Assembly (NCBI RefSeq): GCF_018682675.1 | Contig: NZ_JAFMTR010000109.1 | Location: 1-64,000 of the forward strand | Direction: 5' to 3' | DNA from: Sphingopyxis soli | GTDB taxonomy: Bacteria; Pseudomonadota; Alphaproteobacteria; Sphingomonadales; Sphingomonadaceae | DNA length: 64,000 bases | In this document: positions 1 to 64,000 of the stretch, one piece after another | Layout: every line of letters begins with the position of its first letter | Position numbering within the stretch: the stretch's first letter is position 1 | The notes under the pieces: generated by a model | The model's database searches: none | Seen by the model: the letters and a program-made list of their open reading frames with translations, nothing else | Told to the model about the DNA's origin: nothing | Made by a program: the position numbers and the translations under genes

Positions 1-63
1 CCGGAAAACACTGAATCAGAACTCAAGCCGCTTGGGAATCCTGTTTATGGGTATGTGACCTAG
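1..63 (+). CDS. C-terminal end of an upstream gene (partial)
   Basis: The frame that ends in TAG at 61-63 is open back to the first base of the window and reads about 20 codons (ending ...GNPVYGYVT). The stop sits inside the same palindrome that also carries the stop of the convergent ATP-grasp gene. This matches the arrangement at 53374-53391, where both genes are clearly real. The fragment is too short to assign a function, and the call rests mostly on that parallel. Confidence 0.35.
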   Translation, partial: PENTESELKPLGNPVYGYVT

Positions 64-77
64 GGTCGGAACCCTAG
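60..77. terminator. 18-nt palindrome joining two convergent stop codons
   Basis: CTAGGGT-CGGA-ACCCTAG is a perfect 7-bp stem with a 4-nt loop. The TAG of the left-hand frame (61-63) and the TAG of the ATP-grasp gene on the minus strand (74-76) both lie in the stem. The same stem occurs at 53374-53391. There is no T-tract, so a role as bidirectional terminator is inferred. Confidence 0.5.
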
Positions 78-931
78 ATCGCGGCGTAGATCGCCTTGCC
101 GAACGCCGCGCCCTTGTCGGGCGCGTGGTGCAGGAACAGCGAGGGTTCGATCAGCTCCAGTTCCATGATGTGGAGCTTGCCCGTCGCATCGCCGACCATG
201 TCGACGCGCGCATAGACGGGCGGCGCGGGTGCGGCGGCGAGCGCAGCGGCGGCGAGCGCCTGCGCCTCCGCGCTTGCATGCCAGTCGCTCTCGCGCCCGC
301 CGAACTGTTCCTGCACGCGAAAGTCGCCCGAGGCGGGGCGCTTGACGATCGCGTGGCTGAACTTGCCGTCGAAGAAGAAGAGCGAAAATTCGCCCTCGGT
401 CAGGATGCCGGGCATCAGGGGCTGGACGAGCCGGCGCTGTCCGAGCGCGTCGGCGGGAACGGCCGCGCCCGCCGCGATGCGGTGGGTGCCGTCGGCGCCG
501 CCCGAGATCGCGGGCTTGATCACGACCTCTTCGGCATCGAGCTCGGCGCGCGCGGCGGCGAGAACTGCCTCGCCGAGCGCGGCGACCTCGATCGTCGGCA
601 CCACCGTGACGCCTTTCGCGCCCAGTTCGGCGAGATAGGCCTTGTCGCTGTTCCAGCGCAGCACCGGTACCGGATTGACCACCGGCAGGGCTTCGGATTC
701 CAATCGGTCGAGCAGCGCGTACCAGACCGCCACATCGCGCTGATAGCCCCACGCGAAGAGCGGCAGGATCAGGTAGTATCCCGACAGGTCGCCCGGATCG
801 GTCCACACACGCTGTTCGACGATCAGTCCGGCCGCGGTCAGCGCCGCCGCCTTGCGCGCAAAGGCGGGCTGCCATTGCTCGTAATAATCCGGTGCCGGGA
901 CGAGGATCGCGACGCGGGGCTGGAACGGCAT
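74..931 (-). CDS. ATP-grasp domain protein (RimK/glutathione-synthetase-like)
   Basis: This 285-residue protein looks like a stand-alone ATP-grasp enzyme, a fold that joins a carboxylate to an amine or thiol using ATP. The N-terminal third (PRVAILVPAPDYYEQW) resembles a pre-ATP-grasp Rossmann-like domain. The central part has the nucleotide-binding stretch VVIKPAISGGADGTHRI. Near the C-terminus MELELIEPSLFL carries acidic metal-ligand positions. The substrate cannot be read from the sequence. The start overlaps the stop of the upstream glutamate dehydrogenase gene (TAATG), so the two are probably translationally coupled. The downstream end is convergent with another gene at the window edge. 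Confidence 0.8.
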   Translation of the reverse strand: MPFQPRVAILVPAPDYYEQWQPAFARKAAALTAAGLIVEQRVWTDPGDLSGYYLILPLFAWGYQRDVAVWYALLDRLESEALPVVNPVPVLRWNSDKAYLAELGAKGVTVVPTIEVAALGEAVLAAARAELDAEEVVIKPAISGGADGTHRIAAGAAVPADALGQRRLVQPLMPGILTEGEFSLFFFDGKFSHAIVKRPASGDFRVQEQFGGRESDWHASAEAQALAAAALAAAPAPPVYARVDMVGDATGKLHIMELELIEPSLFLHHAPDKGAAFGKAIYAAI

Positions 932-3900
932 TACCGCCCCAGCAGCCCGCGCGCCTGTCCCGCGATGTGCGACAGCATCGCGCCGTTCGGATTCGGGATC
1001 ATCCGCGCGCGATCGACGGTGGCCCGGAATTGCGCGACGCGCTGGCTATTGTCGGCGAGCCATTTGATCACCGCCGCGTCGAGGTCGCCCTTCGGCAACC
1101 CGGCAAGGAAGGTCAGGCGCATCTGCTGGAAATCGCGCGCGAGGCTGTTGACGAGCAGGCGTTCCCACGGATCGGCGGGGCTCATATGCGCCGCGAGCGT
1201 TTGCGCCCAGTCGAGACCAAGCGCTTCGCCGAGGTGGGTGAAGGCGTGCGTCACGGCCACCTCGTCGTCGCCGCGCCGTGCCGCGAGATCGACGATCCCG
1301 ATGGCGCCGTCGGTCTTGAACAGCCGCACGACCGCCGAGGTCAATGTCTCCGGCGCGCCCGCGTCGAGCAATTGCTGCGCCAGCATGTCCCACTGGCGCC
1401 GCACCGATGGACTGAGCAGGCTGTCGACGCCGCTCATCAGGCGCTCGACGCCGGGTTCGAGCCGCGCAACGACCGGTCCCGGCTGTGCGAGCGTCGATGT
1501 CACGCGCAGCAGGTCGGCCATCTGCGAGGTCATCGCCGACGCCGCCTGGCTGAAGAGCGAGAGGCGGATGCTTTCGTCGATCTTTGCACTGTCGAGCGCC
1601 GACCAGATTTCGTCCATCCCGAGCAGCCGTTCGACCGCGACGAACGCCGCCGCGACGTCGCCGAGCGAACAGCCTTCCTCTTCGACGAGCTCGAAGGGAT
1701 GGGCAATCCCCATGCGGTTGATCATCCGGTTCGCGAGCTTGGTCGCGATGATCTCGCGGCGCAGCTGGTGATCGGCGATCGCCTGCGGAAAATCCCTCTG
1801 CATTTCGGCCGGGAAGGCCGACGCCAGATCGCTGCCGAGCGCGGGATCGTCAGGCAATTCGCTATCCTCGATCGCATCCTGCAGCGCAAGCTTCGCGGTC
1901 GAGAGCAGCACCGCGAGCTCGGGCCGCGTGAAGCCGCGTCCTTCTGCCGAGCGGCGGAGCAGTTCGTCGTTCGCGGCGAGCCCTTCGACCTTGCGGTCGA
2001 GGCGGCCCGTCGCTTCGAAATTCTCCATGATCCGCACGAGCGATGGCACCGCCGCGGCGCCGCCCTTTTCGGCGATCGACAGCGCGAGCGCCTGCAAGCG
2101 GTTGTCCTCGAGCACCAGCGCCGACACATCGTCGGTCATCCGCACGAGCAGCGCGTCGCGCGCTTCCTGCGGCAGACGCCCTTCGGCCATCTCGCGGTTC
2201 AGCGCGATCTTGATGTTGACCTCGTTATCCGAGCAGTCGACGCCCGCGCTGTTGTCGATGAAGTCGGTGTTGATCCGCCCGCCCCTCGCCGAGAAGGCGA
2301 TGCGTGCAGCCTGCGTGACACCGAGGTTCGCGCCCTCGCCCACCGCGCGAACACGCAGATCCTCGGCATCGACGCGGAGCGCATCGTTTGCAGGATCGCC
2401 GACCTCGGCATTGTTCTGGCTCGCCGCCTTCACATAGGTGCCGATGCCGCCGAACCAGAGGAGGTCGGCGGGCGCCTTCAGGATCGCGGAGATCAGCGCG
2501 CCCGGCTCGATCTCCGCCTGCGACAGGCCGAGCACCGCCTGCACCTCGGGGGTCAGCGGGATGCTCTTCTGGCTGCGCGGGAAAACACCGCCGCCCTTCG
2601 AGATCAGCTTTTTGTCATAATCTTCCCAGCTCGACCGCGGGAGATTGAACATGCGTTCGCGTTCCTTCCAGCTTTTCGCCGGATCGGGATCGGGGTCGAG
2701 GAAGATGTGGCGGTGGTCGAACGCCGCGACGAGCTGGATCGCCTTCGACAGCAGCATGCCGTTGCCGAACACGTCGCCCGACATGTCGCCGCAGCCGACG
2801 ACGCGGATGCTGTCGGTCTGCACGTCGACGCCCAATTCGGCAAAGTGGCGCTGGACCGAAACCCACGCACCCTTCGCGGTGATCCCCATCGCCTTGTGGT
2901 CATAGCCTTTCGACCCCCCGCTCGCGAAGGCGTCGCCAAGCCAGAAGTCACGCTCCATCGCGAGCGCATTGGCGACGTCGGAGAAGGTCGCGGTGCCCTT
3001 GTCCGCGGCTACGACGAAATAGGGATCCTCGCCGTCGCGGACAACGACGCCCTTCGGATGCACGACCTTGCCGCCGACAAGGTTGTCGGTAATCGACAGG
3101 AGCGAGCGGATGAAGATGCGATAGCATTCGGTGCCTTCGGCGAACCACGCATCGCGGTCTTCGGCCGGGCTCGGCAAGGCCTTAGGATAGAAGCCGCCCT
3201 TCGCGCCGGTCGGCACGATCACCGCGTTCTTCACGCGCTGCGCTTTCATCAGCCCGAGAATCTCGGTGCGGAAGTCGTCGCGGCGATCGGACCAGCGCAG
3301 CCCGCCGCGCGCGACCGGTCCGGCGCGCAGGTGGATGCCCTCGACGCGCGGGCTGTAAACCCAGATTTCGCGCCACGGCAGCGGTTTGGGGAGGCCGGGA
3401 ACAAGGGCGCTGTCGATCTTGAATGCCAGCGCCTCGGCCGCAGCGGGTGCGAAAGCGTTGGTACGCAGCGTCGCGCCGATCACGGCATGGAACAGGCGCA
3501 GGATGCGGTCGTCGTCGATCGACTGGATGTCGGCGAAACCCGCAACGATATCGGCTTCGAGCGCCTCGGCGCGCGCGGCGTCCTTCGCTTTCGGATCGTG
3601 AAGCGCCCGGAAGCGGTCGATCAGCGCCGACGTGAGCGCCGGCGCATGACGGAGCGCCGCAACGACGGTGTCCATGCCGTAGCTCGCGCCGCCCTGACGC
3701 AGATAACGGAACCAGGCGCGCAGCCACACGATCGCCTGCGGATCGGTCTGGCTGACCAGGACGAGCTGGTTGAACGCGTCATTCTCTGCCTTGCCGTCGA
3801 GCACCGCGGCGATCGCCGTTTCGATGACCTCGGCAAAGGGAATCAGCCCGAGTTCGTCGACCGACGACGGCAGGCGCAACGAGAAATCGTGGATGAAGGC

Positions 3901-5634
3901 CGACCGGCCATCGTCGCCTTCGCCTTGCGCGCGCGCGACCTCGGTCGGGATTTCCTCGAGCACTTCGAAGCCGAAATGTTCGAGCGCGGGCACGACATCC
4001 GATAGCGCGAGCGGTCCCGCGGCGCTGTACACCTTCAGCCGCAGCTCGTCGTCGCCGTCCAGAGTCTGACGGACGATCCGGACCCCGCGTGGGCGATCCG
4101 CGTCGAGATCGCGAAGCTGGAGGATGTCGAGCGCCGCCTCCTCGGGGCTGTAGCTGTTGCGATAGTTCGCGGGGAACAGCGGCGCAAAGCGCGCGGCGAG
4201 CGCCGCCGCGCGGCCCGCGTCGCCATGGCGCGCGAGCGCAGCCTCGACCTCGGGCAGCCAGCCGCGGACCATCTGTTCGAGCTGCGCGTTGAGCGCGTCG
4301 ATATCGGGAACGACGCCCTCGCCGCGCAGGTCGAGCGTGAAGCGCATCAGCGCCGCGCCCCCGTCTTCCAGCACCATCGTCCAGTTGATCACGCCGGCCT
4401 TCGCCGCGCGCACCAGCATCGCCTCGACATCCTTGCGGCGGCCGGTCGATACCTCGTCGCGCGGCAACCAGACGAAAACGAACAGGTGACGGCCGAGCGC
4501 ACTTCGCACCGCGACAATCTTTGGCCGCGGGCGATCGGTGATCGACATCGAGGTGAGCACCAGATCCTCGAGCGCGGCGCTATCGAAGGCGATCAGCAGG
4601 TCATGCGGCAACGCGGTCAGCGCATGCGCGAGCGCCTTGCCCGCGTGCCCCGCCGGATCGAAGCCGAATTTCGCCATCAGCGCGTCGAGCTGCGCGCGCA
4701 GCATCGGCACTTTCGCCGGCGGGGTCGACAGCGCGGCGCTGGTCCACAGGCCCGCATGGATCGACAGGCGCTCGACCTTCTTGCCCTTGAATTCCGGGAC
4801 GATGACGAGGTCGAGCAACACGCGGCGGTGAACCGACGACAGGCGGTTCGACTTGATCAGCAGCGGCGAGGGATGACCCTTGTCGAAATAGTCGAAGGCG
4901 GCGTCGAGTGCGGTCTGCGACAACAGTTGCTCGGTGCGCGAGGTCGAAATACCGAGCGCGTCCTGAACCGCTCCATCGCGGGTCCGCCACTCGTGACCAA
5001 GCTGTGTCAGGGCGCCGCCCTCGAACCAGCGCAGCAGTTCGGCGGCTTCGCCGTCGGCGCGCATCGCGGCGTCGGCAAGCATCGCGGCGCGCATCGCTTT
5101 CCAGTCGGTCACCGCGGCGCGCACGTCGGCGAGCGCGGCTTCGAGCGCATCGAGCAAGCGGCGGCGCGCGCGCGCATCGCCGCGTTCGAGTTCCATATAG
5201 ATGACCGATTCCCGATCATCGCCCGTCCCCACGCCGGTCAGCTTGCCCTTCGCATCGCGGTCGACCGAGACGACGGGGTGAAGGATGCGGTGGATCGCAA
5301 GGCCTTGCGCGCCGACGATCTGCGAGGTCGAATCGACCAGGAAAGGCATGTCGTCGTTGACGACGACAAGGCGCATCCGCCGGTCGGTGCCGTCGGCGAC
5401 CAAAGGCTCGAGCAGCAGCGAGGGCTTGCCTTCGCTCCGTTCCAGCGCCGCTCGCCCCGCAAATTCGCCCGCCGCCGCCAGCGCCCTGGTATCGAGGTCT
5501 TCGCCCTCGCCGGGAAGCGCACTCCCGTGCAGCGCGGCGGCGAAAGCCTTGGAAAATTTTGCCGGCACTTGCAGGGCCGGCGAGGCTTCGGCTTCGGCGG
5601 CGTGGGACAGGGTGGAAGTCATAGGGGGCAGCAT
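931..5634 (-). CDS. NAD-specific glutamate dehydrogenase, large (180-kDa) class
   Basis: The product (1,567 residues; 1,563 if the ATG at 5622 is used) is a cytoplasmic enzyme that oxidatively deaminates glutamate to 2-oxoglutarate and ammonia with NAD. Its length fits the large bacterial GDH class. The N-terminal half is the long regulatory region with ACT-like segments (RLVVVNDDMPFLVDS). The catalytic half holds the substrate/lysine motif PTGAKGGFYPK, RGGLRWSDR and the nucleotide-binding part VGEGANLGVTQAARI. Neither candidate start has a strong ribosome-binding site. The upstream 230 bp (5635-5864) contains an AT-rich patch near 5745-5775 suitable for a promoter. The stop overlaps the ATP-grasp start. 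Confidence 0.95.
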   Translation of the reverse strand: MLPPMTSTLSHAAEAEASPALQVPAKFSKAFAAALHGSALPGEGEDLDTRALAAAGEFAGRAALERSEGKPSLLLEPLVADGTDRRMRLVVVNDDMPFLVDSTSQIVGAQGLAIHRILHPVVSVDRDAKGKLTGVGTGDDRESVIYMELERGDARARRRLLDALEAALADVRAAVTDWKAMRAAMLADAAMRADGEAAELLRWFEGGALTQLGHEWRTRDGAVQDALGISTSRTEQLLSQTALDAAFDYFDKGHPSPLLIKSNRLSSVHRRVLLDLVIVPEFKGKKVERLSIHAGLWTSAALSTPPAKVPMLRAQLDALMAKFGFDPAGHAGKALAHALTALPHDLLIAFDSAALEDLVLTSMSITDRPRPKIVAVRSALGRHLFVFVWLPRDEVSTGRRKDVEAMLVRAAKAGVINWTMVLEDGGAALMRFTLDLRGEGVVPDIDALNAQLEQMVRGWLPEVEAALARHGDAGRAAALAARFAPLFPANYRNSYSPEEAALDILQLRDLDADRPRGVRIVRQTLDGDDELRLKVYSAAGPLALSDVVPALEHFGFEVLEEIPTEVARAQGEGDDGRSAFIHDFSLRLPSSVDELGLIPFAEVIETAIAAVLDGKAENDAFNQLVLVSQTDPQAIVWLRAWFRYLRQGGASYGMDTVVAALRHAPALTSALIDRFRALHDPKAKDAARAEALEADIVAGFADIQSIDDDRILRLFHAVIGATLRTNAFAPAAAEALAFKIDSALVPGLPKPLPWREIWVYSPRVEGIHLRAGPVARGGLRWSDRRDDFRTEILGLMKAQRVKNAVIVPTGAKGGFYPKALPSPAEDRDAWFAEGTECYRIFIRSLLSITDNLVGGKVVHPKGVVVRDGEDPYFVVAADKGTATFSDVANALAMERDFWLGDAFASGGSKGYDHKAMGITAKGAWVSVQRHFAELGVDVQTDSIRVVGCGDMSGDVFGNGMLLSKAIQLVAAFDHRHIFLDPDPDPAKSWKERERMFNLPRSSWEDYDKKLISKGGGVFPRSQKSIPLTPEVQAVLGLSQAEIEPGALISAILKAPADLLWFGGIGTYVKAASQNNAEVGDPANDALRVDAEDLRVRAVGEGANLGVTQAARIAFSARGGRINTDFIDNSAGVDCSDNEVNIKIALNREMAEGRLPQEARDALLVRMTDDVSALVLEDNRLQALALSIAEKGGAAAVPSLVRIMENFEATGRLDRKVEGLAANDELLRRSAEGRGFTRPELAVLLSTAKLALQDAIEDSELPDDPALGSDLASAFPAEMQRDFPQAIADHQLRREIIATKLANRMINRMGIAHPFELVEEEGCSLGDVAAAFVAVERLLGMDEIWSALDSAKIDESIRLSLFSQAASAMTSQMADLLRVTSTLAQPGPVVARLEPGVERLMSGVDSLLSPSVRRQWDMLAQQLLDAGAPETLTSAVVRLFKTDGAIGIVDLAARRGDDEVAVTHAFTHLGEALGLDWAQTLAAHMSPADPWERLLVNSLARDFQQMRLTFLAGLPKGDLDAAVIKWLADNSQRVAQFRATVDRARMIPNPNGAMLSHIAGQARGLLGR

Positions 5635-5791
5635 CCCGAACCAAGAAAGGCGGGCCTCTGCGGGGGATTCGGCCAGCCCGTTTGCAGGGCTCTCCTATGC
5701 GCCTGTGGCGCGCGCGGCTCAAGACCCCGCGCAGCATTCACGTAAAATAATTTCAATTTTCAGTTTGACTATTACGCAGGGTCGCGGCGAC

Positions 5792-5811
5792 GGGCCGGAG
5801 GCGACCGGCCC
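5792..5811 (-). terminator. Possible hairpin terminator after the PAS gene
   Basis: GGGCCGG-AGGCGA-CCGGCCC forms a 7-bp GC stem about 55 nt past the stop of the PAS-domain gene and ahead of the AT-rich patch before the glutamate dehydrogenase gene. No T-run follows, so factor-independent termination is uncertain. Confidence 0.3.
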
Positions 5812-5864
5812 TCGCAGGAAGAACGCGCGCGCCGCACGCCCCATTCGACCTCACAGCACAATCT

Positions 5865-7190
5865 TTACGGCGTAATGGCAATCGCCTTTTTGGCCAGCTT
5901 GGCGATCAGCGCCGGATCGTCGGCCGCCTTGGCGACGATGCCGATATGTCCGCCGGGCATCGCGCGCGCGATCAGCACGACGAATTCGGCCTCGCCCGCA
6001 TCATGTTCGAGAATCAGGGCGGGATGCGCATGGCGCAGCGCCTCGACCGCCTCCTCGCCCTTGCCGACGCCCTCGCCATCGGGTTTGCGACGTGCGCGCG
6101 CGTCCTTGACCAGTCCCTTGAGGCCGCCCGGATAGCGGTCGAGATAGGCGGCGAGTTCGCCGCGCGCCACGCCCTCTTGCCTCGCATGGCTCAGAACGCA
6201 GGCATATTCGGCAAGCCGCGTCTTGTCGTAATTCGCCCCGAACACGAGCTTGACGACGGGGGTCATCGGCGCGCGGTCCTGCGCCTGCAGCCCGGCGTCC
6301 TCCAGCATTTCGGCAAAGGCTTCGGGCTGGGCCTCGGCCGCGAGCGCGAAGTCCCACGCCTTGCCCACCGCCTGATAGAGCGCGGAGCGGCTGCGGCTGT
6401 CGGCGGCGATCGCACGCTCGGCCGTCTCGCGCGCCAGCGCCAGCCAGTCGGCGAGTTCGGCGTCGGTGCCCGGATCGGCCGAGACGGGCATGTCTTCGTC
6501 GGCGGTCTCGGTCAGCAGCATTTCGTCCTCGTCGCCAAGCGCCGCGAAGCCGGGCGCCGCGCCATCGTCGATATGCTCGGAATCGGGACCATCGGCCCAT
6601 ACCGGAACCGGCGCGGTCAGCGGCGCGGCGGTGCGCAGCGCCTGCTCGACCGAAAGCTGCAGTTCGGCCTCCTGCTCGGCGGGAACGCCTTCCTTCCAGT
6701 TGATCACGCCCATGATGAAATCGATCGTGTCGTCGTCGGACGAGAAGGGCAGCAGGATGCCGCGATACATGATCGTCACCCCGCGATCGTTGACGAATTC
6801 GGCCTCGAAGCCGATCGGCGCACGGTTGGCGATGATCTGCAGATAATGGTCGGTCAGCCGCGACAGCAGCGAGCGGCCGGGGATCTGGTTGATATAGTGG
6901 ACGTCCTCGCCGATCTCCGACTCCTCGCGCAGTTTTTCGCCAAGGAAGGAAATGCCCGGATTCTCGATGCCGGTGGTGAAGTCGAGCAACACCGCGTGCG
7001 GCCCGAAATCGGCGCCCTCGAGGTCGACATCCTCGACCGACGGATAGGCGCGGTCGGCCAGCAGCGAAGCCCAGTAATTATAGGCCCTGACCTGCATCCG
7101 CCGTTCGTCGACCCCGACCACCGGCGGCGCGTCGATCGCGCCATCGTCCTGGTCGTGGCTGCCCGAAAGCAGTCCGCGCAAGCTGTCCAT
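5865..7190 (-). CDS. PAS domain-containing protein
   Basis: A 441-residue soluble protein. Residues about 30-190 read as a PAS-type sensory fold of the sphingomonad 'PAS_5-like' kind (ISFLGEKLREES, YRGILLPFSSDDDTIDFIMGVINWKE). The middle is acidic and low in complexity. The C-terminal half is a second conserved domain rich in Ala, Asp and Glu (VVKLVFGANYDKTRLAEYA). No kinase, GGDEF or HTH domain is visible, so the output is unknown. The start at 7190 (MDSLRGLL) is preceded by GGGGA. An in-frame ATG at 7226 would add 12 residues. The gene is monocistronic by appearance, upstream of glutamate dehydrogenase on the same strand. Confidence 0.75.
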   Translation of the reverse strand: MDSLRGLLSGSHDQDDGAIDAPPVVGVDERRMQVRAYNYWASLLADRAYPSVEDVDLEGADFGPHAVLLDFTTGIENPGISFLGEKLREESEIGEDVHYINQIPGRSLLSRLTDHYLQIIANRAPIGFEAEFVNDRGVTIMYRGILLPFSSDDDTIDFIMGVINWKEGVPAEQEAELQLSVEQALRTAAPLTAPVPVWADGPDSEHIDDGAAPGFAALGDEDEMLLTETADEDMPVSADPGTDAELADWLALARETAERAIAADSRSRSALYQAVGKAWDFALAAEAQPEAFAEMLEDAGLQAQDRAPMTPVVKLVFGANYDKTRLAEYACVLSHARQEGVARGELAAYLDRYPGGLKGLVKDARARRKPDGEGVGKGEEAVEALRHAHPALILEHDAGEAEFVVLIARAMPGGHIGIVAKAADDPALIAKLAKKAIAITP

Positions 7191-7290
7191 CACATGTCCC
7201 CAGTCGCAAACATCGCCCGATGTCATGCAACAAGAGTGGTAAAGGCCGCGTAAACGATGCCTTGCGGACCGCCCGCCGCGCTAGGGCCGG

Positions 7291-7671
7291 TCAGGCGAGG
7301 CGGGTCTCGATCGGCAGGCCGTTCTTGAGCGTCAGCGTCACCGGCGTGCGCTCGGCAATGTCGGCCATCCGCGCGCGCTGCTCGTCGTCGAGACCGACGA
7401 TGGTCAGCGTGCGATCGATCTTCTTCTCCTCGATCCCGTGCAGCCGCAGCCCGACCTCGAGCGACTCCATCGGCCAGCCCTTGCGGTCGGCATACATGCG
7501 CAGCGTGATCGCGGTGCAGGCGCCAAGGCTGGCGAGCAGCAGATCATATGGCGCGAACCCCGCGCCCTGCCCGCCGAGAGCGGGCGGCTCGTCGGCGACG
7601 ATGTCGCGGCCGCCGACGCTGATCTGGGTCCGATATTTGTCCTTGCCGATACGGGCGGTGCCTTGAGCCAT
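7291..7671 (-). CDS. OsmC/Ohr-family protein
   Basis: 126 residues. OsmC-like proteins are cytoplasmic, often dimeric thiol-dependent peroxidases that reduce organic hydroperoxides. The central stretch GFAPYDLLLASLGACTAITLRMYAD contains the conserved active-site cysteine in the LGAC context. A second reactive cysteine is not obvious, as in many members of the YhfA/OsmC subgroup, so peroxidase activity is not assured. AGGAGA lies 7 nt before the ATG. It is a different subfamily from the OsmC protein at 57150-57578. Confidence 0.85.
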   Translation of the reverse strand: MAQGTARIGKDKYRTQISVGGRDIVADEPPALGGQGAGFAPYDLLLASLGACTAITLRMYADRKGWPMESLEVGLRLHGIEEKKIDRTLTIVGLDDEQRARMADIAERTPVTLTLKNGLPIETRLA

Positions 7672-7788
7672 GGCGTGTCTCCTTCGTGCGCGCCGGCCCT
7701 GATAGCAAAGCGCGGCACGGAAAGGAGGTTAATCTGCGCCCCGCCGCGGCATGGTCGAGCCGACGGAAACGGATCGCCGCGCCCCGAA

Positions 7789-7815
7789 ACCCGCCCCCCT
7801 TGCGGGCGGGCGGGT
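7789..7815 (-). terminator. Hairpin downstream of the sugar transporter
   Basis: ACCCGCCC (7789-7796) pairs with GGGCGGGT (7808-7815). It lies just past the stop of the GluP-like gene. A short TTT follows on the minus strand, and CCCCCTTTT follows on the plus strand. This probably ends the 22-7.8 kb carbohydrate locus. Confidence 0.45.
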
Positions 7816-7828
7816 CCCCCTTTTCGGG

Positions 7829-9142
7829 TCAGGCGAAGTGATCGACCGGGTCGGGCGCCGGCCGGCGGGCGTAGACGCCGAAGGCAGCAATAACCGCATA
7901 GCAGGCGGCCGGCAGCAACAGCGCGAGGCCGAGGTGCCCCGTAAGGTCGGCCAGCGCACCGGTAGCGAGCGGAACGACCGCGCCGCCGAAGATCGCGACA
8001 TTGATGATCCCCGACCCGTCGGCCGCGCGCGGTCCGAGCTTTTCGGACGCGAGGCTGAAGATCGTCGGGAACATGATCGAGTTCATCAGGCCGATGGCAA
8101 GCAGGCTGTAGCCCGACACGCTTCCCGTCGTGCCGATCGAGACCAGGATCAGCGTGATCGCTCCAACCGCGACGCACGCAAGCAGCCTGCCGGGGCTGAT
8201 GACGCGCATGGCCGCCGAACCGATGAAGCGGCCGATCATTGCGCCACCCCAATAAAGGCCGATCAACTTGCCAGCCGCCTGTTCCTGCAGCCCCATCACG
8301 CCCGGCTGCATGAGATAGCTGACGATCAGCGAGCCGATCGACACTTCGGCGCCGACATAAAGAAAGATGCAGAGCGCCCCGAAACCGAAGCGCGGGCGCC
8401 CCAGCAGGTCGAAGCCGGCCAGCCCGGCGCTCGCCTCATGCCTCTCGCCCTGCAGGCGGTTGCGGAACAGCCATACCGCGCCCGCCACCACCGCCAGCGC
8501 GACCGCGATGCCAAGATAGCCATGAACGATCGCCTGGCTCTCGGCCGTGCGATAGGCATCGAGTTCGGCGCCCGACAGCTGGTCGGCGCTCACTTTTGCC
8601 AGGCTGCCCAGGATCAGCGCCGACCCCGCGATCGGGAAGATCGTCGTGCCGAGCGAATTGAATGCCTGCGCAAAGGTCAGGCGGCTGTGCGCCGTCTCGG
8701 GCTTGCCGAGCATCGAAATGAGCGGATTGGCCACGACCTGCACAACGACCACACCGCTTGCCAAGACGAAGAGCGCGAGCAGGAACAGGCCGTAGGTCGC
8801 GGTCTGCGACGCCGGGATGAAGAGCAGGCAGCCGATCATCATCGTCAAAAGGCCTGCGACCGCTCCACGCATATATCCGATCTTCTTGACCAGCTTCGCA
8901 CCGGGAATCCCGATCAGAAGATAGGCGGTGAAGAAACAGAACTGCACGAGCATCGCCTGCGTGTAGTTCAGCGTGAACAGTTCCTTCAGCTTCGGAATGA
9001 TCACATCGTTGAGCGAGGTGATGCCGCCGAAGATGAAGAACAGCCCCATGACGAACAGACGCAGCTCGGGGGCATCGACATGCTGCCCGGCGCCCCCGCG
9101 GGCCATGGAATCATTATTGGTCAGATCTGGCGTGACGGCCAC
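7829..9142 (-). CDS. Sugar MFS transporter of the FHS family (GluP/FucP-like)
   Basis: A 437-residue inner-membrane sugar:H+ symporter with about 12 hydrophobic segments. The opening helix FVMGLFFIFGGITSLNDVIIPKL and the FFTAYLLIGIPGAKLVKKIGY loop are typical of glucose/galactose (GluP) transporters of the fucose-hexuronate superfamily. The start is GTG, preceded by GGGGAGAG. A second in-frame ATG lies 12 codons in. It follows the GH3 glucosidase gene by 49 bp, with an imperfect hairpin (9171-9191) between them, so it probably takes up glucose released by that enzyme under the same LacI operator. The exact sugar is inferred. Confidence 0.9.
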   Translation of the reverse strand: MAVTPDLTNNDSMARGGAGQHVDAPELRLFVMGLFFIFGGITSLNDVIIPKLKELFTLNYTQAMLVQFCFFTAYLLIGIPGAKLVKKIGYMRGAVAGLLTMMIGCLLFIPASQTATYGLFLLALFVLASGVVVVQVVANPLISMLGKPETAHSRLTFAQAFNSLGTTIFPIAGSALILGSLAKVSADQLSGAELDAYRTAESQAIVHGYLGIAVALAVVAGAVWLFRNRLQGERHEASAGLAGFDLLGRPRFGFGALCIFLYVGAEVSIGSLIVSYLMQPGVMGLQEQAAGKLIGLYWGGAMIGRFIGSAAMRVISPGRLLACVAVGAITLILVSIGTTGSVSGYSLLAIGLMNSIMFPTIFSLASEKLGPRAADGSGIINVAIFGGAVVPLATGALADLTGHLGLALLLPAACYAVIAAFGVYARRPAPDPVDHFA

Positions 9143-9191
9143 GATATCTCTCCCCGGAGAAGCTGCTCCGCCAACCCGTGCGCGGGTTTGG

Positions 9192-11681
9192 CTATTTCAC
9201 GGTCGGCGGGCAAGCAAGATTTTCGCCTACCGCCTCGATCCGCGCCGACAGCAACGTCAGCGCGAGTCCCTTGTCGCCGTGCACCGTCGTCGCGTAGCCG
9301 ACCTTGGTGAGGTCGGCACCCGCGTCGGCGAAGCAGCGCAGCGGAATCTTGATCGTCGAAACCTGCCCGGCCGGCGCGGCCATGACCCAGCCGCTGACGT
9401 CGAAGGGCTTGCCGCCAAGTTCGACTTGGGTCGGGCCGCTGCCGACGGCATCGATCCGCCAGTCGATGCGCAACGCGAAGCTGTTGTTCAGCTGGCGCGA
9501 CATGTCGGCATTGGGGCCGGTCAGATGGAACGACGCCGGCCCGCTCCACACGAAGCTCTTGCCGTCCTCCTGCGCCGCGACATCGACCGAACGCGTCTTG
9601 AGCAGGCCATAGCTGCTCTCGACCGGCGCCGATTCGACCTGCCGCGACCCGCCCGCGTCGGTGACCGACAACAGCCACGGCGCGCGCGCACGGCCGCCCG
9701 AAAAGAAATTCTCGACGTTGAGAATTCCCTTGAGGTCGAGGCCGAGCTTTTCGGAAAGCGGCGGAACCTTCGTCTTGTCGCCATAGGCGAGGCCGTAGCC
9801 GACCGGGAACTGCGCCTTCTCGACCGGCGAGCGCGCGTCCGAGGGCCAGGGGAAGGGCAGCTTGCCGGTGAAGCCGCGCGCCGTCTTGCCGTCCTTGCCC
9901 GCAACCAGCACGTCGGCGACCCCGGCGCCCTGCGACCCCGGCAGCCACGCCGCGACGAAGGCGTCGGCGGCGTTGATCTCGGGGTTGGTAAACATCGGGC
10001 GCCCCGACAGGAAGACCGCGACGACCGGAATGCCCGCCGCCTTCAGCTTCTTGAGCGTCGCGAGGTCTTTCGCCTCGGCCGGCTGGTAGTCGAGCGTCGG
10101 GACGTCGCCCTGAAATTCGGCATAGGGTTGCTCGCCGAACACCACGACCGCGACGTCGGGCTTCTCCTTGTAAAAGCCGTCGTCGGACAGCGTCGCGATG
10201 CCGCCTGCTTCGCGCACCGCCTTGTCCATTCCCTCCCAGATCGTCTGACCGTTCGGGAAATCGGCGTGAGTCACATCGGTGCCCTGCCAGCTGATCGTCC
10301 AGCCGCCCGACTGGATCGCCATGCTGTTCGCGCCGGGACCGGTGACGAGTACGCGCGCGCCTGCCTTGATCGGCAGAACGCTGCCGTTGTTCTTGAGGAG
10401 GACGAGCGACTTCGCCACCGCTTCGCGCGCGACGGCAAGATGGTCGGGGGCGCCGACGGCGGCAAAATTGCCGCGATCGACATGCTCGACGTCGAACAGG
10501 CCGAGCTTGTATTTGACGCGCAGGATGCGGCGCACCGCGTCGTCGAGACGCGCGGCAGATATCGTTCCGTCTTTCGCCTGACGAACGGTGGTTTCGTAAA
10601 GACCCTTCCAGCTGTCGGGCGCCATGAACATGTCGAGCCCGGCGTTGATCGACTGCGGACAGTCGGTGACGGTGCAGCCCGCGACCTGTCCGTGGCCGTT
10701 CCAGTCGCCGACGACGAAGCCCTCGAAGCCCATCTTGCCCTTGAGCGCGTCGGTGAGCAGCCCCTTGTTGCCGTGGTTCTTCACCCCGTTCCAGCTCGAA
10801 AAGCTGGCCATCACGGTCAGCGCACCGGCGTCGATCGCGGCGGGATAGCCCTGGGCATGCCTGGCGACCAGTTCGGCCTCGCCGATCTTCGCATCGCCCT
10901 GGTCCTTGCCCTCGAAAGTGCCGCCGTCGGCAAGGAAATGCTTCGCGGTCGCGGCGACGTGGGTCGCATCGACCGAGCGGCCTGCGACGAGCACCCCCTG
11001 CAGGCCGATGACCATCGCCTTCGCATAGGCGGCGACGAGCGCCGGATCCGACGAATAGCCTTCGTAGCTGCGGCCCCAGCGCAGATCCTGCGGAACCGCG
11101 AGCGTCGGGGCGAAGGTCCATTCGATCCCGCTACCCGCAATCTCGGCCGCGGTGACCGCACCGATCCGTTGGATCAGCTCGGGATCGCGCGCCGCGCCGA
11201 GCCCGATATTGTGCGGGAACAGCGTCGCGCCCGGAATATTGTTATGGCCATGGACCGCATCGACGCCGAAGATGATCGGAATCGCGACGCCGTTCGCCTG
11301 CGGGCGCTGCGACACGGCGCGAAATTCGCCGACCAGCCTCGCCCAATCGGCAGCGCTCGACCGTTCGTTGCCGTTCGGGCCGCTGTTGCCGCCGGCAAGG
11401 ATCGATCCGAGCGGATAGGTTTCGAGATCCTTCGGCGTGATCGTGCTGATGTCGGCCTGGACGATCTGGCCGACCTTCTGCTCGACCGTCATTTTCGCCA
11501 GCATCGCATCGATGCGCGCCTCGGTCGCCGGGTCGGTGATCGCGGCGGGACTCTTCGCGGCGGGCCAGAGATCGGGGTGGACGGCAGCAGACGCCGCCTC
11601 GTCCGGGGCCTGCGCAATTGCGGTCGCGGCGGTTCCTGCCAGCAGCAGCGCGGTCGCCATCGCTATCGCCTGTCGACGCAT
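9192..11681 (-). CDS. Exported glycoside hydrolase family 3 beta-glucosidase (exo-glucanase type)
   Basis: About 829 residues, opening with a signal peptide (MRRQAIAMATALLLAGTAATAIAQA), so it is likely periplasmic. Residues 55-390 form the GH3 barrel: SILAGGNSGPNG, FGVDAVHGHNN and KHFLADG, with the nucleophile Asp near residue 326 in VVGDWNGHGQV. A GH3 C-terminal alpha/beta domain follows (VLLKNNGSVLPIKAG, GEQPYAEFQGD). The last 150 residues are a beta-rich domain found in ExoP-type exo-beta-1,3/1,4-glucanases. It would release glucose from beta-glucan oligomers. The ATG at 11681 has GGGAG 5 nt upstream; one at 11693 would add four residues. A LacI-type operator lies 24 nt before it. Confidence 0.92.
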   Translation of the reverse strand: MRRQAIAMATALLLAGTAATAIAQAPDEAASAAVHPDLWPAAKSPAAITDPATEARIDAMLAKMTVEQKVGQIVQADISTITPKDLETYPLGSILAGGNSGPNGNERSSAADWARLVGEFRAVSQRPQANGVAIPIIFGVDAVHGHNNIPGATLFPHNIGLGAARDPELIQRIGAVTAAEIAGSGIEWTFAPTLAVPQDLRWGRSYEGYSSDPALVAAYAKAMVIGLQGVLVAGRSVDATHVAATAKHFLADGGTFEGKDQGDAKIGEAELVARHAQGYPAAIDAGALTVMASFSSWNGVKNHGNKGLLTDALKGKMGFEGFVVGDWNGHGQVAGCTVTDCPQSINAGLDMFMAPDSWKGLYETTVRQAKDGTISAARLDDAVRRILRVKYKLGLFDVEHVDRGNFAAVGAPDHLAVAREAVAKSLVLLKNNGSVLPIKAGARVLVTGPGANSMAIQSGGWTISWQGTDVTHADFPNGQTIWEGMDKAVREAGGIATLSDDGFYKEKPDVAVVVFGEQPYAEFQGDVPTLDYQPAEAKDLATLKKLKAAGIPVVAVFLSGRPMFTNPEINAADAFVAAWLPGSQGAGVADVLVAGKDGKTARGFTGKLPFPWPSDARSPVEKAQFPVGYGLAYGDKTKVPPLSEKLGLDLKGILNVENFFSGGRARAPWLLSVTDAGGSRQVESAPVESSYGLLKTRSVDVAAQEDGKSFVWSGPASFHLTGPNADMSRQLNNSFALRIDWRIDAVGSGPTQVELGGKPFDVSGWVMAAPAGQVSTIKIPLRCFADAGADLTKVGYATTVHGDKGLALTLLSARIEAVGENLACPPTVK

Positions 11682-11704
11682 CTTCACTCCCATCCCATTT
11701 TTAT

Positions 11705-11716
11705 GTGAACGTTATC
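11705..11716 (-). promoter_or_regulatory. LacI-family operator upstream of GH3
   Basis: On the minus strand the site reads GATAACGTTCAC. It is the hybrid of the two operators before the TonB receptor (GAGAACGTTATC and GTGAACGTTCAC) and shares their AACGTT core. It lies in the 91-bp gap between the MFS gene and GH3. The LacI-type protein encoded at 12953-14005 is the obvious candidate binder. Confidence 0.7.
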
Positions 11717-11772
11717 AATCCATCTGTCGCACACGCCCCTCACGAAATCAAGGGGCCACGACGGAATTGCGA

Positions 11773-12963
11773 TCAGGCGCGGCGCGGCAAGGTTGCGAGC
11801 AGCAGCACCGCGCACCCTGCGAGCCCCGCAAGCAACAGGAAAAGCGTACCGAATCCGAAGCTGGGGACGAGCGAGATCGTCAACCAGGGCATGATCAGCG
11901 ACGGGATGGTGTTGGTGAGGTTGAAGAAGCCAAGATCGCGCCCGCGCCGTTCGGGACGCGGCAGGACGCGGAGCATCTGCCCAGAATGGAGCGACAGGAA
12001 AGCGGTGGTCGCGATCCCGAAGCCCAGATAGGCGGCCTTTGCCGATGCCGCGTCGCCCGCGACCGCCATGCCGAAGAGGCCGACCGAGGACAGGGCGGCG
12101 GCAAGGATGAGGGGCGCGAACGGCCGGTTGTTGCGGTCTGCCCAGCGTCCGGCGAGCAGCGCGACAGGGACCGCGATCGTCAGCGCGAGACTGAAGATGC
12201 CGGCCTTTTCATTATCTCCCATCGCGGGATCGATCGAGCGGAACCAGAAATAGAGATAGGCGAAGAGAGCGGCCTCGGCGATCTGGACGAGCAACCGGGC
12301 GAGCCACATGCGCACCGCGGGCTGGACCGGCCGTCGAGCCACTTCGCCGTCCGCCTCGCGTCGCATCAGTTCGGGAAAGGGCTGCGGACGCCCGGCCAGC
12401 AGCGCGGGCAGGATCGCAAGCGCCATCAGCGCGGCGATGAGAACGAGCCGCTGCTCGAGCGACGCGACCGCCGGCAGCGTCACCAGCGCTCCCGACCAGG
12501 CGCCGAGTGCGGGCGAGAAGGCAAGCAGCCCGCCGAGCAGGCCTTTCTGCCCGTCGGGCACGAGGTCGCCGCCCCACGCCGCAAGCGGGCCGAGCATCAT
12601 GTTGAGCGCCAATTGCCACGCAACGATGATCGCGACCAGCGCCGTAACATCCTTCGCCAGCGGCACCGCGAGCAGCAGCAGGATGGCGAGCAGCAATCCC
12701 GCCGCGATCCAGCCGCGCCGGCCGCCCGTCCGGTCGCTGAGCCAGCCGAAGACGATGCCGCCGACGCTCGCCGCGACCGCGCCGAGGAAGGTCGAATAGC
12801 CGAGCCATTCGACATCGGCGGCGCCCGCGAGCTCGGCCATGCGCGCGGGCAGCAGCAGGGTCAGGAAGGGAACATAGGCGATCGCGCCGCCCGCCGAAGC
12901 GAGCGCATAGAGCAGCAGGAAGCGGGTCGACTGGCGCCGCGACGCCGCTTCGTCAGCCGCCAT
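11773..12963 (-). CDS. MFS transporter
   Basis: 396 residues with about 12 predicted membrane helices, starting FLLLYALASAGGAIAYVPFLTLLLPARM. WLSDRTGGRRGW is the classic MFS loop 2-3 signature. Members in this position in xanthomonad and caulobacterial sugar loci move oligosaccharides or hexoses across the inner membrane. The substrate here is inferred from its place between the LacI gene and GH3. The ATG at 12963 overlaps the end of the LacI gene by 11 nt, so the two are translationally coupled. An 18-codon longer start at 13017 would run deeper into LacI and is less likely. Confidence 0.87.
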   Translation of the reverse strand: MAADEAASRRQSTRFLLLYALASAGGAIAYVPFLTLLLPARMAELAGAADVEWLGYSTFLGAVAASVGGIVFGWLSDRTGGRRGWIAAGLLLAILLLLAVPLAKDVTALVAIIVAWQLALNMMLGPLAAWGGDLVPDGQKGLLGGLLAFSPALGAWSGALVTLPAVASLEQRLVLIAALMALAILPALLAGRPQPFPELMRREADGEVARRPVQPAVRMWLARLLVQIAEAALFAYLYFWFRSIDPAMGDNEKAGIFSLALTIAVPVALLAGRWADRNNRPFAPLILAAALSSVGLFGMAVAGDAASAKAAYLGFGIATTAFLSLHSGQMLRVLPRPERRGRDLGFFNLTNTIPSLIMPWLTISLVPSFGFGTLFLLLAGLAGCAVLLLATLPRRA

Positions 12964-14005
12964 GCGGAGCCGTCGATCCGCGTTCGACCAGGCTGCCGCT
13001 GACCACCGTCGGACCATCGGGCTGCTTCTCGCCGCGCTGCGCGGCGATGATCAGTTCGACCGCGCGCGCGACCGTCGCCGCCACCGGCTGGTCGACTGCG
13101 GTCAGCGGCGGTTGGCTGAAATGGACGATCGGCGTGTTGTCGAAGCTGACGATCGACAGGTCGCGCGGCACGTCGAGCCCCAGTTCGCGCGCGACCTCGA
13201 GCGTCGCGAGCGACATCTGGTCGTTGCTGGCGATGATCGCGCTCGGCGGGTTCGGTCCGGCAAGCAGCGCGCGTGCGCCCGCCTCGCCCGAGGCATAGCT
13301 GAAATCGCCCTCGGCGAGCAGGCCGTCCACAGGCAGCCCGGCCGCCGCCATCTCGCCCCTCCAGCCGTCGATGCGCCAGTGGCTGAGGTCATATTCGACC
13401 GAGCCCGAGATGAAGCCGATGCGCCGGTGACCGAGGTCGATCAGGTGGCGCGTCGCGCGCGCCGCCGACCCCTCGTCGTCCATCGTCAGCGCGATCCCCG
13501 CCTCACCGCCGTGCGAGCCGATGCGCGCGAAGGGGATGCGCTGGTGATGAAGCAGGTTCACGATCAGCGGATTGTCCGAATGCGGCGGAGTCAGGATCAC
13601 GCCATCGGGCTGCAGCGCGGCGATCGTCGCGCGCAGTTCGCGCTCGACATGGTCGCTGTGCGTGTCGACCAGCTCGAAGATCATGCGATAGCCATATTCG
13701 GCGCATTTCAGCATCCCGCCGAACAGCATCTGGTCGACCCAGTCGGTACCCTGCCGCGCCTTCCAGTCGGCGATCGTGCGCTCGCGGTCGTTGATTGCCA
13801 GGATCAGGTAGGATCGCGATCCGCTCATCCGCTGCGCGGCGATCGACGGGACATAGCCCAGCTTGTCGATCGACGCCTGCACCCGCTCCTTCATCTCCGC
13901 GCGAACATTGGGTTCGTTGTTGATGACACGGCTTACCGTCTGCAGCGACACGCCCGCGTCGGCCGCCACATGTTTGATCGTCACCGACTGCCGCCGCCGC
14001 CCCAT
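12953..14005 (-). CDS. LacI-family transcriptional regulator
   Basis: About 350 residues. The N-terminal helix-turn-helix (VTIKHVAADAGVSLQTVSRVINNEP) and hinge (LGYVPSIAAQRMSG) are canonical LacI, followed by a periplasmic-binding-protein-like sugar-sensing domain (DLSIVSFDNTPIVHFSQPPLTAVDQP). It most likely represses the receptor and GH3 promoters, which share AACGTT-centred palindromes, and is released by a sugar. The start at 14005 (MGRRRQSV) has AGGA 5 nt upstream; one at 14035 would add ten residues. It lies in the middle of the locus, and no operator is visible directly before it. Confidence 0.92.
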   Translation of the reverse strand: MGRRRQSVTIKHVAADAGVSLQTVSRVINNEPNVRAEMKERVQASIDKLGYVPSIAAQRMSGSRSYLILAINDRERTIADWKARQGTDWVDQMLFGGMLKCAEYGYRMIFELVDTHSDHVERELRATIAALQPDGVILTPPHSDNPLIVNLLHHQRIPFARIGSHGGEAGIALTMDDEGSAARATRHLIDLGHRRIGFISGSVEYDLSHWRIDGWRGEMAAAGLPVDGLLAEGDFSYASGEAGARALLAGPNPPSAIIASNDQMSLATLEVARELGLDVPRDLSIVSFDNTPIVHFSQPPLTAVDQPVAATVARAVELIIAAQRGEKQPDGPTVVSGSLVERGSTAPHGG

Positions 14006-14117
14006 CAGTCCTGCTGGCCCCTCGCTTCGCTGCATCGCAAACCGCTAGCGCTCCCGTCGGCGCATTGCCAGACGCGAACCCGATCAATTTCCATCTTTTT
14101 CATCGCGGGGAACCCGA

Positions 14118-15617
14118 TCACGCCGCCTGCGGCTCCTCGGCGCCGCAATAGCGCGCGACATAGAGGTGATGCTCGGGCAGCGTCGCGGCGGTGCGCGCGA
14201 CATTTTCGCGCAGGCCCGCCATGAATTTCTCGAGCTCGTCGTCGCCGAACTTCTCGGCGATCGGGTGCCAGCTTTGGGGGTCGACCCCCTGCCCCATCAT
14301 CACCTGCACCCAGCTGTTCTCGGCGAACAATTCCTCATTCTTGCGAAAGGTGCGGCCGGTTTCGCGGAACAGCTCGATCTTCTGTTGCAGGCTGTCGGGG
14401 ACTGGCATCGCTGCGACGTGGCGCCAGAAGGGGCTGTCGCGGCGCTCGGTCGCCTTGTAATGCAGGATCACGAAGTCGCGGATCTGTTCGATATCCTGGC
14501 GCTGCTGCTCGTTGAACTCGATCGCGTCGCGCTCGCTCACGCGCCCGTTCGGCATCAGGCGGATGAAGCGCAGCACCGCGCGCTGGATGAGGTGGACCGT
14601 GGTCGCCTCGAGCGGCTCGACGAAGCCGCCCGCCAGCCCGACCGCGACGCAGTTGCGATACCATTGCTTGCGCCGCACCCCACCCTTGAACTTGATGTCG
14701 AAGGGTTCGATCCGCGGCGTCCCGACGCTCGACATCAGGCGGTTGAGCGCCTCGTCGCGCGACAGATAGCCGCTCGAATAGACGATCCCCGCGCCCATCC
14801 GGTGCTGGAGCGGAATGCGCCATTGCCAGCCGGCATCGTGCGCGATCGCCTGCGTATAGGGCATCGGCGGGCCGAGATGGTCCGACTGCACCGCGATCGC
14901 GCTGTCGTTGGGCAGCCAGTGCGACCAGTCCTCGAACCCCGCATGCAGCGCGCCGTCGATCAGTAGCCCGCGAAAGCCGGTGCAGTCGACGAACATGTCG
15001 CCCTCGATCCGGCGGTCGCCGTCCAGCAGCAGCGCGGCGATATTGCCGGTCTCGCCGTCGAGTTCGACCTTCTCGATCCTGCCCTCGACGCGCTTCGCGC
15101 CATCGGCCTCGGCGAGCTTGCGCAGGTAGCGGCCATAGAGCGTTGCATCGACGTGATAAGCGTAATTCATCCGGTCTTCGGGCAGATGCGCGAACTTGCC
15201 CTGCAGCCCGGCGACGAGCTCGAGACAATAGTCGTCGTAGCTGTGCGGACAGCCCTTCGCGCGCGCCGCGAGCCAGAAATGCTGGAAACCTGCCGACCAA
15301 TGGTCCTTCCCGCTGAGGCCGAAGCTGTGGAAATAGCTGTGTCCGTCATATTTCCAATTGTCGAACAGGATGCCGAGCTTGAAGGTCGCCTGCGCCGCGC
15401 GCATGAATTCGGGCTCGGCTATGCCGAGGATGCGATTGAAATTGACCAGCGGCGGGATGGTCGATTCGCCGACGCCGATCGTGCCGATCTGTTCGGACTC
15501 GACCAGCGTCAGGTCGACGGTGTGCCCCAGCGTGCGCGCGATCGCCGCCGCCATCATCCAGCCCGATGTTCCCCCGCCCGCGATCACGACGCGGCGGAGC
15601 GGCTTGGTATCGTTCAT
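14118..15617 (-). CDS. Flavin-dependent tryptophan-halogenase-like protein (first paralogue)
   Basis: 499 residues of the PrnA/RebH superfamily, which use FADH2, oxygen and halide to halogenate aromatic substrates. The FAD motif GGGTSG is at 14-19. Lys80 in ATFKLGI matches the catalytic lysine (PrnA K79). The intact WQWRIP motif is at 264-269. GFVEPLEAT at 331-339 supplies the conserved glutamate. All signature residues are therefore present. There is no signal peptide, so it should be cytoplasmic. Its start overlaps the cupin gene stop by 4 nt (ATGA). The substrate is unknown; tryptophan is not implied by the context, which is a TonB/LacI sugar locus where such genes often occur. Confidence 0.92.
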   Translation of the reverse strand: MNDTKPLRRVVIAGGGTSGWMMAAAIARTLGHTVDLTLVESEQIGTIGVGESTIPPLVNFNRILGIAEPEFMRAAQATFKLGILFDNWKYDGHSYFHSFGLSGKDHWSAGFQHFWLAARAKGCPHSYDDYCLELVAGLQGKFAHLPEDRMNYAYHVDATLYGRYLRKLAEADGAKRVEGRIEKVELDGETGNIAALLLDGDRRIEGDMFVDCTGFRGLLIDGALHAGFEDWSHWLPNDSAIAVQSDHLGPPMPYTQAIAHDAGWQWRIPLQHRMGAGIVYSSGYLSRDEALNRLMSSVGTPRIEPFDIKFKGGVRRKQWYRNCVAVGLAGGFVEPLEATTVHLIQRAVLRFIRLMPNGRVSERDAIEFNEQQRQDIEQIRDFVILHYKATERRDSPFWRHVAAMPVPDSLQQKIELFRETGRTFRKNEELFAENSWVQVMMGQGVDPQSWHPIAEKFGDDELEKFMAGLRENVARTAATLPEHHLYVARYCGAEEPQAA

Positions 15618-16642
15618 CGGCTGAGTGTCCTTAACAAGAAAGCGCGCAGCCGGCCCGCCGTCTCGGGGGTGAGCGGGGCGAGAATGCTGCGCGCGGATTC
15701 GGGAATATGGTCGGTCACGCCGCCATCATTTTCGAAGACATAATGGTCGAACAGGTCGCGCCAGATCGCCTTGTCCTCGGGCGGCAGATCGCGGATCGCG
15801 AGGATCGCGTGGTTGAGCGCCTCCTGCGGCTGGCCGAGCCAGGCCGGTGTGCGCCGCCACCAGTAATTGACGAGGATGTTGAAGTCGGCGAGCCCCTCGA
15901 CATGGTGCCACCACATCGACGGGATGAAGATCGCATCGCCCGGCTCGAGCTCGACCGTCAGCGCGTGCGCCATCGCGAGGGCGAAGCGCGGATGGGCGGC
16001 GAGATCGGGGGTCGCGAAATCGACCATGCTGACCACGCGGCCCGCGGGGGTATGGTCGATCGGCCCGAGATAGAGGTTGCGGAACTGGTCGGGCGGGAAG
16101 AGCGTGAAGCGCCGTCGTCCCGCCGCGCAGCAGGCGAGATTGTCGGGGAAGTCATTGTGCGCGGCGATCCGCGTGCGCGTCCCGATCCAGATGCTCTTCA
16201 GCGGATCGCGCGCGCCGAGATCGAGCGGATTGGCCTCGTCGAGCCCGTCGAAATGCGTCGGGATGTCGATCGAGGCGAGATAGACGGTCCGAATGTCGCC
16301 AAGCTGTTCGCCCTTGTCGATTCCGGCGAAGATGTCGGCGAGCTTGCCCGTCCCGGACCGGAAATTCATCGCCATATCGTGGTCGTAGAACAGCCGCCCG
16401 TCGTGTCCGGGCGGCCCGATCGACACCATGAACGGACGGTCGCGCGCATGGTCGACCAGATAGCCGCGCACGTCGCGCGCCGAACGTCTCGCCGCCGCGA
16501 CGAGCGGCCAGTCGGCGACGAGTCCGCGCAGCACGAAGGGTTCGCGCGCATCGTCGAGCAGCGAATCGAGCCCGGCGCCGCGCCATTCGCGCTCGGGTAC
16601 GCGGGCTAGGCGGTCGTAGATCGGGCCGTCGCGGTCAGCCAT
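15614..16642 (-). CDS. Cupin-like (JmjC/cupin_8) protein
   Basis: 342 residues with the jelly-roll core of the cupin_8/JmjC group of Fe(II)/2-oxoglutarate oxygenases. The HxD pair is at 162-164 (AAHNDFPDN), and a distal histidine is at 246/247 in IPSMWWHHVEG. RFTLFPPDQFRNLYLGP is typical of the family. It could be an active hydroxylase; nothing shows the substrate. It overlaps both neighbours (8 nt with SapC, 4 nt with the halogenase), so the three proteins are made together, an association seen repeatedly beside TonB-dependent receptors. Confidence 0.88.
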   Translation of the reverse strand: MADRDGPIYDRLARVPEREWRGAGLDSLLDDAREPFVLRGLVADWPLVAAARRSARDVRGYLVDHARDRPFMVSIGPPGHDGRLFYDHDMAMNFRSGTGKLADIFAGIDKGEQLGDIRTVYLASIDIPTHFDGLDEANPLDLGARDPLKSIWIGTRTRIAAHNDFPDNLACCAAGRRRFTLFPPDQFRNLYLGPIDHTPAGRVVSMVDFATPDLAAHPRFALAMAHALTVELEPGDAIFIPSMWWHHVEGLADFNILVNYWWRRTPAWLGQPQEALNHAILAIRDLPPEDKAIWRDLFDHYVFENDGGVTDHIPESARSILAPLTPETAGRLRAFLLRTLSR

Positions 16643-17354
16643 GGCGCCGCCTGCGGTTCTTGCGGTCGACGAGCGGACGAATCTGCGACAGCGAGGCGAG
16701 CGCCATGAAGATCGGCATCAAATGGCCGTCTTCGTGGAGCTTGCCGACCGCCGCTGCGTCGAGCGCGCGCAGCTTCGGCTCGTTGATGATGTGAAAGCCG
16801 ACGAGCGAATTGACCGACCCGTCGTCGAGCGTCACCTCGAGCGTGAAGGGTTCGAGCAGCTCATGCGCGGCGAGCGCGTCGAAGAAAGCGGCGCTCTGGC
16901 GATAGCCGAGGTCGAGGTCGCCGAGCTTGCCCGCGATCTCCTCCAGATACGGCGTCGCGAGCCCCGCCGTGTCGAACAGCCGCACCCCCTCGTCGCCCGA
17001 CGCGATGCGCGGGTGGGCAAGGTCGACATGCACCTGCGCGGGGCCGTCGCCGCCCGCGGGCCGGCCGACGAGGAAGGGCTGGATCGCGAGCGACAGCGGC
17101 CGGTATCCGGCATCCCAGCGCGCGCCGTCGAGGAACAGATTCTCGCCCGATTCGAAACCGAGCAGCGCGACCGCGAAAAACTGGTCCTGTCCGGCCTCGC
17201 GGCGGAACAGAATCGGGAAATGGCCCTGAATGTTGCGGAATTCGGACGGCACGGTCAGCGTCGCCATCACCCCGTCGCCAAGGTCGGCCCCTGCATCGAC
17301 ACGCACTCGCAGATCCTGGTGGACAGTCTGGTCGAGGATGGCGTGGTTGGTCAT
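16635..17354 (-). CDS. SapC-family protein
   Basis: 239 residues starting MTNHAILDQTVHQDLRV. The family is named after a Campylobacter S-layer-related protein, but its biochemical role is unknown. Conserved features are FPILFRREAGQDQFFAVALLGFESGENLFL and the C-terminal SLVGFHIINEPKL. No signal peptide or membrane segment is seen. It lies between the second halogenase (10 bp upstream) and the cupin protein (8-nt overlap). This SapC/cupin/halogenase trio recurs in sphingomonad and caulobacterial sugar loci. An upstream in-frame extension to 17480 is low-complexity and overlaps the halogenase; it is rejected. Confidence 0.88.
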   Translation of the reverse strand: MTNHAILDQTVHQDLRVRVDAGADLGDGVMATLTVPSEFRNIQGHFPILFRREAGQDQFFAVALLGFESGENLFLDGARWDAGYRPLSLAIQPFLVGRPAGGDGPAQVHVDLAHPRIASGDEGVRLFDTAGLATPYLEEIAGKLGDLDLGYRQSAAFFDALAAHELLEPFTLEVTLDDGSVNSLVGFHIINEPKLRALDAAAVGKLHEDGHLMPIFMALASLSQIRPLVDRKNRRRRHG

Positions 17355-17364
17355 GCGGGTCTTT

Positions 17365-18927
17365 CTATTCGGCGGCAGCTTCTGCTGCGGCGGGGCGCTC
17401 GGCGGCGAGCGCGTCGAGATAGGCGCGGTTGGTCGGCAGACCGGCGGCGAGCGTGCGGGCGCGCTGGCGCATCTCGGCAAGCGCGGCCACCGCGCCGTCG
17501 CTGGCGGGCCAGCCCGCGGGCGGCGGGAAGCCCATGCCGTAGAGGATATATTGATGGCTCTGCGCCGAGAAAATCTCGTCGATGTAGGGGAAATCCGACG
17601 ATGACGGCGGCTGGTCGCGCCACAGCGTCAAAAGATCGGCGAGGTGCGGCGGAATATGGTCGGGGTCGCGGTGGGCGCGCCAATAGGGCTCCTCGCGGCG
17701 GCTCAGCACATAGTGGAGCTTCAGAAACTCGATGATGCGATCCCAGCGATAGCGGAACAGCTTGTTGAAGCGCCCGGCATGGATATCCATCGCGGCGCGG
17801 TCGGCCGGGAAATTGTCGGTCAGCGCGCGCAGCGACAGTTCGATCAGGACGATCGCCGAGGCTTCGAGCGGTTCGATGAACCCCGCCGCCAACCCGATCG
17901 ACAGGCAGTTCTTTTCCCAGAAGCGCGCGCGGTGTCCGGTGCGAAAGCTGATATGCTTGAACGGCACGCCGAACGCCTTGGTCTCCGGAACCGCACCGGG
18001 CAGTTCGCGCGCGATATAGTCGCGCAGGATCGTCTCGGCGCGTTCGTCATCGATGAAGCGGCTCGAATAGACGCAGCCGATGCCACGCCGCGACGGCAGC
18101 CCGATGTCCCAGATCCATCCCGCCTCGTGCGCGGTCGCGATCGTCTGCGAGGCGATCGGGCTGCCCGGTGGCACCGGCACTTGCGATGCGATCGCGCGGT
18201 CGTTGAAGGCATGATCGCTGCGGTCGACCCACTCGACCCCCAGCGCACCGTCGATCAGCAGCCCCTTGAAGCCGCTACAGTCGATGAACAGATCGCCTTC
18301 GATCTCGCGGCCGCTGCGTGTCGTCAGGGCTGCGATATCGCCATTTTCGGCGTGCCGGACGCCGGTCACATGGTCGAGGATATGGGTAATCAGCGGGTTC
18401 CGCTTCGCATGGGCGCCGAGCAGCGCGCCGAATTTCTCGGTCGCGAAATGATAGGCATAGTTGGTCGCGCCCTGATAGCCGGGCATCGCGCGCTGGCGCG
18501 GCGCGAGGTGGAGGTCGCAGACCGCGGCCTGCGCGCTCATCGCCGCCGCGAAGGGCTGGTCGGGCGCGGTCGCCTGCCAGGCCGCGAGCAGTTCGCCCAT
18601 CGGCAGCGGCGGCGGGGTGGTGAAGGGATGGAGATAGCTGTCACCCACCGAGCCGTCGACCCAGCCGTCGAAGCGCGACGCCTGCTTGAACGCCCCGTCG
18701 CACGCCGCCAGAAATTCGGCCTCGTCGAGCCCGATGGTCTGGAGCGTCGTGCGCATCGTCGGCCAGGTGCCTTCGCCGACCCCGACGATCGGCACATCGG
18801 GCGCCTCGACCACCGTCACCGACAGCGGCGCGGCCTTGGCGCGGCGCGACGTCGCGATCAGCGACGCCGCCAGCCACCCGGCGGTGCCGCCGCCCACGAT
18901 CACAACCCTCTCGACCTTTTGCGTCAT
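17365..18927 (-). CDS. Flavin-dependent tryptophan-halogenase-like protein (second paralogue)
   Basis: 520 residues. GGGTAG (12-17) binds FAD. Lys81 in GAFKQASRF corresponds to the catalytic lysine. [10 protein letters not shown] carries the conserved glutamate. The third motif deviates: WIWDIGLP at 271-278, with Gly where the classical WxWxIP has Pro. It is clearly diverged from the paralogue at 14118-15617, so the two are not a recent duplication. It is the first gene after the receptor's terminator and heads the halogenase-SapC-cupin-halogenase block. An AGGAA ribosome-binding site overlaps a small AACGTT palindrome. Confidence 0.9.
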
Positions 18928-18929
18928 TG

Positions 18930-18939
18930 GGAACGTTCC
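18930..18939 (-). promoter_or_regulatory. AACGTT palindrome before the second halogenase (weak)
   Basis: GGAACGTTCC is a perfect 10-bp palindrome with the same AACGTT core as the LacI operators. It lies 2 nt from the halogenase ATG and includes its AGGAA ribosome-binding site. It may be a weak operator or chance. Confidence 0.25.
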
Positions 18940-18966
18940 TAAGCCACTCGCGGCGATCCGTCACGC

Positions 18967-18999
18967 AAAAGAGCCGCACCCCGTGGGAGGCGCGGCTCT
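18967..18999 (-). terminator. Terminator after the TonB-dependent receptor gene
   Basis: On the minus strand AGAGCCGC pairs with GCGGCTCT across a 14-nt loop, followed at once by TTTT. It is 31 nt past the receptor stop and 39 nt before the halogenase start. It therefore either separates the two transcripts or lowers expression of the downstream genes relative to the receptor. Confidence 0.75.
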
Positions 19000-19030
19000 C
19001 TCGCCAACGGGCGGACGGGGGACGCCGCGC

Positions 19031-22000
19031 CTAGAAGGTGAACCGGACCCCGGCGGCGTAGCGGGCGTAGCCCGGCGACACGAAGCTCACGTTGTTCTTG
19101 CTGCGGAGATGCCCGCGGCGTCCTTCGCCCGTCAGGTTGATCGCCTCGACGAAGCCCGTAAGGCCGGGGATGAACTCGTAGCTCGCACTGGCGTCGATCT
19201 GCCAATAATCCTCCACATAGAAGGGGTTGGGACCGGTGCCCGAGAGATATTCGTCGCGCCAGTTCCACGCCACACGGCCCTGGAGCGGCCCCTTGTCGTA
19301 GAAGAGCACGGCGTTCGCGCTGTCGCTGAGCCCGGTCAGCGCGAACTGCGGAACCGACGATGGCTGCGTATTGTCGTAGGTCGCATCGCCGTTGACGATC
19401 GTATAGTTCAGGATGACGCCGAAGCCGGTGTCCCAGAAACTGTGCTGGAGCGCGAATTCCCAGCCGTTCAGCGACGCGGTCTGGTCGCTGTTGATCGGGG
19501 TCGTGATCTCGAAATTCAGCAACGGATCGCCAGGGGCGCTGTTGATGATGTTTCCGGTCACCGTGCTCGGGAAGTTGGTGATGATATATTGGCGGATCTG
19601 CGCCACCGTCGCGTTGGCGCCGAGCGCGGCGATCGCCGCGTTCCAGCGCGGGCCGCCGACCGGGGTCGTCAGTCCGAACGCATTGGTGTCGATCCGCGTC
19701 GACGAGATGAAATTGCTGACATCCTTGTGGAAATAACCGACCGACAGATAGCTTGCCGGGGCGTAATACCATTCCGCCGACAGGTCGATATTCTTCGACT
19801 TGTACGGGATCAGGCCCGGGTTACCCTGCGCGCCGGTGCCGCCGCCGACGCGGAACAGCGTATCGATGGTGCGGCCGCCCTGCATACTGGCATAGTCGGG
19901 ACGCGTGATCGTGTGGCTGTACGACGCGCGCAGCTTCACATTCTCCATCGGCGAGACGTCGAGGTCGAACGCCGGCAGCCAATTGTCATACGAGCCCTTG
20001 AAGCGCGTGAACTGGCTGTCGCCCGAATAGACGACGTTGAACTCGTTGTCGCCGACCCAGCGCGTGTCGACCGGGACCGGAACAAGCGCCGCCGACGAAA
20101 TGTCGGTCGTCTCGTAGCGGATGCCGGCGACGAAGTGACCGGGGTTGCCAAACAGGTCGAACACCGCCGCAGCCTGCAAATAGGGCGCCAGCGTCTTCTC
20201 GGTGATACGGCGATCGGTGTTGAACTTCGCAAGGCAGGTGCCGGGCACGCCCTGCGCCCCCGTCTGCGGGCTGCTGCAGGTGCCGTAGAGTCCCTCGATC
20301 AGGTCGACCATCCGCTCGAAATCGAACTTGTAGAAGCTCTGGATCATCCCCGGCTGCGCCAGACCCGGGAATTTGTCGGGAAGGGTTTCGAGCTCGAAGA
20401 TGTCGTCGGGAATGTCCGACGCCGGACCCGCGCCGCCCCAGGTGTCGTTCTGGATCGTGCCGAATGCCGAGCGGACCTTGTTCTCGACATAGGAGACGCC
20501 GAAGTCGATGCTGTCGAGCAGACCATTGTCATGATCGTAGCGGCCGCGCAGCTGGACCTGGTTGATCTCGTCCCGGAAATAGGCGTTGCGGAAGGCGTTG
20601 CCCGTCGGGGTGATCAACGCACGGTTCAGCGGGTCGATTCCGGGATGCATGTTGTACGAGATGACCGGCAGGTCATTCTCGAAATTGACCGTCTGGTTGG
20701 CGACGCCGAACACCGCATTGCCGACCGAGATGCTCGACCCATAGTCGTTGACCGGCTTCACCGTCGCGGTCGAATGATGCGCGTCGAGCTCGAAGCTGAC
20801 GCCATCGGGACCTTCCCAGTTCACATTGAAACCAAGCGACTTGTTCTCGGCGCGCGTCTCGGTGAGCGCGCCGCTGTACGACAGATCCTTGCCGATCGCG
20901 CACTGGTTCGGCGGCGGCGGCGACGGCGCGGCGCAGCCCGGTCCCGGGGGACCGAAGCGTTCGGTGTAGAAGATCGGGCCCGCCACCGGACCATCGGTCC
21001 ACGCGCTCGACGTATCCTCATGGTTGAACCAGACGCCGACGTTGCTGTTGCGGGTCTGAACCGTGTTGCGCGAATAGGTATAGTCGATCGTCGCGGTCAG
21101 CCCGTCGGTCGGGCGGAATTGCAACACGGCCTGGCCGTTGATACGCTCGCGATCGATATCGTTGAGGTCGTAGGACGCGTTCTGCGGCACCTGATAGACG
21201 TCGGTCGCGTCGGGACGATTGGTGATGTTCGGGAAGCGCGGATCGCCCGGCTGGGCGAGCGAACCCCAGTTGTTTTCGCTGCCCAGATAGCCGTCGCGCC
21301 AGCCGACGTTCGCGGTGTTCGTGCTCGACTTGCGCTTCTGGTAGGAACCGCTGATCGCGAAACCGATGGTGTCATCGGCAAAGGTCGTGCTGAAGATGCC
21401 CGACACTTCGGGGGTGACCGAATCGCCGCTGTTGCGGGAGGAATCGACCACCGCCTTCGCCGACAGGCTGCCGTACATGCCCGGCTTGTCGAGCGGGCGC
21501 GGTGTGCGGATGTTGATCGACGAGCCGATGCCGCCCGATTCGATCGTCGCGCGGCCGCTCTTGTAGACCTCGACCCCCGAGATCGATTCCGAGGCGAGGT
21601 TGGCGAAGTCGAACGAACGCGACGAAGGCGCGCTGCCGCCGTCGCCGATGAAGGCGGTCGGCATCTGGCGCCCGTTGAGCGTCACGAGGTTGAATTCGGG
21701 TCCGAAGCCGCGAACGGTGACCAGCGAGCCTTCGCCGTTCGACCGGTCGATCGAGACACCGGTGATGCGCTGAAGCGATTCGGCGAGGTTGGTGTCGGGG
21801 AATTTGCCGATGTCTTCGGCCGAGATCGCGTCGACCACGCCCTGCGCATTGCGCTTGATATCGGCCGACGCCTCGAGGCTGGCGCGAATACCGGTGACGA
21901 CGATCTCGTCGCCCACGCTGTCGCTGCTGTCCGCCGGAGCTTCCTGCGCCATAGCTGCCTGGGCCGCGCCCATCAGCGACAGCGCCGACGTGCCGACCAA

Positions 22001-22036
22001 AAATTTGGCGAGCCAATGCTTATGCGAAGCCTGCAT
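19031..22036 (-). CDS. TonB-dependent receptor (outer-membrane carbohydrate uptake)
   Basis: 1,001 residues. The start at 22036 (MQASHKHWLAKFLVG) has GGGAGGG upstream and gives a clear signal peptide ending ...AMAQ. The TonB box region DEIVVTGIR is followed by the plug (KFPDTNLAESLQRITGVSIDR, TVRGFGPEFNLVTLNGR). The 22-strand barrel ends in YAAGVRFTF. The opening SLEASADIKRNAQGVVDAISAEDIGK is the sugar-receptor type common in Caulobacter and Sphingomonas. Two cysteine pairs in external loops (near 20225-20280 and 20885-20940) may form disulfides. Its promoter carries two LacI-type operators, and a terminator follows. The substrate is probably a glucan oligomer, judged from the GH3 and GluP genes. 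Confidence 0.95.
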   Translation of the reverse strand: MQASHKHWLAKFLVGTSALSLMGAAQAAMAQEAPADSSDSVGDEIVVTGIRASLEASADIKRNAQGVVDAISAEDIGKFPDTNLAESLQRITGVSIDRSNGEGSLVTVRGFGPEFNLVTLNGRQMPTAFIGDGGSAPSSRSFDFANLASESISGVEVYKSGRATIESGGIGSSINIRTPRPLDKPGMYGSLSAKAVVDSSRNSGDSVTPEVSGIFSTTFADDTIGFAISGSYQKRKSSTNTANVGWRDGYLGSENNWGSLAQPGDPRFPNITNRPDATDVYQVPQNASYDLNDIDRERINGQAVLQFRPTDGLTATIDYTYSRNTVQTRNSNVGVWFNHEDTSSAWTDGPVAGPIFYTERFGPPGPGCAAPSPPPPNQCAIGKDLSYSGALTETRAENKSLGFNVNWEGPDGVSFELDAHHSTATVKPVNDYGSSISVGNAVFGVANQTVNFENDLPVISYNMHPGIDPLNRALITPTGNAFRNAYFRDEINQVQLRGRYDHDNGLLDSIDFGVSYVENKVRSAFGTIQNDTWGGAGPASDIPDDIFELETLPDKFPGLAQPGMIQSFYKFDFERMVDLIEGLYGTCSSPQTGAQGVPGTCLAKFNTDRRITEKTLAPYLQAAAVFDLFGNPGHFVAGIRYETTDISSAALVPVPVDTRWVGDNEFNVVYSGDSQFTRFKGSYDNWLPAFDLDVSPMENVKLRASYSHTITRPDYASMQGGRTIDTLFRVGGGTGAQGNPGLIPYKSKNIDLSAEWYYAPASYLSVGYFHKDVSNFISSTRIDTNAFGLTTPVGGPRWNAAIAALGANATVAQIRQYIITNFPSTVTGNIINSAPGDPLLNFEITTPINSDQTASLNGWEFALQHSFWDTGFGVILNYTIVNGDATYDNTQPSSVPQFALTGLSDSANAVLFYDKGPLQGRVAWNWRDEYLSGTGPNPFYVEDYWQIDASASYEFIPGLTGFVEAINLTGEGRRGHLRSKNNVSFVSPGYARYAAGVRFTF

Positions 22037-22084
22037 CCCGTAACCCTCCCAAATGCGCCGTTCTGGTGACGGCATTCGAAAAAT

Positions 22085-22122
22085 GTGAACGTTCACCTAG
22101 ATGATAACGTTCTCTTTGTCAA
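22085..22122 (-). promoter_or_regulatory. Receptor promoter with two LacI-type operators
   Basis: On the minus strand a perfect -35 box TTGACA lies at 22122-22117. Operator 1, GAGAACGTTATC (22114-22103), lies in the spacer. Operator 2 is the perfect palindrome GTGAACGTTCAC (22096-22085). The 17-nt spaced -10 would be a poor TAGGTG. The operator centres are 18 bp apart. Repressor bound here would block RNA polymerase directly. Confidence 0.72.
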
Positions 22123-22381
22123 TGCACATGCGGGCATTTCTTCTGTTCGACACCGATCCCGACAAGAGGGTTCCGCAGCGACGCCCCGCCCGGTTTCCGG
22201 CCGGAAACAGCGGGAAATGCGATGGGCCGGAGCAGCGGGAGATACCGGCTGCTCTCGGGTGCGAAGCTCCATTGACTACGAATTCCATCCCGCCCGTGCA
22301 CCACTGCCGCCCGGCATTCGCAAGACGCGATCGCAGGGTCCATTAAGCCAATCCTTACCTTGTTCGGGCACCTGTCGCAGC
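22123..22381. other. Divergent intergenic stretch (with 22037-22122 about 345 bp)
   Basis: This is the rest of the gap between the receptor and the LapG-like gene. It has some short open frames without ribosome-binding sites or family likeness. Apart from the promoter at 22085-22122 nothing convincing is visible. Confidence 0.4.
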
Positions 22382-23530
22382 ATGATGAGCCGGCTTCTCT
22401 CATCCTGCCCGACGCTGACTCGCGCCGCAATCGCGGCGGCGGCAATGCTCGCGGCGACCGCCGCGCAAGCCGCGATCGACACCGACGTCGCGAAAACCGG
22501 CAACCGAAAACCGGTCTGGTTCGAAGCCACGGCATGCGGCGACCTCGCCAATGCCGCCATCCCGGCGTCGATCGCTCGGCCGGCCGGCGAGCCCTACCGG
22601 CAATTGAGCGCGCTCGACCGGATGCGCCTGCGCCAGGAGGGCGCCTTGCTGGAGCCCGCCGCGGCAGACCGCGCTTCGTCGACCGGCCCGACGCTGGCGA
22701 TGTCGCCGGCAAGTCCGGCCACCTGCTCCGGGCGTTCGGCCGTACCCGGTCGGCTCTCGGACTCCGCGACCTTCGAACCCGCTGCGAACGACCGGGAGTC
22801 CGAACTCGGCACGGTGGCGCTCCCGGTCGCTCATACCCGCTTCGACGCCCGCTGGGACCGCGTCCGGCGGGCGGCCCCGGCGCCGCTGATGCGCGCCGAA
22901 CTGCGCAAGGCCGGAGTGACCGCCGGGATCGACGAGCGCGATTTGCTCCAGCGTGTGAACCAGGGAGTCAATCGCAGCCTCACCTATGTCGAGGACGAGC
23001 GCAATTACGGCCAGCGTGATTTCTGGGCGACCGCCGGGGAAACGATCGCGCGCCGCCGCGGCGATTGCGAGGATTTCGCGATCCTGAAAATGCAGATGCT
23101 GCGCGCCGCCGGGATCGACGACGCCCACATGAAACTCGTCCTGCTGCGCGATCTCGCGCTGGGCGCCGACCATGCGGTGTTGCTCGTCCGGTCGAAGGAT
23201 GGCTGGTTGGCACTCGATAATATGACCGACCGTCTCTATGGCGGCCCGCAAGCCGACGAGATGCGGCCGATGCTGTCGTTCAGCGGCGCGCAGCGCTGGG
23301 TCCACGGCTATGCCGACCGCCAGCCCGCGCCAGCGCGGCTCGCTGTTCCGGGACATTCCGATGCCGCGTCGGCGCGGATAGGAAATTGGACGATGGCGAG
23401 GCTTGACCGACGGCCCGAAAAGACCGCAGCAACGCGCGACGCCGCGACCGGCTTCGTGCTGGCCAGCCTCACGGCCGCGCGGACCGTGCGCGACATGGTC
23501 GGTCGGCGGCGGCTGTTCGAAACGCGATAG
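22382..23530 (+). CDS. LapG-like periplasmic transglutaminase-type cysteine protease (BTLCP)
   Basis: 382 residues starting MMSRLLSSCPTLTRAAIAAA, a signal peptide ending ...TAAQA. The C-terminal half is the bacterial transglutaminase-like cysteine proteinase domain: Cys229 in RRGDCEDFAILKMQ, His264 in GADHAVLLV and Asp279 in LALDNMTDRLYG. Their spacing is close to that of LapG, and DCED matches the LapG calcium-binding stretch. LapG cuts the N-terminus of LapA-type adhesins to release biofilm cells. Residues 35-170 are a poorly conserved linker. A giant adhesin with a PAAG site and its exporter lie 7.4-16 kb away, so the pair probably works together. No LapD-type c-di-GMP receptor is in the window. 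Confidence 0.88.
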   Translation: MMSRLLSSCPTLTRAAIAAAAMLAATAAQAAIDTDVAKTGNRKPVWFEATACGDLANAAIPASIARPAGEPYRQLSALDRMRLRQEGALLEPAAADRASSTGPTLAMSPASPATCSGRSAVPGRLSDSATFEPAANDRESELGTVALPVAHTRFDARWDRVRRAAPAPLMRAELRKAGVTAGIDERDLLQRVNQGVNRSLTYVEDERNYGQRDFWATAGETIARRRGDCEDFAILKMQMLRAAGIDDAHMKLVLLRDLALGADHAVLLVRSKDGWLALDNMTDRLYGGPQADEMRPMLSFSGAQRWVHGYADRQPAPARLAVPGHSDAASARIGNWTMARLDRRPEKTAATRDAATGFVLASLTAARTVRDMVGRRRLFETR

Positions 23531-24057
23531 CAAGGCACGCGGCCACCCTAACGATACGGGCCGCAATATCGTGCCAGTTCGGCAGTATCGCGCGCGACGC
23601 GACTCGCCGCGTATCGACTCTGCGCGCGACTCGGGCCATGGCCTAAATGATTAAGGATTGCGCCCGAACCGATCATATTCTGGGACACTTAGCCCGCACG
23701 TCGGCGGCGGGCGTTCTATCCATAGGGGTAGCACCGCATTGCTCGGTCCCGCACCCATGCATCATTTAACATTCTGCATTTCATGTGTTAAGCAGAGCCC
23801 ACTCGCCGGAAGGGCCGGCAGGGGAGAAGGGGAGCGGGAACCGGCGCTACCTCTTTGGGGGTAGAGGGCTGAATCCCGATGGAATCCCTAAGCAAATTGT
23901 ATAACCATATTTGCAGTAAATCGATCACGAATCGAAAAAGTTAACGCGATTTAACAAAACAAACGATCCGGGTTTGATGATCGTCGGGGACATGCGGTTC
24001 GAGTGAGGTTGAAAAACAAAATGGGTTGCCTTGACTGAACTTTCAGGGAGGCGGGTG
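23531..24057 (+). promoter_or_regulatory. 527-bp regulatory stretch before the LuxR-type gene
   Basis: No gene is supported. TAGGGGTAG occurs at 23723-23731 and TTTGGGGGTAGAG at 23854-23866. The latter is embedded in an inverted repeat, CTACC...GGTAG. An AT-rich tract from 23880 to 24020 holds GCAAAT-11-ATTTGC (23892-23914), which could bind a dimeric regulator. A TTG at 24031 opens a slightly longer frame, but the ATG at 24058 has the better ribosome-binding site. Confidence 0.45.
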
Positions 24058-24798
24058 ATGTTGGAGGTGGTTCAAATTTCGCTGGTGGCGAAAAACGAAA
24101 TCGCAAGGGAGGGTTTGCGAAACATACTTTCGAGTGACAATTTTCGGATCGAAGCCTCGGTGTCGGATGTATCGGCGCTTCTCGATCCGGACGGGAATAT
24201 CGAACGCGACGACGACCATCATGTGATCGTCATCGACAGTGGAAACGCAGGTTTCGGGCTCGACGCGTGCCGCAGGCTCGCCGCGAAGCGAAGCAGGACG
24301 CGGCTGGCGCTGCTCATGGACCATTATTCCTTCGAGGACGTGGTCGAAGCGTTCCAGATCGGCGCCGACGGCGTCATCATCAAGGAAATTTCCTGCGCGC
24401 CGCTCACCGAATCGATCCGGCTGGTGGCGCTTGGCGAAAAGGTTTTCCCGTCGCAGCTGGTCAACAATCTGACGAGCTGGATTCCGACCGCGATGGCGGG
24501 CGACTGGAAGGTCAGCGCGGCGTCGGTCGGCCTTTCCGACCGCGAGATCGAGATTCTCGAAAGCATCATGGCGGGCATGGCGAACAAGGTCATCGCGCGG
24601 CAGTTCGGGATCTGCGAAGCCACGGTGAAGGTGCATGTGAAGGCGATCCTCCGCAAGCTGGGGGTCGAGAACCGCACCCAGGCCGCGACGTGGGGAGTGA
24701 AAAACGGTTTAGGTGAACCGGTGCAGCTCAATTTGCGGGAGGTACGGCCGGCGCGGGCTCTCCCCAAGCTGTCACCGGTCACGGGACGGTCGGCCTGA
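24058..24798 (+). CDS. LuxR/NarL-type response regulator with degenerate receiver
   Basis: 246 residues. The first 130 form a receiver-like domain: a possible phospho-acceptor Asp60 (HVIVIDSGNAG) and a lysine in GVIIKEIS. The usual acidic pair after beta-strand 1 is replaced (SLVAKNEIAREGL). Phosphorylation may therefore be lost. The C-terminus is a standard LuxR helix-turn-helix (LSDREIEILESIMAGMANKVIARQFGI, TVKVHVKAILRKLGV). GGGAGG precedes the ATG. It lies between the LapG-like gene and the convergent exporter operon, so control of adhesin production or release is a reasonable guess. No partner histidine kinase is nearby. Confidence 0.85.
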   Translation: MLEVVQISLVAKNEIAREGLRNILSSDNFRIEASVSDVSALLDPDGNIERDDDHHVIVIDSGNAGFGLDACRRLAAKRSRTRLALLMDHYSFEDVVEAFQIGADGVIIKEISCAPLTESIRLVALGEKVFPSQLVNNLTSWIPTAMAGDWKVSAASVGLSDREIEILESIMAGMANKVIARQFGICEATVKVHVKAILRKLGVENRTQAATWGVKNGLGEPVQLNLREVRPARALPKLSPVTGRSA

Positions 24799-24859
24799 TC
24801 GCCCCGAAAAGCCGAACGGGACGACGCGCAGCCTCCCGTAGCTTGCGACAAGCACAACA

Positions 24860-24895
24860 AAAGCGGGCTCCGGATCGAAATCCGGAGCCCGCTTT
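24860..24895. terminator. Bidirectional terminator
   Basis: AAAGCGGGCTCCGGAT-CGAA-ATCCGGAGCCCGCTTT is a perfect 16-bp stem with a tetraloop and A/T ends. It lies between the convergent LuxR-type gene and the type I secretion operon and should serve both. Confidence 0.85.
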
Positions 24896-24919
24896 CATTC
24901 CGGTCCCGACCGGCGGCGA

Positions 24920-26191
24920 TCAGCGTTCGGTAAAGGCTTCCGAGCGCGCCCGCAGGAAAGGCTTGAACAAGTAGCTGAGCACGCTCTTCTTGCCCGTGAT
25001 CACCTCGACGTCGCAGATCATGCCGGGGCTGATCGGCAGCTTGCGCTGCCCGCTCTTGAGATAAGCGACGTCGGTCTCGACGACGACGGTGAAATAGGCC
25101 TCCTTCGCGACCTCGTCATAGATGCTGTCGGCCGAGACCTGCACGACGCGGCCCGACAAGGCGCCATAGATGGCGAAGTCATAGGCCGTGACCTTCACGT
25201 TCGCGCGGTCGCCGACCTTGATGAACGCGATGTCGCGCGGCGCGACGCGCGCCTCGACGAGCAATTTGTCGCCGACGGGCACGACCTGCATGATCTTCTG
25301 CCCTGCCTGGACGAAGCCGCCGACCGTCGTGACCTGCACGTCGTTGACGATCCCGTTGACCGGCGAGCGGATTTCGCTGCGATCCCGGCGCCCGGCGGCC
25401 CCGCGCAGCGATTCCGAATTCACCGCCATCTTGGCGATCAGCTGGTTGCGTTCGTTGAGCGCCTCCTGCCGGAACTGCAGTCCCGCCTCGGACATCTGCG
25501 CGCGCGCCTCGCTGATCGCCGCCGAGGCGCGCGAGGCCGCCTGTTCGGCGGCGGCGAGCTTGCCGCGGATTTCGGTCGCCTCGCGCCGGGCGTTGAGCAA
25601 TTCGGTCTGCGGAACGATCGATTTGGCCGCGAGCGGTTCGAGCAGGTCGACCTGATTCTGCGCAAGGCCGAGGCTGGACTTCAGCGACGCGATCGTCGCC
25701 TGCGCCTCGTCATAATCGCGGCGGCGCTGCTCGACCGCGGCCGCAAGCGCGGCCTGCCGGCTCTTCAGCGCCGCAGCGCGCACCGATTGCAGGTCGGCCT
25801 CCTGGCTGCATTCGGCCTGGCTTTGCCCGGGGCCGCAAGCGGCGCCCGCGCCGCTGCCGCTCCCCTCGCGCCCCAGCCGCGCCGCGCGCGCGGCAAGCGA
25901 GCGGTTCTCGGCCTCGATCTGGCCGAGCTGCGACGAGGATTCGGTGTCGTCGAGCCGGACCAGCAACTGGCCCCGGCGCACCGGCTGACCCGGCCGGACG
26001 ACGATGTCGAGGATCGTCGCCGGTTCCGACGACTGGACGACCTGCGCCTTGCTGGAGGGGATGACGCGGCCCTGTCCGCGCGTCACCTCCTCGACCTTGG
26101 CGAAGCTCGCCCAACTCACGAAAACGAACAGCCCGACAGCCGACGCCAGGATCACCCGGCGGGTTCCCACATAGGAGCGCGCCCTGATCAC
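24920..26191 (-). CDS. HlyD-family type I secretion adaptor (LapC-like)
   Basis: 423 residues. One N-terminal membrane helix (RRVILASAVGLFVFVSWASF) anchors it in the inner membrane. ILDIVVRPGQPVRRGQLLVRLD is the lipoyl half-motif. Residues about 80-250 form a long alpha-helical hairpin, with a Gly/Ala/Cys-containing insertion (GSGSGAGAACGPGQSQAEC). The beta-barrel part (IRSPVNGIVNDVQV) follows. It bridges the ABC exporter and TolC. It is the last gene of the operon, overlapping the wall-hydrolase gene by 4 nt, and ends at the terminator at 24860-24895. Confidence 0.93.
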   Translation of the reverse strand: MIRARSYVGTRRVILASAVGLFVFVSWASFAKVEEVTRGQGRVIPSSKAQVVQSSEPATILDIVVRPGQPVRRGQLLVRLDDTESSSQLGQIEAENRSLAARAARLGREGSGSGAGAACGPGQSQAECSQEADLQSVRAAALKSRQAALAAAVEQRRRDYDEAQATIASLKSSLGLAQNQVDLLEPLAAKSIVPQTELLNARREATEIRGKLAAAEQAASRASAAISEARAQMSEAGLQFRQEALNERNQLIAKMAVNSESLRGAAGRRDRSEIRSPVNGIVNDVQVTTVGGFVQAGQKIMQVVPVGDKLLVEARVAPRDIAFIKVGDRANVKVTAYDFAIYGALSGRVVQVSADSIYDEVAKEAYFTVVVETDVAYLKSGQRKLPISPGMICDVEVITGKKSVLSYLFKPFLRARSEAFTER

Positions 26192-27252
26192 AAACCGCTC
26201 TCCTTCAATCCGATGTCATAGTCGCCGCCCTGTTGCGCCGCGATCATCCGCGACGCGCGGCTCGCTTCCTCGGGCGCCGGGATCGCGAGCTCCCAGCCCT
26301 TGGCGGTGTCGAGACGGCCGCCATTGTCGTTTTCGGCGCGCCGGTCCTGCAGCGCGGCGGTCGGGTCGCCCGCCGCCGCGAGCGTCCGCCCGTCGCCACC
26401 TGCGCCCCCGCCGTCCTTCGCCAGCGACGCGCGCGGCAGGATTGCCGGGATCGCCTCCATTCCGCTGTAGCGGCCCGAAAAGGCGCCCGGCGTGCCCCAG
26501 CGGCCCGGCCAGCGATAGAAGATATGCGCGCCGATCTGCGCGAGCTTGACCAGCTTGGGCGCCCAATAGGGCGACACATAATTGGCGTGATAATGGGTCG
26601 CATAGCCGACCGCGGGCTCGACATAGCCGTTGAGGGCGGCAAGCGCGACCTCCTCGGCTTCCTTCCACGCCTCGGCATTGGGGCGCCGCTTCAGCGAGCC
26701 GTCGCAGGTGAAGCTGAACTGGCACACCGGCCGGTTCACGCCCTGATAGACGACGCCGCACACCGATTTCGGGAAAGCGGGATGCATCATGCGATTGAGC
26801 ACGACCTGCGCGACCGCGCGCCGTCCCTTGACCGGTTCGAACCCGGCCTCGAAATAGACCGCCTGCGTCAGGCATTTGAGCGCGGTCAGCCGCGCGATCT
26901 GGTCGGCGGCCACCGGCTCGAAGGGCCGCGCCTTCACGACCGGGCCGTGGGCGAAGGGAATCGCCTCGTTGCGCGTGATCGCGGTTTCGGGCGCCTCGAC
27001 GATCATCTGCGCGGGGTCTTCGGTCAGCTTGATCAGCTCGACCATCTCGCGATCGAGCTTGGGCGGCGGCGCCGCGTCCTGCGCATGATAGTCGGCATCG
27101 CCGACGCCAAACAGATCACCGAGCTGCGCCCACAGCGCGTTCGAAGTCAGCAGCGACACGACGACGACGATCCCGACGAGCCATAACGCCGTGCGACGAT
27201 TGTCGTCGGCAGCGACGGTGCCATAGCGGCGGGGGGCGACGACTGCGCTCAT
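26188..27252 (-). CDS. SleB-type cell wall hydrolase within the secretion operon
   Basis: 354 residues. It has one membrane segment at about 20-42 (ALWLVGIVVVVSLLTSNALWAQL), so the rest is periplasmic. The hydrolase_2/SleB domain spans about 120-250: LTQAVYFEAGFEP with the likely catalytic Glu, then GRRAVAQVVLNRMMHPAFP and CQFSFTCDG. The C-terminal 100 residues look disordered. SleB-like enzymes cleave peptidoglycan glycan strands. It overlaps the ABC gene upstream and the adaptor downstream by 4 nt each, so it is co-expressed with the exporter. It probably opens the wall for the channel or the giant adhesin; that role is inferred. Confidence 0.87.
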   Translation of the reverse strand: MSAVVAPRRYGTVAADDNRRTALWLVGIVVVVSLLTSNALWAQLGDLFGVGDADYHAQDAAPPPKLDREMVELIKLTEDPAQMIVEAPETAITRNEAIPFAHGPVVKARPFEPVAADQIARLTALKCLTQAVYFEAGFEPVKGRRAVAQVVLNRMMHPAFPKSVCGVVYQGVNRPVCQFSFTCDGSLKRRPNAEAWKEAEEVALAALNGYVEPAVGYATHYHANYVSPYWAPKLVKLAQIGAHIFYRWPGRWGTPGAFSGRYSGMEAIPAILPRASLAKDGGGAGGDGRTLAAAGDPTAALQDRRAENDNGGRLDTAKGWELAIPAPEEASRASRMIAAQQGGDYDIGLKESGL

Positions 27253-29435
27253 GGCAGCGTCCGCTGTGCGAGGATTTCGTCGCGCGGGCCGTCGGCGACG
27301 ATCCGGCCATTGTCCATCACGATCAGCCGGTCGACGAGGTTCAGCACCGCCATCCGGTGCGTCGCGAGGATCAGTGTCTGGCCGGCGGGGATCGCGGTCC
27401 GCAACCGGTCGACGAACATTTGCTCGGTCTGGCTGTCCATTGCCCCGGTCGGCTCGTCGAGGAAGAGCAGATGCGCCGGGGTCACCAGCGCACGCGCCAG
27501 CACCAGAAAGCTGCGCTGGCCGCCCGACAGGCGCGAGCCGCGTTCGCCGATGTGGAAATCGAACCCGGTGGCGTCGCGGCCGATGAAAGCATCGGCGCCC
27601 GACCGCTTCACCGCCTCGATGATCGCGGCGTCGTTCGCTTCGTTCGCGCCGACGAGCAGATTCTCCCGCACCGTGCCGCTGAACAGCTCGGCGTCCTGCC
27701 CGACGAAGCGCAGCGTTTCGCGAAGGTCGTGCGGATCATATTGTCGGCTTTCGAGGCCGTCGATGCGATAGCTGCCGGCGGTGGGGTCATAGAGACCGCA
27801 AAGCAGGCGGCCGAGCGTCGATTTGCCCGACGCGACGCGGCCGATCAGCCCGATGCGCTCGCCGGGCTCGATCGTCAGGCTGATGTCGGCGAGCGCCTCG
27901 CGCTCGGTCTCGGGATAGCAGAACCCCGCATGGTCGAGCTGCAGGCGCCCGTCGCGAATTGCCGGCGTGATCGAGCGGCTGCCTTTCTCGCGCTCGTCCT
28001 CCTGGTCCATCAGCAATTGCAGGCTGTTCAGCGTGACGAAGGCTTGCCGCCCGCGCGTCATCAGGAAGGCGAGCTGTCCGACCGGCGCGAGCGAGCGGCT
28101 GGCGAGCATGACGATGGCGATGATCGCGCCCATCGAGATGATGCCGGCGTTGAACAGATAGAAGCCGCCGATGATCAGCGCGATGCTCGTTCCCTGCTGA
28201 CAGAGCGTGGCGAGGTTGACCGCGGTCGCGGTCAGCTTGCGCATCTCCTCCTGCGTATAGGCGTTCGAGGCCGAGAGCCGCCGCCACTTGCCGAGCATTC
28301 GCCCTTCGGCGCGGCACGCCTTCACCGTTTCGAGGCTGCCGATCGATTCGATCAGCGTCGTCTGGAGCAGGCTGGCGTCGACCTGCGCGTCGGCGACCGC
28401 AAGGCTCATCCGCCGCTGGAGCACCCAGCCCATGACGAGCATGATCGCCATCGAAACGATCGGAATCACCGCCAGCCAGCCGCCCAGCAGCGCGATCAGG
28501 CCGACGAAGACGAAGAGGAAGAGGATGTCGGTGACCAGCACCACGGTGGTCGAGGCGAAGAAATCGCGCACCTGCTCATATTCGGTCACGCGCCGCGCGA
28601 GCGCGCCGGTGCTGCCGCGCTGTGTCGCGAGCGGCAGGTTCAATACCTTGTCGAGCAGGCGCTGCGACAGCCGCGCGTCGATCCCGCGTCCGACCTCGTC
28701 GATCAGCCCGGTGCGGGCGAGCCGCAACCCATATTCGACCGCGATCGCGAACATCGCGCCGAGCGCGAGCACCCACAGGCTCGACGCCGCCTTGTTCGGG
28801 ATGATGCGGTCATAGACGTTCATCGTGAACAGCGGCATCGCGAAGGCGAGCAGGCTGATCAGGAACGACGCGAGCATGACATAGGCATATTGCCCGCGCT
28901 CCTTCCACACCTCGCTCCAGAACCAGTGGTGCTTCGCCGCCTCGTCCCACGGCCGCTCGCGCGCCGCCTCGCTCGACGGATCGTGGCGCACGATCACGCC
29001 CTGCCCCGAATAGGCGGCCTCGAGCTGCGCCCGGTCGACGCCGATATCGACGCTTGCCCCCGGCAGGCGCACCGAACAGGCATCGCCATCGAGATCGGTG
29101 AGGATCAGCGGCCGTTCGCCATCGACGAGCAGAATCGCGGGCACGTCCTGCGTGTTCCAGCCCGCCAGCGGCCGGCGCACGAGATGGCAGCGCAGCCCGA
29201 CGGCGTCGAGCGCATGGTCGATCTGGTCGAGCGGGACGAACCCGTCCTCGTCGAGCGCCAGCCCCTTCTTGACGCGTCCCTCGGCGAAGGGGCGCTCGAA
29301 CATCGCCGCGATGCCGGCGACCGTATCGAGCAGCTCGTCACCCGCGGCAGATTCCGCCCGCCAGCTTTCGAACCCCGTCATCAGCGAAACGTCGCGAAGG
29401 CGGCGGGCTCCACGCATATGACCCGGAAAATTCAC
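27249..29435 (-). CDS. Type I secretion ABC exporter with C39-like domain (LapB-like)
   Basis: 728 residues. The first 150 form a peptidase-C39-like domain that lacks an obvious catalytic Cys/His pair, as in the LapB and HlyB class. Six membrane helices follow (YVMLASFLISLLAFAMPLFTM onwards). The ATPase has Walker A GRVASGKST, signature LSGGQRS and Walker B LLFLDEPTGAMD. It drives export of large adhesins without processing a leader peptide. It overlaps the TolC gene by 4 nt upstream and the SleB-type gene by 4 nt downstream. Its cargo should be the adhesin encoded immediately upstream of the operon. Confidence 0.94.
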   Translation of the reverse strand: MNFPGHMRGARRLRDVSLMTGFESWRAESAAGDELLDTVAGIAAMFERPFAEGRVKKGLALDEDGFVPLDQIDHALDAVGLRCHLVRRPLAGWNTQDVPAILLVDGERPLILTDLDGDACSVRLPGASVDIGVDRAQLEAAYSGQGVIVRHDPSSEAARERPWDEAAKHHWFWSEVWKERGQYAYVMLASFLISLLAFAMPLFTMNVYDRIIPNKAASSLWVLALGAMFAIAVEYGLRLARTGLIDEVGRGIDARLSQRLLDKVLNLPLATQRGSTGALARRVTEYEQVRDFFASTTVVLVTDILFLFVFVGLIALLGGWLAVIPIVSMAIMLVMGWVLQRRMSLAVADAQVDASLLQTTLIESIGSLETVKACRAEGRMLGKWRRLSASNAYTQEEMRKLTATAVNLATLCQQGTSIALIIGGFYLFNAGIISMGAIIAIVMLASRSLAPVGQLAFLMTRGRQAFVTLNSLQLLMDQEDEREKGSRSITPAIRDGRLQLDHAGFCYPETEREALADISLTIEPGERIGLIGRVASGKSTLGRLLCGLYDPTAGSYRIDGLESRQYDPHDLRETLRFVGQDAELFSGTVRENLLVGANEANDAAIIEAVKRSGADAFIGRDATGFDFHIGERGSRLSGGQRSFLVLARALVTPAHLLFLDEPTGAMDSQTEQMFVDRLRTAIPAGQTLILATHRMAVLNLVDRLIVMDNGRIVADGPRDEILAQRTLP

Positions 29436-30829
29436 CGCGGTTCCCGCATCGACGCCGGGTCGGTCTGCGGCGCGGTCCGGACCTTGAAACGCTCGCGCGC
29501 GTTCGCAGTCGCGGCCTTCGGCGGCGCGACCTCCATCGCGGCGAGCAGGTCATTGAGCGCCGCCAGCAATTTGAACTCGGCATAGAATTGCGCGAATTTG
29601 GCGGTCTCGGCGCGCACCTGGACATTGTAGCGCGTGTTTTGCGCATCCAGCACGTCGAGCAGCGAGCGGCGGCCGACGTTGAACTGGGCGCGGTACGACC
29701 GCAGCAGTTCGTCCGAGACGCGGCTCTGCTCCTCCAGCTCCTTGACCAGCCTGCCCTGCGCGTCCCACGTATTCCAAGCGACGCGCACATCCTCCTCGGC
29801 CTCGCGCACCATCTGGTCGACGCGGAAGCGCGCTTCGCGCTCGCGGCGGTACATCTCCTGCACCTTCGCCTTCTTGATCCCGCCGTTGAATATGTCCCAG
29901 CGCATCACGACGCCCGCCTGCAGGTCGTTGGTTTCGCCGCGGAAGCCGTCGATATCGTCGCCGATCCGCGCATTGCCCTCGAGCGCGAGCGTCGGCATCT
30001 GCTCGGCCTTCGCCTTGCCGACCATCGCGTGCGCTGCGTCGAGATCGGCCTGCGCCTCGCGCACCCGGGGGTTGCGTTCGCGCGCGCGGGCGAGCGCTTC
30101 TTCGAGCGAGGCGGGGATATTGCCCGCGAGCGACGGCGGCAACGAGGCACCGTCGACGAGTTCGAGCCCGGTCAGCGTGCGAAACGACGCCCCGGTGTTG
30201 ACGAGGTCGAGGTTGGACTCGGTCAATCGCGCCTGCGCCGCCTGCTGGCGCTCCTCGGCCTGCTGCTGGTCGGCGATGCTGAGCGAGCCCTTGGCGACAC
30301 CCTCACGCAGGTCTGCCACGAGCCTGGAGTGGAAATCGATATTGTCCTGCGACGCCGCGACGATGCGTTGCTGCAGCAGATAGTCGAGATATTGGCGCGT
30401 CACCTGCAGCGCGATGAACTGCGAGCGTTCCTCGACGCGAAAGGCGGCGCCGTCGGTGCGCGATGCCTGGCGCTTCACCTCCTTGCTCCGCACGCCGCCG
30501 TCGAACAGCATCTGTTCGATGCGCAGGCTGCCCTCGACCGGATAAAGCTTGTCGTCGGCGATGCCGAGGTTGCGCCGGGTGCCGTTTTCAAGCCGGCGGA
30601 TTCCCGCCGATCCCTCGACCGAAACGCGCGGCAGGAACAGGCCTTGCGCCTGTTCGCGCTCGAACTCGATCGCGGTGCGGTTTTCGACCGCCTGGTTGAT
30701 CTCGGGGTTGGTCTGCATCGCCGTTTCGACCGCGGTCTTGAGCTCGACACGCTGCGCGCGCGCTGGTCCCGATATCGCGACGACAGCGACGGCGGTGAGC
30801 AACAAGGCTGCTGTACGGATGTTCGGCAT
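29432..30829 (-). CDS. TolC-family outer-membrane channel (LapE-like)
   Basis: 465 residues with a signal peptide (MPNIRTAALLLTAVAVVAISGPARAQ). Two repeats of the TolC fold are visible. They include TNPEINQAVENRTAIEFEREQ, LEGNARIGDDIDG and the second-half AQFNVGRRSLLDVLDAQNTRY, a hallmark of the family. It forms the outer-membrane exit duct for the exporter. AGGGGAAG lies before the ATG. The 114 bp between it and the adhesin stop show no terminator, so adhesin and exporter may share a transcript. The stop overlaps the ABC gene start. Confidence 0.94.
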   Translation of the reverse strand: MPNIRTAALLLTAVAVVAISGPARAQRVELKTAVETAMQTNPEINQAVENRTAIEFEREQAQGLFLPRVSVEGSAGIRRLENGTRRNLGIADDKLYPVEGSLRIEQMLFDGGVRSKEVKRQASRTDGAAFRVEERSQFIALQVTRQYLDYLLQQRIVAASQDNIDFHSRLVADLREGVAKGSLSIADQQQAEERQQAAQARLTESNLDLVNTGASFRTLTGLELVDGASLPPSLAGNIPASLEEALARARERNPRVREAQADLDAAHAMVGKAKAEQMPTLALEGNARIGDDIDGFRGETNDLQAGVVMRWDIFNGGIKKAKVQEMYRREREARFRVDQMVREAEEDVRVAWNTWDAQGRLVKELEEQSRVSDELLRSYRAQFNVGRRSLLDVLDAQNTRYNVQVRAETAKFAQFYAEFKLLAALNDLLAAMEVAPPKAATANARERFKVRTAPQTDPASMREPR

Positions 30830-30943
30830 CTTACTTCCCCTGCATTTCCCTCGGCTGTCTTCGGAGGATCGCGGTGCCTGCCCTTTCGGCCTGCGTTGCT
30901 TCCCCCATTGCGCCCTTTTTCTTTTGGTCCGTCTTCCCTTTGG

Positions 30944-33900
30944 TCACGCGTGAACCGCCGCCGCCTGTTCAAGCTGCGCGGCGATATGCTGTTCGGCGAG
31001 ACCCGCCATGAAACCGTGCCCCGTGCCGATCATGCCGCCGTCGCCGAGCAGCCCCTCGGTTGCGCTCGCGAGCACGGGCACCTGCGGGAGCGCCTGGTTC
31101 GACGCCGGCGCCGCGCCAAGCAGCGCGTCGAGATCGACCTGCGCCCCTTCGAGCGCCCCGGCGACGATCGCCTTGACGTCGTGGGCTCCCGCGTCGGGCG
31201 CGACGGCCTGCGCGGGCAGCGCCATCTGGACCTGATCGACCGACGGCGCCGCATCGGCCCTGGGCGCCGCAGCCTCGGCGCGGTCGACCTGCGTCTCCTC
31301 GAGCAGGCTTGCATAGCTGCGCTCGGGCGCCGGATCGGCGGCATGGCTCGCCGGCGCGCCGTCCTCACCGCCACGATCGATCGCCTGCCGCGTCGGGGCG
31401 TCATCATGGTGGCGGTCGCTGTCCGCTTCATCCGACGCGAGATGCGTGGAGAGGTCGGCCTTGCTCGCCGGTTCGATGTCCCGCTGATACGGCGCGGCAC
31501 CGACGGGTGCCTCGCCATCGAGGCTGGCCGCGAGCGGTTGCTCGGCCGGTGCCGGCGCCGGCTCTTCGGCGGCGAGCGGGGTCGCCGCGGCGAGCCCAGC
31601 GACGAGCATCGCGGTCGACAGGCCCGCCGCGCTCCGCTGCTGGTCGGCGGCGAAATTCGTCGCGAAGGCGGCGTCGGCGAGCTTGCCGGTGCTGCCGTCG
31701 GCGCGGGTATAGGTCGCCTCCCCGCGCACGACGACCTGGCCGTCCGCAGCCGTGTAGCCACGATTGTCGGAGGCCAGCGCTATGCTGACGATCCCGGCAT
31801 CGATCAGCGAGCGATACTCGCCGGGGTCGGTGACACCATTGCCGTTGGCGTCCTGCCAGACGCCGAACTTCGCGAAATCCTTGTCGGCCGCGTCGAGCTT
31901 GCCGTCGCCATTGCTGTCGTAGGCCGCGGCGAGTCCCTGCAGGTCGGACAATCCCTTGCCGCCGAAAACGAGCTCGGACCCGTCATTGACCTTCCCGTCG
32001 CCATTCTTGTCGATCGCGAGCAGTGCGTCGTCGCGGCCGACCCATGCGGTCGTCTCCGCCACCCCGTCGCCGTCATAGTCGAAGCGGACCGCCGCATCGG
32101 ACGACACGAACTCGACCCCGTCGCCATCGAGATCGAGCGCGATCGGCGGCGCGAGCGCGTTGATCGTGACCGACAGGTTCGCGGTCGCAGTGTCGCCGTC
32201 GCGGTCGGTCAGCACATAGGAGAAGACTTCGGTTGCGGTGACGGTGATCGGCGTCGGCGGCTGGTAGGTATATTGGCCGGTCGCAAAGTCGAGTGTCAGC
32301 GTGCCGCCCATCGGGGTGGCCACGGCGTTGAGACTGGTGCCCGCGATCGACCCGCCGGTGGACACCGATATGCTCGATGCGCCGTCCCAGCTGTAGGTGG
32401 TCGTCCCGATCGTGATCGACAGCAAGCGGCCGCCGTCGGCACCGAACGCATCGTTGACGTCGAGATCGCCGACCACCGCCGACGGCACGATGACCGACAG
32501 CAAGGTACCGACCAGATCCTGGAAATCGTCGACGAGGATCGGCTGGTTGTTGGGCGCGTCATTGACGTCGACGTCGCGCAGCCGCTGGATATTGAGCGGC
32601 TGAAGCGGGTTGTTGTCGATCCCGATCGCCGTGACGTTGACGTGGTTGCTGTCGACGAAGCTGTTCCACGCCGCCGCGGTGGACGCGGCCAGCGAATTGA
32701 CGACCTGCGGCGGGATGCCGCCGAACTGCACGCCCTGGTTCGGGTTGCCGTCGCTCAGGAAGAAGACCTGGTTGCTGGCGCCCGAAATCGCCGTGAAATT
32801 GGCGAGCGCAGTCTGGATCGCGCCGGTATAGTTGGTGTTGAGCCCGATCTCCTCGTTCGACGGACGTTCGCCGCCCGCCGCCGGGTTGAGCGAGTCGAGA
32901 TAGGCGTTCGCATCGGCGGCGCTCGCAAAGGACGGCGAGGCGAAGGAGCCCGACGAGAAGATCACGAAGCGGATCGTCATCACGCCCGACGCCGCGTTGT
33001 CGAGCTGGCTGAGCGCGCCCTGCACCGCGCTTATCATCGTGTTCAGCTCGCCATTGTCGATGCTGTCGCTGAAATCGAGGATGAAGAGCGTGTTCACATC
33101 CTGCGTCGGCTGCGAGGTCGATCCGGCTTCGCCGACCGCGTTCGGCGCATCATCCTCGATCACGACCTGGATCGCCGAGGCGTTGGTTGTCGTCGTCGTC
33201 CCGTCGGAGACCGAAACGGGAACCGAGAAGCTCTTGAGATCCTCGATCGCGACGGTCGGGTGGTCGACCGCGTGCGACAGCGTCACCGTATAGGCGCCGT
33301 TCGGCGCCAGCGTGACGCGGATGACTTCCGCACCCGCCGCCGAACCGATCAACGTTCCGGTGCCGACGCCTGTCCAGGTCACCGGCACCCCGCCCGCCGT
33401 CAGCACGGCGCCGGGATCGCCCAGCATCGCGGTCAGCGTCTCGCCGGCGTCGGCATCGCCGATCGCAAGCGTGCCGCTGGCCATGGTGCTGTTCGTGGTA
33501 TCGAGCGTCGCGTCGGGCAGCGCATCGGGGATCCCGCCGACCAATCCCTCTTCCGACACGCGCGCGATCGCCGTGCCGATTGTCGGCGCGTCGTTGGTCC
33601 CGAACACGGTGACCGACAATGTCGAGGCGACCGAAAGCGCGCCGTCGCTGATCATGTAGGGGAAGGTGTCGACCAGCGTCTGGCCCGCGTCGAGCGCGTT
33701 GACCGCCGCCTTGTCCTCGTCGAGCGTATAGGTGTAGCTGCCGTCGGCGGCGATCACCAGCGTGCCGTAGAGGCCGACATAGGTGCCGGCCGAGGTGACG
33801 GTAATCGGCTCGAGGTCGGGGTCATTGTCGGCGACATCGGCGAAGAGCCCGAAGGGCGCGCCGGGGTGCGCGATATCCTGCAGCACATTGCCGCTCGCGC

Positions 33901-36900
33901 TCGGGTCCGACCCGCTCGGACCGTCGATCACCCAGTTGGTGTCGGCGCGCGCGACGGGGAAGTCGTTGGCGCCGGTGATCGTGATCGTGATCGTCGCGGT
34001 CGCGCTGTCGCCGTCGGCGTCCTGCACGGTGTAATGGAAGGTCTCGGTCAGCGTCTCGTTCGCGCCGAGCGCGATGACCGCCGGGTCGGCCGGGTCGAGG
34101 TCATAACGATAGCTGCCGTCGGCGGCGATGGTGATCGCACCATAGTCGCCTGCCAGCGCCGCGCCGATCGAGCCCGTCGTCGCGCCGAAGGCGACGCCCG
34201 TGACGTGCAGCCCGCCGTCGGCGCCCCCGTTGTCGGCCGATCCGTCCATGCCGTTCTCGTCGGTGCCGCCAATACCGGTGAGCAGGTTGCCATCGGCAAA
34301 GTTCTGGCCGTCGCGTGCGACATTGTCATCGTCATGGACGGCAAGCGGAGCGTCGTCGCGGATCGCGAACCGGCCGGTAATGTCGGCGGTTGTCCGCGCG
34401 GTATCGCCGTCGCCGTCGGTGACGATCGCGGTCAGCGTGATCAGATTGCTGCCCTGAAGGAACAGCGTCTGGTCGGGTCCGCTGTCGGGCGTATGAAGCA
34501 CCGCGCGCGACTGGTCGAAGGTGACGAGGCCGCCGGCGTCGACGGAAATGCGGAACACCTCGTGCGTCGCGGTGCGGCCATAGACCACGCCGCCGACGAT
34601 CGAGAGGATCACCGGCTCGCCCGTCAGCGAGTCGATCAGCCCGCTCGGTCCGGCGGTCACCCCCAGCTCATAGGCGGTGGCGCCGGGGCCGTCGGCGCCG
34701 AAATCGGTCGTTGGCGCAAACAGGCTCGACAGGTCGGCCGTCGCATCCACCGCGAGATTGCTCTCGTCGAGCACCAGCACCGGTGCGCTGCCGCCTGCCG
34801 ATACGGTCGGACCATCGTCGGCAAAGCGGATGTTGCCGCCCAGATCGACGGCGACCGTGTCCGATGCGCTGTCGCCATCGCGGTCGGTGATCGTCGCGGT
34901 GCCGCGCAGCTCGATCAGGTTCGCACCCAGTTCGACGAGCTGCGCCGCATAATTGGCCGGAGACCCGGGCAACGGATGGTCGATCTCGGCGAACTGGGTG
35001 AGCGTGACGATCCCCGTCGCCGCATTCACCGCCACCGAAAAGACCGGCGTGCCGCCCGCGCTGCCTACAATCTGTCCGGATACAAGGGCAAGCGTGACCG
35101 GCACGCCATTGCTGGTCAAGGCGGTGGTCGCAGCCGCCGTGCCCAGCGCAAGCGCATAACTCCATGTGACCTGACCCGCACCGGCGGGGCCGTCGGCGCC
35201 GAATTGCACCGATGCCGCCGAGAAGGCCGATGACAGGTCTGCGGTCGCGGTGTCGAAGGCCGCGCCGCGCGTGTCGGCATCCTGTGTGGTGAGCAGGACG
35301 CTGTTGGTGTCGACGTTCGTCGCGTCGATCGCCGGGCCGTCGTCCCGGAACGCCAGCGTGTTGCCGACGAACGCGATCGCCGTCGCCTGGTCGCCATCGC
35401 CGTCGGTGATGGTCGCGACGAGACGGATCAGCGTCGACGACAGCGTTGCAATGTCATCGGGATTGGTCGCATCGCCATGTTTGATCGCGCGCATCTGGTC
35501 GAGCGTCGCCTGCCCGTTGGCGTCGATCGTCAGCCGGAAGGCAACGGTCGAGAGCGAGTCCTGCAGCCGGCCTTCGACGACATTGCCGTTCGCCTGGAGG
35601 ATGATCTTCGATCCCGTCGCGACGTCGACCAGCCCCGAAGCCGTAGTGACCTCGAAGGCATAGCTGACCTTGCTCCCCGAGGCGTCGGCCCCGGTGACGA
35701 CGTGGAAGAAGGTCGCGAAATCGGCTGTCGCATCGACCGCGAGATTGGTCTCGTCGACCATCAGCGCGCCGGTGGAAGAGGTCACGGCCATGATCGAGGG
35801 AACATCGTCGGACACCGAAAGATCGACCGTGCCCGACACCTTGTCGCCGTCGGCGTCGGTCGCAATCACCTCGACCGAGCCCAGTTCGGCAAGGTCGTCG
35901 GCGAGCGTGTCGGGGTGCATGCCATAGTTGGACTCGAGCGTCATCGTGACGGTCGCGACATTCCCCGCGACGCTGAGGTCGAGGATGACGACGACAGTGT
36001 CGTCGGCATCGCGGCCGATGATCTGCGTGTCCGACTCGAGCGTCCAGATCAGCCCGCCGTCGAGGCCCGAGGGATCGCCGAAGCCGATCGACGCGATCGC
36101 ATCGGACCCCGGCGTGAAGGCGATCTGGCCGCTCGCGGTGACCGGCTGGAAGATCGACGGCGTCGATCCGCTCGCCAGATGCTGGTCGTCGACGGTCAGG
36201 CTGATCGGCGCGCCGGCCTTTGGCTCCGTGCCGTCGGCCAGCCGGATCTGCTGCAGCGCCGAGGACTGGTCGCCGTCGCCATCGGTGATCGTGTAGGTGA
36301 AATCGGCCGCAATGGGGAACTGGCTGGTCTGGGTCACGGGATCGAAGGTCCACGCGCCATCGGCCCTGAACGTATAGGTGCCGTTCGCGTTGGTATAGCT
36401 CGTCGTTCCGCTCGCCGCGACCGTCACCGCCACGCCGCCGATCGTCACCCCGGTCACCACCGCGCCATCGGCGCCGCGCGTGTCGTTCGCGAGCAGATTG
36501 CCCGAAATCGGCGGCGCATCCTCGGCGACGGTAATCGACGGCGCCGACCGCGCGACCGGATTGTCGTCGAGAACGCGAACATCGAGGCTGGCCGTCGACG
36601 TCGTTCCGTCGCTGTCGGTGATCGCCACGGCGAAGCTATCGGTCAGCGACGCCCCGTTGGCGCCGCTGTGCAACAGGCTGTTGTCGACCAGTTCGTAACT
36701 GTAGCCGATCGTCCCGCCGACGATGTCGCCGGCATTGTCATAGACGGGTTCGAAATCGGTGATCGTCAGGATACCGAGCGCCGTGGCGATCGACGTGCCG
36801 ACGATGATGTCGCCGTCGAAGAGCGGCTCGCCCCCGACGGTCAACCCCGCGATGCCGTCGGGTGCGTCGAAGCTGAAGCTGCCGGTGCGGACGAGCGCGT

Positions 36901-39658
36901 CGCTGTTCGGGTCCGACCCGTCGGCAAGATTCGCCTCCGACACGGTGACTTCGCCGCCGTCGGCATTCAGGCCGGTGAAGGTGATCCCGTCGTCGCGGCC
37001 GCGAATCGTGATCGTCAGCGTCGCCGTCGCCTCGTCGCCGTCGCCGTCGGTGACGACATAATCGAAGCTCTCGGTCAGTTCCTCGTTGCCGTTGAGCCCG
37101 ATCACATCGGCGTTCTCGGGATCGACGACATAAAGATAGCTGCCGTCGGACGCGATCTCCAGCGTGCCATAGGCGCCGAGCGTCTGGCCATCGACGTGGC
37201 CCTCCTGGCCCGCGAAGGATACCGCCGTGACGGTCGCGCCATCGGCGCCCTGCACGTCGGCGGCGCCGTCGGTCGCATTCGCATCGTCGCCGCCGCTGCC
37301 CGTCAGCACATTGCCGTCCGCGCCCTGTTCGCTGCCCGCGTCGACCGAATCGACATCGTCGGTCGCGGTCGGGACATCGTCGACGATCGCGATTTCGAGC
37401 GACGCATTCGCGCTGTCGCCGTCGCTGTCGCTGACCGTGATGCCGAAGCTGTCGGTCGCATCGTCGCCATAGCTCGCCGTGGTCAGTACATAGGAGTAGC
37501 CGATCGCGGTCGGGCTGAGGCTGGTGATGGTCAGCGTCCCGAAGCTGCCCTCGATCGCCTGGCCGACACCCGTGACCTCGACACCGTTGATCCGGATTGA
37601 CCCCAGCCCGTCGGGGGCCGAGATCGCAATCGAGCCGCTGGTCGCGGCGCCGCCGCTTTCGGGCGCCGAACCGCCGGGCAGCCCGGCCTCCGCGACCGTA
37701 ACGCCGTCATCAGAGCCGCTCGGCACGCGAATCCGGACCCCGCTGTCGGCGATATTGATCGTCAGCGTCGCGGTCGCGCTGTCACCGTCGCCGTCGGTCA
37801 GGCGATAGGTGAAGACATCGGCGACACCGCCCGGCGCCTCGGGATCGCGGACATAGCTGTAGCTGCCATCGGCCTTGAGCGTCAGGATGCCATAGAGACC
37901 CGCGACCGGCGTTCCCGCGGGGACCGGATCGCCGGTGCCGGTCACGAACGACACCAGCGCGCCATCGGCGCCGACGGTGTCCCGGCCGCCGTCATTTTCG
38001 GCGTCGGTGATCACATTGCCCGTCGCGGTGTCACTGCCGCTGACGATCGTGTCGAAATCGGCGATCGCGACCGGCGCATCGTCGATGATGTCGATTTCGA
38101 AACTGGCGGAGACCGCATCGCCGTCGATGTCGGTGATCCCGACCGTGATCGTCTGCGACGCCGGATCGCCGATCACATTGTCCTCAAGCGCGAAGGCATA
38201 TTCGATCGAATCGGGGTTGATTGCGACAATGTAGAAGGTGCCCGTCGGCAGCGCGATCGCCTGCCCCTCTTCGGTCACCAGTATCCCGTTGATCGTGATC
38301 GCCGCCGGCCCGTCGGCCGCGCCGAACTGGATCGTGCCGAAGCTGAAATAGGAATCGTCGCCGGTGCTCGATCCGGCCGGTTCGCCGGGCCGTTCGGGAA
38401 GCCCCGCCTCGTTGACGAAAGTGCCCTCGCCGCCCGCGACCGGAACCGCCAGCGTCGGTGTGCTGTCGGCGATGTTGATCGTCAGCGTCGCGGTCGATGT
38501 GTCGCCGTCGCCATCGGTCAGGCGATAGACGAATGTGTCGGAGACGCCGCCCGGCGTCCCCGGGTTCCGGACATAGACATAGCGGCCATCGGTGGTGATC
38601 AACAGTCGGCCATATTGGCCGTCGATCGGCGCGCCCGGCGCCACGAAGTCCGTTCCCGCCCCGGTGCGGAAGCCGGTGACGAGCGCCCCGTCGGCGCCCA
38701 GCGTGTCGGCGCCGGCTGCGCCGCTGGTCGTACCCTCTCCGGTGATGACATTACCGGCGGCCGGATTGCGGGTGCCGGCTTCGGTATCGTCGACGTCGGG
38801 ACGCGCCGTCGCGACATCGTCGGCGATCGTCAAGGTCAGCGTTGCCGTATCGACGTCGCCGTCGGCATCGGTCACCGTCACCGTCACGACATCGCGCGCA
38901 TCGGGGACGGTCGCATTGTCGGTCAGCACATAGCTGTAGCCGATCGCATCGGGCGTGATGCTGGTGATGGTGATCTGGCCGTAAGTCGTCGCGACGGTCT
39001 GGCCGACCGCGGTGATCACCGTGCCGTTGACCGATACACTGCTCGGCTGGTCGAGGGCGGTGATCCGGATCGCGCCGGTGATCGTTTCCTGGCCCGACGC
39101 CTCGTTCGATCCCGGCGGTTCGGTACCGCGCGCCGGCAGCGCAGCCTCCGACACCGTGGCGGTCGCGTCGGCGGCACCGGCAGGCTGATCGGGGGTAATG
39201 ATGACGATGTCGGGCTTGTTGTCGACCGCATCGGGAATGATTTCGCGCGCCTCGCGGTCGGGCAGGCCGAAATCGGTCGGCGGCAGCAGGTCGCCGATCG
39301 CGAAGGGGTCGCCGATGTCGCCGGGCGTCTGGGCGAAATTTCCGCCCGAGCTTTGCAGCGTTCCCGCCGCGGGCTCGGGCTCCTGCGTCGCGATGAGTGC
39401 CGCGATCGTCGGCGCGGGAATATTGATCGGGCCGATCCGGAACTGGGGAATATGGAGCGCCCCGTCGACGATGACGAGCACTTGTCCGTCGGGTAGCGTG
39501 ATGACGAGATCGTTTCCCGACAGTTTGATGGCGTCGAGACGCGTTCCCGGCGGCAGCTGTACAACGTCGTTCGCCGGCACGATGCGCGTCGCACCCGCCG
39601 GGACGGCTCTTGCCATGCCAGCCACCTCCCCGGGTCGCTGAATTGCCTGTCGCTCCAT
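30944..39658 (-). CDS. Giant type I-secreted repeat adhesin (LapA/BapA-like) with vWA domain
   Basis: 2,904 residues from the ATG at 39658; a GTG at 39679 would add seven. Residues 25-95 are a small beta-rich retention/BapA-prefix-like domain (GNDLVITLPDGQVLVIVDGAL). PAAG follows at 96-99, matching the (T/A/P)AA(G/V) cut site of LapG. The main body is tandem Ig-like/VCBS-type repeats of about 100-150 residues, with some 14 TDxDGD-type calcium signatures. A von Willebrand A domain spans about 2190-2400, with MIDAS DFSDS at 2195-2199 and Asp2303. EF-hand-like loops lie at 2509-2600 (DLDGDG, DKNGDG, DSNGDG, DANGNG). An Ala/Pro-rich C-terminus with an uncleaved secretion signal ends it. It should be a surface adhesin exported by the following operon. 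Confidence 0.93.
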   Translation of the reverse strand: MERQAIQRPGEVAGMARAVPAGATRIVPANDVVQLPPGTRLDAIKLSGNDLVITLPDGQVLVIVDGALHIPQFRIGPINIPAPTIAALIATQEPEPAAGTLQSSGGNFAQTPGDIGDPFAIGDLLPPTDFGLPDREAREIIPDAVDNKPDIVIITPDQPAGAADATATVSEAALPARGTEPPGSNEASGQETITGAIRITALDQPSSVSVNGTVITAVGQTVATTYGQITITSITPDAIGYSYVLTDNATVPDARDVVTVTVTDADGDVDTATLTLTIADDVATARPDVDDTEAGTRNPAAGNVITGEGTTSGAAGADTLGADGALVTGFRTGAGTDFVAPGAPIDGQYGRLLITTDGRYVYVRNPGTPGGVSDTFVYRLTDGDGDTSTATLTINIADSTPTLAVPVAGGEGTFVNEAGLPERPGEPAGSSTGDDSYFSFGTIQFGAADGPAAITINGILVTEEGQAIALPTGTFYIVAINPDSIEYAFALEDNVIGDPASQTITVGITDIDGDAVSASFEIDIIDDAPVAIADFDTIVSGSDTATGNVITDAENDGGRDTVGADGALVSFVTGTGDPVPAGTPVAGLYGILTLKADGSYSYVRDPEAPGGVADVFTYRLTDGDGDSATATLTINIADSGVRIRVPSGSDDGVTVAEAGLPGGSAPESGGAATSGSIAISAPDGLGSIRINGVEVTGVGQAIEGSFGTLTITSLSPTAIGYSYVLTTASYGDDATDSFGITVSDSDGDSANASLEIAIVDDVPTATDDVDSVDAGSEQGADGNVLTGSGGDDANATDGAADVQGADGATVTAVSFAGQEGHVDGQTLGAYGTLEIASDGSYLYVVDPENADVIGLNGNEELTESFDYVVTDGDGDEATATLTITIRGRDDGITFTGLNADGGEVTVSEANLADGSDPNSDALVRTGSFSFDAPDGIAGLTVGGEPLFDGDIIVGTSIATALGILTITDFEPVYDNAGDIVGGTIGYSYELVDNSLLHSGANGASLTDSFAVAITDSDGTTSTASLDVRVLDDNPVARSAPSITVAEDAPPISGNLLANDTRGADGAVVTGVTIGGVAVTVAASGTTSYTNANGTYTFRADGAWTFDPVTQTSQFPIAADFTYTITDGDGDQSSALQQIRLADGTEPKAGAPISLTVDDQHLASGSTPSIFQPVTASGQIAFTPGSDAIASIGFGDPSGLDGGLIWTLESDTQIIGRDADDTVVVILDLSVAGNVATVTMTLESNYGMHPDTLADDLAELGSVEVIATDADGDKVSGTVDLSVSDDVPSIMAVTSSTGALMVDETNLAVDATADFATFFHVVTGADASGSKVSYAFEVTTASGLVDVATGSKIILQANGNVVEGRLQDSLSTVAFRLTIDANGQATLDQMRAIKHGDATNPDDIATLSSTLIRLVATITDGDGDQATAIAFVGNTLAFRDDGPAIDATNVDTNSVLLTTQDADTRGAAFDTATADLSSAFSAASVQFGADGPAGAGQVTWSYALALGTAAATTALTSNGVPVTLALVSGQIVGSAGGTPVFSVAVNAATGIVTLTQFAEIDHPLPGSPANYAAQLVELGANLIELRGTATITDRDGDSASDTVAVDLGGNIRFADDGPTVSAGGSAPVLVLDESNLAVDATADLSSLFAPTTDFGADGPGATAYELGVTAGPSGLIDSLTGEPVILSIVGGVVYGRTATHEVFRISVDAGGLVTFDQSRAVLHTPDSGPDQTLFLQGSNLITLTAIVTDGDGDTARTTADITGRFAIRDDAPLAVHDDDNVARDGQNFADGNLLTGIGGTDENGMDGSADNGGADGGLHVTGVAFGATTGSIGAALAGDYGAITIAADGSYRYDLDPADPAVIALGANETLTETFHYTVQDADGDSATATITITITGANDFPVARADTNWVIDGPSGSDPSASGNVLQDIAHPGAPFGLFADVADNDPDLEPITVTSAGTYVGLYGTLVIAADGSYTYTLDEDKAAVNALDAGQTLVDTFPYMISDGALSVASTLSVTVFGTNDAPTIGTAIARVSEEGLVGGIPDALPDATLDTTNSTMASGTLAIGDADAGETLTAMLGDPGAVLTAGGVPVTWTGVGTGTLIGSAAGAEVIRVTLAPNGAYTVTLSHAVDHPTVAIEDLKSFSVPVSVSDGTTTTTNASAIQVVIEDDAPNAVGEAGSTSQPTQDVNTLFILDFSDSIDNGELNTMISAVQGALSQLDNAASGVMTIRFVIFSSGSFASPSFASAADANAYLDSLNPAAGGERPSNEEIGLNTNYTGAIQTALANFTAISGASNQVFFLSDGNPNQGVQFGGIPPQVVNSLAASTAAAWNSFVDSNHVNVTAIGIDNNPLQPLNIQRLRDVDVNDAPNNQPILVDDFQDLVGTLLSVIVPSAVVGDLDVNDAFGADGGRLLSITIGTTTYSWDGASSISVSTGGSIAGTSLNAVATPMGGTLTLDFATGQYTYQPPTPITVTATEVFSYVLTDRDGDTATANLSVTINALAPPIALDLDGDGVEFVSSDAAVRFDYDGDGVAETTAWVGRDDALLAIDKNGDGKVNDGSELVFGGKGLSDLQGLAAAYDSNGDGKLDAADKDFAKFGVWQDANGNGVTDPGEYRSLIDAGIVSIALASDNRGYTAADGQVVVRGEATYTRADGSTGKLADAAFATNFAADQQRSAAGLSTAMLVAGLAAATPLAAEEPAPAPAEQPLAASLDGEAPVGAAPYQRDIEPASKADLSTHLASDEADSDRHHDDAPTRQAIDRGGEDGAPASHAADPAPERSYASLLEETQVDRAEAAAPRADAAPSVDQVQMALPAQAVAPDAGAHDVKAIVAGALEGAQVDLDALLGAAPASNQALPQVPVLASATEGLLGDGGMIGTGHGFMAGLAEQHIAAQLEQAAAVHA

Positions 39659-40103
39659 CGCCTTTCGGCCCCCCTGCACTTCATCCCCCGCCCCGACGTC
39701 CGGCGAAGACCTGTACGGAGGTCACACCGGACTAAGGCGAGCGGCATCGCGTTCGCGCCAGATGGCCGTCCGAATGCGCAATGTTCGCTTTGTGATCTGC
39801 TAGGTTCTCTTTGGCGACCGATGCCCGCGCGTCATCACTGACCCCGGAAATACAGACCCAGGTCACTGATTCTGCAATGGCAATTTCCGGTATGCGGCCC
39901 TATACTTTGGGGTAGATCGAATAACTTAAGGGTTAAGATTTCCTTAAATTTCACGGATGCGGAGATACAAATCAATAAAAATAGGGACCGTTCGCCTGCA
40001 AATCAAAATTTCCCGGATAATATCGGCCCAATCGGCGAAGTTTTTATGGTTTATTTTTCAATCCGATGAAGGCGATACTTGATCTGTCAAGTACGACGCC
40101 ATC
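39659..40103 (-). promoter_or_regulatory. 445-bp AT-rich upstream region of the adhesin gene
   Basis: No gene is supported. The stretch is much richer in AT than its surroundings, especially 39920-40060. It holds TTTGGGGTAGA at 39906-39916 (CTACCCC on the gene strand), like the boxes near the other secretion genes. It also holds TTAAGG-10-CCTTAA at 39926-39947 and the perfect palindrome ACTTGA-TCTG-TCAAGT at 40077-40092. The last may end the M23 gene or bind a regulator. The promoter of the adhesin operon must lie here. Confidence 0.5.
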
Positions 40104-41087
40104 TTATTCGATGACGCCTTCCGCCTCGAACGTTGCGACGATATCCGGCCCGCGCCGCAGAATATAGCGCCCGGTATAATGTCCTGTCGTCCAGCCGCCG
40201 GGCGGCGCGCGCTTGCCGCTGTATGCGAACCAGCTGAGGCCGCCTCCGGCCACGACGCCCTCCTGGCTGTGCACGATCGCGCCGTCGGGACCCGCGATCG
40301 CGAACGACTGGCGGTCGCCCGCCTTCGCACCCATGGCGTCGACCCACAGGATCAGCGGAGCGTCGCGGCCCGCGAGCCGCGGGGGCGGATCCCGCTCGGT
40401 GACGGCCTTTGCCGGCACGGCGGAGGCAAGGCCTGCGGCGATGACGGCCGTCGGCCGGTAACCGAGCTGCAGCGCGGCGGCGGGCGCCCAGAGGCCGGAG
40501 GGCGCGCCCGTAGCGATGCAGGATGCGTCCGCCGCCCCGCCGGTGAAGGGATCGATCGCCTGACCGCGATGGCGGACCGCGAAATGCAGGTGCGGAAACT
40601 CGCTGTTGCCCGACAAACCGATCAGGCCGATGCGTTCGCCCGCCGCGACGCGCTGCCCCGGACGGACGGCGACGCTGCCGCGCTGCAAATGGCTGTACTG
40701 TGTTTCCCATCCGTCGCCATGGTCGATCACCACGGCATTGCCCGCCTGCTTGTCGGGTGGCGCGGCGCGCTCGGTCACGCTGATGTCGGGCTCGCCATCG
40801 CGGGTGCGCAGCACCAGTCCGTCGCGCGCCGCGAGCACGGCATGGCCCGCCCGCATGTCGGCCATCGTCCGCAGCCGGATGTCGATCCCGTCGTGGCCGT
40901 CGGTCGTCAGTGTTCCGCAACGATAATCGCTCCGTCCCGGCCCCGGATCATGGTCGACGAGTTTCTGGATCAGGCACGTATCGCCCACGCGGCAGTCGGC
41001 GGGAAACATGAAAGTCGGCTCCCCGGCCGGGACCGACACCGCGAGCAGCGCCATGGCGAAGGGAAAGGAAAGCAGGGTCGCGATCAT
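40104..41087 (-). CDS. M23-family metallopeptidase
   Basis: 327 residues with an N-terminal signal peptide (MIATLLSFPFAMALLAVSVPAG). The zinc peptidase domain lies at about 60-190: GHDGIDIRL provides the first His and Asp ligands, VVIDHGDGWETQYSHL follows, and HLHFAVRH is the HxH motif. M23 enzymes cut peptide cross-links in peptidoglycan. The C-terminal 130 residues form a beta-rich domain of unknown role (GPDGAIVHSQEGVVAGGGLSWFAYSGKR). It lies upstream of, and in the same direction as, the giant adhesin, the second wall-active enzyme in this module after the SleB-type protein. Confidence 0.88.
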   Translation of the reverse strand: MIATLLSFPFAMALLAVSVPAGEPTFMFPADCRVGDTCLIQKLVDHDPGPGRSDYRCGTLTTDGHDGIDIRLRTMADMRAGHAVLAARDGLVLRTRDGEPDISVTERAAPPDKQAGNAVVIDHGDGWETQYSHLQRGSVAVRPGQRVAAGERIGLIGLSGNSEFPHLHFAVRHRGQAIDPFTGGAADASCIATGAPSGLWAPAAALQLGYRPTAVIAAGLASAVPAKAVTERDPPPRLAGRDAPLILWVDAMGAKAGDRQSFAIAGPDGAIVHSQEGVVAGGGLSWFAYSGKRAPPGGWTTGHYTGRYILRRGPDIVATFEAEGVIE

Positions 41088-41543
41088 CGGGATGGGGCGT
41101 GCCTCGCGGCTATGCTTCGAGGTCCGTCACCGAACGGCTCCGCGGCCCGACGCCGGCCGCCGCCCGGGGGGTCTGGGCGGCGGACACGGCTAGCCGGCCG
41201 AGGGACCGACTGAACTCGGGAACCTGCCAGAAGCCAGAGAATGGTACGGAATTCCCTCGATTTGCCGGCAGAAATGCCGTTGACGTTTGCTCTGCAAGCC
41301 CGCTTGGCCAAAGCGAGCGTCGTGTGGATGATTCTGTCCGCCACCCTGCAACCGGAATGGCGGAAACCCACGTTTCCCGCCATTCCCAGATGGGGACATT
41401 GGCAAATTCGAGGAAAAAAAGATGGCGCCGGCGCCTCGCGAGAGGGGTCGTCGCCACGCATAAAAAGGAGGGCAGGCCGCGGCCTGCCCTCCAGTCTGCA
41501 GAGGTCCGTCGAGGAAACGGGCTCCCCGTACGAAGCCTTGTCC
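41088..41543. other. 456-bp intergenic stretch with a long hairpin
   Basis: This lies between the M23 gene start and the RTX gene stop. Short open frames here lack ribosome-binding sites. A strong hairpin occurs at 41354-41386: GGAATGGCGG(AAA), 6-nt loop, (TTTC)CCGCCATTCC with one bulge. It has no T-tract. GGCGCCGGCGCC at 41424-41435 is a perfect palindrome. The RTX terminator at 41461-41492 occupies the right end. No RNA family is recognised. Confidence 0.45.
41461..41492 (-). terminator. Terminator of the RTX gene
   Basis: GGAGGGCAGGCCGCGGCCTG continuing to CCCTCC (41467-41492) is a perfect 26-nt palindrome. On the minus strand it is followed immediately by TTTTTA. It lies 51 nt past the RTX stop and is a textbook factor-independent terminator. 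Confidence 0.88.
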
Positions 41544-43733
41544 TCAGACGAACGTGATCATGTCATAGGACGCATTGCCCTGGCTGTACGCGTTGATCGC
41601 GGCAACCGAGTCATAGGCGCCCAGTGCAGCGAGAGCCTGGATCGGAGCCGAGGCGCCTTCCCAGAAGTCTTCGATCAGCACCGCACCGGCCGAGGTGAAG
41701 ACAAAGACATCGAGTCCGTCGCCCTGGCCATCCCAGTCGCCGGTGATGACGCCCATGTCGTTCGCCGGGTCGAAGCCCGCGTCGACATCGAACACCAGCG
41801 TGTCACGGTTCGCGAGGTTGAAGTCGCGGCCGTCACCCAGGTTGAACGGAGCACCGATCACGTCGTTGCCAAATCCCGGCGAGTTGTCGGTCGAGTCGAA
41901 CTTGAACAGGTCCTTGCCTGCGCCGCCCGACATATGATCGTCGCCTTCGCCGCCGGTGATGGTGTCGTTGCCCGATTCACCTTCGAGGTTGTCATCGCCC
42001 ACGCCACCATTGATGGTGTCGTTGCCGGTGTCGCCGCGAATGGTGTCGTCGCCTTCATCGCCGTTCATGTTGTCGTTGCCGAAGCCGCCCGACATATAGT
42101 CGTTGCCATCGCCACCGAACATGGTGTCGTTGCCGCCACCCGGGTTACCCAGGTTTTCGTACAGCGTGTCACCATACATGATGTCGTCGCCGTCACCACC
42201 GTACATGGTATCGTTGCCGGCATCACCGGCGAGCTGGTCGTCCCCGTCGTTGCCGCTGACGACATCGTTGCCGGCACCACCATAGATCAGGTCGTTGCCG
42301 TCATCGCCCGACAGATTGTCGGCGCCGTTGTTGCCCTGGATCAGGTCGTCGTCGTCGCCACCCGAAACAACGTCGTTGCCGTTGCCGCCGGTGATGTTGT
42401 CGAAGCCCGAGCCGCCCGAGATGACGTCGTTGCCGTCGTCGCCCGACAGGGTGTCGTTGTCGTCATTACCTTCGATGACGTCGTCGCCTTCGTCACCGTT
42501 GATGATGTCGTCGCCGCTGCCGCCCGAGATGAAGTCGGCATCGGTGTTCGACGGATCGAGCGGATCGAAGAAGGGATCCCCGTTGCCGCGGATCACGTCG
42601 TCGCCGGCATCGCCATACAGGTCGTCGTCGCCGCCTTCGCCCCAGATCACGTCGTTGCCGCCGTCACCATGGACCAGGTCGTTGCCGTCGTTGCCGTTCA
42701 GCGTGTCATCGTCGGCTCCGCCGCCGATGTCGTCGTCGTCGGCGCCGCCCTGGACGAAGTCGAGACCCGCGCCACCACGGATGTAGTCGGCCCCGGCATC
42801 GCCGTCGATTTCATCGTCGCCGTCTTCACCGAGCAGGACGTCGTCGCCTTCTCCGCCGTCGAGCTGGTCGAAGCCGGTGCCGCCCAAAACGGTGTCGTTG
42901 CCGTCATCGCCCCAGAGCAGGTCGTCGCCCGAGCCGCCGAGGATGGTGTCGCCGCCGCCCTGGCCGAAGACCTGGTCGTCGCCTGCGCCGCCCTCGATGT
43001 AATCGGCATGGCCGTTACCCGGGTTGTAGCCGCTCTGGTTGTAGGCAAAGTCCGGATCGGCCTTGCGGTTGACACCATTGTCGCCGAAAATGACGTCGTT
43101 GCCGTCGCCACCATACAGCTGGTCGACACCGTTGCTGTTGGTGCCGCCTTCAATATAGTCGTCGCCCGTGCCGCCGAGGACCACGTCGGTTTCGGTGCCG
43201 CCATAGAGGTTGTCCTGGCCGCTGCCGCCGTCGATAAAGTCGTTGCCGGCATTGCCTTCGACACGGTCATCGCCCGACTGACCATAGAGCGTGTCGTTGC
43301 CTGCATCGCCTCGGATATAGTCGTTGCCGCCACCGCCGTAGCCGGTGTCGTCGCCCGCGCCGCCGAGCAGCGTGTCGTTGCCGTCGGCCGCGCCATTGTC
43401 GATGCCGACATATTGGACGTTTCCGGGGCCGATGACGACGAAATCGGCCTGGTCGCCGACCAGCGTGTCGTTGCCGGTTCCGCCATCGATACGGTCGTTG
43501 CCATAACGACCGATGACGGCGTCATTGCCGGCGTCGCCGTACAGGTCGTTGTCGAGGTTGTTGCCGTAGACGGTGTCGGCACCGCCGTTGCCACGCGCAT
43601 TGTACGGCAGCGTGGCGGTGGAAACGATTGCGTTCAGATCGATGAAGTCGACCGCATTCGTTCCCAGAACCTGACCGCGAGCGGTCGGATTCTTCGCCGC
43701 ATTCGGTGCGTTCGAAGGAGTCACAGTTGGCAT
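41544..43733 (-). CDS. RTX calcium-binding protein, type I secretion substrate
   Basis: 729 residues from the ATG at 43733 (GAGG upstream). The N-terminal 50 residues (MPTVTPSNAPNAAKNPTARG) are followed by about 54 nonapeptides of the GGxGxDxUx type (for example GGSGDDLLWG, GGAGNDVVSG) covering residues 60-625. These fold as calcium-bound beta-rolls after export. The last 100 residues are the non-repetitive secretion region ending in hydrophobic ...NASYDMITFV. No enzymatic domain is visible. It could be a surface layer-like or matrix protein; that is inferred only from the all-repeat architecture. The TolC of its exporter lies just upstream, with the other exporter genes divergent. Confidence 0.93.
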   Translation of the reverse strand: MPTVTPSNAPNAAKNPTARGQVLGTNAVDFIDLNAIVSTATLPYNARGNGGADTVYGNNLDNDLYGDAGNDAVIGRYGNDRIDGGTGNDTLVGDQADFVVIGPGNVQYVGIDNGAADGNDTLLGGAGDDTGYGGGGNDYIRGDAGNDTLYGQSGDDRVEGNAGNDFIDGGSGQDNLYGGTETDVVLGGTGDDYIEGGTNSNGVDQLYGGDGNDVIFGDNGVNRKADPDFAYNQSGYNPGNGHADYIEGGAGDDQVFGQGGGDTILGGSGDDLLWGDDGNDTVLGGTGFDQLDGGEGDDVLLGEDGDDEIDGDAGADYIRGGAGLDFVQGGADDDDIGGGADDDTLNGNDGNDLVHGDGGNDVIWGEGGDDDLYGDAGDDVIRGNGDPFFDPLDPSNTDADFISGGSGDDIINGDEGDDVIEGNDDNDTLSGDDGNDVISGGSGFDNITGGNGNDVVSGGDDDDLIQGNNGADNLSGDDGNDLIYGGAGNDVVSGNDGDDQLAGDAGNDTMYGGDGDDIMYGDTLYENLGNPGGGNDTMFGGDGNDYMSGGFGNDNMNGDEGDDTIRGDTGNDTINGGVGDDNLEGESGNDTITGGEGDDHMSGGAGKDLFKFDSTDNSPGFGNDVIGAPFNLGDGRDFNLANRDTLVFDVDAGFDPANDMGVITGDWDGQGDGLDVFVFTSAGAVLIEDFWEGASAPIQALAALGAYDSVAAINAYSQGNASYDMITFV

Positions 43734-43800
43734 TTCGCTATCCTCTTCATTGTTGGGTCGCAAAGATGCGGTTTCACCGAGTCGGGCAAAATCACACCCC

Positions 43801-43827
43801 CATGGCCCGATCGGACGCCGGGCCATG
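43801..43827 (-). promoter_or_regulatory. Hairpin in the leader or promoter of the RTX gene
   Basis: CATGGCCC and GGGCCATG form a perfect 8-bp inverted repeat with an 11-nt spacer, 68-94 nt before the RTX start. A GCGGGGGTAGAG box at 43841-43852 lies just beyond. It could stabilise the mRNA leader or be an operator. The rest of the gap (43734-44002) shows nothing else. Confidence 0.4.
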
Positions 43828-44002
43828 AACCTTGGATATGGCGGGGGTAGAGGGGGGCATATTCCTGCTTGGGGACATGGCCGAAGATTTTCCGAACTGC
43901 TTCATTTTGGAGCAGTTCTTGTCTTGAAACAGCAAAGCGCGCGGCGGCGACCGGACCACCGCGAAGGGCGGCCCGACCTGCCATTTCGACGAGGTCGTGG
44001 CG

Positions 44003-45613
44003 CTATTTCGACCGGCGTCCGAGGGCCGATGCGGACGGCCGTCCCCCGACCGATGCGGCGGACGTCGAGGCTTCCCCGCCCGCCGGCCCGGCGGCAGGAC
44101 TCGCCGCGGCGGGCGCGCTCCCGAGGGCGGACCGCTCGGGCCGGGCAGCGCCGGCGGGAAGCGCCGCAGCCGCATCTGCGCGCGCAATCGTTTCGCCCAC
44201 CGCCACCGCCGGACGGCCGAGCAGCGACGCGCCCGGACGCAGCGCTGCCGCGCTGGCGGTACAACACCGCCCCTCGAGAATTGCATTTGCGTCGAGCCGA
44301 CCGATCGCCGCGAGAAGTCCCGCGCGCGCCACGAACTCGTTGCGATTGGCGCGTTCGAGCGTGACCCGCGCGGTCAGCAACTCGTTCTGCGCGTCGAGAA
44401 CATCGGTCAGCGTCCGGTTCCCGCCGAGCGCCTCCTTCTTCAGCCCTTCGGCCGCCTGCTCGATCGCGGCTACCGCCGCCGTCGCGGTGACGATCGTGCT
44501 CTTCGCCGATTGCCACCTTGTCCAGTAACTCGCGACCTCCTCGCCGACGGTACGGGCGGCGATGTCGGTCTGCGACAGGCGCTGGTCGCGGACAGCGCGT
44601 GCGCGGCCGATTTCGGCATGGTCGCGCGGCACGAAAATCGGCACGCGAACCTCGAGCCCGCCATAGAGCGAGGAGCGATCGTCGGGCAGCTTGCCGGTGA
44701 ACAGGTTCGCCACCCCGCCGGCCAGATATTCATAGCCGCCGACCGCATCGACCTGCGGAAACAGCGCGCCCGCCGCGAACTGCACGCCGGCCTTTCCGGC
44801 CTCGGCATTAAGCCGCGCGGCGCGCAGTCGCGGCGCGTTCTCGAGCGCGATCTTCTGGGCCGAGGCAAGCGAGTCGGGCACGGGCGCAAGCGCGGGAAGC
44901 GCGGGAAGCGTCGTCGCCGACTGCCCGCTCACGGTCCGGAACTCGTAGCCGTTGACGTTGAGCTCCTCGGTCGCGGCGAGGACGCCGGCCTGCGCCGTGG
45001 CGAACCGGGCCTTCGCCAGCTCCTCATCGGTGCGGGTCGCCTCGCCGAATTCCAGCTTGCGCGACGTCGCGCGCAGCTGTTCGCCGATCGCGTCGCTTTG
45101 CTGCTGCGAATATTCCAGCACCTTGCGCTGGAGATGAACGTCGGCGGCGGCGGTGAGCAGTTCGAGCAGCGTGTCCGAAATGGTCGCATCGAGTCCCGCT
45201 TCGGCCGCCGCCATCTCGGCGGTTGCGATCTGCACCGAATTATAGGTGCGATTGCCATCGTAGAAGCGCAGACGCGCCTCGACCGCTCCGTTGGCCGACG
45301 TATATTTCGCATCGCCGCGGCCGCCATTCTTGACGTCGATCTCGCGCCGCTGGACGGTTCCGGTCGCCTCGACCGTCGGGAAATAGCCGGCCTCCGCGGT
45401 GGCGAGTCGCGCCTTGGTGATTCGCACCTGCTGGCGCTGCGCTTCGATGTCGGGATTGGTTTCGATGACGGTCCTGGCAAGCGAGGCCATCGTGCTCGAC
45501 GGCGCGCGTCCCGGGGCCGGAGCCTGCGCCTGCAAAAGCGCGGGAATCGCCGCTATCGCGAGTGCGCCGGACGCGCATAGCAGGCGCGCGCTTCTGGTCG
45601 ATGGTCCCTGCAT
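44003..45613 (-). CDS. TolC-family outer-membrane channel of the second type I system
   Basis: 536 residues. The start at 45613 (MQGPSTRSARLLCASGAL) has AGGAGGGGG and a signal peptide ending ...LLQAQA. The TolC fold covers about 45-440: TVIETNPDIEAQRQQVRITKARLATAEAGYFPTVEA and the hallmark GNRTLTDVLDAQNELLTARV. Unusually, about 90 residues follow the fold. They start with a CC pair and are then Ala/Pro/Ser-rich, probably a periplasmic tail. A larger upstream frame to 45772 is discarded because it is Arg-rich and crosses the promoter region. It is divergent from the regulator/exporter genes and upstream of the RTX gene. Confidence 0.9.
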   Translation of the reverse strand: MQGPSTRSARLLCASGALAIAAIPALLQAQAPAPGRAPSSTMASLARTVIETNPDIEAQRQQVRITKARLATAEAGYFPTVEATGTVQRREIDVKNGGRGDAKYTSANGAVEARLRFYDGNRTYNSVQIATAEMAAAEAGLDATISDTLLELLTAAADVHLQRKVLEYSQQQSDAIGEQLRATSRKLEFGEATRTDEELAKARFATAQAGVLAATEELNVNGYEFRTVSGQSATTLPALPALAPVPDSLASAQKIALENAPRLRAARLNAEAGKAGVQFAAGALFPQVDAVGGYEYLAGGVANLFTGKLPDDRSSLYGGLEVRVPIFVPRDHAEIGRARAVRDQRLSQTDIAARTVGEEVASYWTRWQSAKSTIVTATAAVAAIEQAAEGLKKEALGGNRTLTDVLDAQNELLTARVTLERANRNEFVARAGLLAAIGRLDANAILEGRCCTASAAALRPGASLLGRPAVAVGETIARADAAAALPAGAARPERSALGSAPAAASPAAGPAGGEASTSAASVGGRPSASALGRRSK

Positions 45614-45968
45614 TTGCCCCCTCCTGAGACATCGTCGATGCGAGCGGCGACCCCGGCGATCTCGATGGCCGAAGGATAAGCCGCGGGGGGAAGGCGGGAA
45701 ACTACCCAAACGGATATGTCCGAGTGGATAATAGACTCGGTCCGCCGAATCGAAATAGACAAGGCTCGTCACCTGCCGCCGTCACGGCAGGGGCGCTGCC
45801 CGCGGATGTCCGTCCGTCGGCGGCAAAGTCAAATGCTTAAGGCATATCGGCAAGGCGCGTCGTCCCATCCGTACCGGGACAGCGCGCCGGACATCATGGT
45901 CGCGCGTGCATTTCCTGTTGCGGGATTCTTACCCCCGCTACGGGTCCAATGTTTCATGGGGGGCCATA
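45614..45968. promoter_or_regulatory. 355-bp divergent promoter region
   Basis: It separates the TolC/RTX genes (minus) from the regulator/exporter genes (plus). It holds ACTACCCAAA at 45701-45710 (TTTGGGTAG on the minus strand), the inverted repeat CCGAGT-9-ACTCGG at 45720-45740, CCTGCCG-6-CGGCAGG at 45772-45791, and TTACCCCCGCTA at 45928-45939 just before the regulator start. The TACCC/GGGTA elements resemble those near the adhesin and regulator genes. No gene is supported. Confidence 0.45.
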
Positions 45969-47171
45969 ATGTCTTCGGATGCCGAACTTTCGACCCTTTT
46001 CGCCGAGGCGGGCGGCGACGTCTTCTACCCCGCCGGGCCCAGTTTCGAACCCGACCGTGGCGAGCCGATCGCCGGGCAGCAGCGCGACGCCGACATCATG
46101 GCGAACACGCGCAAGGTGTGGCACGATTTTCTGGGCCAGTTCGAGATCAGTTCGGCGATCCTGACGGTCGCATTCGCGGCGGGCGGTGCGCAGCGGCACG
46201 CTTTCCTGCTCGGTTTCGACCATGTTCGCGGCGACGCGCAGGCGACGCAGCGGCTGCTCGCGATGATGGACGACCTGTGGTCGCGCATCGGCGAACAGCC
46301 GGTCCATCATTTCCAGATCGCCGGAACGGGCTTCGGCGCCGAACTCGGCGCACATGACGCGCGCGACGATACGGCGGCGGCGCTTTATGATTGCGGCATC
46401 GCGCTGCAGATGAAGCGCGGCGGCGCCAGCATCCGCGCGCTCTTTTTCCGGCAGGGCGGATCGGCGCGGTTCAGCGAGCGCGATGTCGCCTCGCTGCAGA
46501 TGGTCGCGCCGCTGCTCGCCGATTCGGCGACCCACGCCGCACAGCTCGCGCGCCAGTCGCGCCGCTCGGCCATGCTCGAGGCAATGTTCGACCGCGTCTC
46601 GCTGTCGATGGCGCTGCTTTCGGCGGACGGACGCCCGCTGTTCATGAACAGCGCGGCGACCGCGCTCGTCGGCCAGCGCAAATGGCTGATCCGGTCCGCC
46701 GACGGCGCGATCGTCGCCGCCAATCCGCAGCAGGCGAAGGAACTGCGCGAAAGCATCCGCCGCGCCGCGACCGCACCGCAGCCGGTCGAGGATGTGTTCC
46801 GGCTCGACTGCAGCACCGGCGAATGGCGCCTCGCCTACGTCGTCTCGGCGAAGTCGCGCTCGGGCGATGTCACCGCGCGTTGCGCGATGCTGATCCTGAT
46901 GGGTCCGGGCAAGGTCGACGCACCGAGCTCGCTGCTCGAAGCGCTGGGGCTGCTGCCGTCCGAACAGCGCTTCCTGGGCCAGTTCCTGAAATCTAGCAGC
47001 CTCGGCAACGCCGCCGAAGGGTGCGGACTGTCGGAAGAGACCGCGCGCACCTACCTCAAGCGCGTCCGCGCCAAGCTGGGCGTGCATCGCCAGATGGAGC
47101 TGGCGGGCCTGATCTCGGGTCTCGTCCTGCCGCTCCACACGGGCGACGGCCCGGCGCTGCGGGATCGCTGA
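45969..47171 (+). CDS. LuxR-type transcriptional regulator
   Basis: 400 residues starting MSSDAELS after a GGGGGG ribosome-binding site. The C-terminal 65 residues are a LuxR-like helix-turn-helix (LLPSEQRFLGQFLKSSSLGNAAEGCGLSEETARTYLKRVRAKLGV). The N-terminal 200 residues match no sensor I recognise. Residues 205-330 (MLEAMFDRVSLSMALLSADGRPLFMNSAA) look like a PAS fold. It is followed by the ABC exporter gene after one base, so it probably controls the secretion genes on both sides of the divergent promoter. Confidence 0.86.
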   Translation: MSSDAELSTLFAEAGGDVFYPAGPSFEPDRGEPIAGQQRDADIMANTRKVWHDFLGQFEISSAILTVAFAAGGAQRHAFLLGFDHVRGDAQATQRLLAMMDDLWSRIGEQPVHHFQIAGTGFGAELGAHDARDDTAAALYDCGIALQMKRGGASIRALFFRQGGSARFSERDVASLQMVAPLLADSATHAAQLARQSRRSAMLEAMFDRVSLSMALLSADGRPLFMNSAATALVGQRKWLIRSADGAIVAANPQQAKELRESIRRAATAPQPVEDVFRLDCSTGEWRLAYVVSAKSRSGDVTARCAMLILMGPGKVDAPSSLLEALGLLPSEQRFLGQFLKSSSLGNAAEGCGLSEETARTYLKRVRAKLGVHRQMELAGLISGLVLPLHTGDGPALRDR

Positions 47172-47172
47172 C

Positions 47173-48960
47173 ATGGCGTTCAATGCCCTGACTGCCGCCT
47201 TCGGCCGCGAGCGGACCGGCAACATCCTGACCGACAGCCTGCTTCCGCAGCGCGCGATCGCCGGCAAGCTCATCTTCTTCTCGATGATCACCAACCTGGC
47301 GGCCCTCGCCATGTCGTTGTTCATGATGCAGATTTTCGATCGCGTGCTGTCGAGCCAGAGCAAGGACACCCTGTTCTTCCTCGTCCTCGCGGTGACGATG
47401 GTGATCGGGCTCGGTTCGATGCTCGACGGCATCCGGCAGCAGGTCGCGAACCGGGTCGGGACCTGGCTCGCGCAGCGGCTCGGCCCGTCGCTTCTCGTCC
47501 GTTCGCTCGAACAGCGGCTGATCGCCCCGAACACGCGGCTCGAGGCGCTTCGCGAACTGGCGCAGGTCAAGAATTTCATCTCGACCCCGACGGTCTTCAG
47601 CGTCGTCGATATGCTGTGGGTGCCGCTCTACCTGTTCATCGTCTTCCTGCTCCATCCGCTTTTCGGCCTGATATCCGCGGTCGGTGCAGTGACCCTGTTC
47701 GGGCTGACCTGGTATAACGAGCGCATCACCCGGGCTGCGATCAGCGAGGCGCAGGCGCTTGGCGCGCGCAACATGCAATATGCCGAATCGCTCGTCCGCA
47801 ACAGCGAGGCGATCGACGCGATGGGGATGGCCGACGACACCGTCGCGCACTGGGCGAACCGATATTATGAAGAGACCAATTCGGTCGACCGCACCCAGTT
47901 CCAGTCGAGCAAGATCCTCGCCTGGATGAAGTTCATCCGCAATTTCGTCCAGATCGCTCTGCTGGGCACCGGCGCGCTGCTCGTGCTCGACCAGCAGATC
48001 ACCGGCGGCGCGATGATCGCCGGCTCGATCCTCATCGCGCGGCTGCTCGCGCCGATCGAAGCCGCGATGAGCTATTGGAAGCAGTTCGTCCTCGCACGCG
48101 AGAGCCTGCGCCGCCTGTCGCGCTTCTGCGACCTGCCGCGCCCGCGTCCCTCGCAGATGTCGCTTCCGAAGCCGACCGGAGCGATGGCGGTCGAACGGTT
48201 GAGCTATGCCGCGCCCGGAATGAAGGGCGCGATCCTGAAGAATGTCAGCTTCGCGATCGATGCAGGCACCGCGCTGGCGATCGTCGGTCCGTCGGCGTCG
48301 GGCAAGACGACGCTGTCGCGGCTCCTTGTCGGCGTCCTCAAGCCGAGCGCGGGGCATGTCCGCCTCGACGGGGCCGACACGTTCGACTGGATGCGCAGCG
48401 ACTTCGGCCCGAACGTCGGCTATCTGCCGCAGGACGTCGAGCTGCTGCCCGGCAGCATCCGCCAGAACATCGCGCGCTTCCGTCCCGGCGCGAGCGACGC
48501 CGATGTGATCGCAGCAGCGAAGCTGGCCGATTGTCACGACATGATCCTTCAGCTCGACGGCGGCTATGACTGCGTGCTGACCGACGGCGGCCACCAGCTT
48601 TCGGGTGGGCAACGCCAGCGCGTCGGCCTGGCCCGGGCGCTGTTCGGCATGCCGCCGCTCGTCGTGCTCGACGAACCCAACGCCAGCCTCGACGCGCGCG
48701 GCGACGCAGCGCTGCTCGGCACGATCAAGAAGCTGAAGGCGATGAACGTGACGACGATCATCGTCTCGCACCGATCGAACCTGCTCGAGCTTGCCGACAA
48801 GATCCTGCTGATGATCGACGGGCAGGCCGCGAAATTCGGCGACGCGCGCACCGTGGTCGAGGAGATGGCCGGGAAGCGGCGGGTGATCCAGCCGGGCGGC
48901 GCGCCGGGCGGTCCGAAGACGCCTCCGGCAATGGCGAACGAAAAGGGGATGGGGGCGTGA
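47173..48960 (+). CDS. Type I secretion ABC exporter (PrtD/RsaD class)
   Basis: 595 residues with no peptidase-like N-terminal domain. Membrane helices span about 30-300 (FFSMITNLAALAMSLFMMQIFDRVLSS). The ATPase has Walker A GPSASGKTT, signature LSGGQRQR and Walker B LVVLDEPNASLD. This class exports proteases, lipases and S-layer proteins with a C-terminal signal, fitting the neighbouring RTX protein. The last 50 residues are Pro/Gly-rich. It is followed by its adaptor with a GTGA overlap. Confidence 0.94.
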   Translation: MAFNALTAAFGRERTGNILTDSLLPQRAIAGKLIFFSMITNLAALAMSLFMMQIFDRVLSSQSKDTLFFLVLAVTMVIGLGSMLDGIRQQVANRVGTWLAQRLGPSLLVRSLEQRLIAPNTRLEALRELAQVKNFISTPTVFSVVDMLWVPLYLFIVFLLHPLFGLISAVGAVTLFGLTWYNERITRAAISEAQALGARNMQYAESLVRNSEAIDAMGMADDTVAHWANRYYEETNSVDRTQFQSSKILAWMKFIRNFVQIALLGTGALLVLDQQITGGAMIAGSILIARLLAPIEAAMSYWKQFVLARESLRRLSRFCDLPRPRPSQMSLPKPTGAMAVERLSYAAPGMKGAILKNVSFAIDAGTALAIVGPSASGKTTLSRLLVGVLKPSAGHVRLDGADTFDWMRSDFGPNVGYLPQDVELLPGSIRQNIARFRPGASDADVIAAAKLADCHDMILQLDGGYDCVLTDGGHQLSGGQRQRVGLARALFGMPPLVVLDEPNASLDARGDAALLGTIKKLKAMNVTTIIVSHRSNLLELADKILLMIDGQAAKFGDARTVVEEMAGKRRVIQPGGAPGGPKTPPAMANEKGMGA

Positions 48961-50321
48961 ACATTCCGGTGCGTCTCGACGCCGGCAGCGAGGCCGGTCC
49001 GCTCGCCCTCCCTGCACCGGCGGCGGATTTCACCGCGCCAAAGGTCGGGGGGTCGATGCGACTCGCGATGGTCGCGATCGGGCTGTTCGCCGTCGCCTTC
49101 GGTATCTGGAGCTGGGCGGCACCGCTCAACAGCGCCGCCATCGCCTCGGGCTTCCTCGAAGCGGCGGGCGGCGGGCGCCGCACCGTGCAGCATCTGGAAG
49201 GCGGCATCGTCAGCAAATTCCTGGTCGTCGAGGGGCAGCAGGTCCGCGCCGGCCAGCCGCTGGTGCTGCTCGACGCGACGCAGAACGACGCATCCGACGC
49301 CGCGCTGCGCTCCAGCTATTATGGCCTCCTCGCGCAGGACGCGCGGCTCACCGCCGAACGGCTGCGGCTCGACCGGATCAGTTACCCGGCCGAACTGCTC
49401 GCGGCCGCAAGCGATCCCGAGGTCAAGGAAATCATCGCCGCATCGAACGCCGAATTCATTTCGCGCCGCCGCGGGCTGTCCGAACAGTCGGCGATCCTGT
49501 CGCAGCGGATCAGTCAGGCGAACGCCGACATTCGCAGTGCGGGCGCGCAGATCGTGGCGCTCGGCGACCAGGCCAAATTGCTCGACGAAGAGGAAATGGG
49601 CGTAAACATGCTCGTCGACGAGGGGCTGGAGCGCAAGTCGCGCTTGCTCGCGCTGCAACGTCAGAAATCGGCGGTTGCCGGCGAACGCGGCAAGCTGACC
49701 AACAATATGGACCGGCTGCGCGACGCGATCGGCGAAACGCAGGCGCAGATGACGTCGCTGCGCGGACAGATGGTGCTCGACGCGGCGCAGCAGCAGCGCG
49801 AGGTTCAGCTCAAGATCGCCGAGGCGCGCGAGCAGCTCAAGGTCAGCACCGACGTCCGCAACCGCAAGCAGATCCTGGCCCCGATCGACGGACGAGTCGC
49901 GAACCTGCGGCTGATCACGCCGGGCGGCGTGCTGGGATCGGGGCAGCCGATCCTCGACATCGTCCCGACGTCGGAAAAAATCGTCGTATCGGCGCGGCTG
50001 CGTCCCACCGACATCGACATGGTCCATGCGGGACTGAAAGCGGAAGTGAAGCTGACGCCCTACAAGGCGCGGGTGATCCCGAACCTGATCGGCACGGTGC
50101 GCGAGGTGAGCCCCGATGCGATCTACGACCAGGACGCGCACCAGCTATATTACAAGGTGATCGTCGAAATCTCTCCCGAGCAGCTCAAGCGCTATCCCGA
50201 CGTGCGGCTCATGTCGGGGATGCCCGCCGAAGTGTTCATCGATCTCGGGTCCAGCTCGCTACTGCAATATCTCTTCCAGCCGATGATCGACAGCTTCAAC
50301 CGATCGTTCCGGGAATCATGA
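48957..50321 (+). CDS. HlyD-family type I secretion adaptor (second system)
   Basis: 454 residues with a GTG start overlapping the ABC stop by 4 nt. A single membrane helix (MRLAMVAIGLFAVAFGIWSW) lies at about 36-55. RRTVQHLEGGIVSKFLVVEGQQVRAGQPLVLLD is the conserved adaptor segment. A long coiled-coil region spans about 115-300, then the barrel domain (ILAPIDGRVANLRLITPGGVLG) and a C-terminal tail (SSSLLQYLFQPMIDSFNRSFRES) typical of PrtE-type adaptors. It links the ABC exporter to the TolC encoded on the other strand. Confidence 0.94.
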   Translation: MNIPVRLDAGSEAGPLALPAPAADFTAPKVGGSMRLAMVAIGLFAVAFGIWSWAAPLNSAAIASGFLEAAGGGRRTVQHLEGGIVSKFLVVEGQQVRAGQPLVLLDATQNDASDAALRSSYYGLLAQDARLTAERLRLDRISYPAELLAAASDPEVKEIIAASNAEFISRRRGLSEQSAILSQRISQANADIRSAGAQIVALGDQAKLLDEEEMGVNMLVDEGLERKSRLLALQRQKSAVAGERGKLTNNMDRLRDAIGETQAQMTSLRGQMVLDAAQQQREVQLKIAEAREQLKVSTDVRNRKQILAPIDGRVANLRLITPGGVLGSGQPILDIVPTSEKIVVSARLRPTDIDMVHAGLKAEVKLTPYKARVIPNLIGTVREVSPDAIYDQDAHQLYYKVIVEISPEQLKRYPDVRLMSGMPAEVFIDLGSSSLLQYLFQPMIDSFNRSFRES

Positions 50322-50376
50322 CCCGGGCGGCGGCAGCGGCCGGTGGCTAGCCGGCCGCGAAAGGGGGGAAAAACAG

Positions 50377-52443
50377 TTGTACGGTTACGGAATTCTGTTC
50401 CGGGGCGTCGGCTACGCCGTGCAGGGAACTGCACTGGGCGTCGCGGCCGCGATCGGGATCGGCGATTCCGCACCGCTGGACCCGCCGCCGCGGTTCACGC
50501 CCGACCTTCCGCGTCCGTCGCCGGCGATCGATCGGCCCTCTGTCGATCCGTCCGATACGGGTGGGCCGGGCGCGATTGCACTGTCGGCGACGCCGACGCG
50601 CGTCGGCCCGTTCCTGTTCGAACCGGTCGGCGCATTGCAGCCGCCACATCGCTGGCGGACTTCGGCGTCGCCCAGCCCGCCCGCGGATGCCCCGGCTGCG
50701 GTCGCAGCGGCGTCCGAAACGCTGGTCCACGCCGCGCCTCCGGCTGCGCCGGCCTTTGCGGCACCCGATCTGCCGCAGCCTCCGCCCCCGGCCGCCACAT
50801 CCCCCGAGCTCCCCGTCCCGGCCCTCCTCCCCGCTGCTCTCCCACTTCCCGCCGCCATCGTCCTTGCCGCTCCGGCGGCGGACAGCGCGCCTTCGGGCGC
50901 GGTGCCCCTGGCCGATGCCCCCTTTGCAGCCGAACAGGAAGCGCACGCCATGGACGCGGGATTTCCGGCTTTTGACGCCGATATATCCGCCGTGTCCTGG
51001 CTCGGCGATCAGGGGACACAGCGACAGGCGCTCGCCGCGCCGCCCGACCTGGAGCGGCCCGGCGGCGAAGCCTGCCCCGAAACAGCCTGCGGGCCCGACG
51101 GCGGCAATGGCCCAAGCTCGCTGATCCCCGACAGCGCGGGCGGCGTCTCCCCGATGCATGCGCCGCTTCTCGATCTGCCGGCGGGGCATGGCGAGGGGGG
51201 CGTGACGCTCGCCGCGGCAGCGCCGCGGCCCGAGGCGTCCGAACTCGGTCAAAGCGCCCCTGCCGCCGAGGCGCCGCCGCCCGAAATCGGCCCCGAGGGC
51301 AGCACGGTAGAAGGCGAGGCACAGGCCAAGGAAGTCGACCTGCTGAGCCCCGAACCGCTACCGCGCGGCGGGCTGGCGCTGTCGGGCGGCTATTCGTCGA
51401 TCGAGGGGCCGGTCGGATCGATCAAGCTGTCGCGCACCAATATCAGTGGCCCCGGCCGCGACATCACCGCACTGTTCCGCTATTCGGACATCCAGACACA
51501 GGCCGAGGTCGGTTATTCCGACGCCAATTTCATGGGCAGCCGCTTCGCCTTCGCGCCGACCCTGTTCTGGTCGCGCTCGTCGGCGATCGGGTTCGGCAGC
51601 GACAAGCAATCCTCCGAATTCCGGCAGGATGCGCGCGGCGCGAATATATTGATCGGCAAGGCGATCAAGGGCGGCTTTCGTGCGACCGCGAACTATCGCT
51701 TCGCGAAAGAGAATTTCCGCATCAAGGACAAGGATACCGTCTGCGATCCGGCACTGCTCGGCGGCGCCTTCTGCAACGCGCTCGGCCGCTCGCGCAGCTC
51801 GATCCTCAGCCTCGCGCTCAGCCTCGACCGGCGCAACAGCGCGGTCGATCCGACGCGCGGTTTCCAGGTCCGCATCGTGCAGGATCTCGCCGGACCGGGC
51901 GGCACATCGCGCTATGCCAAATGGCGGATCGGCGGCACCGCCTACGCAGGCCTCGGCAGCGACCTCGTCCTCTCGCTCGGGGTCGAGGGCGGGTTCCTGA
52001 CCTCGCTCGGCGGGCGCGAGGTGCCGCTGTTCGACCGCTTCTACATCGGCGGCAATGCGATGCGGGGTTTCGATCTGCGCGGCCTCGGCCCCAAGGTCGT
52101 GCCGACCGCCGCGGCGCCGGGCGAAACCACCGCGATCGGCGGTCGCGCATACTATGTCGCGCGTTTCGAGGTGTCGGTCCGGCCGGGCGCAGGGACGAAC
52201 CGCTTCGGCATCACCCCCAGCCTGTTCGTCGACGCCGGATCGGTGTTCGGCGCGCGCAAGTCCGACCTCGCGCCCGGCGAAATGCTGATCGGCAATTCAG
52301 CCAAGCCGCGGGTCGCGGTCGGCATCGGCGTGTCGCTCAACACGCCGGGCGGCAAGTTCCGCATCAATTTCGCCGAACCGGTCGTGCGGCAGGAAGGCGA
52401 CCGCTCGAAGCGCTTCTCGATTTCCTTCGGTACGGCTTTTTAG
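50377..52443 (+). CDS. Omp85/BamA-TamA-like outer-membrane barrel with Pro/Ala-rich N-terminal arm
   Basis: 688 residues from a TTG start with AGGGGGG 8 nt upstream. Residues 325-688 are an Omp85-type barrel: LALSGGYSSIEGPVGSIKLS, YSDANFMGSRFAF, the loop-6 motif FYIGGNAMRGFDLRGLG, and the terminal strand RFSISFGTAF. The preceding 300 residues are Pro/Ala-rich, low in complexity and contain no recognisable POTRA domain. The usual periplasmic part of BamA, TamA or TpsB proteins is thus missing. The N-terminal hydrophobic stretch is a poor signal peptide, so a later start (for example ATG 50950) is possible. It follows the adaptor gene by 55 bp and should belong to the secretion operon; its role in export or surface assembly is unknown. 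Confidence 0.82.
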   Translation: MYGYGILFRGVGYAVQGTALGVAAAIGIGDSAPLDPPPRFTPDLPRPSPAIDRPSVDPSDTGGPGAIALSATPTRVGPFLFEPVGALQPPHRWRTSASPSPPADAPAAVAAASETLVHAAPPAAPAFAAPDLPQPPPPAATSPELPVPALLPAALPLPAAIVLAAPAADSAPSGAVPLADAPFAAEQEAHAMDAGFPAFDADISAVSWLGDQGTQRQALAAPPDLERPGGEACPETACGPDGGNGPSSLIPDSAGGVSPMHAPLLDLPAGHGEGGVTLAAAAPRPEASELGQSAPAAEAPPPEIGPEGSTVEGEAQAKEVDLLSPEPLPRGGLALSGGYSSIEGPVGSIKLSRTNISGPGRDITALFRYSDIQTQAEVGYSDANFMGSRFAFAPTLFWSRSSAIGFGSDKQSSEFRQDARGANILIGKAIKGGFRATANYRFAKENFRIKDKDTVCDPALLGGAFCNALGRSRSSILSLALSLDRRNSAVDPTRGFQVRIVQDLAGPGGTSRYAKWRIGGTAYAGLGSDLVLSLGVEGGFLTSLGGREVPLFDRFYIGGNAMRGFDLRGLGPKVVPTAAAPGETTAIGGRAYYVARFEVSVRPGAGTNRFGITPSLFVDAGSVFGARKSDLAPGEMLIGNSAKPRVAVGIGVSLNTPGGKFRINFAEPVVRQEGDRSKRFSISFGTAF

Positions 52444-52543
52444 CGTCGCGACGGGCAAAGGTACGGCTGTTCGCGCAGAGCGAGGTCGTTGCGCCAGGCC
52501 ACCGCTATCATTAGCAAGGCGACCCAACGGACAGGAGACCGGG

Positions 52544-53377
52544 ATGCCCACCGCCAAACTTGCCGCCATGCTGCTGCTGACGCTGCAGGCCGGATCGACG
52601 CCCGCCCCGCCCGCGGCGGTACCCGACCCCCGCCGCCCGGCGCCGACCTTCGACACCGTCGCGCCGGCGCTGCCCGAACTGAAACACCCCGCGGTGCTGA
52701 TCGTCAGCAAGACCAACGGCTATCGCCACGACAGCATTGCCCAGGCGGTGCCCGCGATCGAAAAACTGGTGAAGGCGCGCGGCTGGAGCAGCTTCGCGAC
52801 CGAGAACGCCGCGGTGTTCAATCCAGAGAGCCTGGCCAAGTTCGACGTCATCGTCTTCGCCAATGCCAGCGGCGACATCTATACCCCCGAGCAGCGCGCC
52901 GCCCTTCGGGCGTTCATCGCGCGCGGCGGCGGTTTCGTCGGCCTCCACAGCGCGGGTGACGGCAGCCACCCCGACTGGTTCGTCCGGATGCGCGGCAACG
53001 GCAATTTCATCGGCCACCCGGGCGGCGCCGACCAGTTCCAGGCGGCGTGGCTGAGCGTCAAGGGGCGCGGCCATCCCGCGACCCGGCACCTGCCCGAACG
53101 CTGGCGCTGGACCGACGAATATTACAGCTGGGACGCCCCGCCCGCCGCCGACGCGCATGTGGTAGCGTGGCTCGACGAGGGCACGCTGCGGCTCGATCCG
53201 AAACTGCGGATGGGCGACGGCCATGCGCTGATCTGGTGGCGCTGCGAGGGCCGTGCGCGCATCTTCTACTCGGCGCTCGGCCACCGCGCCGAGGCATGGC
53301 GCGACGCGACGCACCTGCAGATGGTCAACGGCGCGATCGGCTGGGCGGCGCGCAAGGAAGGAACGGGCTGCAACTAG
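52544..53377 (+). CDS. ThuA-like domain protein
   Basis: 277 residues with a possible signal peptide (MPTAKLAAMLLLTLQAGSTPAP). The core is the ThuA/class I glutamine-amidotransferase-like fold: VLIVSKTNGYRHDSI, FDVIVFANASGDIYTPEQRAALRAFIARGGGFVGLHSAGD and DEYYSWDAPP. ThuA-like proteins are tied to trehalose and other sugar use, but the reaction is not established. No catalytic Cys of amidotransferases is seen. GGAGACCGGG lies before the ATG. Its stop is in the palindrome shared with the convergent N-acetyltransferase gene. Confidence 0.85.
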   Translation: MPTAKLAAMLLLTLQAGSTPAPPAAVPDPRRPAPTFDTVAPALPELKHPAVLIVSKTNGYRHDSIAQAVPAIEKLVKARGWSSFATENAAVFNPESLAKFDVIVFANASGDIYTPEQRAALRAFIARGGGFVGLHSAGDGSHPDWFVRMRGNGNFIGHPGGADQFQAAWLSVKGRGHPATRHLPERWRWTDEYYSWDAPPAADAHVVAWLDEGTLRLDPKLRMGDGHALIWWRCEGRARIFYSALGHRAEAWRDATHLQMVNGAIGWAARKEGTGCN

Positions 53378-53391
53378 GGTCCTGACCCTAG
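53374..53391. terminator. 18-nt palindrome joining two convergent stop codons (second copy)
   Basis: CTAGGGT-CCTG-ACCCTAG has the same 7-bp stem and the same 18-nt length as 60-77. It places the TAG of the ThuA-like gene (53375-53377) and of the N-acetyltransferase (53388-53390, minus) at identical positions. No T-tract is present. Confidence 0.55.
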
Positions 53392-54296
53392 GCGACGACC
53401 TCCGCCGTCGCCGCGCGCTCGATGACCCGGCGCCAGCCCGGTTCGGGGATCAGCAGAAAGATCTCGCGCAGCGCCGCCTCGATCGCATCGGCCGACAGGT
53501 GGCGTTGATCGATGCCGCCGTCGGCGCGGCGGATCGTCAGCCGGTTGTCGCGCAGGCCGTACCGCGCCTCGTCCGTCGTCCGTGCCGCAATTAGCTGGTG
53601 GCGGAAATGCGAGGCGGGATGCTGCGATGTGTACCAGTTGCCGACCTCGTAATCGATCGCGGGCGCGGGCGCATCTTCAAGGTCGTACAGCACCCGCCAC
53701 TCGTCCGCGACCGCGGCCTCGACGCGGTGGCCGCCGCCGTGCGGCGTGACGCGATAGGTTTCGTGCCGCGTCGGCTGCGCCGCGCCGGGCAGGTCCATGG
53801 CCAGCGGCTGCGGCGGCACCGTCGCGCCGAAGCCGACGTCGACCAGCCACGGCCGTCCGTCGAGCCTGACGCGGATGGTCATGTGGGTGCGCGGGGTCGC
53901 CGGAGCGTCGTCGGGCAGCATCCAGCGCACCCGCCCGATCAACCCCTCGGCGTCGAAACCCAGTTCGGAGAGGACGCGAAGGAACAGCGCATTCTGCTCG
54001 AAGCAATAGCCGCCGCGCCCACGGTCGACCAGCTTCGCCTCGATCGCCTCGGGGGCAATGTCGACCCCCGCGCCGGTGAGCGCGTCGAAGGATTCGAACG
54101 GAATCGCGGCCTGGTGCGCGGCCTGGAGCCATGCAAGCCCCTCCTGCGTCGGCGCAGGCCGTCTGGCGAGCCCGATGCGCGCCAGATAGCGCGACAGGAA
54201 GGATGGCCGTCCCGCACCGTCTTCGGGGCGATCTTCGGCCGGAAGCGGCGGCTGGCTGTGGTGCAACATCGGCAAAGGCTCCTCGAAACGAATCAT
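53388..54296 (-). CDS. Arylamine N-acetyltransferase
   Basis: 302 residues from the ATG at 54296 (AAGGG upstream); a TTG at 54320 is a weaker alternative. It is a cytosolic enzyme moving acetyl groups from acetyl-CoA to arylamines and hydrazines. The catalytic triad is clear: Cys98 in RGGYCFEQN, His138 in RTHMTIRV and Asp153 in LVDVGFG. The length is slightly above the usual 275-280 because of an N-terminal extension. A perfect CTCAA-N6-TTGAG palindrome lies 20-35 nt upstream, suggesting redox control. It converges with the ThuA-like gene. Confidence 0.93.
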   Translation of the reverse strand: MIRFEEPLPMLHHSQPPLPAEDRPEDGAGRPSFLSRYLARIGLARRPAPTQEGLAWLQAAHQAAIPFESFDALTGAGVDIAPEAIEAKLVDRGRGGYCFEQNALFLRVLSELGFDAEGLIGRVRWMLPDDAPATPRTHMTIRVRLDGRPWLVDVGFGATVPPQPLAMDLPGAAQPTRHETYRVTPHGGGHRVEAAVADEWRVLYDLEDAPAPAIDYEVGNWYTSQHPASHFRHQLIAARTTDEARYGLRDNRLTIRRADGGIDQRHLSADAIEAALREIFLLIPEPGWRRVIERAATAEVVA

Positions 54297-54315
54297 CTGC
54301 CGACCCTTGTGAAAG

Positions 54316-54331
54316 CTCAACCAAGGTTGAG
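54316..54331 (-). promoter_or_regulatory. SoxR/MerR-type operator before the N-acetyltransferase
   Basis: CTCAACC-AA-GGTTGAG is a perfect 16-nt dyad with the CTCAA-N6-TTGAG spacing of SoxR boxes. On the minus strand TTGATC abuts the left arm as a possible -35, as in MerR-family promoters. The -10 at 19 bp spacing is poor. No soxR gene is in the window. Confidence 0.5.
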
Positions 54332-54454
54332 ATCAAGACAAAGAGGAGGATTCCCCCGATCGCCTAATCCATCATTATATGAGGGGGTTACTCATTGCCA
54401 TCGCGCATCGGCTGGGGCACATTGTCCGCTGCAACATAAACGTCAGGAGACCCC

Positions 54455-55300
54455 ATGACCGCCCTACGCCTTGCCGCTGCGTTCGCCCCCGTTGCCCTGC
54501 TGCTCACCGCCACGCCCGTCCGCGCCGCGACCTGCGAGGAAGCCTTTGTGAAAAAGGGCAATGCGATCACCGGGCTTCGCTTCACGGCCGCGGTAACCGT
54601 CGCCGACCTGCCGCCCGCGGTCGCGATCGGCCAGATGCGCGGAATCGCCGCGGGCAAGGGCTATGACATCATGGCCGATGAGGCCGAGTTCGGGTCGATG
54701 CTGATCGAACAGCCGATGACCGGCGGCGCGCGCGCCTTTCCGATCCAGATCACCGCCACGCAGACCGGCGGTATCGGCACGGTCGTGATGGAGGCCAAGC
54801 TGCGCGCCGGCCAGTCGACGAAGACCGAGCTGGCGATGGCCGAAATGTGCGGCATGCTGAACGCGATCAAGGGCGGAAAGGCGGGTGCAGCCGCCGCGAA
54901 GAAGGGCGCGACCGCGACGACCGTCGCCGCCGCCCCGGTCAAGATCAGCGCGCTCGGCCTGTCGCAGCAAGTGTCGAAGGACACCGAGCGCAACGCCGCG
55001 GGCGTGTTGACGCGGTACAAGGGCAAGCAGTTCACCGTCGACGGCACCGTCGCCTATGTCACCAAGGACGGCAATGCCTTCCGCATCGGCTACAAGGTTC
55101 CGAACCCTTGGGAACAGGCGATCCGCCTGCCCAACCAGGCGCCGTTCAAGACCGACATCGTCTGCTATATGGCACCGGGCCAGGCCGCCTATTCGCTCCA
55201 GCTCAAGCCCGACAAGGCGATCAAGCTGACGGGCACCGTCGAGGATTTCGACGAGTATAAGCATGTCCTCTGGCTCAAGGATTGCCGACCGGCCCAATAG
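54455..55300 (+). CDS. Exported hypothetical protein with possible OB-fold C-terminus
   Basis: 281 residues with a signal peptide (MTALRLAAAFAPVALLLTATPVRA). Residues 25-140 form an alpha/beta domain (ATCEEAFVKKGNAITGLRF, LAMAEMCGMLNAIKGGK). After a Lys/Ala linker, residues 170-281 (YKGKQFTVDGTVAYVTKDG, IKLTGTVEDFDEYKHVLWLKDC) resemble tRNA_anti-like OB-fold domains found in exported proteins. Cysteines near both ends may pair. AGGAGA precedes the ATG. No function is known; it stands alone between divergent and convergent neighbours. Confidence 0.72.
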   Translation: MTALRLAAAFAPVALLLTATPVRAATCEEAFVKKGNAITGLRFTAAVTVADLPPAVAIGQMRGIAAGKGYDIMADEAEFGSMLIEQPMTGGARAFPIQITATQTGGIGTVVMEAKLRAGQSTKTELAMAEMCGMLNAIKGGKAGAAAAKKGATATTVAAAPVKISALGLSQQVSKDTERNAAGVLTRYKGKQFTVDGTVAYVTKDGNAFRIGYKVPNPWEQAIRLPNQAPFKTDIVCYMAPGQAAYSLQLKPDKAIKLTGTVEDFDEYKHVLWLKDCRPAQ

Positions 55301-55328
55301 CGCGGCGGAGGGAGCGTCCGATGCGGGG

Positions 55329-55350
55329 CGCCCCGCAGCGACGCGGGGCG
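55329..55350. terminator. GC-rich hairpin between convergent genes
   Basis: CGCCCCGC-AGCGAC-GCGGGGCG lies between the stops of the OB-fold-like gene (55300) and the DUF1801 gene (55359). It has no T-tract. Its place suggests a shared terminator. Confidence 0.45.
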
Positions 55351-55358
55351 ATCGAACG

Positions 55359-55766
55359 TTACGACTTGGTGCGTGCAGGCTTCGCAAGATTCGCTTCGAC
55401 CGCGCCGCGAACAAGCGCCCTGAACGCCGCGGCATCGACCCCGTCGCCTTCGAACAGATCGATCGCACGCCGGACATTGCCGTCGAGGCTCGCATTGAAC
55501 AGGCGCGCCGGATCGTCGATCGCCGCCCCCTTGGCGAAGGTCAGCTTGACCTTGTCCTTGTAGGTTTCGCCGGTGCACAGCACCCCCGCATGCTCCCATG
55601 TCGGCACCCCGCCGGGATTGGTCGGCTTGCGCCACTTGACCGTTTCGACGACGTCGGGATCGGCCTCGCGGATCAGGGCGCGGAGCTTCGCCAGCGTCGC
55701 GCCGCGCCAGTCGCCAAGCGACGCGATCTTGGCATCGATCAGCGCCGAGGGATCTTCGTCAGACAT
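55359..55766 (-). CDS. DUF1801 (YdhG-like) protein
   Basis: 135 residues. The middle carries the DUF1801 pattern: VVETVKWRKPTNPGGVPTWEHAGVLCTGETYKDKVKLTFAKGA. These small cytoplasmic proteins are related to the iron-chaperone/frataxin-like YdhG group, but the role is unproven. Standing alone, it converges with the OB-fold-like gene and diverges from the lipoprotein gene. Confidence 0.82.
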   Translation of the reverse strand: MSDEDPSALIDAKIASLGDWRGATLAKLRALIREADPDVVETVKWRKPTNPGGVPTWEHAGVLCTGETYKDKVKLTFAKGAAIDDPARLFNASLDGNVRRAIDLFEGDGVDAAAFRALVRGAVEANLAKPARTKS

Positions 55767-55935
55767 CCAAATCTCTCCTCACATCTGCTCGCCCGACAGC
55801 AATGGTACCTTTTCCGTCATCGCCTCGGCCCGGTAGCGTCGTGCCGACGATGACATGGCGGGCGCAACGATGCTAGGCTGCGATTCGCGCACCGCCGTGT
55901 CCGCTATCGGAAATTCGTGTTTCAGGGGGAAAGCC

Positions 55936-56490
55936 ATGACCATCCGCCGTTTGACGATATGCCTGCCCGCCGTGGCGCTGATGCTCGCCGCCTGCGGCGA
56001 AAAGGCCGGGGAGATGCCCGCGGGCGCCGCCACGACGACAGCTCAGGCCGCCCCGCAACCGACGCCTGCCCCCGCGCCCGCAACCGCCGCCGCAAAACCG
56101 GCCGAGACGCCCTCGCCGCTGCCACCGACGGCCGGGTCGAAGCTCGCCTCCTATGTTGGGAAATATCCGTTCGACAAGGTCGACGGCGTCGCGTGGAACG
56201 ACCATGCGCTCGTCAAGGCGGGCATCGCAGCCAGCGTCAAGGACAAGGCGGCGCTGAAAGCGATCACCACGCTCGATGGTCCGGCGGGCCCGATCGAGAT
56301 GCGCGGCGGCAAGGTCATGTCGTGGGCGTGCGAGGCGCATAATTGCGGCCCGCATCAATGGGCGGTGCTGGTCGACCCGCGCACCGGCGCGACCGACGTC
56401 TGCTATTATGACGAGGAAGCCGACGCCGCGAAATCGCGCTGGTTCCTGTCGACGGGCCAGGAGGAAAAACGCGACGGCAACTGCCAGTAG
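55936..56490 (+). CDS. Putative lipoprotein, unknown function
   Basis: 184 residues starting MTIRRLTICLPAVALMLAACG. LAAC at 17-20 is a lipobox, so Cys20 should be lipidated. A Pro/Ala/Thr linker (about 25-65) precedes a small domain with Cys-x-x-His-Asn-Cys (SWACEAHNCGPHQWAVLVD). This is typical of Ivy-like or DUF-type periplasmic proteins of sphingomonads, but no firm family match can be claimed. GGGGGAAAG lies upstream. An earlier in-frame ATG at 55855 would bury the lipobox and is rejected. Confidence 0.75.
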   Translation: MTIRRLTICLPAVALMLAACGEKAGEMPAGAATTTAQAAPQPTPAPAPATAAAKPAETPSPLPPTAGSKLASYVGKYPFDKVDGVAWNDHALVKAGIAASVKDKAALKAITTLDGPAGPIEMRGGKVMSWACEAHNCGPHQWAVLVDPRTGATDVCYYDEEADAAKSRWFLSTGQEEKRDGNCQ

Positions 56491-56568
56491 CGCGCGCTCC
56501 CGCGATGATTCGACTCTTACGCCCAATGAGAACATAATAGGAACATTGCCCGATTCGGAGGAAAACCG

Positions 56569-57153
56569 ATGACGCCGATGTTCCGCTATTTCCCGGGCTT
56601 TCAGGTTCCGGCCGACCGCGCCGGCTGGCTCGCGCGCCAATTGCCGCCGGTGGCGGGAGACCTGTTCGCCGGATTGAAGCCGCAGAATTACCACCTCACG
56701 CTCTGCACCATCGACGAAACCGCGGCGCCGCATCCCTTCCTGCGCCAGCGCGTCGCCAAGGCGTTCGAGGCCGGGCTGCCCGCCGCAGCGGCGATCCCCT
56801 TCGGCCGCATCGTCAGCAAGGACGCCGGCGCCGAACTAACCACCGTCGGAAGCATCGCCGGCATCCGCCAGCTTTACGAGGCGATCGTCGCGCTGCTCGC
56901 GCCGGAGGGGATCGAGCCCCGGTATCGTCAGTCGGGCCTGCGCCCGCACGTCACGCTGGGCGTTGGCCGACACCCGTTCGATCCGGTCCAGGTCGCCTGG
57001 CACTGGATCCCGCGCGAGCTCGCCCTGATCGAAAGCCATGTCGGCCACAGCCGCCATCGCGTCCTCCAAAGCTGGTCGCTGCTTGCTCCGGCGCAGGGCG
57101 CGTTCGACTTCATGGCCGACGAACTGCCGTCGCCGCTTCGCCGCGCGGCCTAG
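56569..57153 (+). CDS. 2'-5' RNA ligase-like 2H phosphoesterase
   Basis: 194 residues with the two HxT motifs of the 2H superfamily: NYHLTLC at about 43-49 and RPHVTLG at about 125-131. Members act on 2'-5' or cyclic phosphodiester bonds in RNA or nucleotides; the physiological substrate is unknown. GGAGGAAAACCG precedes the ATG. Its TAG overlaps the stop of the convergent OsmC gene (CTAG shared). Confidence 0.87.
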   Translation: MTPMFRYFPGFQVPADRAGWLARQLPPVAGDLFAGLKPQNYHLTLCTIDETAAPHPFLRQRVAKAFEAGLPAAAAIPFGRIVSKDAGAELTTVGSIAGIRQLYEAIVALLAPEGIEPRYRQSGLRPHVTLGVGRHPFDPVQVAWHWIPRELALIESHVGHSRHRVLQSWSLLAPAQGAFDFMADELPSPLRRAA

Positions 57154-57578
57154 CTTTCGAGCGTGTGTTCGAGCGTGATCTCGCAATCGAGCAGCTTCGA
57201 CACCGGGCAGTTCATCTCGGCCTCCTTCGCGATCGCCGCGAACTCGTCGGCCGATATCCCCGGCACCTTGCCGGTCAGCGTCAGCGCCGATTTGGAAATT
57301 TCGAACCCGCCGTCGACCTGATCGAGCGTCACCTCGGCGCTCGTCTCGAGCGAACCACCGCTATAGCCCGCGCGCGCGAGCCCGAAGGACAGCGCCATCG
57401 TGAAACAGGCCGCATGTGCCGCGGCGATCAGCTCCTCGGGGTTCGTCCCCGGCTGCCCCTCGAAGCGCGTCCCGAAGCCATAGGGCTGCGCGTTCAGCAC
57501 CCCCGATCTGGTCGTGATCGCCCCCTTGCCTTCCTTGCCGAAGCCTTCGTAGCGGGCGGATGCGCGATTGACGGTCAT
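57150..57578 (-). CDS. OsmC-family organic hydroperoxide reductase
   Basis: 142 residues of the OsmC subfamily. Both active-site cysteines are present: EELIAAAHAACFTMALSFGL and EAEMNCPVSKLL. The N-terminus VNRASARYEGFGKEGKGAITTRSG is characteristic. It should reduce organic peroxides in the cytoplasm using thiols. AAGGAG precedes the ATG. Confidence 0.92.
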   Translation of the reverse strand: MTVNRASARYEGFGKEGKGAITTRSGVLNAQPYGFGTRFEGQPGTNPEELIAAAHAACFTMALSFGLARAGYSGGSLETSAEVTLDQVDGGFEISKSALTLTGKVPGISADEFAAIAKEAEMNCPVSKLLDCEITLEHTLES

Positions 57579-57623
57579 GCGGAATCTCCTTCGGTTGAAA
57601 AGGCGGGACTCGGGAAAGGGCGC

Positions 57624-57827
57624 TCAGGCCGCAAGCAGCCTACGCCCGGCCCCGGCCCGCTTCCACGCCTTTTCATGGAAGAAGAATGCGACGGCATTGA
57701 TACAGGGCTCGACGATCGCGATCCCGCCCGCGAGCGCGACCGATCCGGTCATCACATAGGCGACGCTGAACCCGATGGTCAGATGGAGCGACAGATAGGT
57801 GAAGGTTTTGGCGAGGTCGGTCGGCAT
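57624..57827 (-). CDS. DUF2061 small membrane protein
   Basis: 67 residues. KTFTYLSLHLTIGFSVAYVMTG and a second hydrophobic segment (VALAGGIAIVEPCINAVAFFFHEKAW) match the DUF2061 family of two-helix inner-membrane proteins of unknown role. GGAGACC lies before the ATG. It is 45 bp upstream of the OsmC gene on the same strand and could be co-transcribed. Confidence 0.83.
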   Translation of the reverse strand: MPTDLAKTFTYLSLHLTIGFSVAYVMTGSVALAGGIAIVEPCINAVAFFFHEKAWKRAGAGRRLLAA

Positions 57828-57893
57828 GGCGGGTCTCCAATAGGAACCCGCAAATTAAGAATCATTCGCAATAGCCGCCAACGCAGCCTCTCG

Positions 57894-58253
57894 CTAACTC
57901 TGATCGATTTGTCGGCGCGAACCCCGCTCGACCCCCGCGCGGTCGAGTTCGGGACCCAGCCTCCCGGTCAGCCACAGCGCCCACATCCGGAAGTCGGCGG
58001 CGAGGCTCCACAGCGGATAGGTGAAGGTCGCCGGCCGGTTCTTCTCGACCCCGAAATGCGCGAGCCACGCGAAGAAATAACCCGCAACCGGCAAAGCGAC
58101 GAGCCAGCCCCACCGCGCCGTCAGCAACGCCGCCACCGCGATCAGCACGACAAGGCTGGTCCCGACATAGTGGAGCGCCCGCGTCCACGGCTTGCTGTGC
58201 TCGCGCAGGTAAAAGGGCCAGAATTCGGAGAAGTTCGTGTAGAGCCGTGACAT
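57894..58253 (-). CDS. Mpo1-like (DUF962) membrane protein
   Basis: 119 residues starting MSRLYTNFSEFWPFYLREHS. HYVGTSLVVLIAVAAL and GYFFAWLAHFGVEKNRPATF carry the spaced histidines of the Mpo1/DUF962 family; yeast Mpo1 is an iron-dependent dioxygenase acting on 2-hydroxy fatty acids. There are about three membrane helices. Whether the bacterial protein has that activity is unknown. The later start is chosen because the 12-codon extension is Arg-rich. Confidence 0.85.
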   Translation of the reverse strand: MSRLYTNFSEFWPFYLREHSKPWTRALHYVGTSLVVLIAVAALLTARWGWLVALPVAGYFFAWLAHFGVEKNRPATFTYPLWSLAADFRMWALWLTGRLGPELDRAGVERGSRRQIDQS

Positions 58254-58381
58254 GGCGCCAAGGATGCGCTGCCGATGGCGGCTGGTCAAACGAAAGACAT
58301 CCTGCCGTCGCGGCGCCCGATATTTCGGTATTCTGCGACCCTATGATAGAATCGCGTCCGCGTCGGACAGGGGAGGCGGTC

Positions 58382-58603
58382 ATGAAGAAATCGGTTCGTG
58401 CGCTCGTCGGGCTGGTCCTGCTCGACGCGATCATCATCGGCGGCGCCTGGTGGATGATCGGGCAGACGCAAAGCGGGGCATGGCATTCGAACGACCCGGC
58501 CGAATCGATCCGGCTGGTCACGACCTTTGCAGGCGCGATGGTCGGCATCGTCACCGTCGTGTTGCTGCTGGCTTTCTTCCGTCATCGCAGCGCCGGCAAC
58601 TGA
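58382..58603 (+). CDS. Small two-helix membrane protein
   Basis: 73 residues from the ATG at 58382, which has GGGGAGG 5 nt upstream. Two hydrophobic helices (VRALVGLVLLDAIIIGGAWWMIG and TTFAGAMVGIVTVVLLLAFF) are joined by a polar loop with an Arg/Ser/Ala tail. No family is recognised. It is divergent from the Mpo1-like gene, and a GC-rich inverted repeat (58609-58619 with 58634-58644) follows its stop. Confidence 0.65.
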   Translation: MKKSVRALVGLVLLDAIIIGGAWWMIGQTQSGAWHSNDPAESIRLVTTFAGAMVGIVTVVLLLAFFRHRSAGN

Positions 58604-58658
58604 ACGAAGCCGCCCGACCGTCACCTTTCGGGAGGTCGGGCGGCGCCGGCGGTTCCGT

Positions 58659-58686
58659 CCGGTCCCCCTTCGCCGGTCCCCCTTCG
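58659..58686. repeat. Tandem 14-nt direct repeat
   Basis: CCGGTCCCCCTTCG occurs twice without a gap, at 58659-58672 and 58673-58686, immediately left of the nested inverted repeats. The two copies are identical. Confidence 0.8.
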
Positions 58687-58800
58687 GATAAGCCGCCGCA
58701 ATGCTGTGCGGGGAAATTGTGCCCTCCCGCCGGGGTCCTGCGTGGCGGGAGGGCTGGCCCCGTGCCGGCGTACGGGCCAGCACGGAACGGGAGGCTTATC
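58687..58800. repeat. 114-bp element of nested inverted repeats
   Basis: The ends are GATAAGCC (58687-58694) and GGCTTATC (58793-58800). Inside are GCCCTCCCGCC (58721-58731) paired with GGCGGGAGGGC (58744-58754), and then CTGGCCC paired with GGGCCAG (58754-58780). The right end carries the stop of the small secreted-peptide gene. It could be a terminator, a structured RNA or a small non-autonomous repeat. Confidence 0.6.
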
Positions 58801-58978
58801 AGCGCGCCGCCTCGCGGACCTTCTGCACCGCGGGAAGAAGAAGGCCGATCAGGATCTGGATCGGACCGCTGCTGATCGTCATGCCGCCCTGCGCGGGCTG
58901 CGCCGACTGCGCCATCGCGGGGGTCGCCGACAGGGCGATCGTCAGGGCCAACACGGGGGCGATCATCTTCCTGGTCAT
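58799..58978 (-). CDS. Small secreted peptide (59 residues)
   Basis: The ATG at 58978 has AGAGGAAG upstream and opens MTRKMIAPVLALTIALSATP, a clear signal peptide cut after AMAQ. The mature part is about 35 residues: a short Gln/Ala/Gly stretch, then GPIQILIGLLLPAVQKVREAAR, an amphipathic or hydrophobic helix. There is no family likeness. The ribosome-binding site, signal peptide and codon use support a real gene despite its size. Its stop lies in the terminal arm of the nested inverted-repeat element. Confidence 0.68.
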   Translation of the reverse strand: MTRKMIAPVLALTIALSATPAMAQSAQPAQGGMTISSGPIQILIGLLLPAVQKVREAAR

Positions 58979-59122
58979 CGTCTCTTCCTCTCGATCTGTC
59001 CGCCGGGGGGGGCGGTTGATGTTTCGATGAAGAGTTTTTGCCGCATGACGTCACATCTCGCGGTGATCGCGGTCACTCGCGCGAAGAAAAATGACAAGAG
59101 ACCGAAAAGAAAGCGAAGAAAC

Positions 59123-59587
59123 CTATCCTGCTCGCTTCAGCCGGACCAAAGCCGCGTCGAGCGCCTGCAGAAATTGCGACCGGTCGGCCTTCGAGAAGGG
59201 CGGTGGCCCGCCGACTCCCTCGCCCATCCCGGCGCGCAGGTCGGCCATGATCGCGCGCGTCGCGATCGCGGGGCCGATCGACGCCGTGGTGAAGGGCTTG
59301 CCGGTCGGCGCGAGAACGGTTGCGCCTGCCTTGAGCGCGCGATCGGCGAGCAGGATGTCTGCGGTCACGACGATGCTCGTCGCGTCCGCCGCCTCGGCGA
59401 TCCAGTCGTCGGCGGCGTCGAAGCCGTCGGAGACCAGGATGCGCTCGATCAAGGGATGATCTGGCACGCGCAGCCGGCTGTTGCTGACGATCTTCACCGC
59501 AACCTCGTGCCGCCAGGCGACCTTGTATATTTCGTCCTTCACCGGACAGGCGTCGGCATCGACGAGGATTTGCGGGACGATGACCAT
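59123..59587 (-). CDS. YaiI/YqxD-family (DUF188) protein
   Basis: 154 residues. ILVDADACPVKDEIYKVA at the N-terminus and DWIAEAADATSIVVTADILLADRALKAG are signatures of the YaiI/YqxD family, which has a PIN/NYN-like nuclease fold; activity is unproven. It is the last gene of the ung-TauE-DUF427-YaiI run on the minus strand, 12 bp after DUF427. Confidence 0.9.
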   Translation of the reverse strand: MVIVPQILVDADACPVKDEIYKVAWRHEVAVKIVSNSRLRVPDHPLIERILVSDGFDAADDWIAEAADATSIVVTADILLADRALKAGATVLAPTGKPFTTASIGPAIATRAIMADLRAGMGEGVGGPPPFSKADRSQFLQALDAALVRLKRAG

Positions 59588-59599
59588 GCGGGAAACGGG

Positions 59600-59881
59600 T
59601 CAGCCGACCGCGACCCCCTTCCAGAACGCGATGCGGCCCGCGATCGCCGCTGCCGCTTCCTTGGGATCGGGATAATACCAGGCCGCGTCCTCGTTCACCT
59701 GCCCATCGGCGGTGACATTATGATAATGCGCCACGCCCTTCCACGGGCAAAAGCTGGTCGTCGCGCTGTCGGACAATAGCGCCGCATCGACCGCCGCGCG
59801 CGGGAAATAATGATTGCCCTCGACGACGATCGTATCGTCGCTGTCCGCAATCACCTTCCCGTTCCAGACCGCCTGCACCAT
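59600..59881 (-). CDS. DUF427 protein
   Basis: 93 residues covering the whole DUF427 domain: AVWNGKVIADSDDTIVVEGNHYFP, TSFCPWKGVAHYHNV and AWYYPDPKEAA. These small cytoplasmic beta-rich proteins have no established function. It lies 12 bp after the TauE gene and 12 bp before the YaiI gene. Confidence 0.9.
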   Translation of the reverse strand: MVQAVWNGKVIADSDDTIVVEGNHYFPRAAVDAALLSDSATTSFCPWKGVAHYHNVTADGQVNEDAAWYYPDPKEAAAAIAGRIAFWKGVAVG

Positions 59882-59893
59882 CGTTCGCCTTCC

Positions 59894-60652
59894 CTAGCCC
59901 GAGAGCCCGTCCCACAGCAGCTTCGCGCCGAGCGCGACCATCAACAGATAGATGATACCATAGAAACGCGCCCCGTCGATGCGCCGCAGCCAGCGCACGG
60001 TGAGCAAGGTCGAGACGATCGCGAGCGGCATCAGCAGCAGCGCCGCGACGATCACCTCGTGCGGAAAGGCGCCGAGCGCGAGATAGGCGGGCACCTTCAG
60101 CCAGTTGACCACGGCGAACAGGATCGCGCTCGTCCCGATGAAGGTCAGGTGCGGCAGCTTGCGCGGGGTCACCCACATCTGGAACGGCGGTCCGCCGGCG
60201 TGCGCGATCTGGCTGGTCAGCCCCATGAACGCGCCGAAGATCGTCCCGACCCAGCCCGGTGACGTCGAGGCGGCGACGACGCGTCCGCCGCGTTCGATCC
60301 ACAGCCGGTAGAGCCCGAAGGCGAGCGTGATCGCGCCCAACGCCGCCATCAGCTGCGCTTCGTTCACGCGCTCGGCATAGAACCAGCCCGCGAAGATGCC
60401 GGCCGCCGCGCCGGGGAGCATCCAGCCGATGATCCAGCCGTCCCATGTCTTGCGGAACGACCAGACGCTGATCACGTCCTGCACGATCAGGATCGGCAGC
60501 AGCACCGCCGCCGCGGTCGCGGGCGGCAGGACGAGCGCCGCGAGCGGCGTCGCGAGCGCACCGACGCCGGCGAGCCCGCCCTTCGCCATGCCGAGCAGGA
60601 TCACCGCCACGACGAGCGCCGCGAGCGTTACCGGGTCGGCCAATATACTCAT
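59894..60652 (-). CDS. TauE/SafE-family sulfite exporter-like membrane protein
   Basis: 252 residues with about eight membrane helices, starting LAALVVAVILLGMAKGGLAGVGALATPLAALVLPP, the first half-repeat motif of the TauE/SafE family. GPPFQMWVTPRKLPHLTFIGTSAI is the second. Members export sulfite, sulfoacetate or other small anions; the substrate is unknown. The start overlaps the ung stop (ATGA). Confidence 0.9.
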   Translation of the reverse strand: MSILADPVTLAALVVAVILLGMAKGGLAGVGALATPLAALVLPPATAAAVLLPILIVQDVISVWSFRKTWDGWIIGWMLPGAAAGIFAGWFYAERVNEAQLMAALGAITLAFGLYRLWIERGGRVVAASTSPGWVGTIFGAFMGLTSQIAHAGGPPFQMWVTPRKLPHLTFIGTSAILFAVVNWLKVPAYLALGAFPHEVIVAALLLMPLAIVSTLLTVRWLRRIDGARFYGIIYLLMVALGAKLLWDGLSG

Positions 60653-61353
60653 GCCTCGGGATTGTCCGGGAGGCGCCAGTCGATCGCCCCGCGCCCGTAC
60701 ATCTCCAGGAAAGCATTCGCCTGGCTGAAGGGCTTCGATCCGAAGAAACCGTTATGCGCCGACAGCGGCGAGGGGTGCGGCGCGCGCAGGATCAGGTGCG
60801 GGCTGCCCGCGCCGAGTCCCGGCACATTCGCCGCCTTCTTCTGCGCATGGCTGCCCCACAGGATGAAGACCTTGGGCGCCGGATCGGCCGCAACCGCAGC
60901 GACCGCGGCGTCGGTGAATGTCTCCCACCCCCTGCCCTGATGCGACGCCGCCATCCCCGCCTCGACCGTCAGGCAATTGTTGAGGAGGAGCACGCCCTGC
61001 TCGGCCCAATGCTTAAGATAGCCGTGCGAGGCGGGCGGAATGCCGAGGTCGGCCTTCATTTCCTTATAGATATTGACGAGGCTCGGCGGGGTGCGGACGC
61101 CGGGCTGGACCGAGAAGCAAAGCCCGTGCGCCTGCCCCGGCCCGTGATAGGGGTCCTGTCCCAATATCACGACGCGCACATCCTGCGGCGCCGTCGCGTC
61201 GAGCGCGGCGAACCAGTCGCGCGGCCGCGGATAGATCGTCTTGCCTTTGGCGCGCTCCTCGGCAAGGAACGCCTTGAGCGCAGCCATATAGGGCTGCTCG
61301 AACTCGCTGCCGATGCGGGCGAGCCAGTCGGGATGCAGTTTGACCTCGGCCAT
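60649..61353 (-). CDS. ung: Uracil-DNA glycosylase, family 1
   Basis: 234 residues. The enzyme removes uracil from DNA to start base-excision repair. Motif A VVILGQDPYHGPGQAHGLCFSV carries the catalytic Asp67. The DNA-intercalation motif HPSPLSAHNGFFGSKPFS carries the conserved histidine. FILWGSHAQKKA is also typical. The length matches the family. It heads a minus-strand run with TauE, DUF427 and YaiI. Confidence 0.97.
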   Translation of the reverse strand: MAEVKLHPDWLARIGSEFEQPYMAALKAFLAEERAKGKTIYPRPRDWFAALDATAPQDVRVVILGQDPYHGPGQAHGLCFSVQPGVRTPPSLVNIYKEMKADLGIPPASHGYLKHWAEQGVLLLNNCLTVEAGMAASHQGRGWETFTDAAVAAVAADPAPKVFILWGSHAQKKAANVPGLGAGSPHLILRAPHPSPLSAHNGFFGSKPFSQANAFLEMYGRGAIDWRLPDNPEA

Positions 61354-61421
61354 GCCCGCGCTTCACCAGAGGGATCGCGGCTTGTCCAGCCGCTATTGGC
61401 AAGCTACCCCCTCCCCGCTTG

Positions 61422-61495
61422 TGCCGAGCTTGTCAAAGCACCGTTCTTCTTGCGACATCGCAAGGAAAGAACGGCCCTTCGACAAGCTCAGGGCA
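61422..61495. repeat. Imperfect inverted repeat, sphingomonad intergenic type
   Basis: The left arm 61422-61448 (TGCCGAGCTTGTC...CCGTTCTT) pairs with the right arm 61467-61495, whose complement reads TGCCCTGAGCTTGTCGAAGG then GCCGTTCTT. The CTTCGACAAGCTCAGG form is, from memory, a frequent intergenic repeat in Sphingopyxis and Sphingomonas. It lies between the divergent ung and hisE genes and could form a long stem in RNA. Confidence 0.7.
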
Positions 61496-61525
61496 AACGG
61501 CTTATTAACGGGCAAGGGATTTGAC

Positions 61526-61852
61526 ATGGCGATCGGCGAAGCATTGGCGCGGCTCGAAACGGTCGTGAAAGACCGGCTCGCCGCGGGCGACGGGGGCACC
61601 TCCTATGTCGCGAGCCTCGCCGCCAAAGGCCGCGGCAAGATCGCGCAGAAGCTTGGCGAGGAAGCGACCGAAACCGTCATCGCCGCGCTCACCGAGGACG
61701 ATGCCGCGCTGACCGGCGAAGCGGCCGATCTGGTCTTCCACCTCACCATCCTGCTCGCCGACCGCGGCCTCGGCTGGGACGCCGTCGCCGCCGAACTGGC
61801 GCGCCGCCACGGCATCTCGGGCCACGCCGAAAAAGCCAGCCGTCCCCAATAG
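61526..61852 (+). CDS. hisE: Phosphoribosyl-ATP diphosphatase
   Basis: 108 residues from the ATG at 61526. It catalyses the second step of histidine synthesis, hydrolysing phosphoribosyl-ATP to phosphoribosyl-AMP and diphosphate. KIAQKLGEEATETVIAAL and DLVFHLTILLADRG contain the conserved acidic metal ligands (EEATE, the MazG-like fold). The other his genes are not in the window. It is followed after 9 bp by the HIT gene, an order common in alphaproteobacteria. Confidence 0.95.
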   Translation: MAIGEALARLETVVKDRLAAGDGGTSYVASLAAKGRGKIAQKLGEEATETVIAALTEDDAALTGEAADLVFHLTILLADRGLGWDAVAAELARRHGISGHAEKASRPQ

Positions 61853-61861
61853 GAGCCTTCC

Positions 61862-62239
61862 ATGCCGATCGACGCGACGCTTCCCTATGACGACAACAAT
61901 GTCTTCGCGCGCATCCTGCGCGGCGAATTGCCGTCGAAGACCGTCTATGAGGACGAGTTCGCGCTCGCCTTCCACGATATCAATCCGCAGGCGCCGTTGC
62001 ATATCCTCGTGATCCCCAAGGGCTCTTACGTCAGCTGGGACGATTTTTCGGAGCGCGGCAGCGACGCCGAAATCGCGGGCTTCGTCCGTGCGGTCGGCAA
62101 GGTCGCACGCGATCAGGGGCTCGTCGCACCCGGCTATCGCCTGCTCGCCAATGTCGGCCTCGACAGCCATCAGGAGGTGCCGCACCTCCACGTCCATATT
62201 TTCGCCGGCAAGCCCCTCGGACCGATGCTCGCAAGGTGA
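61862..62239 (+). CDS. HIT-family (HinT-like) nucleotide hydrolase
   Basis: 125 residues. NVFARILRGELPSKTVYEDEFALAFHDI opens the family fold. HLHVHIFAGKPLG holds the histidine triad (H-x-H-x-H) of purine nucleoside phosphoramidases. It is cytoplasmic and probably co-transcribed with hisE. Confidence 0.95.
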   Translation: MPIDATLPYDDNNVFARILRGELPSKTVYEDEFALAFHDINPQAPLHILVIPKGSYVSWDDFSERGSDAEIAGFVRAVGKVARDQGLVAPGYRLLANVGLDSHQEVPHLHVHIFAGKPLGPMLAR

Positions 62240-62261
62240 GCGGGCACATATAGTTCCACCC

Positions 62262-62292
62262 TCGTCGTTCCGGACTTGATCCGGGACGACGA
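62262..62292. repeat. 31-nt intergenic inverted repeat
   Basis: TCGTCGTTCCGGACTTGATC followed by CGGGACGACGA: the arms TCGTCG-TTCCGGA and TCCGGGACGACGA pair around CTTGA. The GGACTTGATCCGG core is a familiar alphaproteobacterial intergenic repeat (from memory). It is 23 nt past the HIT stop and could act as its terminator. The rest of 62293-62463 shows nothing clear. Confidence 0.65.
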
Positions 62293-62463
62293 ATATCGGG
62301 GAGCGCCGGGTCCCAAACTCGCCAATTTTCGAATCTGTCTATGACCGCCGTCACAGCGCATTGGCCGCCTGCGGTTAACCGTGCGCGATGCGCGGCGACG
62401 GGTGGACTCAAGCCCCCGTTTCCAGCAGGATAGCATTTTGGGTCAGACCGGGGAGACAGGGTA

Positions 62464-64000
62464 ATGCGGCACGGATGGCGGGCGCTGGCGAAGAGCTGTG
62501 CCGGTAAGGTCAAGCTGGCCCTCATCGTCCCTCTCGGTCTCGCGCTCGCCGCTGCGGGCGGGGACACCGTCCCGCAGGTCACCCTCGCGACGCCGGGGTC
62601 GTCGGGCACCGGCGACGGCACCATAAGCCGCTTCACCCTGCGCTTTTCGGAGGACATGGTCGCGCTCGGCGACCCGCGCGCCAGGGCGCCCGCGACCCAT
62701 GACTGCAAGGTCGATGCAACGAGCCGCTGGGTCGACACGCGCACCTGGGTACTCGAATTCGAAAAATCGCTTCCCGGCGGCGTCAGCTGCCACGTCGATC
62801 TCCGCTCCGGCCTCACCACCGCGCGCGGCGTGAGCGTCGTCGGCAACAGCCGGTTCGAGATCGACACCGGCGGTCCTTCGGCACGCGCGGTGCTGGCGGG
62901 GGGAATGTACGACGGGATCGAGGAGGACCAGATCTTCCTCGTCGCGACCAACGTCGCCGCCGATCGCGCCTCGGTCGGCCGCTTCGCCTATTGCGCGGTC
63001 GACGGCATCGGCGAGAAAATTCCCGTCGACGTGCTGCCGCGCGACACCGCGGTGCAAATCCTCGAAGGTCTGGGCAGCGACTGGTCGGCGCAATCCTTCG
63101 CTTATGACGCGGGCCTGCCGCTGCGCCTGCCCGCCGCGGGCGGCGACCGCGATGCGCTGCTCGACCGCGTCGTTCCGGTCAAATGCCGGCGCCCGCTGCC
63201 GCCGGGGCGCGAGATGGCGCTCGTCTGGGACGCCCGCATTTCGCAGGCCGGGGTGCCGAGCCGCACCGCCGGCCGCGACCAGCGTTTCGACCATGACGTG
63301 CGCCCCGCCTTCACCGCCAAAATGTCGTGTAGCCGTGTCAATCCGCAGGCGGGCTGCAACCCGCTGAAGGACGTCAACGTGGTTTTCGCCGCGCCGGTGC
63401 TGCGCGAGACCGCGCTCGCCGCGACGCTGAGGACCGCCGACGGCAAGAGCTACACGGCGAAGGTCGACGACGACGACAAGAACGACAAATATCTCGAGCG
63501 CGTCCATTTCTCGGGCCCGCTGTCGCAGAATGTCGATGCGACGCTCGTCCTGCCCGCCGACATCACCGACCAGAGCGGCCGGCGCCTGCAGAACCAGTCG
63601 AATTTCCCCCTGAAATTCCACATCGACCGCGCCCCGCCGCTGGTCAAATTCGCCGCCGAGTTCGGCATCCTCGAGGCATCGGAAGGCGGCGTCCTGCCCG
63701 TCACCGTGCGCGGGGTCGAGGCGTCGATGGTCAGCAGGAATCTGAAAATGCCCGCGACGACGCTGAAGGTCGGCGACGACGATGCCGCGATCGCGCGCTG
63801 GCTGAAGCGCGTCGCCGACGCCGACGACACCGACTATCGCGAGGAAAAGAACGCGAATGGCGAGGATGTCACCGTCAACTACACCGGCACCAAATCGGTG
63901 TTCGAGGACGCTCCCGCGGGCGGCGAACGCCGCGACATGCAGCTTTCGCCCGCCGCCGGCGGCAAGGAGTTCGAGGTCGTCGGCATCCCCTTGGCCGAAA
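62464..64000 (+). CDS. Alpha-2-macroglobulin family protein, N-terminal part (cut by the window end)
   Basis: The ATG at 62464, with GGGGAGA upstream, opens a frame that runs to the last base (512 codons). A signal-like segment (KVKLALIVPLGLALAAAGGD) is followed by macroglobulin-type beta domains: TISRFTLRFSEDMVALGDPR, FDHDVRPAFTAKMSCSRVNPQAGCNPLKDVNVVF and FPLKFHIDRAPPLVKFAAEFGILE. This matches the start of large (about 1,900-residue) YfhM-type bacterial alpha-2-macroglobulins, periplasmic protease traps usually paired with penicillin-binding protein 1C. The thioester region would lie beyond the window. Confidence 0.87.
   Translation, partial: MRHGWRALAKSCAGKVKLALIVPLGLALAAAGGDTVPQVTLATPGSSGTGDGTISRFTLRFSEDMVALGDPRARAPATHDCKVDATSRWVDTRTWVLEFEKSLPGGVSCHVDLRSGLTTARGVSVVGNSRFEIDTGGPSARAVLAGGMYDGIEEDQIFLVATNVAADRASVGRFAYCAVDGIGEKIPVDVLPRDTAVQILEGLGSDWSAQSFAYDAGLPLRLPAAGGDRDALLDRVVPVKCRRPLPPGREMALVWDARISQAGVPSRTAGRDQRFDHDVRPAFTAKMSCSRVNPQAGCNPLKDVNVVFAAPVLRETALAATLRTADGKSYTAKVDDDDKNDKYLERVHFSGPLSQNVDATLVLPADITDQSGRRLQNQSNFPLKFHIDRAPPLVKFAAEFGILEASEGGVLPVTVRGVEASMVSRNLKMPATTLKVGDDDAAIARWLKRVADADDTDYREEKNANGEDVTVNYTGTKSVFEDAPAGGERRDMQLSPAAGGKEFEVVGIPLAE

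Follow-up and report, generated by a model that had tools for sequence, protein, structure and literature searches.

The locus considered here raises the question of whether an outer-membrane barrel of the Omp85 family, encoded as the last gene of an exporter operon, can serve as an additional part of a type I secretion system, a route usually described as a three-part conduit. It lies within a 64,000-nucleotide stretch of Sphingopyxis soli DNA (contig NZ_JAFMTR010000109.1, referred to below as the window), from a genome of 3.63 Mb in 116 contigs. As evidenced through gene content, family matches and comparison with related loci, it suggests a variant of PrtD-type type I secretion with a recruited BamA-like barrel, four-part instead of three-part.

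Gene content and organization of the locus

All six genes proposed for this site in the initial annotation were found intact when the reading frames were re-read and matched to families. The minus strand carries the genes for an RTX protein (41544..43733; 729 aa) and a TolC-type outer-membrane channel (44003..45613; 536 aa), and the plus strand those for a PAS/LuxR-type regulator (45969..47171; 400 aa; matched by TIGR00229, at 22.5 bits, and by GerE, at 19.1 bits, each under its cut-off), a PrtD-type ABC exporter (47173..48960; 595 aa), an HlyD-type periplasmic adaptor (48957..50321; 454 aa) and a POTRA-less Omp85-family barrel (50377..52443; 688 aa). The two groups diverge from a spacer for which the length already given, 355 bp, was confirmed. 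The plus-strand genes are closely packed, with 1 nt between regulator and ABC genes, a 4-nt overlap between ABC and HlyD genes and 55 nt ahead of the barrel gene, which begins with a TTG start preceded by an AGGGGG stretch. The PrtD-type assignment follows from matches of the ABC protein to TIGR01842 (611 bits, cut-off 510) and of the adaptor to TIGR01843 (345 bits, cut-off 209), and from the TolC-type channel, which exceeds the cut-off of PF02321 (162.8 bits) while falling under that of TIGR01844 (200.8 bits, cut-off 225.15). The AlphaFold2 model of the channel has a long helical part and four strands.

The RTX protein matches PF00353 with 306.9 bits over 18 stretches. The description of it as almost only nonapeptide repeats stands, but the figure of about 54 does not: 49 nonapeptide-like matches are obtained with a loose pattern, the final one lying outside the repeats near the C-terminus, and 20 with the strict pattern GGxGxDx. 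When the repeats and C-terminal ends of 21 loci were compared, the end was found to be conserved and secretion-signal-like; with its repeats and this C-terminus, the protein is a candidate type I substrate. A further gene, absent from the initial annotation, encodes an M23 peptidase with a further C-terminal region (40104..41087, minus strand; 327 aa; PF01551 81 bits). A small open reading frame in the interval between the RTX and M23 genes (41084-41461, minus strand) was not counted as a gene, having good matches only in locus L043, in two pieces, and marginal ones in four other places.

No RNA family matched in 40000-53500. Scans for promoters gave 2 sites against 0.8 in shuffled sequence, and those for terminators 5 against 4.7; among the hits of the terminator-like scan, near shuffle level, is a hairpin of 11 pairs closed by a loop of three bases, which falls in the gap separating RTX from TolC (window 43894-43918). 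The divergent spacer contains a block (45696..45760, no strand assigned) with the inverted repeat CGGATATGTCCG at its middle; an alignment of the window with 11 other loci shows the block to be conserved. In loci L056 and L057 the repeat reads TGGATATGTCCA, both arms having changed together to TGGA...TCCA. A 25-bp part of the block, allowing up to three mismatches, occurs at one site per genome, at the cassette, in 7/7 barrel-bearing genomes, and in none of seven other genomes searched, among them the five with barrel-less systems; a reversed control gave 0. The block is probably an operator of the regulator, serving one divergent transcript pair.

Linkage and distribution of the cassette

When genome contigs from 84,980 species were scanned for two peptide patterns, 94 relatives of the barrel were returned. 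Of the 80 retained, 15 (L043-L057) belong to the POTRA-less family and the other 65 are mostly of BamA length. In all 15 POTRA-less loci, with barrel identities of 47-98%, the genes for RTX protein, TolC, regulator, ABC exporter, HlyD and barrel occur in identical order and orientation, the TolC gene of L049 being split over two overlapping frames. The full six-gene block is also kept in L159, from another genus, and in L162, and the conserved linkage on which the proposed partnership had been staked beforehand therefore holds. The 65 remaining loci, 16 of them shorter than 15 kb, have no cassette match above 70 bits nearby, the single one seen being an ABC protein at 69 bits. Bradyrhizobium matches were rejected as cassette members, as they are frames of 605-851 aa that do not have cassette genes nearby. 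Eight loci (L035-L042) were scanned as well; L035 is the genome of L047 and stands outside the 15, and the other seven show an Omp85 match only.

Among 397 Sphingomonadaceae genomes, HlyD (E <= 1e-80) and the regulator (E <= 1e-20) were found in an identical set of 12, seven with the barrel and five without, at most three or four candidates being scored per genome in these surveys. The barrel is separated clearly in this search, with E <= 1e-190 in 7/397 genomes and a next best match of 3.5e-81, and a class-wide search of 385 genomes at E <= 1e-78 found it in none besides its own genome. HlyD identity is at least 66% in the seven barrel-bearing genomes and 42-55% in the five others. The named loci and those of the genome surveys overlap in part and are not all independent. 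In two of the five barrel-less loci, TolC and RTX-matching frames are divergent from regulator, ABC and HlyD genes, and the remaining three have a single run of RTX, RTX, M23, ABC, HlyD, regulator and TolC. As these five related exporters do without it, the barrel is not needed for export as such. The proposal of an Omp85 barrel as a partner of the exporter is thus borne out by linkage within one group of systems but is not general to the exporter type, 5/12 related systems having no barrel. The barrel-less loci (L154-L158) have at least two neighbouring RTX-matching frames, and one RTX gene is seen beside TolC in the barrel-bearing loci; loss of a second RTX gene may accompany gain of the barrel.

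In a tree of joined ABC and HlyD sequences from 21 loci, the 16 barrel-bearing systems form one clade (100/99), 15 of them having been found via the barrel itself, so that they do not show the rate of barrel loss. Since the barrel-bearing systems are a single clade, the gain of barrel and TolC tail counts as one event and possibly a coincidence, and the barrel is best read as a late addition to the exporter, made once. A single origin and the existence of barrel-less systems would also suit an unrelated hitchhiker kept by operon structure. We consider this very doubtful, because a barrel-blind search with HlyD and the regulator showed that every genome with HlyD identity of at least 66% carries the barrel (7/7), signature residues of the barrel are invariant in 21 sequences down to 35% identity, and the TolC tail was seen in the same lineage only.

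The M23 gene is found inside or beside the cassette in 12/12 cassette genomes of the 397, with no match in the 2/2 genomes of the genus lacking the cassette that were searched. It adjoins the RTX gene in 13 of the 15 named loci, the copies of L056 and L057 having been found on a second look. L044 and L049, both barrel-bearing and both from metagenome-assembled genomes, gave no M23 match genome-wide at E <= 1e-15, and L046, a close relative of both, has one. The M23 gene is usual in the cassette, not obligatory.

A gene for a Pro-rich protein adjoins the RTX gene in L159 (15925-16773, plus strand), L057 (2-700, minus strand) and L056 (2-430, minus strand), the three barrel-bearing loci that the ABC and HlyD tree does not place on the Sphingopyxis branch. 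The protein has 282 aa in L159, where its gene is placed between RTX and M23, and is cut by the end of the stretch in L057 and L056, whose versions match that of L159 at 41% and 53%. Visual inspection shows no clear signal peptide, and a GGYYIID near the end of the protein resembles the GGYxFFD of barrel tails. The window holds another type I system on the minus strand (24920-39679), with HlyD (24920-26191), a PF07486 cell-wall hydrolase (26188-27252), an ABC exporter (27249-29435) and TolC (29432-30829), adjoining an open frame of 2911 aa that matches DUF5801, Ig/cadherin-like domains and, weakly, VWA; we take it to be a LapA-like adhesin system. Both exporters of the window therefore neighbour cell-wall hydrolase genes, M23 at 40104-41087 and PF07486 at 26188-27252.

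The barrel, the TolC tail and their shared motif

The barrel protein matches the Omp85 domain alone in a Pfam scan (PF01103, 171 bits, residues 355-688), and in an NCBIfam scan it matches BamA and TamL models, all under their cut-offs (TIGR03303 181 bits against 297); no POTRA family was matched in either. An AlphaFold2 model built on a 21-sequence alignment places 16 strands across residues 331-687, where most ten-residue blocks have a mean pLDDT of 70-92, and predicts residues 1-327 to be unstructured, with pLDDT under 50 save for two residues. The protein thus runs from an N-terminal hydrophobic segment through a disordered Ala/Pro-rich tail, ending at about residue 327, to the barrel. With 16 strands, PF01103 and an R563-G564-F565 that is invariant in 21 sequences, it belongs to the Omp85 superfamily, and RGFDLR and F-x-D-x-G are likewise invariant in the alignment, which reaches down to 35% identity. 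It is set apart from BamA proper by the lack of N-terminal POTRA domains in family scans and the predicted disorder of residues 1-327, from TpsB/FhaC by PF01103 being its only Pfam match and BamA its best PDB match, and from noNterm Omp85 proteins by its N-terminal tail, 58-408 residues long across 91 members.

Those 91 relatives, of 419-769 aa and with Omp85 as their sole Pfam family, were recovered among the best 120 of 281 proteins in a protein search; the family (P0002-P0092) is bounded by a gap in E-value from 1.1e-67 to 8.1e-49, beyond which POTRA-bearing proteins start. In the contig scan, the closest named match of the barrel protein is from Sphingopyxis sp. H073 (94% over the best segment). 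Foldseek also gives BamA as the best match (6t1w, E 1.7e-19), with a TM-score of 0.78 by target length to the isolated BamA barrel 7nre. In a 48-row tree with modest support, an arbitrary root and two long rows, from which L004 was left out for want of an alignable match, the 17 family rows group together (support 88/62; 91% of 200 bootstrap trees), and the branch-length distance of the family to sphingomonad BamA is smaller than that of the Bradyrhizobium BamA rows. One member with a very long branch, P0092, is a 456-aa relative named Cypionkella, a genus of the Rhodobacterales. A separate BamA-length gene is present in the genome carrying the window (C28, an 896-aa frame) and was also recovered by the family search. 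With moderate confidence, and exact ancestry excepted, the protein appears to be a BamA-type barrel stripped of its POTRA domains.

The first 30 residues (window 50377-50475, plus strand) are conserved family-wide, with the pattern QxAxxxALGxAA. They contain a weak signal-like segment only, whereas a typical Sec signal peptide is present in most of the BamA and TolC proteins used for comparison; a lipobox or cleavable signal seems doubtful, as no lipobox was seen by eye and the signal-like segment is weak. That this N-terminus is conserved yet not of the typical Sec kind, which leaves no obvious export route to the periplasm, counts against the reading preferred below.

Conservation along the barrel differs from that of BamA mainly on one side. 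Against a BamA set of the 29 best-matching sequences, the two sets being unmatched for divergence and some turns only two or three residues long, mean conservation is 0.59 versus 0.80 for the seven periplasmic turns, 0.73 versus 0.77 for the eight surface loops and 0.73 versus 0.78 for the strands. Because the periplasmic turns have lost conservation relative to BamA and the outer loops and strands are little changed, a surface-side role is favoured for the barrel. The main rival to such a role is that the barrel is a dedicated outer-membrane insertase, in effect a private BamA, for TolC, with the motif tail of the channel (described below) acting as a targeting signal on the nascent protein. 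Its nearest relatives by sequence, tree and fold are, after all, BamA proteins, the gate strands b1 (0.86) and b16 (0.81) remain conserved, and Sam50 is described as still assembling barrels when its POTRA domain is missing (PMC4104836). The less conserved side is, however, the very one on which a substrate or partner would be expected, and the five barrel-less relatives keep a tail-less TolC that manages without such a helper.

The TolC of the window extends beyond its last core helix in a tail (residues about 447-536) that is predicted to be disordered, with pLDDT under 50 at 449-528 and 531-536. The C-terminal ends of TolC proteins lie in the periplasm. The initial annotation had described low-complexity tails on both outer-membrane proteins, of about 90 residues on TolC and about 300 on the Omp85 protein, and both are present, the latter spanning residues 1-327. 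In barrel-bearing loci TolC continues for about 75-95 residues past its core; the five barrel-less loci have at most 37 residues past the same point and no motif, the end in L155 showing one vague resemblance. A motif match in L155 lies on the opposite strand, outside TolC. When 21 genomes of the genus were searched with a profile of the TolC tail, it was found in 4/21, the same four that have the barrel, the other 17 having no barrel; no further protein with a tail of this type appeared at E <0.01, the best further match (E 0.0122) containing internal stops.

Three copies of a short motif, RPxxSxLG, are present in the TolC tail of the window, at residues 459 (44216..44239), 491 (44120..44143) and 525 (44018..44041), all on the minus strand. 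Among the best 120 of 145 TolC homologues, 96 have tails of at least 45 residues, and these hold 258 copies of the loose form [RK]P..[SA].LG, compared with 0.155 in shuffled tails, at three copies in 66 tails and two in 30; the strict form RP..S.LG accounts for 238 copies, and the motif is absent from the TolC cores of the same 120. The 24 homologues with shorter ends have one copy in six cases and none in 18. In P0122, a near-identical relative of the window TolC, the last G of copy 2 is lost. The barrel protein of the window has a single copy, RPEASELG (51226..51249, plus strand; residue 284), 44 residues ahead of the barrel.

Across the family, the motif is found once in 32 of the 91 barrel tails (shuffled mean 0.306) and never inside the barrels, these members being drawn from the best 120 of 281 proteins; in 31 of these tails its distance to the barrel is 44-50 residues, and in the remaining one 68. 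The 32 tails are related sequences, so their count overstates the independent evidence, and as the other 59 have no motif, direct motif-to-motif contact cannot be general. Between the window and its closest relative L043, changes at first, second and third codon positions number 21/17/49 in the TolC tail and 19/15/35 in the Omp85 tail; with third positions changing most, both tails appear to be translated and under some constraint. Chance or mis-called tails are ruled out by these changes together with conservation of the motif across species. The shared motif lends weight to the earlier guess of a role for both tails, tempered by its absence from 59/91 barrel tails, and it likewise supports coupling between TolC and the barrel, as far as sequences allow such coupling to be read.

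The distribution of the motif also bears on what the barrel does. TolC is the other outer-membrane protein of the cassette and its tail was seen only alongside the barrel in the loci examined, as an insertase for TolC would lead one to expect, yet the occurrence of the motif in 32/91 barrel tails is odd for a targeting signal, and on balance this rival is unlikely, if to be taken seriously. A motif common to both tails could instead mean that they bind a third party, such as the adaptor, the cell wall or the M23 peptidase, with the barrel doing a separate job in the same pathway. The M23 gene is indeed a usual neighbour, but the five systems that have no motif tails contain M23 and HlyD just the same, and the L044 and L049 systems retain three motif copies with no M23 match in their genomes, which makes this reading improbable. 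The least probable of the alternatives is self-export, in which the barrel would be no more than an operon neighbour of the exporter and would carry its own N-terminal tail to the cell surface in the manner of a patatin-type (PlpD) or type Vd protein. The variable region of 58-408 residues before the barrel, unstructured in the model, would be in keeping with self-export; no passenger domain was found by Pfam scan or in the AlphaFold2 model, however, and the motif shared with the TolC tail in 32/91 members points to the same compartment for both tails.

Comparison with known systems and a proposed role

The closest known kind of system is the PrtDEF/HasDEF group of type I systems. The cassette is like PrtD-type systems in its ABC protein, HlyD adaptor, TolC-type channel and RTX substrate with a signal-like C-terminal end, and differs from them in adding an Omp85-family barrel as last gene, a motif tail on TolC, usually an M23 peptidase, and a dedicated PAS/LuxR regulator. 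RsaA of Caulobacter is an RTX S-layer protein that is type I secreted and anchored to lipopolysaccharide by its N-terminal domain; it likewise is an RTX-rich product of an alphaproteobacterium, whereas the RTX protein of the cassette is nearly all repeats. The initial annotation had envisaged an S-layer-like RTX sheet at the surface, which the barrel may help to anchor. With BamA the cassette barrel shares barrel sequence, predicted fold, L6 motif and C-terminal strand, but it has a disordered tail in place of POTRA domains, forms its own clade and coexists with a BamA-length gene in its own genome.

POTRA-less Omp85 barrels have been described before as noNterm Omp85 proteins, which have no N-terminal extension and some similarity to the barrels of metalloprotease-Omp85 proteins (Heinz and Lithgow 2014; PMC4104836); the cassette barrel differs from these in its resemblance to BamA and its tail of 58-408 residues. 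Bucl8 is a TolC-like protein with a low-complexity C-terminal tail, a collagen-like region and fibrinogen binding, and a role has been described for the C-terminal tail of OprM (PMC8277102). The resemblance to Bucl8 lies in the low-complexity TolC tail, and neither an RPxxSxLG array nor an Omp85 partner is mentioned in the passage on it; the source is a review covering both tripartite pumps and type I systems (PMC8277102), in the searched part of which the terms 'Omp85' and 'BamA' do not occur. No description of such a system was found in open-access papers, judged by titles and the beginnings of abstracts. What appears to be new is the recruitment of a POTRA-less barrel into type I secretion, the motif array of the TolC tail and the association with M23.

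In the reading preferred here, which couples TolC to the barrel and has the barrel act on the RTX protein from the surface side, and to which a probability of roughly 45% is given, a PrtD-type exporter has recruited a fourth envelope part. A BamA-type, POTRA-less barrel with a long disordered tail became, exact ancestry apart, the last gene of the operon. TolC of the same lineage carries RPxxSxLG two or three times on its disordered C-terminal tail, and a TolC trimer could thus offer up to nine copies of a periplasmic ligand. These may hold the barrel beside the channel, directly or via a common partner. Less certainly, the barrel would then engage the RTX protein as it emerges at the cell surface, by holding it, folding it or nucleating its assembly, and the product would stay cell-bound; where present, the M23 peptidase may open the peptidoglycan for the trans-envelope channel. 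A more specific form, in which the RPxxSxLG ligands of the TolC tail dock the barrel itself as fourth component and the barrel anchors or folds the emerging RTX protein, is possible but is put forward more tentatively.

If this proves true, a BamA barrel would have been converted to the use of another secretion route, as its receptor or foldase at the surface. A POTRA-less barrel of the BamA type would be useful for asking what a barrel alone is capable of, and the motif yields direct predictions that are open to point mutants. The lineage may offer a natural test case for the recruitment of partners by an outer-membrane channel and for the retention of RTX products on the cell surface.
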